A DNA stretch of 17,934 nucleotides from an uncultured Bacilli bacterium (GTDB lineage Bacteria > Bacillota_I > Bacilli_A > RF39 > UBA660), in contig CANQFI010000021.1 in NCBI GenBank assembly GCA_947598455.1, positions 1 to 17,934 of the forward strand. Direction: 5' to 3'. Below the pieces are notes generated by a model. That model searched no databases. It was not told the origin of the DNA and saw nothing but the letters and a program-made list of their open reading frames with translations. This document shows positions 1 through 17,934 of this stretch, piece after piece. The translations under genes and the position numbers were made by a program. Each line of letters begins with the position of its first letter. Position 1 is the stretch's first letter.

Positions 1-89
1 TCAAAGGTAAGAATACTAGCTTCGGCTTTAACGTTAAGACATAGCATTGAAAGAATAATTATTCCTAAAATAAAAAGGTTCTTTTTCAT
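1..89 (-). CDS. Exported protein, N-terminal fragment (runs off window)
   Basis: Only the first 29 codons are inside the window. They read as a classical signal peptide: a basic start (MKKN), a hydrophobic core of about 15 residues (LFILGIIILSMLCL), then N-V-K-A-E-A, a plausible signal peptidase I site. The ATG follows a purine-rich stretch (AGAAAGAAG) about 7 bases upstream, and a TATAAT-like box lies at 116-121. The ileS terminator separates it from the operon upstream, so it is probably transcribed on its own. The visible part is too short to say whether it belongs to the surface-protein family at 4373-14430; the residues after the cleavage site do not match that family's conserved F-x-(L/F)-(D/N)-W motif. 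Confidence 0.7.
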   Translation of the reverse strand, partial: MKKNLFILGIIILSMLCLNVKAEASILTF

Positions 90-136
90 ATTATCATCTT
101 CTTTCTACTATTTATATTATAAAATATTTTTTCGCT

Positions 137-172
137 AAAAAAAAGAGAAAGATAATAATAAAATTATCTTTC
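137..172 (-). terminator. Rho-independent terminator of the cyaB-like/ileS operon
   Basis: On the minus strand a perfect 10-bp stem (GAAAGATAAT / ATTATCTTTC, arms at 163-172 and 147-156) with a 6-base loop is followed by TCTTTTTTTT. The stem includes the ileS stop codon (164-166), so the gene ends inside its own terminator. Confidence 0.9.
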
Positions 173-3100
173 AACATCAATTAAGCAATCATGTCCATTT
201 AAATCGTACTTTTCTTTTAAAGAATCCTTTTTAATTATATCTAATGATAACGTTTCATTTTGAATATATTCTTTAAACTTACTAACACATTTATCAATTA
301 CTTCATCGCCACTATAATATAAAGTAATACGATCAGCAACATTAAAGTCTTTATTCTTACGTAATTGTTGAACTTTAGATATCATTTCACGAGCGATACC
401 TTCTAAGATTAATTCATCAGTTAACGTAGTATCTAAGATAATGAAATTATTATTTTCCATACCAACATTAAAGCCTTCTTTAGAAGTGATACGAACTTCA
501 ATCATATCAGAAGTAATTTCTTTTTCTTCGCCACCTAGTTCTAATTTAATAGATTCACCCTTTTGTAAAGTATTAATACTATTAACATCTAAACTTTCTA
601 ACTTAGTTTGGAACTCTTTAATTAATGGGCCGAAGACTTTACCTACTACTTTGAAGTTAGGTTTAACAGAAATATTCATATATTCATTTAAGTCATCAAC
701 AAATTTAACTTCTTTAATATTTAATTCTTCTGCTATTAATGGAACTAAATCAGATATTAAATCTTTATTTTTACCATCTAATAGAGCTTCTGACAGAGGT
801 TGACGGACCTTTATCTTAGCTTCTTCACGAACATAACGACCAATAGATATTAAGTTACGAACTAAATCCATTCTTTCTTCAATATGTTCATCAATTAATT
901 TTTTATTAACTTTAGGATAATCAGTTAAATGAACAGATTTTTCATTAGTTAAGTTACGATATAATTCTTCAGATAAGAATGGAGTTATTGGAGCAATTAA
1001 TTTAGCTAAACCAACTAAAACTTCATAAGTTGTAATATATACTGATTTTTTAGAGTCATTTAATTCACTCCCCCAGAATCTATTTCTATTTCTTCTAATA
1101 TACCAGTTAGATAAGTCTTCAGAGACAAATGATGCTAAGTAGTGAACTGCTTTATTTAAGTCATATTCATCAAATGAAGCATGAACATCACGAACTAATT
1201 TATTATATTTAGATAATAACCATTTATCGATTTCTTCACGTTTTTTATATGGAACATTACATTCATCAGTATCGATATGATCAATGTTAGCATACATAGC
1301 AAAGAAACTATAAGTATTTTTTAATGGGTTAAAGAATTTAGAATATACTTCTTTTAAGCCTTCAATATCAAATTTTAATGGTGTCCATACTGGAGATACA
1401 TAAGGTAGATAAAATCTTACGGTATCTGCACCATATTCTTTGATAGTTGTAAATGGTTCAACGATATTTCCACGGCTTTTACTCATTTTTTTGCCTTCAG
1501 CATCAAGTAATAAGTCATTTACTAAAACATTTTTAAATGGTGAACATCCTTTAACAAAGGTTGAAATAACCATTAATGTATAGAACCAGCCACGTGTTTG
1601 ATCAATACCTTCACAAATGAAGTCAGCTGGGAATTGACTTTCCCATAATTCTTGATTTTCAAATGGATAATGATATTGCGCAAATGGCATAGAACCTGAA
1701 TCAAACCAGCAATCTAGAACATCTGGGATACGAGTCATTGGTTTACCACATTTAGGGCATTTTAGATGAACATTATCAATATATGGTTTGTGTAAGTCAA
1801 AGTCTTTATCAATTTTTTCAATAGCCATTTCTTTTAACTCGACAACAGAACCTAACATATGAGTATTACCACATTCACATTTAAAGTATGGAATTGGACT
1901 ACCCCAATATCTACTTCTTGATACATTCCAATCACGAGCATTTGCTAGCCAGTTAGCAAATCTTTTTTCACCAACATAAGCTGGATACCAATTAACTTTA
2001 GAATTAGCTTTTACTAATTTATCAGTCATTTCACTAACTCTAATATAGTAACTTGGCATTGAATAGTAGATTAATGGAGTATCACAACGCCAGCAGTGTG
2101 GGTATTCATGAGATATTTTTTGACGTTTAAATAATTTACCATTTTCTTTTAAGTAATCAACGACTTCTTCATTAACATCATGAACAAAACGACCATCCCA
2201 TAAACCACCAACATAGCAGCCATCTTTACCTACTGGGTTTAAGTATGGTAAATCATATTTCTTACCAACATTAGCATCATCTTCACCAAAGGCAGGAGCA
2301 ATATGAACGATACCAGTACCATCTTCCATAGTTACATAGTTATCACAAGTAACAAAGAAAGCTTTTTTATCAACATCGAATGATGGAATTAATTGTTCAT
2401 ACTCCATATATTCTAAGTCCGTACCTTTATATTCTTTTAAGACTTTAACATCATCACCTAGAATATTATTTACTAATGCTTTACCTAGAATAAATTTTAG
2501 GCCTTTAGATTCAACTAATACATAATCTTCATCAGGATTTACACATAAAGCAACATTAGCTATTAAAGTCCATGGAGTTGTAGTCCAAGCTAAGAAGTAA
2601 ACATCTTCATCTTTTTTCTTAAATGGAACAACAACAGTTATTGCTGTATCAGTTTGATAGTTTTGAGCTACTTCATGAGTGGCAAGACCTGTTCCACAAT
2701 GAGGGCAATAAGGAACTACTCTAGTACCTTCATAGAACATATCTTTTTTCCACATTTCTTTTAAAATCCACCATTCAGTTTCAATATAATCATTCTTATA
2801 TGTAAGGTATGGATTTTCAACATCAAAGAATTGGCCCATTTTTCTAGTTAAATCAGTAAAAGCGCCTTCATTTTCACGGACACTTTTACGACATTCTTCA
2901 TTAAATTTTTCGACACCTAATTCTTCAATTTCTTTTTTAGATGAAATACCTAATTTCTTTTCAACATGGTTTTCAATTGGCAAGCCATGTGTATCCCAAC
3001 CAATTTTTCTGATAACTTTTTCACCATTCATAACATGATATTTAGTGATAGTATCTTTTAAGTTTTTAGATACCATGTGATGTAAACCGGGAAATCCATT

Positions 3101-3256
3101 AGCAAAAGCTGGACCATCATAGAAAACAAAGGTCTTATTATCTTCTCTTAATTTAACTTGAGCATCATGCATTGCATTAATACTTTTCCAAGATTTACTT
3201 ATTGATTCTTCAACCTCACTAACGGGTCTTTTGTCTAAATCTTTAAAATTTTTCAT
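164..3256 (-). CDS. ileS: Isoleucyl-tRNA synthetase, type 2 (eukaryote-like), with G-x-H-H signature
   Basis: Charges tRNA-Ile with isoleucine in the cytoplasm. At 1030 aa it has the length and sequence style of type 2 IleRS: GWDTHGLPIE at residues 86-95, CPHCG at 184-188, the editing-domain threonine-rich peptide TTTPWT at 225-230, a second Cys pair CPKCG at 500-504, and KMSKS at 590-594. Type 2 enzymes are known for natural mupirocin resistance. The class I HIGH motif, expected as P-H-x-G-H, reads P-G-L-H-H (residues 56-60), so positions one and three are exchanged; this G-x-H-H form has been described for a mupirocin hyper-resistant subgroup. The ATG overlaps the TAA of the upstream CYTH gene as TAATG, and its Shine-Dalgarno GGAGGAG lies inside that gene, so translation is probably coupled. 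Expression is under the T-box at 4090-4317, and possibly also a promoter inside the inserted element. Confidence 0.97.
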   Translation of the reverse strand: MKNFKDLDKRPVSEVEESISKSWKSINAMHDAQVKLREDNKTFVFYDGPAFANGFPGLHHMVSKNLKDTITKYHVMNGEKVIRKIGWDTHGLPIENHVEKKLGISSKKEIEELGVEKFNEECRKSVRENEGAFTDLTRKMGQFFDVENPYLTYKNDYIETEWWILKEMWKKDMFYEGTRVVPYCPHCGTGLATHEVAQNYQTDTAITVVVPFKKKDEDVYFLAWTTTPWTLIANVALCVNPDEDYVLVESKGLKFILGKALVNNILGDDVKVLKEYKGTDLEYMEYEQLIPSFDVDKKAFFVTCDNYVTMEDGTGIVHIAPAFGEDDANVGKKYDLPYLNPVGKDGCYVGGLWDGRFVHDVNEEVVDYLKENGKLFKRQKISHEYPHCWRCDTPLIYYSMPSYYIRVSEMTDKLVKANSKVNWYPAYVGEKRFANWLANARDWNVSRSRYWGSPIPYFKCECGNTHMLGSVVELKEMAIEKIDKDFDLHKPYIDNVHLKCPKCGKPMTRIPDVLDCWFDSGSMPFAQYHYPFENQELWESQFPADFICEGIDQTRGWFYTLMVISTFVKGCSPFKNVLVNDLLLDAEGKKMSKSRGNIVEPFTTIKEYGADTVRFYLPYVSPVWTPLKFDIEGLKEVYSKFFNPLKNTYSFFAMYANIDHIDTDECNVPYKKREEIDKWLLSKYNKLVRDVHASFDEYDLNKAVHYLASFVSEDLSNWYIRRNRNRFWGSELNDSKKSVYITTYEVLVGLAKLIAPITPFLSEELYRNLTNEKSVHLTDYPKVNKKLIDEHIEERMDLVRNLISIGRYVREEAKIKVRQPLSEALLDGKNKDLISDLVPLIAEELNIKEVKFVDDLNEYMNISVKPNFKVVGKVFGPLIKEFQTKLESLDVNSINTLQKGESIKLELGGEEKEITSDMIEVRITSKEGFNVGMENNNFIILDTTLTDELILEGIAREMISKVQQLRKNKDFNVADRITLYYSGDEVIDKCVSKFKEYIQNETLSLDIIKKDSLKEKYDLNGHDCLIDVER

Positions 3257-3804
3257 TATTTATTCTCCTCCATTTCAAAATTTAAATCAGCTAAATTATC
3301 ACCATCATAACCATAATGAGTATAGATACTTGCAACATCTAAGGTAACAATTTGCTCTTTACTAATACCTAATTTTTCTAAGCAATCATAAACTTCCTTT
3401 TCGTTCTTTCCTTCTATTTCCATATATTCAGGGATTAAAGGCCATCTATCTAAATCTACTTCAACACCATCTAACATATACTGAGTTCGTTTATTTTGTT
3501 GAAAACCTCGATTATGATAACCTAATACTTCTAATAATTCGTTAGTTTTAGCAAAGTCATCAACTTCTACTTCTAATTCTTTAGTTCCATCAATGGTTTT
3601 AGCTTCTAAATCTTTTATAGTAATAGTTGACTTAATACCATTTGTTCTTAATCTAATCCACTTGCTTTGACTAACTGGTTTTAAATCATAAACGTATCTT
3701 TGTTGTAAATTAGAAAACTTAAATTCAGCACCTAGGCTTTCTAATTTTTTGACCATTTCATCATGATCAATTTCTAATACTCTTACTTCATATTCAATAT
3801 TCAC
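3256..3804 (-). CDS. CYTH-domain protein (CyaB-like class IV adenylate cyclase / triphosphatase family)
   Basis: A 182-aa protein of the CYTH superfamily, whose members bind triphosphorylated substrates with divalent metals (class IV adenylate cyclase, thiamine triphosphatase, tripolyphosphatase). Visible signatures are the N-terminal strand E-Y-E-V-R at residues 4-8 (family form E-x-E-x-K, here with Arg in the last place), K-W-I-R-L-R at 48-53, T-I-T-I-K at 60-64, the acidic strand E-L-E-V-E-V at 76-81, and EVDLDRWPLIPEYMEIEG at 115-132, very typical of the CyaB branch. The start is GTG (3802-3804), chosen because a strong GGAGGC (3811-3816) sits 7 bases upstream. It is the first gene of the T-box operon and overlaps ileS by one base. 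The actual substrate cannot be read from sequence. Why a CYTH enzyme is coupled to isoleucine starvation is unclear. Confidence 0.85.
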   Translation of the reverse strand: MNIEYEVRVLEIDHDEMVKKLESLGAEFKFSNLQQRYVYDLKPVSQSKWIRLRTNGIKSTITIKDLEAKTIDGTKELEVEVDDFAKTNELLEVLGYHNRGFQQNKRTQYMLDGVEVDLDRWPLIPEYMEIEGKNEKEVYDCLEKLGISKEQIVTLDVASIYTHYGYDGDNLADLNFEMEENK

Positions 3805-3862
3805 AAGATCGCCTCCAAGAACAAAAGTAAAAATAAATAATTAAAATTATTATATTTTACAT

Positions 3863-3889
3863 AAGGAACCTCACGGTTCCTTTTTCCTG
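3863..3889 (+). terminator. Right-end hairpin of relic copy 1; reads as a terminator on the plus strand
   Basis: AAGGAACC-TCAC-GGTTCC followed by TTTTT on the plus strand. On the minus strand it has no T-tract, so it should not stop transcription of the CYTH-ileS operon. Copy 2 carries an A-T for G-C exchange on both arms of this stem, so the pairing is maintained. Confidence 0.5.
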
Positions 3890-4028
3890 CTTCATCGGAG
3901 TCTCCTCCTCCACAAGCCTAAATTCCGATGGTCGCCACCGTACATTTTCTTTTTTCTTTCTTTAATTTAAAAAAATAATTTTTTAGTTACCAACATAAAT
4001 TACAATTTTTCTCCATAAAGCAATTATA

Positions 4029-4060
4029 TAATATCGAACTAGTGTTCGTCAATGCTTTTT
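4029..4060 (-). promoter_or_regulatory. Candidate promoter with GAAC-N4-GTTC dyad inside relic copy 1
   Basis: Minus strand TTGACG, 18 bases, TATAAT, pointing into the CYTH-ileS operon downstream of the T-box. The spacer contains CGAACACTAGTTCG, a 5-bp dyad with a 4-base centre. This has the shape of a Gram-positive LexA/SOS box, but the two centre positions do not fit the Bacillus consensus. It could equally be the left-end hairpin of an IS200/IS605 element. Activity is an inference. Confidence 0.45.
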
Positions 4061-4089
4061 TTACATTTTTGAGAACTTTCCTATAAGAT

Positions 4090-4317
4090 AAAAAAAGTTC
4101 ATAATCTAAGGACGAGATTACCCGTGGTACCACCTTAGTTTATGAACTATCATACACTTAAACTCTTAACGCGAGGAACGTTTACTTCTACTATTTTCAA
4201 AGTAACACATTAGAAGTGATTTACAATATTCTTTCATTTATTACTATCTCACCAAATAAGTAACTCTCTTGTAACTACTTAAATATTGCCGTCTTCATCA
4301 ATTGCTTTACTTGCAAT
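4090..4317 (-). ncRNA. T-box leader (presumably tRNA-Ile responsive)
   Basis: Transcribed leader between the promoter at 4318-4347 and the operon. It contains the invariant T-box AAGGTGGTACCACGGGTAA (TGGTACCAC at 4124-4132), which pairs with the free NCCA end of uncharged tRNA. It also has an AGAGAG plus GGTGAGA stem I apex pair of motifs, a stem III hairpin (ACTTCTA/TAGAAGT), and a terminator in which GTTCATAA-A-CTAAGG (4133-4147) pairs with CCTTAGATTATGAAC (4097-4111) ahead of seven T. Under isoleucine starvation the antiterminator should form and allow cyaB-like/ileS transcription. I could not fix the specifier triplet; ATC at 4218-4220 and ATT near 4225-4230 are candidates, and the Ile assignment rests mainly on ileS downstream. 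Confidence 0.93.
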
Positions 4318-4347
4318 AGTATACAACATTTGTTTAAAAAATGTCAA
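4318..4347 (-). promoter_or_regulatory. Sigma-A-type promoter of the T-box operon
   Basis: TTGACA (4342-4347), an 18-base spacer, and TATACT (4318-4323) on the minus strand, directly upstream of the T-box leader. It begins only about 25 bases after the stop codon of the last surface-protein gene, and I see no clear hairpin terminator between them. Confidence 0.85.
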
Positions 4348-4372
4348 TTTAAATTATTTTATCTTATTATAA

Positions 4373-5965
4373 CTATTTTAAGAATTTAAGTTTTTTATAA
4401 TTGTGTTTAAAAACTAAACCAATTCCAATAGCAATAACAATAACACCAATTATTGAAAAAGCAGCAGTATTAGGGTTTTCAATAATTGGAATATTTACTT
4501 TTTTAACAAAAGTAACAACAATCTTAACATCACTTGCTGGCATTGTAAACGAATCTTCTTTAAATTCTATAACATTACCATCTTCATCTGTTACAACAAC
4601 TGACTTAAGCACATATCCTTCTGCTGGTGTTGTTTCTACTTTTTCTTTAACTTCTGCATATGACTTATCATTTGCTTTAACTTCTCCTTCACCTATTACT
4701 TCAATCGTAATATTATATGGTAATGCATAATGTTCTATTGTTGCAGCTATACTACATGCTGGAATATTAGAAGTTTGAGCTGTAGGAGCAACACTTTTTT
4801 TCAAGCATTGATTTGATTCATCAATATCAGTTACTAAAAAGCCATCACCAGTTGGCCCTAAAAAGCCATAGCCACCTTTTTCAGCTTTACTTTCAATTGT
4901 TTGAACAACATTTCCTTCTAAATCATAAACAACTATATCGTAATAATAAACATAATAATCTTCATCATATATTTCTCCAATTGTAACAATATAATCATTT
5001 ATTAACTTAACATCAAAAATAAAATCATATTTATCATTTTGTTTTTCCCAAATGGTCTTACCATCTTTATCTAACAAACCAACATAATTACTAGGTGAAC
5101 AACTTATTTTAGTAATTGGACTTATTTTTCTTACATTACCCGTTTCTAAAACGCTTTCTTGCATAACTGGAATAAAATACTCCAACCATCCGCCCATACC
5201 ACATGTATTCTTACTATATGCAACATAATTATCATTAACATCAGCTGCTATATACGCATTATAATGTCCATCACTAAAGAATTCTTCATAATCATAATAA
5301 TCATAATAATCATCATAATTATTATCATATGTTAATTTAAGTAAATAATAAATAGCTGGAAAATACTTTTTAACTGCATTAGCACTTGATGATACATTTT
5401 TCATCTTTTTTAAATCAAGATCAAAACTACGAATTTTAAATTTTTCACCTAATATATATAAATTATCATTATAAATAGATAAAGTCGTCATACCATATTT
5501 TGGGGCTATATAATTAACTTCACCAACTAAATAATCATCATAATAGTAATTATCTTCATCCATTAAATCATAAGTTTCTTCAATACTAAGATTATCATCT
5601 AATTTCATAATTTGTGGTATGTAATAGTAATTATATTTACCTGGTATCATTACTAATAAATAAACATTATCATCATTAGTAATAGCATCAATTACACCTA
5701 TATTTTTTAATTTATTATCTTTAATCGTATTACCAAATTTATCATAGTATCTAATATACATATCAGGTAAATCACTGTTTGTTTCTACATTATAAATAGC
5801 TAAGTATCCATCACGATATTTAAGATTCTTAAATACATCACTGCTATCTTCCATTATAAATGAGTTGCTATCACGCCAATCTAATTCAAATGGTTTAGCA
5901 CTAACTATCGTAATGTTTAAGATTATAAAGCAAATAACTAATAATATTTTTTCTATTTTTTTCAT
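4373..5965 (-). CDS. Cell-surface protein P1 of a paralogous family (signal peptide, beta-rich ectodomain, InlB-B-like repeat, sorting-type anchor)
   Basis: 530 aa. Signal peptide 1-23 ends in V-S-A. The mature start carries F-E-L-D-W. Residues ~45-410 form a beta-rich domain with propeller-like strand motifs (GLLDKDGKTIWEK at 296-308, VVYDLEGNVVQTI at 345-357); the fold is inferred. A Tyr/Asp-rich insert lies at 214-229. Cys255/Cys289 and Cys387/Cys404 bracket two segments that vary between paralogs. Residues ~418-487 form an InlB-B/Listeria-Bacteroides-like repeat ending in F-T-M-P-A-S-D-V-K-I-V-V-T-F. E-N-P-N-T-A at 496-501, a membrane helix and a basic tail follow, as in a sortase substrate with an NPxT-type motif. 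Stop is TAG. It is the second gene of an operon behind P2 (16-base gap, AGGT ribosome site). Ligand unknown; adhesin-like role is inference. Confidence 0.85.
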   Translation of the reverse strand: MKKIEKILLVICFIILNITIVSAKPFELDWRDSNSFIMEDSSDVFKNLKYRDGYLAIYNVETNSDLPDMYIRYYDKFGNTIKDNKLKNIGVIDAITNDDNVYLLVMIPGKYNYYYIPQIMKLDDNLSIEETYDLMDEDNYYYDDYLVGEVNYIAPKYGMTTLSIYNDNLYILGEKFKIRSFDLDLKKMKNVSSSANAVKKYFPAIYYLLKLTYDNNYDDYYDYYDYEEFFSDGHYNAYIAADVNDNYVAYSKNTCGMGGWLEYFIPVMQESVLETGNVRKISPITKISCSPSNYVGLLDKDGKTIWEKQNDKYDFIFDVKLINDYIVTIGEIYDEDYYVYYYDIVVYDLEGNVVQTIESKAEKGGYGFLGPTGDGFLVTDIDESNQCLKKSVAPTAQTSNIPACSIAATIEHYALPYNITIEVIGEGEVKANDKSYAEVKEKVETTPAEGYVLKSVVVTDEDGNVIEFKEDSFTMPASDVKIVVTFVKKVNIPIIENPNTAAFSIIGVIVIAIGIGLVFKHNYKKLKFLK

Positions 5966-5981
5966 CTTTATACCTACTCAA

Positions 5982-7469
5982 TTATTTTAAAAATCTTGCT
6001 TTCTTATAAAATTTAGTAATAATATAACCCAAACCTAAAGATAATAAAACTAATCCTGTAATTGATATCGCCGCTGTATTAGGGTTTTCAATTATTGTTA
6101 CAAATGTTACTTCAATAGTTACATCAGAAACTGGCATTATAAATTTATTATCATTAACTTCTATTCTATTACCATTGGCATCTCTAACAACAACTTCGCC
6201 TAATTTCCAGCCAATTTCTGGTGTTACACTAAATTCTACTTCTTGACCAGCTAAACTATTTGTTGGAGCTTCAACAACTCCTTCACCATTTACTTTAGAA
6301 TTGATGTTATATGATAATGAATATACTTCTAATTTAGTAACACTTAACCAATTATCGTAAAAATTTATAGGGGGATCATTTGTCAGATTAGTATTACCAT
6401 ATTTATCGTTAAAGTCATTAACCATAAAGCCACCATCAATAGCCGTTAATTGATGATACATTGAATCATTTTCAATAGTTTGGACAATATTACCTTCTAA
6501 ATCGTAAACAACAATGTAATATAGTGAATATTCTTGACCATTTTTTTCTTCTATTACATTTTTTAAAGTAACAATATAATCATCAATTAATTTAACATCA
6601 TATATATCTTCATCTTCATTAAAATGTTTATGCCAAATTTCATTACCTTCTAGATCACTTAGAACAAAGGCGCCTTCATTACTGCAAGCTATTCCAAAAT
6701 ATGGTTCAGGTGCTGAAGACAAACCTACGCCATAAAAGAAAGATTCAAACCAACTATCATATTCACACATATTATAACCAGCATATACCATATATTTATC
6801 ATTTTTATCTAAAGTTGTATAATTCATTTCATCTTCATATGATAATTCCAATAAATTATATATTTTTTCAAAATATCTAGCTATTCTATTTTCTGTACCA
6901 TTAAGGACATGATAATTATTTAAATCTAAGTCTATTTGAATAATATTAAATCCTCTAGTAAGAATATATAAATTATTATTAACAATAGACATTGTATCCA
7001 TACCATATGCACTTACATAAGCTGGTGTATCTTCAATATAACTAACATCTTCTTGGTTAATTTCAAGAAGATTAACTACTTCAAAAGAAGAATCTATTTT
7101 TACTAAATACATATTGTAATCATAATAGCATTCACCTTCACATACTAAAGCATAAATGTTTTCACCATCGGTAGTTGCTTTGATAATATTCATATCATCA
7201 TACGTTTTGTTATCTAATAATGTACCATCTTTCTTATAGTAATAAAGATAAGTAGTGGTATCACCGCTATTTCTAATAGCATCTGTATAAAGAGCTACAT
7301 AGCCATCCTTATAAGCCATTTTAGAATTAAAATCAAAATAATAACTATCAGCTTCAGCTAATTTTTCTTTTTCCCAGTTTAAACTAAAAGGATTTTCCAT
7401 TGCACTAACACTTAACATAAATGTAAATAGTGTTAGTATAGTAAATAAAATTAAATTTTTCTTTTTCAT
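5982..7469 (-). CDS. Cell-surface protein P2 of the same family, shorter variant
   Basis: 495 aa with the start chosen at ATG 7467-7469. GAGGCG (7476-7481) precedes it, the sequence begins with a clean signal peptide (MKKKNLILF...SVSA), and the longer open frame upstream overlaps the promoter. After cleavage comes F-S-L-N-W, then the beta-rich domain with the Cys235-Cys262 pair flanking a segment with C-x4-W-F-x2-F. The second Cys pair and the Tyr-rich insert of the paralogs are missing. Repeat domain at ~390-458 ends in F-I-M-P-V-S-D-V-T-I-E-V-T-F, followed by E-N-P-N-T-A at 461-466, a helix and K-K-A-R-F-L-K. First gene of the P2-P1 operon, transcribed from a promoter whose spacer contains eight G in a row, so its expression may vary between cells. 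Confidence 0.85.
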   Translation of the reverse strand: MKKKNLILFTILTLFTFMLSVSAMENPFSLNWEKEKLAEADSYYFDFNSKMAYKDGYVALYTDAIRNSGDTTTYLYYYKKDGTLLDNKTYDDMNIIKATTDGENIYALVCEGECYYDYNMYLVKIDSSFEVVNLLEINQEDVSYIEDTPAYVSAYGMDTMSIVNNNLYILTRGFNIIQIDLDLNNYHVLNGTENRIARYFEKIYNLLELSYEDEMNYTTLDKNDKYMVYAGYNMCEYDSWFESFFYGVGLSSAPEPYFGIACSNEGAFVLSDLEGNEIWHKHFNEDEDIYDVKLIDDYIVTLKNVIEEKNGQEYSLYYIVVYDLEGNIVQTIENDSMYHQLTAIDGGFMVNDFNDKYGNTNLTNDPPINFYDNWLSVTKLEVYSLSYNINSKVNGEGVVEAPTNSLAGQEVEFSVTPEIGWKLGEVVVRDANGNRIEVNDNKFIMPVSDVTIEVTFVTIIENPNTAAISITGLVLLSLGLGYIITKFYKKARFLK

Positions 7470-7496
7470 TTTCCACGCCTCTATTCTATTAATAAT

Positions 7497-7526
7497 ATTA
7501 TACCCCCCCCGCAAATGATAAATCAA
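7497..7526 (-). promoter_or_regulatory. P2-P1 promoter with an 8-G run in the spacer
   Basis: Minus strand TTGATT (7521-7526), an 18-base spacer that ends in GGGGGGGG (7503-7510), then TATAAT (7497-7502). The G run abuts the -10 box. Gain or loss of a G by slippage would change the spacer to 17 or 19, a known form of phase variation in other bacteria. Confidence 0.7.
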
Positions 7527-7579
7527 ATTAACAAGAAGTAATATTTACACGAAGACCAACTCACTTTACTTGTTTAAGC

Positions 7580-7617
7580 AAAAAGACTACTGAAAATCAG
7601 TAATCCCAGTAGTCTTT
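7580..7617 (-). terminator. Terminator after P3
   Basis: Minus strand AAAGACTACT (7608-7617) pairs with AGTAGTCTTT (7582-7591) across a 16-base loop that can itself pair, followed by a short T run. It lies 3 bases past the P3 stop codon and separates P3 from the P2 promoter. Confidence 0.8.
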
Positions 7618-7620
7618 AGC

Positions 7621-9276
7621 TTATTTTAAGAATCTTAATTTATTATAATTACGTTTAACTACAAATCCTAAAATACCAGCTAGTAAGACTAATCCTGTAA
7701 TTGATATCGCCGCTGTATTAGGGTTTTCAATTATTTCTTCGATAATTTTTTTAAATTTAACTTCTATAATTACATCACTTGCTGGCATTATAAATGTATT
7801 ATCCTCAACATCGATAATATTTCCTTCAGTATCAGTTATAGTAATTGAATCTACTTTATAACCAGCTTTAGGAGTTATTTCAATTGTTTGTTTTTTACCA
7901 GAAAATGATTGTTCATTTGCTTTTACTTCACCTTCACCTTCAATAGTAACAGTTATGTTATAAGGTATTGCATAGTGTTCAGTATTTGCTGATAATTCGC
8001 AATATCTTGAAGATGAAAATGTTTGAGATACTGGATTTATGCTTTCTGGTATTGGACAGTCGCTAACAGATCCATCAGTTACCAAGAAACCATCTTTAGT
8101 TGAAGCTAAGAAACCATAGCCATCGTTTTTACTTTCAATAGTTTGAACTAATTTGCCATCTAAATCGTAAATAACAACATCATATCCATATTCAGTTTCA
8201 CCTAAAGCTACAATATAATCATTAATTAATTTTACGTTTACAAATGCATAATAATCATTATTTTCTTTAGTCCAAATTGGTTTGCCATTTTTATCTAATA
8301 AACCAATTATATTTTTAGGAATCGGACAGCTAATTGTGGATATTCCATAAGTTCCAGTACCACTGGTTTCATCTAATTCGTCTTCATTTATAGAAACTTC
8401 AAATACAGGATAAAATGCTGTTAACCATCTATAATATCGGGTATAATATTCATCGCATTCAGAATATAAACCACTTACAGCTACATAGTCATTATTAGTA
8501 TCTGCTGAAATAAAAACACTTGGTAATATACCATCACCTGAATAATAACTATTTCCATACTTACGGATTAATGATTCGTAATATGAATCACTATAATAAT
8601 CATATTCTTCATAATCATCTTCAGTGTAATACATCATATTATTTTCAACCACTAATTTAGCTAAATAATAAATACCAGGAAAATATTTTTTAACAGAATT
8701 TTCATCTTCTTTTATAGATTTAATGGTTGCTAAATCCAAATCTAAACTACGAATTTTAAATTCTTCACCTAAAATATATAATCTATCATCTACGATTGAT
8801 AAAGTTGTCATACCAAATTGAGGTGCTATGTAATTAGCTTCTCCTATAAAACTATTGTAATCGTCATCTAAATTAAATTCTTTTTCAATACTAAAGTTAT
8901 CATCTAGCTTAACTATCTCAGGAATTTTATTACAGTAATCATCATAACATTTATAAGTTGATATTAATAAATAAGCATTATCATCGTTAGTTATGGCATC
9001 AATAATTTCCATATCATCTAACTTTTTCTCACTAATAATATTTCCATCTATATCATAATATCTAATATATGTAGTATCGTAATTATATGATTCTTCAGAA
9101 TGTATACTTAAATAACCATTACGATACTTTAAATTATTAAATGATACATTTCCTTCTGTAGTGATTGCTTCATTATCACGCCAATCAAAGGCAAATGGAT
9201 CATCCTTGGCACTTACCGTACCTATAAACATAAAGAAAAGACTCAGTAGAAGTATTATTTTTTTACTTTTTTTCAT
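7621..9276 (-). CDS. Cell-surface protein P3 of the same family
   Basis: 551 aa from ATG 9274-9276. The upstream in-frame ATG (9288) is rejected because GAGGT, the ribosome site, lies between the two. Signal peptide ends T-V-S-A, followed by F-A-F-D-W. The beta-rich domain has K-K-Y-F-P-G-I-Y-Y-L, then an unusually long Tyr/Glu/Asp-rich insert (~210-247). Cys274/Cys317 and Cys407/Cys426 bracket two variable segments. Repeat domain ~443-508 ends F-I-M-P-A-S-D-V-I-I-E-V-K-F; E-N-P-N-T-A at 517-522, helix, basic tail. Its signal peptide and promoter are identical to those of P4, yet the bodies differ strongly. It has its own promoter and terminator, so it is a single-gene unit. Function unknown beyond surface display. 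Confidence 0.85.
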   Translation of the reverse strand: MKKSKKIILLLSLFFMFIGTVSAKDDPFAFDWRDNEAITTEGNVSFNNLKYRNGYLSIHSEESYNYDTTYIRYYDIDGNIISEKKLDDMEIIDAITNDDNAYLLISTYKCYDDYCNKIPEIVKLDDNFSIEKEFNLDDDYNSFIGEANYIAPQFGMTTLSIVDDRLYILGEEFKIRSLDLDLATIKSIKEDENSVKKYFPGIYYLAKLVVENNMMYYTEDDYEEYDYYSDSYYESLIRKYGNSYYSGDGILPSVFISADTNNDYVAVSGLYSECDEYYTRYYRWLTAFYPVFEVSINEDELDETSGTGTYGISTISCPIPKNIIGLLDKNGKPIWTKENNDYYAFVNVKLINDYIVALGETEYGYDVVIYDLDGKLVQTIESKNDGYGFLASTKDGFLVTDGSVSDCPIPESINPVSQTFSSSRYCELSANTEHYAIPYNITVTIEGEGEVKANEQSFSGKKQTIEITPKAGYKVDSITITDTEGNIIDVEDNTFIMPASDVIIEVKFKKIIEEIIENPNTAAISITGLVLLAGILGFVVKRNYNKLRFLK

Positions 9277-9301
9277 AAATAACCTCATATTCTATAATAA
9301 G

Positions 9302-9353
9302 AGTATACCTTATAACGTAAAATAATGTCAATACGCCTTAATATGTTTTACAA
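9302..9353 (-). promoter_or_regulatory. P3 promoter and upstream GTAAA box
   Basis: TTGACA (9326-9331), 18 bases, TATACT (9302-9307). TTGTAAAACA begins exactly 22 bases upstream of the -35; the same box at the same distance precedes P4, P6 and the dead P7, suggesting a shared regulator site. Confidence 0.75.
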
Positions 9354-9363
9354 GTATGTTGTC

Positions 9364-9396
9364 AAAGAAAAAGATTACTGAAAATTAGTAATCTTT
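9364..9396 (-). terminator. Terminator after P4
   Basis: Minus strand AAAGATTACT, 7-base loop, AGTAATCTTT, then TTCTTT, immediately after the P4 stop codon. The T run ends just before another TTGACA, so terminator and next promoter region are packed together. Confidence 0.85.
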
Positions 9397-9397
9397 A

Positions 9398-11056
9398 TTA
9401 TTTTAAAAACTTAAATTTCTTATAATTTTTATAAACAAGATATCCTAATCCAACTGCTAATATAACTAATCCAACTATTGGGAAAGCATTAGTATTAGGA
9501 TTTTCAATTACCGGAGCTTCTTCTATTACTTCTTCCACTATTTTAACAGCGATTGTTACGTCACTAGCAGGCATTGTAAAAGAATTGTCTTCTACTTCGA
9601 TAATGTTACCTTCGGTATCTGTTACAGTAACTGATTCTACTTTATAACCAGCTTTAGGAGTTATTTCTATTATCTCTTTTTTACCAGAAAATGATTGCTC
9701 ATTAGCTTTAACTTCACCTTCACCTTCAACAGTAACAGTAATATTATGTGGTAATGCATAATGTTCAGTTGTTAGTTCGGTATAACAACTTGAACTTCTA
9801 TAATTTTGTGGTTCTAATTCTACGTTTTCTTCTTCTCTACATTGATTTGAAGCATCAACATCTGTAGCTAAGAAACCATCTTTAGTTGAGGCTAAGAATT
9901 GATAGCCACTTTTTTTATTTTCAATTGTTTGGACAACGTTACCATCTAAATCATAAATAACAATATCTCCATAAAAATCATAGTCATATAAACCTAAAGC
10001 TACAATATAATCGCCTACTAATTTAACATTAGTAAAAGCTGTATAGTCTTTATTTTCTTCTATCCAAATTGTTTTACCATCCTTATCCAATAAACCTAAT
10101 AAAGCATTGGGTGTAGGACATTCCATAGCAATTTGTGCTATACCATATTCATCTTCAGATGCTGATAAAGGTCCAGCTACTGAATTATTAATAAAAAACG
10201 AAAATAACCAGCTACCACTTCCACCACAAGAAATGTCAACAGCACTTATTCCTGTATACTTATCGTTTGTATCAGCCGATATAAAACTAACTCCCGCTTC
10301 TTGAAATAACCCTTGATAATAATTTGATTTATTATTTACTAACCAATAATAAAAGCTATCACAATCACCTTCTAATTCGTATTCACAATAATCACGAATT
10401 TCTTGATCAACTAAATCTTTATTTTCTATATAAGTTAATGTAGCTAAATAATAAATACCAGGGAAATATTTTTTCATTGTTGTTTCTTCTGATTTAATAG
10501 TTTTAATTGTTTCTAAATCCAAATCTAAACTACGAATTTGAAAGCCTTCACCTAAAATATATAATCTATTATTGACAATTGATAACGTACTCATACCATA
10601 TTCTGGGGCTATGTAATTAGCAACTCCGATAAATGATCCATAATCATAACTATATTCTTCGTCTAAATAATAGGCTTTTTCAATACTAAAATCATCATCT
10701 AACTTAATAATTTTAGGAACAGGATTATAATCATAATCTGGTACTAAACTTAATAAATAAATGTTATCATCATTGGTAATTGCGTCAAATGTCATTATAT
10801 TATTTAATTTTTTTTCTTTAATGGTATTACCATCTATATCATAATATCTAATAAATGTGTTTCTTTCTTCGCTATTATATATTGTTAAATAACCATTACG
10901 ATATTTTAAATTAACATTTATACTATATGTATCGTGAGAAATAATTGAATTTGTATCACGCCAATCAAAGGCAAATGGATCATCCTTGGCACTTACCGTA
11001 CCTATAAACATAAAGAAAAGACTCAGTAGAAGTATTATTTTTTTACTTTTTTTCAT
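9398..11056 (-). CDS. Cell-surface protein P4 of the same family, flanked by the 375-bp repeats
   Basis: 552 aa from ATG 11054-11056 (GAGGT ribosome site; the ATG 12 bases earlier overlaps it). Signal peptide identical to P3, then F-A-F-D-W. After K-K-Y-F-P-G-I-Y-Y-L comes a private insert (~207-253) with its own Cys224/Cys232. Cys277/Cys313 bracket a segment with C-G-G-S-G-S-W-L-x2-F; Cys406/Cys424 bracket the second variable loop. Repeat domain ~440-506; then E-E-A-P-V-I-E-N-P-N-T-N (anchor at 518-523), helix and tail identical to P5. NPNTN fits the sortase B consensus form better than the NPNTA of its paralogs. Separate promoter and terminator. The gene sits as a cassette between perfect repeats, so exact excision, gain or exchange by homologous recombination is plausible. 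Confidence 0.85.
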   Translation of the reverse strand: MKKSKKIILLLSLFFMFIGTVSAKDDPFAFDWRDTNSIISHDTYSINVNLKYRNGYLTIYNSEERNTFIRYYDIDGNTIKEKKLNNIMTFDAITNDDNIYLLSLVPDYDYNPVPKIIKLDDDFSIEKAYYLDEEYSYDYGSFIGVANYIAPEYGMSTLSIVNNRLYILGEGFQIRSLDLDLETIKTIKSEETTMKKYFPGIYYLATLTYIENKDLVDQEIRDYCEYELEGDCDSFYYWLVNNKSNYYQGLFQEAGVSFISADTNDKYTGISAVDISCGGSGSWLFSFFINNSVAGPLSASEDEYGIAQIAMECPTPNALLGLLDKDGKTIWIEENKDYTAFTNVKLVGDYIVALGLYDYDFYGDIVIYDLDGNVVQTIENKKSGYQFLASTKDGFLATDVDASNQCREEENVELEPQNYRSSSCYTELTTEHYALPHNITVTVEGEGEVKANEQSFSGKKEIIEITPKAGYKVESVTVTDTEGNIIEVEDNSFTMPASDVTIAVKIVEEVIEEAPVIENPNTNAFPIVGLVILAVGLGYLVYKNYKKFKFLK

Positions 11057-11081
11057 AAATAACCTCATATTCTATAATAAG

Positions 11082-11133
11082 AGTATACCTTATAACGTAA
11101 AATAATGTCAATACGCCTTAATATGTTTTACAA
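11082..11133 (-). promoter_or_regulatory. P4 promoter and upstream GTAAA box
   Basis: Copy of the P3 promoter: TTGACA (11106-11111), 18 bases, TATACT (11082-11087), with the TTGTAAAACA box 22 bases upstream. It lies within the perfect repeat. Confidence 0.75.
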
Positions 11134-11143
11134 GTATGTTGTC

Positions 11144-11176
11144 AAAGAAAAAGATTACTGAAAATTAGTAATCTTT
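11144..11176 (-). terminator. Terminator after P5
   Basis: Same hairpin as after P4 (AAAGATTACT / AGTAATCTTT plus T run), directly after the P5 stop codon; ends the P6-P5 operon. Confidence 0.85.
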
Positions 11177-11177
11177 A

Positions 11178-12752
11178 TTATTTTAAAAACTTAAATTTCT
11201 TATAATTTTTATAAACAAGATATCCTAATCCAACTGCTAATATAACTAATCCAACTATTGGGAAAGCATTAGTATTAGGATTTTCAATTACCGGAGCTTC
11301 TTCTATTACTTCTTCCACTATTTTAACATCAATTGTTACGTCACTAGCAGGCATTATAAAGGTATTATCTTCAACATCAATAATATTACCTTCAGTATCT
11401 GTTACAGTAACTGATTCTACTTTATGTCCTTCTTTGGGAATTATCTCAAAAGTTTCTTTGTCTCCTGCAAATGATTTTTCGTTAGCTTTTACTTCTCCTT
11501 CACCTTCAACTTTAACAGTAATATCATATGGAAAAGCATAATGTTCAGTTGTAGAAGCTACTTTGTAATAATCTGGATCGTCATCATCATTTATTTGCAT
11601 AATTTCATTGGCTTTATTTTGTTTAAGAGATCTATATGTAGGGTAATAACCATATTCATCTGTAACTCTTGTATCAGTCACGATAAAGCCTTTTGGAGTT
11701 GCTGATAAGAAATAGTATCCATTATCTTTACTCTTTATTGTTTGAACTAATTTACCATCTAAGTTGTATATAACAACATCAGAACTATTATCTGTTATTC
11801 CAAGAGCAACAATGTAATTATTAGTTTGTTTTACATTAATAAATGCATAATAATTTTTGTTTTCTTTTTCCCATTCTTTTTTACCATCACTGTCTAATAA
11901 GCCAAGATATGCGATTTGACGACATGTTGTTACATATGGCATTGCTTCATTTTGATTAGTCATTAGGCTTTGTTCGTCTTCTGTGTAAAATTCATAAAGC
12001 CAACTCATTGTACATGTTGTTTTACTATAAGCGACATTTTTATCATTAACATCAGCAGAAATAAATTCATAATCATCATAACCATCATAATGTGTATTAG
12101 CTTCGTAGGTTAATTCCATTAAATAATAAATACCAGGGAAATATTTTTTTACTGTGTTTTTATCAAAATTAACTTTTTTTACTGAATTTAAATTTAGGTC
12201 AAAACTAAGTATTCTAAACTCTTCTCCTAAAACATATAAACGATCATTAACAATTGATAATGTACTCATACCATATTCAGGAGCAATATAGTTTGCATCA
12301 CTTATAAAATAACTATATTCATCATCTAAATCATATTCTTCTTCAATACTAAAACTCTCATCTAATTTAACAAGAATATCATCATAACTATTATCATCAT
12401 ATGCAAATAAGTAAATATTTTCATCATTAGTTACGGCATCATAAACATATAATCTATTTATTGTTTTTTCTTTAATTGTTTGTCCTTCATTATCATAATA
12501 TCTTATGTGTGTTCCGGCAGTGTTATCGTCATCTTCATAAGCATAATAAATACTAATATAGCCTTCACGATATTTAAAGTTTAATATCATATCATCTGCT
12601 ACATAACTATTGTTATAACTGTTATAGCGTGTTGTATAGAAAGAATCACTATCACGCCAATCAAGTTCAAATGATTTTTCACTTGCATTAACTATTGCTA
12701 TATTCATTAGGAGAAAAAATATTATTAACATTATTTTATTTATTTTTTTCAT
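11178..12752 (-). CDS. Cell-surface protein P5 of the same family
   Basis: 524 aa. Signal peptide ends I-V-N-A, followed by F-E-L-D-W-R-D as in P1. Beta-rich ectodomain with A-N-Y-I-A-P-E-Y-G-M-S-T-L-S-I, V-K-K-Y-F-P-G-I-Y-Y-L and a short Tyr/Asp insert. Cys247/Cys277 bracket a variable segment beginning C-T-M-S-W-L; the second Cys pair is absent and replaced by an Asn/Asp-rich stretch (~378-395). Repeat domain ~410-477 ends F-I-M-P-A-S-D-V-T-I-D-V; anchor E-N-P-N-T-N at 490-495 with a helix identical to P4. The gap to P6 is 19 bases with a TAGGT ribosome site and no terminator, so P6 and P5 are one operon. Closest to P1 at the N-terminus and to P4 at the C-terminus, i.e. mosaic. Confidence 0.85.
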   Translation of the reverse strand: MKKINKIMLIIFFLLMNIAIVNASEKSFELDWRDSDSFYTTRYNSYNNSYVADDMILNFKYREGYISIYYAYEDDDNTAGTHIRYYDNEGQTIKEKTINRLYVYDAVTNDENIYLFAYDDNSYDDILVKLDESFSIEEEYDLDDEYSYFISDANYIAPEYGMSTLSIVNDRLYVLGEEFRILSFDLNLNSVKKVNFDKNTVKKYFPGIYYLMELTYEANTHYDGYDDYEFISADVNDKNVAYSKTTCTMSWLYEFYTEDEQSLMTNQNEAMPYVTTCRQIAYLGLLDSDGKKEWEKENKNYYAFINVKQTNNYIVALGITDNSSDVVIYNLDGKLVQTIKSKDNGYYFLSATPKGFIVTDTRVTDEYGYYPTYRSLKQNKANEIMQINDDDDPDYYKVASTTEHYAFPYDITVKVEGEGEVKANEKSFAGDKETFEIIPKEGHKVESVTVTDTEGNIIDVEDNTFIMPASDVTIDVKIVEEVIEEAPVIENPNTNAFPIVGLVILAVGLGYLVYKNYKKFKFLK

Positions 12753-12771
12753 AATTAACCTACTTCATTTA

Positions 12772-14430
12772 TTATTTTAAAAATTTTACCTTCTTGTAAT
12801 TTTTATATGTGATATATCCTAGTGCACATGCAAATAACACTAAACCAGTTATTGAGATAGATGCGGTATTAGGATTTTCGATAATTGCTTCGATTATTTT
12901 TGTAAATGTTACTTCAATTGTAACTTCACTACTAGGCATGACAAATTTGCCATCTTTAACTTCTATTTCATTACCATTAGCATCTCTAACGATTAATTTA
13001 TCTATTTTCCAACCAAATTTTGGAGATGCTTTTACTTCTACTTCTTCACCTGAATAGGCATCTTCTTTTACTTCTAATTCTCCTTCACCAGTTATTTCTT
13101 TATTGATGTTATAAGGCAAATGATAAACTTCAGTGGTTGTATAAGTTACACAATATGAACAATCTTCTAGGGAATCTAAAATATCATTAATTTTACCTTG
13201 GCTTTCATCTGATATTTCACTATAAGGTTCAACACTTGATAGTTCTGGATAATAACATTTTTTCGAATCAGTTGTATTTTTTGATACAATAAAGCCATTT
13301 TTTGTTGGAACTAGATGAGTATATCCAACTATATCAGTAGTAATATTTTGAACTAAATTACCTTCTAAGTCATAAACTAATATTTCTGTTCCATCTTCAG
13401 ATAAACCAACTGCTACAACATAATCACCTATTAATTTAACATTAATAGCTAATAAATCATATTCTAAATCTTTTTCCCATATTGTCTTACCTTCAGAATC
13501 TGTAAGACCAATGTAACCATTTAAATCACAAGTTTCCTCTGGAGCGTAAGTAATTGTTGCTACTCCTTTAATACTTTTTTCACTTCTCATTGAAAAAATT
13601 GTAGCAATATCAGGTACGCAAGATAGGCTTGTGTAAGCTATATTTTGTTCATTACTATCTAGGCTGATAATACCATTATCCATCTTAGCACCTAGTTTAG
13701 ATGTTTGATATACCTGATCAAAATATTTTTTCATTGTATTACTTTCAGGGTCATAATCTGGCTCGTAATATGATAATTCTTGTAATTCTTTATCAAATTC
13801 AACAACACCCATACCATATGTAAGTAGATAAACACCATTTTCATCAACTGTCATGGTGTCATAGCCTAATAAACGACCACCAAATTGCATTATTTCTGTT
13901 CTTTCTAATTCATCATTATAATCTAATTTTTCTATATCTTCGTTTAAAAAATCATATTGTTCTTCAAGAGTAAAATTACCATCATACTTAATAACACTTA
14001 GACCTACTTCTTCTGAATAATAAGGTGAACCTCCAGCCATTGTATTAATACCATACGTTTCTTGTAAAGATCTTTCTTGAGAACGCAAATAATCTATATC
14101 GAATTGCAAAACATAAATGTATTCTCCATCTGTCGTTGCGTTTACGACTAATTTATCATTAATCTTTTTTTCTTTGACAATATTACCTTCATGGTCATAT
14201 CTTCTCATAATTGTTTTAATTTCTTCAGTATTCTTATTCATGTCTAAACGGAAATTTACATAACCATCTCCATAAACAAGATTGGTGTCTATAACACCTA
14301 ACAAGTTGTAAGTTGTTGCTTTGTCGTCATTTTTCCAGTCTAAAGCAAAGGGATTTTCTTTCGCTTTTACTACACTTATACATAAAATGAATAAGCTTAG
14401 TAAAAAAACTATGATTTTACTTTTTTTCAT
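12772..14430 (-). CDS. Cell-surface protein P6 of the same family, most divergent intact member
   Basis: 552 aa from ATG 14428-14430, preceded by TTGAGGT; the longer reading frame upstream runs through the promoter and is rejected. Signal peptide ends V-V-K-A, then F-A-L-D-W. It has an extra segment (~115-190) and lacks the Tyr-rich insert. Cys271/Cys301 and Cys392/Cys424-Cys427 bracket variable regions, but the W-(L/F)-x2-(F/Y) motif after the first Cys is missing. Strand motifs L-T-D-S-E-G-K-T-I-W-E-K and L-V-Y-D-L-E-G-N-L-V-Q are retained. Repeat domain ~440-510 ends F-V-M-P-S-S-E-V-T-I-E-V-T-F; anchor E-N-P-N-T-A at 518-523, helix and K-K-V-K-F-L-K. First gene of the P6-P5 operon with its own promoter. 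Confidence 0.85.
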   Translation of the reverse strand: MKKSKIIVFLLSLFILCISVVKAKENPFALDWKNDDKATTYNLLGVIDTNLVYGDGYVNFRLDMNKNTEEIKTIMRRYDHEGNIVKEKKINDKLVVNATTDGEYIYVLQFDIDYLRSQERSLQETYGINTMAGGSPYYSEEVGLSVIKYDGNFTLEEQYDFLNEDIEKLDYNDELERTEIMQFGGRLLGYDTMTVDENGVYLLTYGMGVVEFDKELQELSYYEPDYDPESNTMKKYFDQVYQTSKLGAKMDNGIISLDSNEQNIAYTSLSCVPDIATIFSMRSEKSIKGVATITYAPEETCDLNGYIGLTDSEGKTIWEKDLEYDLLAINVKLIGDYVVAVGLSEDGTEILVYDLEGNLVQNITTDIVGYTHLVPTKNGFIVSKNTTDSKKCYYPELSSVEPYSEISDESQGKINDILDSLEDCSYCVTYTTTEVYHLPYNINKEITGEGELEVKEDAYSGEEVEVKASPKFGWKIDKLIVRDANGNEIEVKDGKFVMPSSEVTIEVTFTKIIEAIIENPNTASISITGLVLFACALGYITYKNYKKVKFLK

Positions 14431-14454
14431 ATATACCTCAATTCTATTAATATG

Positions 14455-14506
14455 ATTATACCCTTTGCGAAAAGAAAACGTCAACATGTTGCTAAGTGCT
14501 TTACGA
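14455..14506 (-). promoter_or_regulatory. P6-P5 promoter and upstream GTAAA box
   Basis: TTGACG (14479-14484), 18 bases ending in GGG, TATAAT (14455-14460). TCGTAAAGCA starts 22 bases upstream of the -35, and a second CGTAAA copy lies just beyond. Confidence 0.75.
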
Positions 14507-14528
14507 AGCATTTTACGAAATAAAATGT

Positions 14529-14556
14529 CAAAAAAATTACTATTTCTAGTAATTTT
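14529..14556 (-). terminator. Terminator after the P7 pseudogene
   Basis: AAAATTACTA-GAAA-TAGTAATTTT with further T, five bases past the P7 stop. Its end overlaps a TTGACA. Confidence 0.8.
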
Positions 14557-14560
14557 AAGA

Positions 14561-15283
14561 TTATTTTAAAAATTTTAATTTCTTATAATTTTTATAAGAT
14601 ATGTAACCTAAACCACCAGCTACTAATACCAAACCAGTAATTGAAATTGCTGCTGTATTAGGATTTTCAATTATCTCTTCAACTATTTTTTTTAATTTAA
14701 CTTCTATAATTACATCACTAGTTGGCATTGTAAATTTACCATCTTTTACTTAATTTCAGTACTAAGCAATCCTTCTTTTGAAGCTGTTATTATGCCGTCA
14801 CCAGTAACAACTTTATAAATAGCAATAATTATTTGATATTTGAATCCTAGTGAAGATATTTTTTCACTACGATCATAAGCAAATGCTTGAACAACTATAT
14901 TTTTTATTACCAAATGGTAAAACATGTAATATATCAACACATAATGCAGCATTTTCTTTTGAAATATATTTATATAGATAACGAGTAACATGATCACTTT
15001 CTAAATATTCATGATAATTACTAGTTCATTTTGACTAAGACCTATATATACACCATAATAATTTTATTGTTTTACAAATCACTTTTTGTCATCATTAGAT
15101 AACCTTCATCATTTTCAAATGTATGATCATAATATAAATAATTTGATGCACCACCTTGCTTTAATATTCAATCAAAATGAATGTATTCTTTGGCATTAAC
15201 TTAAAAAAAATAAAACTAGGATACTAAAACATATTAAACGAACTAAGACGAATAAAAAATTTTCTAATTCTTTTCATATTCAT
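14561..15283 (-). pseudogene. Decayed seventh surface-protein gene (P7)
   Basis: Recognisable pieces in family order with stops and frame changes between them. At the 5' end (~15180-15283) are M-K-R-I-R-K-F-F and, in another frame, V-N-A-K-E-Y-I-H-F-D followed by TGA where the family has Trp (F-x-L-D-W). Next comes a fragment D-E-G-Y-L-M-M-T-K-S-D-L and stops. Near 14760-14830 is V-V-T-G-D-G, matching the start of the repeat domain. From ~14750 to 14561 there is an intact C-terminus: F-T-M-P-T-S-D-V-I-I-E-V-K, E-N-P-N-T-A-A-I-S-I-T-G-L-V-L, tail K-K-L-K-F-L-K and TAA. Roughly half of the normal length is gone. The preserved 3' end could still serve as donor sequence for gene conversion (inference). 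Confidence 0.85.
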
Positions 15284-15305
15284 TACTTCTTTATTTAATA
15301 ATACG

Positions 15306-15367
15306 ATTATACTCATTTTATTTAGATAAGTTTAGATAATGTCAATTAATTGCAAAATATTTTACAA
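15306..15367 (-). promoter_or_regulatory. Damaged P7 promoter (28-bp spacer) with GTAAA box
   Basis: TTGACA (15340-15345) and TATAAT (15306-15311) are intact but 28 bases apart. The spacer contains TTATCTAAAC directly followed by TTATCTAAAT. Removing one 10-base copy restores the family's 18. TTGTAAAATA begins 22 bases upstream of the -35 as in P3, P4 and P6. Confidence 0.7.
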
Positions 15368-15414
15368 CAAAAACATTTAACTTTATAAAATGTTGATGCT
15401 AGGAAAAAGATAAG

Positions 15415-15450
15415 ATTATTGGTATAATTAAAAAAGAATAAAGGGAGATG
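15415..15450 (+). promoter_or_regulatory. Promoter and ribosome site of the phosphohexomutase gene
   Basis: Extended -10 box TTGGTATAAT (TATAAT at 15423-15428) without a convincing -35 at normal distance, then AAGGGAG about 9 bases before the ATG. The 15292-15455 interval is the divergent region between this gene and P7; I see no gene in it. Confidence 0.6.
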
Positions 15451-15455
15451 ATATT

Positions 15456-16823
15456 ATGGATAAAAATATCTTTCGTGAATACGATATTAGAGGAGTTTAT
15501 CCAACACAAATTAATGAAGACGTAGCTTATACGGTAGGACGAAGTTATGGTTCATATATTCAAGAAAAATTAAAAAGAAATATATGTGGTGTCGGAAGGG
15601 ATAATCGTTTATCTAGTCCACAGCTTGCTAGAGAATTAATTAGAGGAATTACAGAATCTGGATGTAATGTTATAGATTTTGGTTTAGTAACAACACCTAT
15701 GTATTATTATGCATGTTTAAAGGCTAATATTATTATTGGCGTTATGGTTACAGCTAGTCATAATCCTAAAGATGATAATGGATTTAAATTTAGTTTTGAT
15801 CATTTAGGTAATGCTCGTGGTGAACAAGTATATGACTTTAGAGATTATACGTTAGCAGGAAAATTTTTATCCGGTGAAGGTAAAATAACAACTTTTGAAC
15901 CAAAAGATTACTACAAGAGTTTTATTAAAGAAAATATTGAAATGGGTTCGAGAAAATTAAAAGTTGTATTAGATTGTGGTAATGGGACTACATCCCTATT
16001 TGCTAAAGAGATATTTAGTGAATTTCCTAATTTAGATCTTACAATGATATGTAGTACAAGTGATTCAACATTTCCTAACCATCATCCAGATCCTTCAGTA
16101 CCTGAAAATAATAAAATGTTAATGGATAAGGTATTAGAAATTGGAGCTGATATTGGAATTGGTTTTGATGGAGATGGAGATCGAGTCGGATTTGTATCAG
16201 AAAAAGGAGAATTTATTCAAGCAGATAAAATAATGATTGCTTTTATTAGGAGTATTAATGATAAGGTTAGTAATAAAAGTTATTTATATGATGTTAAATG
16301 TAGTAAAGCTTTAGAAGACGAAATTATTAAATTAGGTGGTACTCCTATTTGTTTTAGAACAGGTAATTCTTATACAAGGGCTGAAGTTAATAAACAAAAC
16401 TACCCTTTTGGAGGAGAATACTCAGGTCATTTGTATTTCAAAGATAGATGGCCTTGTATAGATTCTGGTTTTTATAATGCTTTACGTATGTTAGAGATAC
16501 TAAGTAATACTGATAAGAACTTTACAGAATTATTTGAAGGAATTAATTTCTATTATAATACACCTGAACTTAAATTAGCTGTTAGTGATGATGTTAAGTT
16601 TAAAGTAGTAGATAAAGTTAAAGAATATGCTAAAGATAAACAATATAAGTATTTAGATGTTGATGGAATTAGAGTTCAATTCGAAGATGGATGGGCTTTA
16701 GTTAGAGCTAGTAATACTGGTCCTAATTTAACTTTAAGGTTTGAAGCAAGTAGTACAGAAAGATTAGAAGAAATAAAAAAAGAATTTGAAGATGTAGTTA
16801 ATAATGCTATTAATGCATTATAA
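15456..16823 (+). CDS. Phosphomannomutase / phosphoglucomutase (alpha-D-phosphohexomutase family)
   Basis: 455 aa, normal length for the PMM/PGM branch, which interconverts hexose 6- and 1-phosphates (mannose and/or glucose) to feed GDP-mannose or UDP-glucose and so cell-envelope glycan synthesis. The four family signatures are complete: catalytic phosphoserine loop T-A-S-H-N-P at 99-104 (Ser101), metal loop D-G-D-G-D-R at 238-243, sugar-specificity loop G-G-E-Y-S-G-H at 319-325, and the C-terminal phosphate-binding loop R-A-S-N-T-G-P-N at 417-424. E-x-S-G-H fits PMM/PGM rather than phosphoglucosamine mutase. It is the only intact plus-strand gene, transcribed alone and away from the surface-protein cluster. 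Which sugar it prefers cannot be read from the sequence, so no symbol is given. Confidence 0.93.
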   Translation: MDKNIFREYDIRGVYPTQINEDVAYTVGRSYGSYIQEKLKRNICGVGRDNRLSSPQLARELIRGITESGCNVIDFGLVTTPMYYYACLKANIIIGVMVTASHNPKDDNGFKFSFDHLGNARGEQVYDFRDYTLAGKFLSGEGKITTFEPKDYYKSFIKENIEMGSRKLKVVLDCGNGTTSLFAKEIFSEFPNLDLTMICSTSDSTFPNHHPDPSVPENNKMLMDKVLEIGADIGIGFDGDGDRVGFVSEKGEFIQADKIMIAFIRSINDKVSNKSYLYDVKCSKALEDEIIKLGGTPICFRTGNSYTRAEVNKQNYPFGGEYSGHLYFKDRWPCIDSGFYNALRMLEILSNTDKNFTELFEGINFYYNTPELKLAVSDDVKFKVVDKVKEYAKDKQYKYLDVDGIRVQFEDGWALVRASNTGPNLTLRFEASSTERLEEIKKEFEDVVNNAINAL

Positions 16824-16893
16824 AAAGATCTCTTTTAATACTAGTACCCTCAATTACTCACTAAATAAAAAGATTAATTAATTTGAAATATTA

Positions 16894-16975
16894 AAGTTGA
16901 TACTGTACTGGTGACGAGTATTCTAACTTCTTTTGAATACGTTCATTGTGTATAACAATGAACGTATTTTTTTAT
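16894..16975 (+). terminator. Terminator behind the phosphohexomutase, with an extra stem-loop before it
   Basis: A perfect 13-bp stem (AATACGTTCATTG 16936-16948, CAATGAACGTATT 16956-16968) with 7-base loop followed by seven T. It lies 112 bases past the stop codon. A further imperfect hairpin (AAGTTGATACT ... AGTATTCTAACTT, 16894-16929) precedes it, so the interval might be a structured 3' UTR or a small RNA. Confidence 0.85.
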
Positions 16976-16999
16976 TTTAATCACTGCTTCTTTTTTTTG

Positions 17000-17466
17000 T
17001 TAATTTATTAAATTGGCAAAGCCATTCATGTTTCAACTGACAAAACCAATTTTTTATTTGACAATTTCCTCAACAATGTCTTTTATGAGACATATTTTTT
17101 CTAAATTTCATATTTTTCGCCAATTCTATATATTATTGTTAGTTGATCTAGAAAATGACATAATTTCATTGTTGAAGTAATCTTTTACTGCAGATAAATA
17201 TAAATTCCCATCAGAACATTTTATATAGATAATGTCTGATGAAAATTTTGTTCCAAATTTATTTGCTTTAAAATTACATTCAATTCAGTATGGAGCCTTA
17301 TTATTAATGTTCTTTTTTTTGTTCGTGAAACAGATAATCCTTATTCCTTATTAATTTGTGATTTAAAACTATATTTTATTTGTTTTCTATATACTTTTTA
17401 AATCTTATTTTTCCATAAATCCCTTTAACATTTTTTATGTTCTTCAATTTTGTTCCTTTTGATGCC
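17000..17466 (-). pseudogene. Remnant of an IS3-family transposase (OrfB, rve integrase domain)
   Basis: Broken reading frames on the minus strand. One block at about 17130-17262 reads D-I-I-Y-I-K-C-S-D-G then L-Y-L-S-A-V-K-D-Y-F-N-N-E-I, the first catalytic-Asp region of the IS3 (IS150-like) integrase core. Upstream, around 17345-17435, V-K-G-I-Y-G-K-I-R-F and N-I-V-L-N-H-K-L-I correspond to the helical part before it (family pattern Y-G-x-R-R ... v-N-H-K-r-v). Stops and frame changes interrupt it and the later catalytic residues are not recognisable. No terminal inverted repeats found. The stretch nearer 17000 is AT-rich and probably the eroded 3' end. Confidence 0.75.
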
Positions 17467-17742
17467 AGAACAAAAGTAAAATAAATAATTAAAGTTATTA
17501 TTTTACATTAAGAAACCTCACAGTTTCTTTTTCTTGTTTCATCGGAGTCTCCTCCTCCACAAGCCTAAATTCCGATGGTCGCCACCATACATTTTCTTTT
17601 TTCTTTCTTTAATTTTAAAAATAATTTTTTAGTTACCAACATAAATTACAATTTTTCTTCATAAAGCAATTATATAATAGCAAACTAGTGTTCGCCAATA
17701 TCCTTTCTACATTTTGGAGAACTTTCCTATATGATAAAAAAA
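17467..17742 (-). mobile_element. Relic element copy 2: IS200/IS605-like (TnpB 3'-end) non-autonomous repeat
   Basis: Second copy of the 3818-4096 element, same orientation and near-constant length. The block TCATCGGAGTCTCCTCCTCC and its continuation to GGTCGCCACC (17541-17587) is unchanged between copies. In the TnpB-like frame most differences are silent (AAG to AAA, CAG to CAA, ACC to ACT, TTC to TTT), and the terminal hairpin keeps its pairing. The promoter-like part has TTGGCG-18-TATAAT, and the dyad reads GCGAACACTAGTTTGC, pairing with one G-T. It too begins right behind the T-tract of a Rho-independent terminator. Right-hand neighbour is the IS3 remnant. Confidence 0.6.
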
Positions 17743-17762
17743 CACCTCCCTTTTGGAAGTGT
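17736..17762 (-). terminator. Terminator of the gene entering from the right edge
   Basis: Minus strand ACACTTCC, 5-base loop, GGAGGTGT, then seven T. About 80 bases past the stop codon at 17842-17844. Confidence 0.85.
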
Positions 17763-17841
17763 ATTCTGTCATATTTTATTTGAACTTACTTTTTATTAAT
17801 GTCTACTATAAAGGTGCAATTCATAATCAACTTTTTTAATT

Positions 17842-17934
17842 CTAAAATTTATTTTTCTTAAAATATTTTTTTCTATATAATAACACTAATAATAAAGTAG
17901 AATTAATAATAAAGAATATTATAAATAAAGTTAC
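17842..17934 (-). CDS. C-terminal fragment of a membrane-anchored protein (runs off window)
   Basis: Thirty codons ending in TAG (17842-17844): a hydrophobic segment (L-F-I-I-F-F-I-I-N-S-T-L-L-L-V-L-L) followed by the basic tail Y-R-K-K-Y-F-K-K-N-K-F. This is the shape of a C-terminal transmembrane anchor, as in the P1-P6 proteins, although the residues are not those of their conserved tail and any sorting motif would lie outside the window. A terminator 80 bases downstream supports it as the end of a real gene. Confidence 0.6.
   Translation of the reverse strand, partial: VTLFIIFFIINSTLLLVLLYRKKYFKKNKF

Follow-up and report, generated by a model that had tools for sequence, protein, structure and literature searches.

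What are the surface proteins encoded by this array of paralogous genes, and how is the variation among them to be read? Within the 17,934-nt stretch of DNA analyzed here (the window), from a bacterium that is probably gut-dwelling, the ORF list confirmed a real array of six intact paralogues (P1 to P6) and one dead relative, flanked by an IleRS operon on one side and a hexose-phosphate mutase gene on the other. We read the array as an expanding set of wall-anchored putative binding proteins, and consider it fairly probable that the locus is an accessory island whose genes encode surface beta-propellers for binding, putatively held on the cell wall and diversified on one face. The intact genes are minus-strand open frames (514 to 579 aa when the longest start is taken; pairwise identity 36 to 64%): P1 at 4373..5965 (530 aa), a clade-B propeller paralogue; P2 at 5982..7469 (495 aa from an MKKK start, with a TTG start at 7526 as the alternative); P3 at 7621..9276 (551 aa from MKKS); P4 at 9398..11056 (552 aa from MKKS); P5 at 11178..12752 (524 aa); and P6 at 12772..14430 (552 aa from MKKS). 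As a preliminary description of this DNA had stated, all six share a scaffold running from a signal peptide through an InlB-B-like domain to a tail of ENPNT, transmembrane segment and basic residues, and the KKYFPxIYYL segment it reported in P1 and P3 to P5 was found there, with variant forms also in P2 and P6. The dead paralogue it described (approximately 14564..15283, minus strand) is real, although it belongs to the separate subfamily of the intact proteins P0021 and P0015; its tblastn matches are scattered over three frames and interrupted by frameshifts, one or more in-frame stops and long stretches without a match. The matched pieces end at 15200, the ATG at 15283 being read from the sequence.

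The ends of the proteins indicate how they may be displayed. A sorting-signal layout (ENPNT, hydrophobic segment, basic tail) is present in six of six proteins, while the LPXTG anchor models (Gram_pos_anchor PF00746 and the NCBIfam LPXTG model) gave no match at E values up to 1. Sortases were present in all five relatives searched. Each protein would be exported by its signal peptide, after which a sortase of class B type probably links it to the wall at NPNT; against this, besides the lack of an anchor-model match, three other sortases that were scanned were of class C (two) or unclassed (one). The InlB-B-like domain had been ascribed to all six proteins; against the PF18998 gathering cut-off of 23.6, P1 (23.9), P3 (35.4; residues 437-511, 7744..7968, minus strand, also seen in the model), P4 (28.6) and P6 (26.5) score above, and P2 (21.4) and P5 (22.2) fall just below. 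Each protein would hold a propeller ectodomain, as its fold is predicted, up on one InlB-B stalk above an NPNT anchor. Internalins carry leucine-rich repeats as their ectodomain; the array proteins share with InlB-B surface proteins the stalk domain (over cut-off in four of six) and differ from internalins in having a propeller above it. In the family search, other ectodomains were also seen by eye on InlB-B/NPxT stalks.

The ectodomain itself had not been recognized as a named family, and this was upheld: no Pfam or NCBIfam family scored above its curated cut-off, only sub-cut-off matches to Kelch_6, FlgD_ig and the like were returned, and PDB sequences searched with profile A2 gave no match at E values up to 0.1. 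Nor did any enzyme model in the same two libraries reach its cut-off, an enzyme-family match being the outcome that the preliminary description had named as telling against its reading. Predicted models of P3 (the first AlphaFold2 model) and P6 (the second protein modeled) show repeated four-stranded antiparallel blades closing into a disc and strong structural matches over the domain; the fold predicted for the ectodomain is a beta-propeller, with six blades by count. Matches for the fold were taken from VIA rather than from Foldseek's own ranking, which was set aside for its low TM scores and its mixture of propellers with propeller-containing enzymes. Assignment to a particular propeller family was likewise dropped, YncE, CylK, BamB, integrin and WD40 entries being near-equal in Z. 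Among the literature matches listed (including the best 8 of 3,706 and the best 10 of 89, with subscription journals mostly outside the scope), no paper on the propeller family was found by title.

With a predicted fold in hand, the variation could be placed on it. Three hypervariable places had been proposed; these do vary, but so do all six b-c connections and all five measured d-a connections between strands (d4-a5 in just 2 of 22 proteins). Across 22 homologues, 132 of 242 cells for b-c and d-a connections showed a length other than the modal one, compared with 6 of 242 for the turns of the opposite face, a contrast measured within homologues of this propeller rather than against an unrelated propeller family and in agreement with the earlier picture of variable loops on a steadier scaffold. 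(The 18-protein alignment excluded near copies P0001, P0003, P0006, P0007 and P0011, and also P0010, P0014, P0015 and P0016; the 22-protein alignment added P0018 to P0021, with the same omissions plus P0017 and P0022.) Since the variable segments are b-c and d-a blade connections, the strand topology of the models, in which loop pLDDT is below 50 in places, predicts that they share one common face, in line with the clustering on one face that the preliminary description had proposed to check. In P3 they include the b-c loops of blade 4 (residues 272-320, Cys274/317; 8317..8463) and blade 6 (residues 404-427, Cys407/426; 7996..8067) and the Tyr/Asp-rich d3-a4 insert (residues 217-252; 8521..8628), all on the minus strand and placed by model and alignment; in P6 the b-c loop of blade 2 is longer by some 22 inserted residues, which P1 to P5 do not have. 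The Tyr/Asp-rich insert, described as hypervariable, is so in length (0 to 40) but less so in sequence, with 38% identity among P1 to P6 where letters align. The strands, together with the turns on one side, would keep the fold, while most of the differences would sit in the loops on the opposite face, some of them enclosed by Cys pairs; these loops would be the likeliest site of ligand contact, with host or dietary glycans, mucin or neighboring microbes as candidate ligands.

It is possible, if on balance unlikely, that drift explains this pattern: tandem duplicates of a surface propeller would simply diverge, with indels gathering wherever any propeller tolerates them and no selection for variety. 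In propellers generally, short hairpin turns may be constant in length, and the substitution data were divided. In the 7 of 15 pairs for which dN/dS was computed, loop values exceeded 1 in two and lay at 0.50 to 0.86 in the other five, as drift would allow, with dS high and loop alignment uncertain; against drift, loop dN/dS was 1.5 to 3.4 times the rest-of-propeller value in six clade-B pairs. Substitutions were counted in five orthologue-type pairs. P6/P0018 showed a loop excess (P = 6 × 10−4) that drift does not readily explain, whereas that of P3/P0002 was not significant (54/203 versus 42/198, P = 0.24), the stalk of this pair (27/74 changed) exceeding its b-c loops (31/93). Face-to-face comparisons (b-c versus a-b plus c-d) were mixed, being significant in two of five pairs (P6/P0012 and P0012/P0019), at P = 0.05 and P = 0.09 in two more, and reversed in P0008/P0009 (26/78 versus 15/39, P = 0.68). 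Because close pairs disagree, fast point diversification was dropped as a proven cause, and positive selection on the loops is unproven.

The predicted fold also bears on whether each copy captures a different nutrient or cofactor as a small molecule, a reading we regard as quite improbable. The B12-capturing surface proteins of Bacteroides are propellers. Capture of B12 by surface lipoproteins, as described in an excerpt of PMC6143338, offers a precedent, but no transporter-like gene was seen by eye among the ORFs of the window, and the variation sits in long, low-confidence loops rather than in a conserved pocket.

Cysteines mark several of the variable loops in the putative binding face. 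A first pair (Cys255/289 in P1) is conserved in all six array proteins, as had been noted, but is missing from P0004, P0005 and P0012 in the wider family; alignment confirmed that a second pair (Cys387/404 in P1) is present in P1, P3, P4 and P6 and lost from P2 and P5. Across 18 proteins, 72 of 77 ectodomain cysteines lie inside b-c or d-a connections, and the count is even in 15 of the 18. Closure of the loops by disulfides, which these positions suggest, is unproven; against it, none of the 15 genus genomes yielded a VKOR.

Identical gene junctions suggest how copies could be gained and lost. A perfect 375-bp direct repeat brackets P4, one copy (10954..11328, minus strand) spanning the last 151 nt of P5, 109 nt of intergenic DNA and the first 115 nt of the P4 frame, and the other (9174..9548, minus strand) spanning the last 151 nt of P4, 109 nt of intergenic DNA and the first 115 nt of the P3 frame. 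Such a repeat would be a substrate for gaining or losing a whole gene when the conserved ends of adjoining genes undergo homologous recombination, and we infer that events of this kind have occurred. Loop length may change by in-frame slippage together with point change: TRF and translation located a 9/12-bp in-frame tandem repeat in the d3-a4 insert of P1 (residues 213-227; 5286..5329, minus strand) and, at the corresponding position of P5, a 9-bp tandem repeat (residues 221-229; 12067..12091, minus strand).

A variable face, recombination-prone junctions and a slippage repeat would also suit antigenic variation, or evasion of phage or of immunity, in which the exposed face varies to dodge recognition rather than to bind. 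We consider this unlikely, and the programmed switching implied by the proposed antigen-variation design was unsupported within the window. In vlsE and pilE arrays, silent cassettes feed one expression site; the present locus resembles them in having neighboring paralogues whose ends are constant and whose middles vary, but its copies are complete genes that have starts and anchors, and the window holds six full frames rather than silent cassettes. No inverted-repeat pair (at least 16 nt) surrounds a short promoter segment in the window. The nine inverted pairs of that length (73 to 94% complementary) have arms at least 465 nt apart; in two of them (I7 and I8) one arm falls on a promoter-like box, its partner lying more than 1.3 kb away within a gene, and these two are probably due to chance. 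PHROGs and PADLOC each gave no family at an E value of 0.01 for the four proteins searched (P1, P3, P6 and P0021). Diversity-generating retroelements vary a surface that is presumably ligand-facing, as the array does, but no reverse-transcriptase-like ORF was seen by eye in the window, and the array varies in loop length as well as in residues. Promoter-like boxes lie near P6, P4, P3 and P2, but the promoter scan was no better than chance (105 sites versus 95.1 ± 10.0 in shuffled sequences), so that separate expression of individual copies is only suggested; terminator-like sites numbered 8 versus 2.0 ± 1.5.

Relatives of the source bacterium show that copy number at this site differs, as the preliminary description had proposed to check. 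By sequence comparison the locus is an accessory island (approximately 4376..15420, without strand): the flanks of the window, matched separately, meet in G253 and G251, overlapping by 12 and 20 bp, and the IleRS of both genomes is about 95.5% identical to that of the window. Nine genomes were examined at the site (G001, G002, G170, G245 and G251 to G255; G035 and G246 to G250 were left out). The copies number zero in G251 and G253, two in G001 and six plus one dead in the window, a range that speaks against drift, as does the fact that six of seven copies are still open. An unrelated ORF occupies the gap in G245 and G170; the flanks lie apart in G255, a contig end is reached in G002, and G252 lacks the CYTH gene, which was located in G253. 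Beyond the site, the profile matched 12 of 15 genus genomes (at full length in G001 and G002 only), and 27 of 243 genomes gave matches in the family search, mostly through stalk and anchor alone. An island set against none or two copies in near relatives suggests a repertoire with which different targets could be grasped. More doubtful is a fuller version in which propeller "variable heads" are exchanged and multiplied through identical junctions, each head having a fixed stalk and a single hypervariable face that disulfides partly close, and lineages of a commensal moving between zero and six or more binding specificities.

Multigene surface adhesins are already known, and the array would be a variant of that kind. 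Its proteins resemble fibrillar adhesin-like proteins, as excerpts of PMC8286594 and PMC9210967 describe them, in having a signal peptide, a putative binding domain at the N terminus, a stalk, an anchor at the C terminus and fast evolution; they differ in being short (about 500 to 550 aa), in having a single stalk domain and in a propeller that matches no curated adhesive domain. Propellers are likewise among the surface-protein domains of another domain of life, to judge from a 2002 title cited in PMC2447325, those proteins differing from the array in stalk, anchor and domain of life. Proteins with an ectodomain named by neither Pfam nor NCBIfam now have a predicted fold, and since propeller strand topology foretells which loops share a face, the meaning of their variation can be tested. 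If that face binds ligands, the family would show adhesion specificities being gained and lost gene by gene in a little-studied Bacilli lineage, at a site where gain and loss can be read in relatives.

The array of the preliminary description holds: six intact paralogous surface proteins, P1 to P6 (pairwise identity 36-64%), are encoded on the minus strand at 4373-14511, followed on the same strand by a dead relative at about 14564-15283, and the features named are present, with corrections. Their ectodomain now has a predicted fold, a beta-propeller. The island is flanked by an IleRS gene (164-3256) and a CYTH-domain gene (3256-3804; Pfam match), both on the minus strand, and by a hexose-phosphate mutase gene, "PMM" (15456-16823, plus strand); the names IleRS and PMM are readings and do not come from a family search. 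A T-box leader (RF00230; 4105-4310, minus strand) precedes the CYTH-IleRS operon and was also found at 8/9 related loci scanned. A 280-bp non-coding repeat with hairpins lies at 3818-4096 and 17467-17742 (copies 91% identical), and in its first copy the minus strand carries a TTGACG-18-TATAAT box; a promoter scan of the window was at chance level. In 5/5 genus genomes the matches to this repeat were no more than short and partial; it may represent either a repeat element or a small RNA. The final 1.1 kb (16824-17934) holds no ORF of ≥80 aa.

In an antiparallel four-strand blade (strands a to d), connections alternate between faces in sequence order, placing b-c and d-a on one face and a-b and c-d on the other. 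With connection length taken between strand midpoints in 22 proteins of this propeller family, and with no unrelated propeller family as control, b-c plus d-a connections were off modal length in 132/242 cells and a-b plus c-d connections in 6/242 (cells not independent); the latter count was the same with three MAFFT settings and 5/242 with a fourth. When P3's own turn boundaries were applied, 11/11 a-b/c-d turns were uniform in length across the 22 proteins. Identity among the six window proteins was 18% in b-c loops and 34% in d-a loops, 43-47% in strands, 44% in a-b turns, 53% in c-d turns and 54% in the stalk. Ectodomain cysteines (n = 77, 18 proteins) fell mostly in b-c segments (64; d-a, 8), their number was even in 15/18 proteins, and none of the 18 stalks contained one. 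The three variable segments proposed earlier are real, being d3-a4 (blade 3 to blade 4), b4-c4 (Cys pair 1, P1 Cys255/289) and b6-c6 (Cys pair 2, P1 387/404), but are not the sole ones: eight further connections vary, all of the b-c or d-a kind. Strand topology and loop length, rather than coordinates, support variation on one face of the predicted propeller.

Divergence along the alignment gave a strong contrast in loop length and a mixed one in substitutions. Substitutions in loops (b-c and d-a) versus the rest of the propeller were compared in five pairs of family members (P6/P0018: 53/199 versus 26/203, P = 6 × 10−4; P6/P0012: 115/180 versus 77/203, P < 10−6; P0012/P0019: 124/174 versus 90/203, P < 10−6; P0008/P0009: 70/202 versus 49/198, P = 0.04; P3/P0002: 54/203 versus 42/198, P = 0.24); comparing faces directly (b-c versus a-b plus c-d) was significant in 2/5 pairs. 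NG86 dN/dS in the six clade-B pairs ranged over 0.50-1.22 for loops, 0.25-0.45 for the remainder of the propeller and 0.14-0.40 for the stalk; for the separate pair P2/P6 the values were 1.03, 0.83 and 0.67. Because dS was high and loop alignment poor, these ratios show weaker constraint on loops and do not indicate positive selection.

P4 is flanked on both sides by perfectly matching copies of a 375-bp direct repeat (9174-9548 and 10954-11328), each copy spanning one gene's end, the intergenic stretch and the next gene's start; gene middles are far less similar. Recombination between the copies would gain or lose one whole gene. In-frame tandem repeats of 9/12 bp encode the Tyr/Asp-rich insert of P1 and, to a lesser degree, that of P5, and would be open to slippage. 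In the tree, P6 grouped with L001a and P0012 (support 98/99), and P2 with L002/L003 genes as a candidate grouping (84/93). P1, P3, P4 and P5 formed one clade with P0002 (closest to P3), P0004, P0005, P0008 and P0009 (100/100). This clade had no member from the bins L001-L003, so its expansion is not common to those bins, yet is older than the split from P0002's source.

Copy number differs between related genomes. L001, a Bacilli bin apparently from rabbit to judge by the sample name Lapin, has two paralogues between the same flanks; G251, G253, G254 and G252 have none, and the last also lacks the CYTH gene. The window IleRS is 95.5-95.6% identical to those of G253 and G251 and 93.0% to that of L001; the nearest relatives seen therefore have an empty site, and the window flanks, up to about 15420 and 4376, meet in G253. 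In G245 and G170 the flanks enclose an unrelated ORF; the unrelated ORFs that fill the mutase-CYTH gap in two relatives measure 362 aa (L067 1836-2921) and 449 aa (L068 6706-8052), which makes this gap a possible hot spot for insertions. The flanks are apart in G255; in G002 one paralogue sits beside the mutase gene where the contig ends, with further ones near a SerRS-like gene. Inspection of the window ORFs by eye showed none resembling an integrase, and the island ends carry no exact repeat of ≥40 bp. In four relatives (L065, L067, L068 and L069), the gene downstream of IleRS encodes 408-433 aa ending in an InlB-B-like/NPET tail; the corresponding stretch lies outside the window.

All six proteins end in an ENPNT motif followed by a hydrophobic stretch and a basic tail, and the motif reads NPNTN in P4 and P5. 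Sortase matches were found in 5/5 relatives; of four sortases scanned, that of G170 was class B over cut-off, two were class C and one unclassed. According to PMC5118464, class B sortases recognize NXXTN, not LPXTG, yet that of Clostridioides difficile does not take NPQTN, making NPNTN as a class B signal, and anchoring of P1 to P6 via a class B-type sortase, a lead. PMC10868615 reports srtA/B missing in RFN20 and ML615J-28; assignment of the present lineage to RF39 is a guess. MraY matches in 15/15 genus genomes (over cut-off in 14) make a cell wall likely; VKOR, a thiol oxidant that would bear on the putative disulfides, was found in 0/15. Contig G029:C25 carries five stalk and anchor matches in a row (frames of 431-717 aa), and the sole frame examined in part was unlike P1 to P6, so the stalk may be common to different heads. 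The preliminary description had read the variable loops as an antigen- or ligand-variation design; the window lends no support to antigen switching, and our best guess is that P1 to P6 constitute a ligand-binding repertoire.
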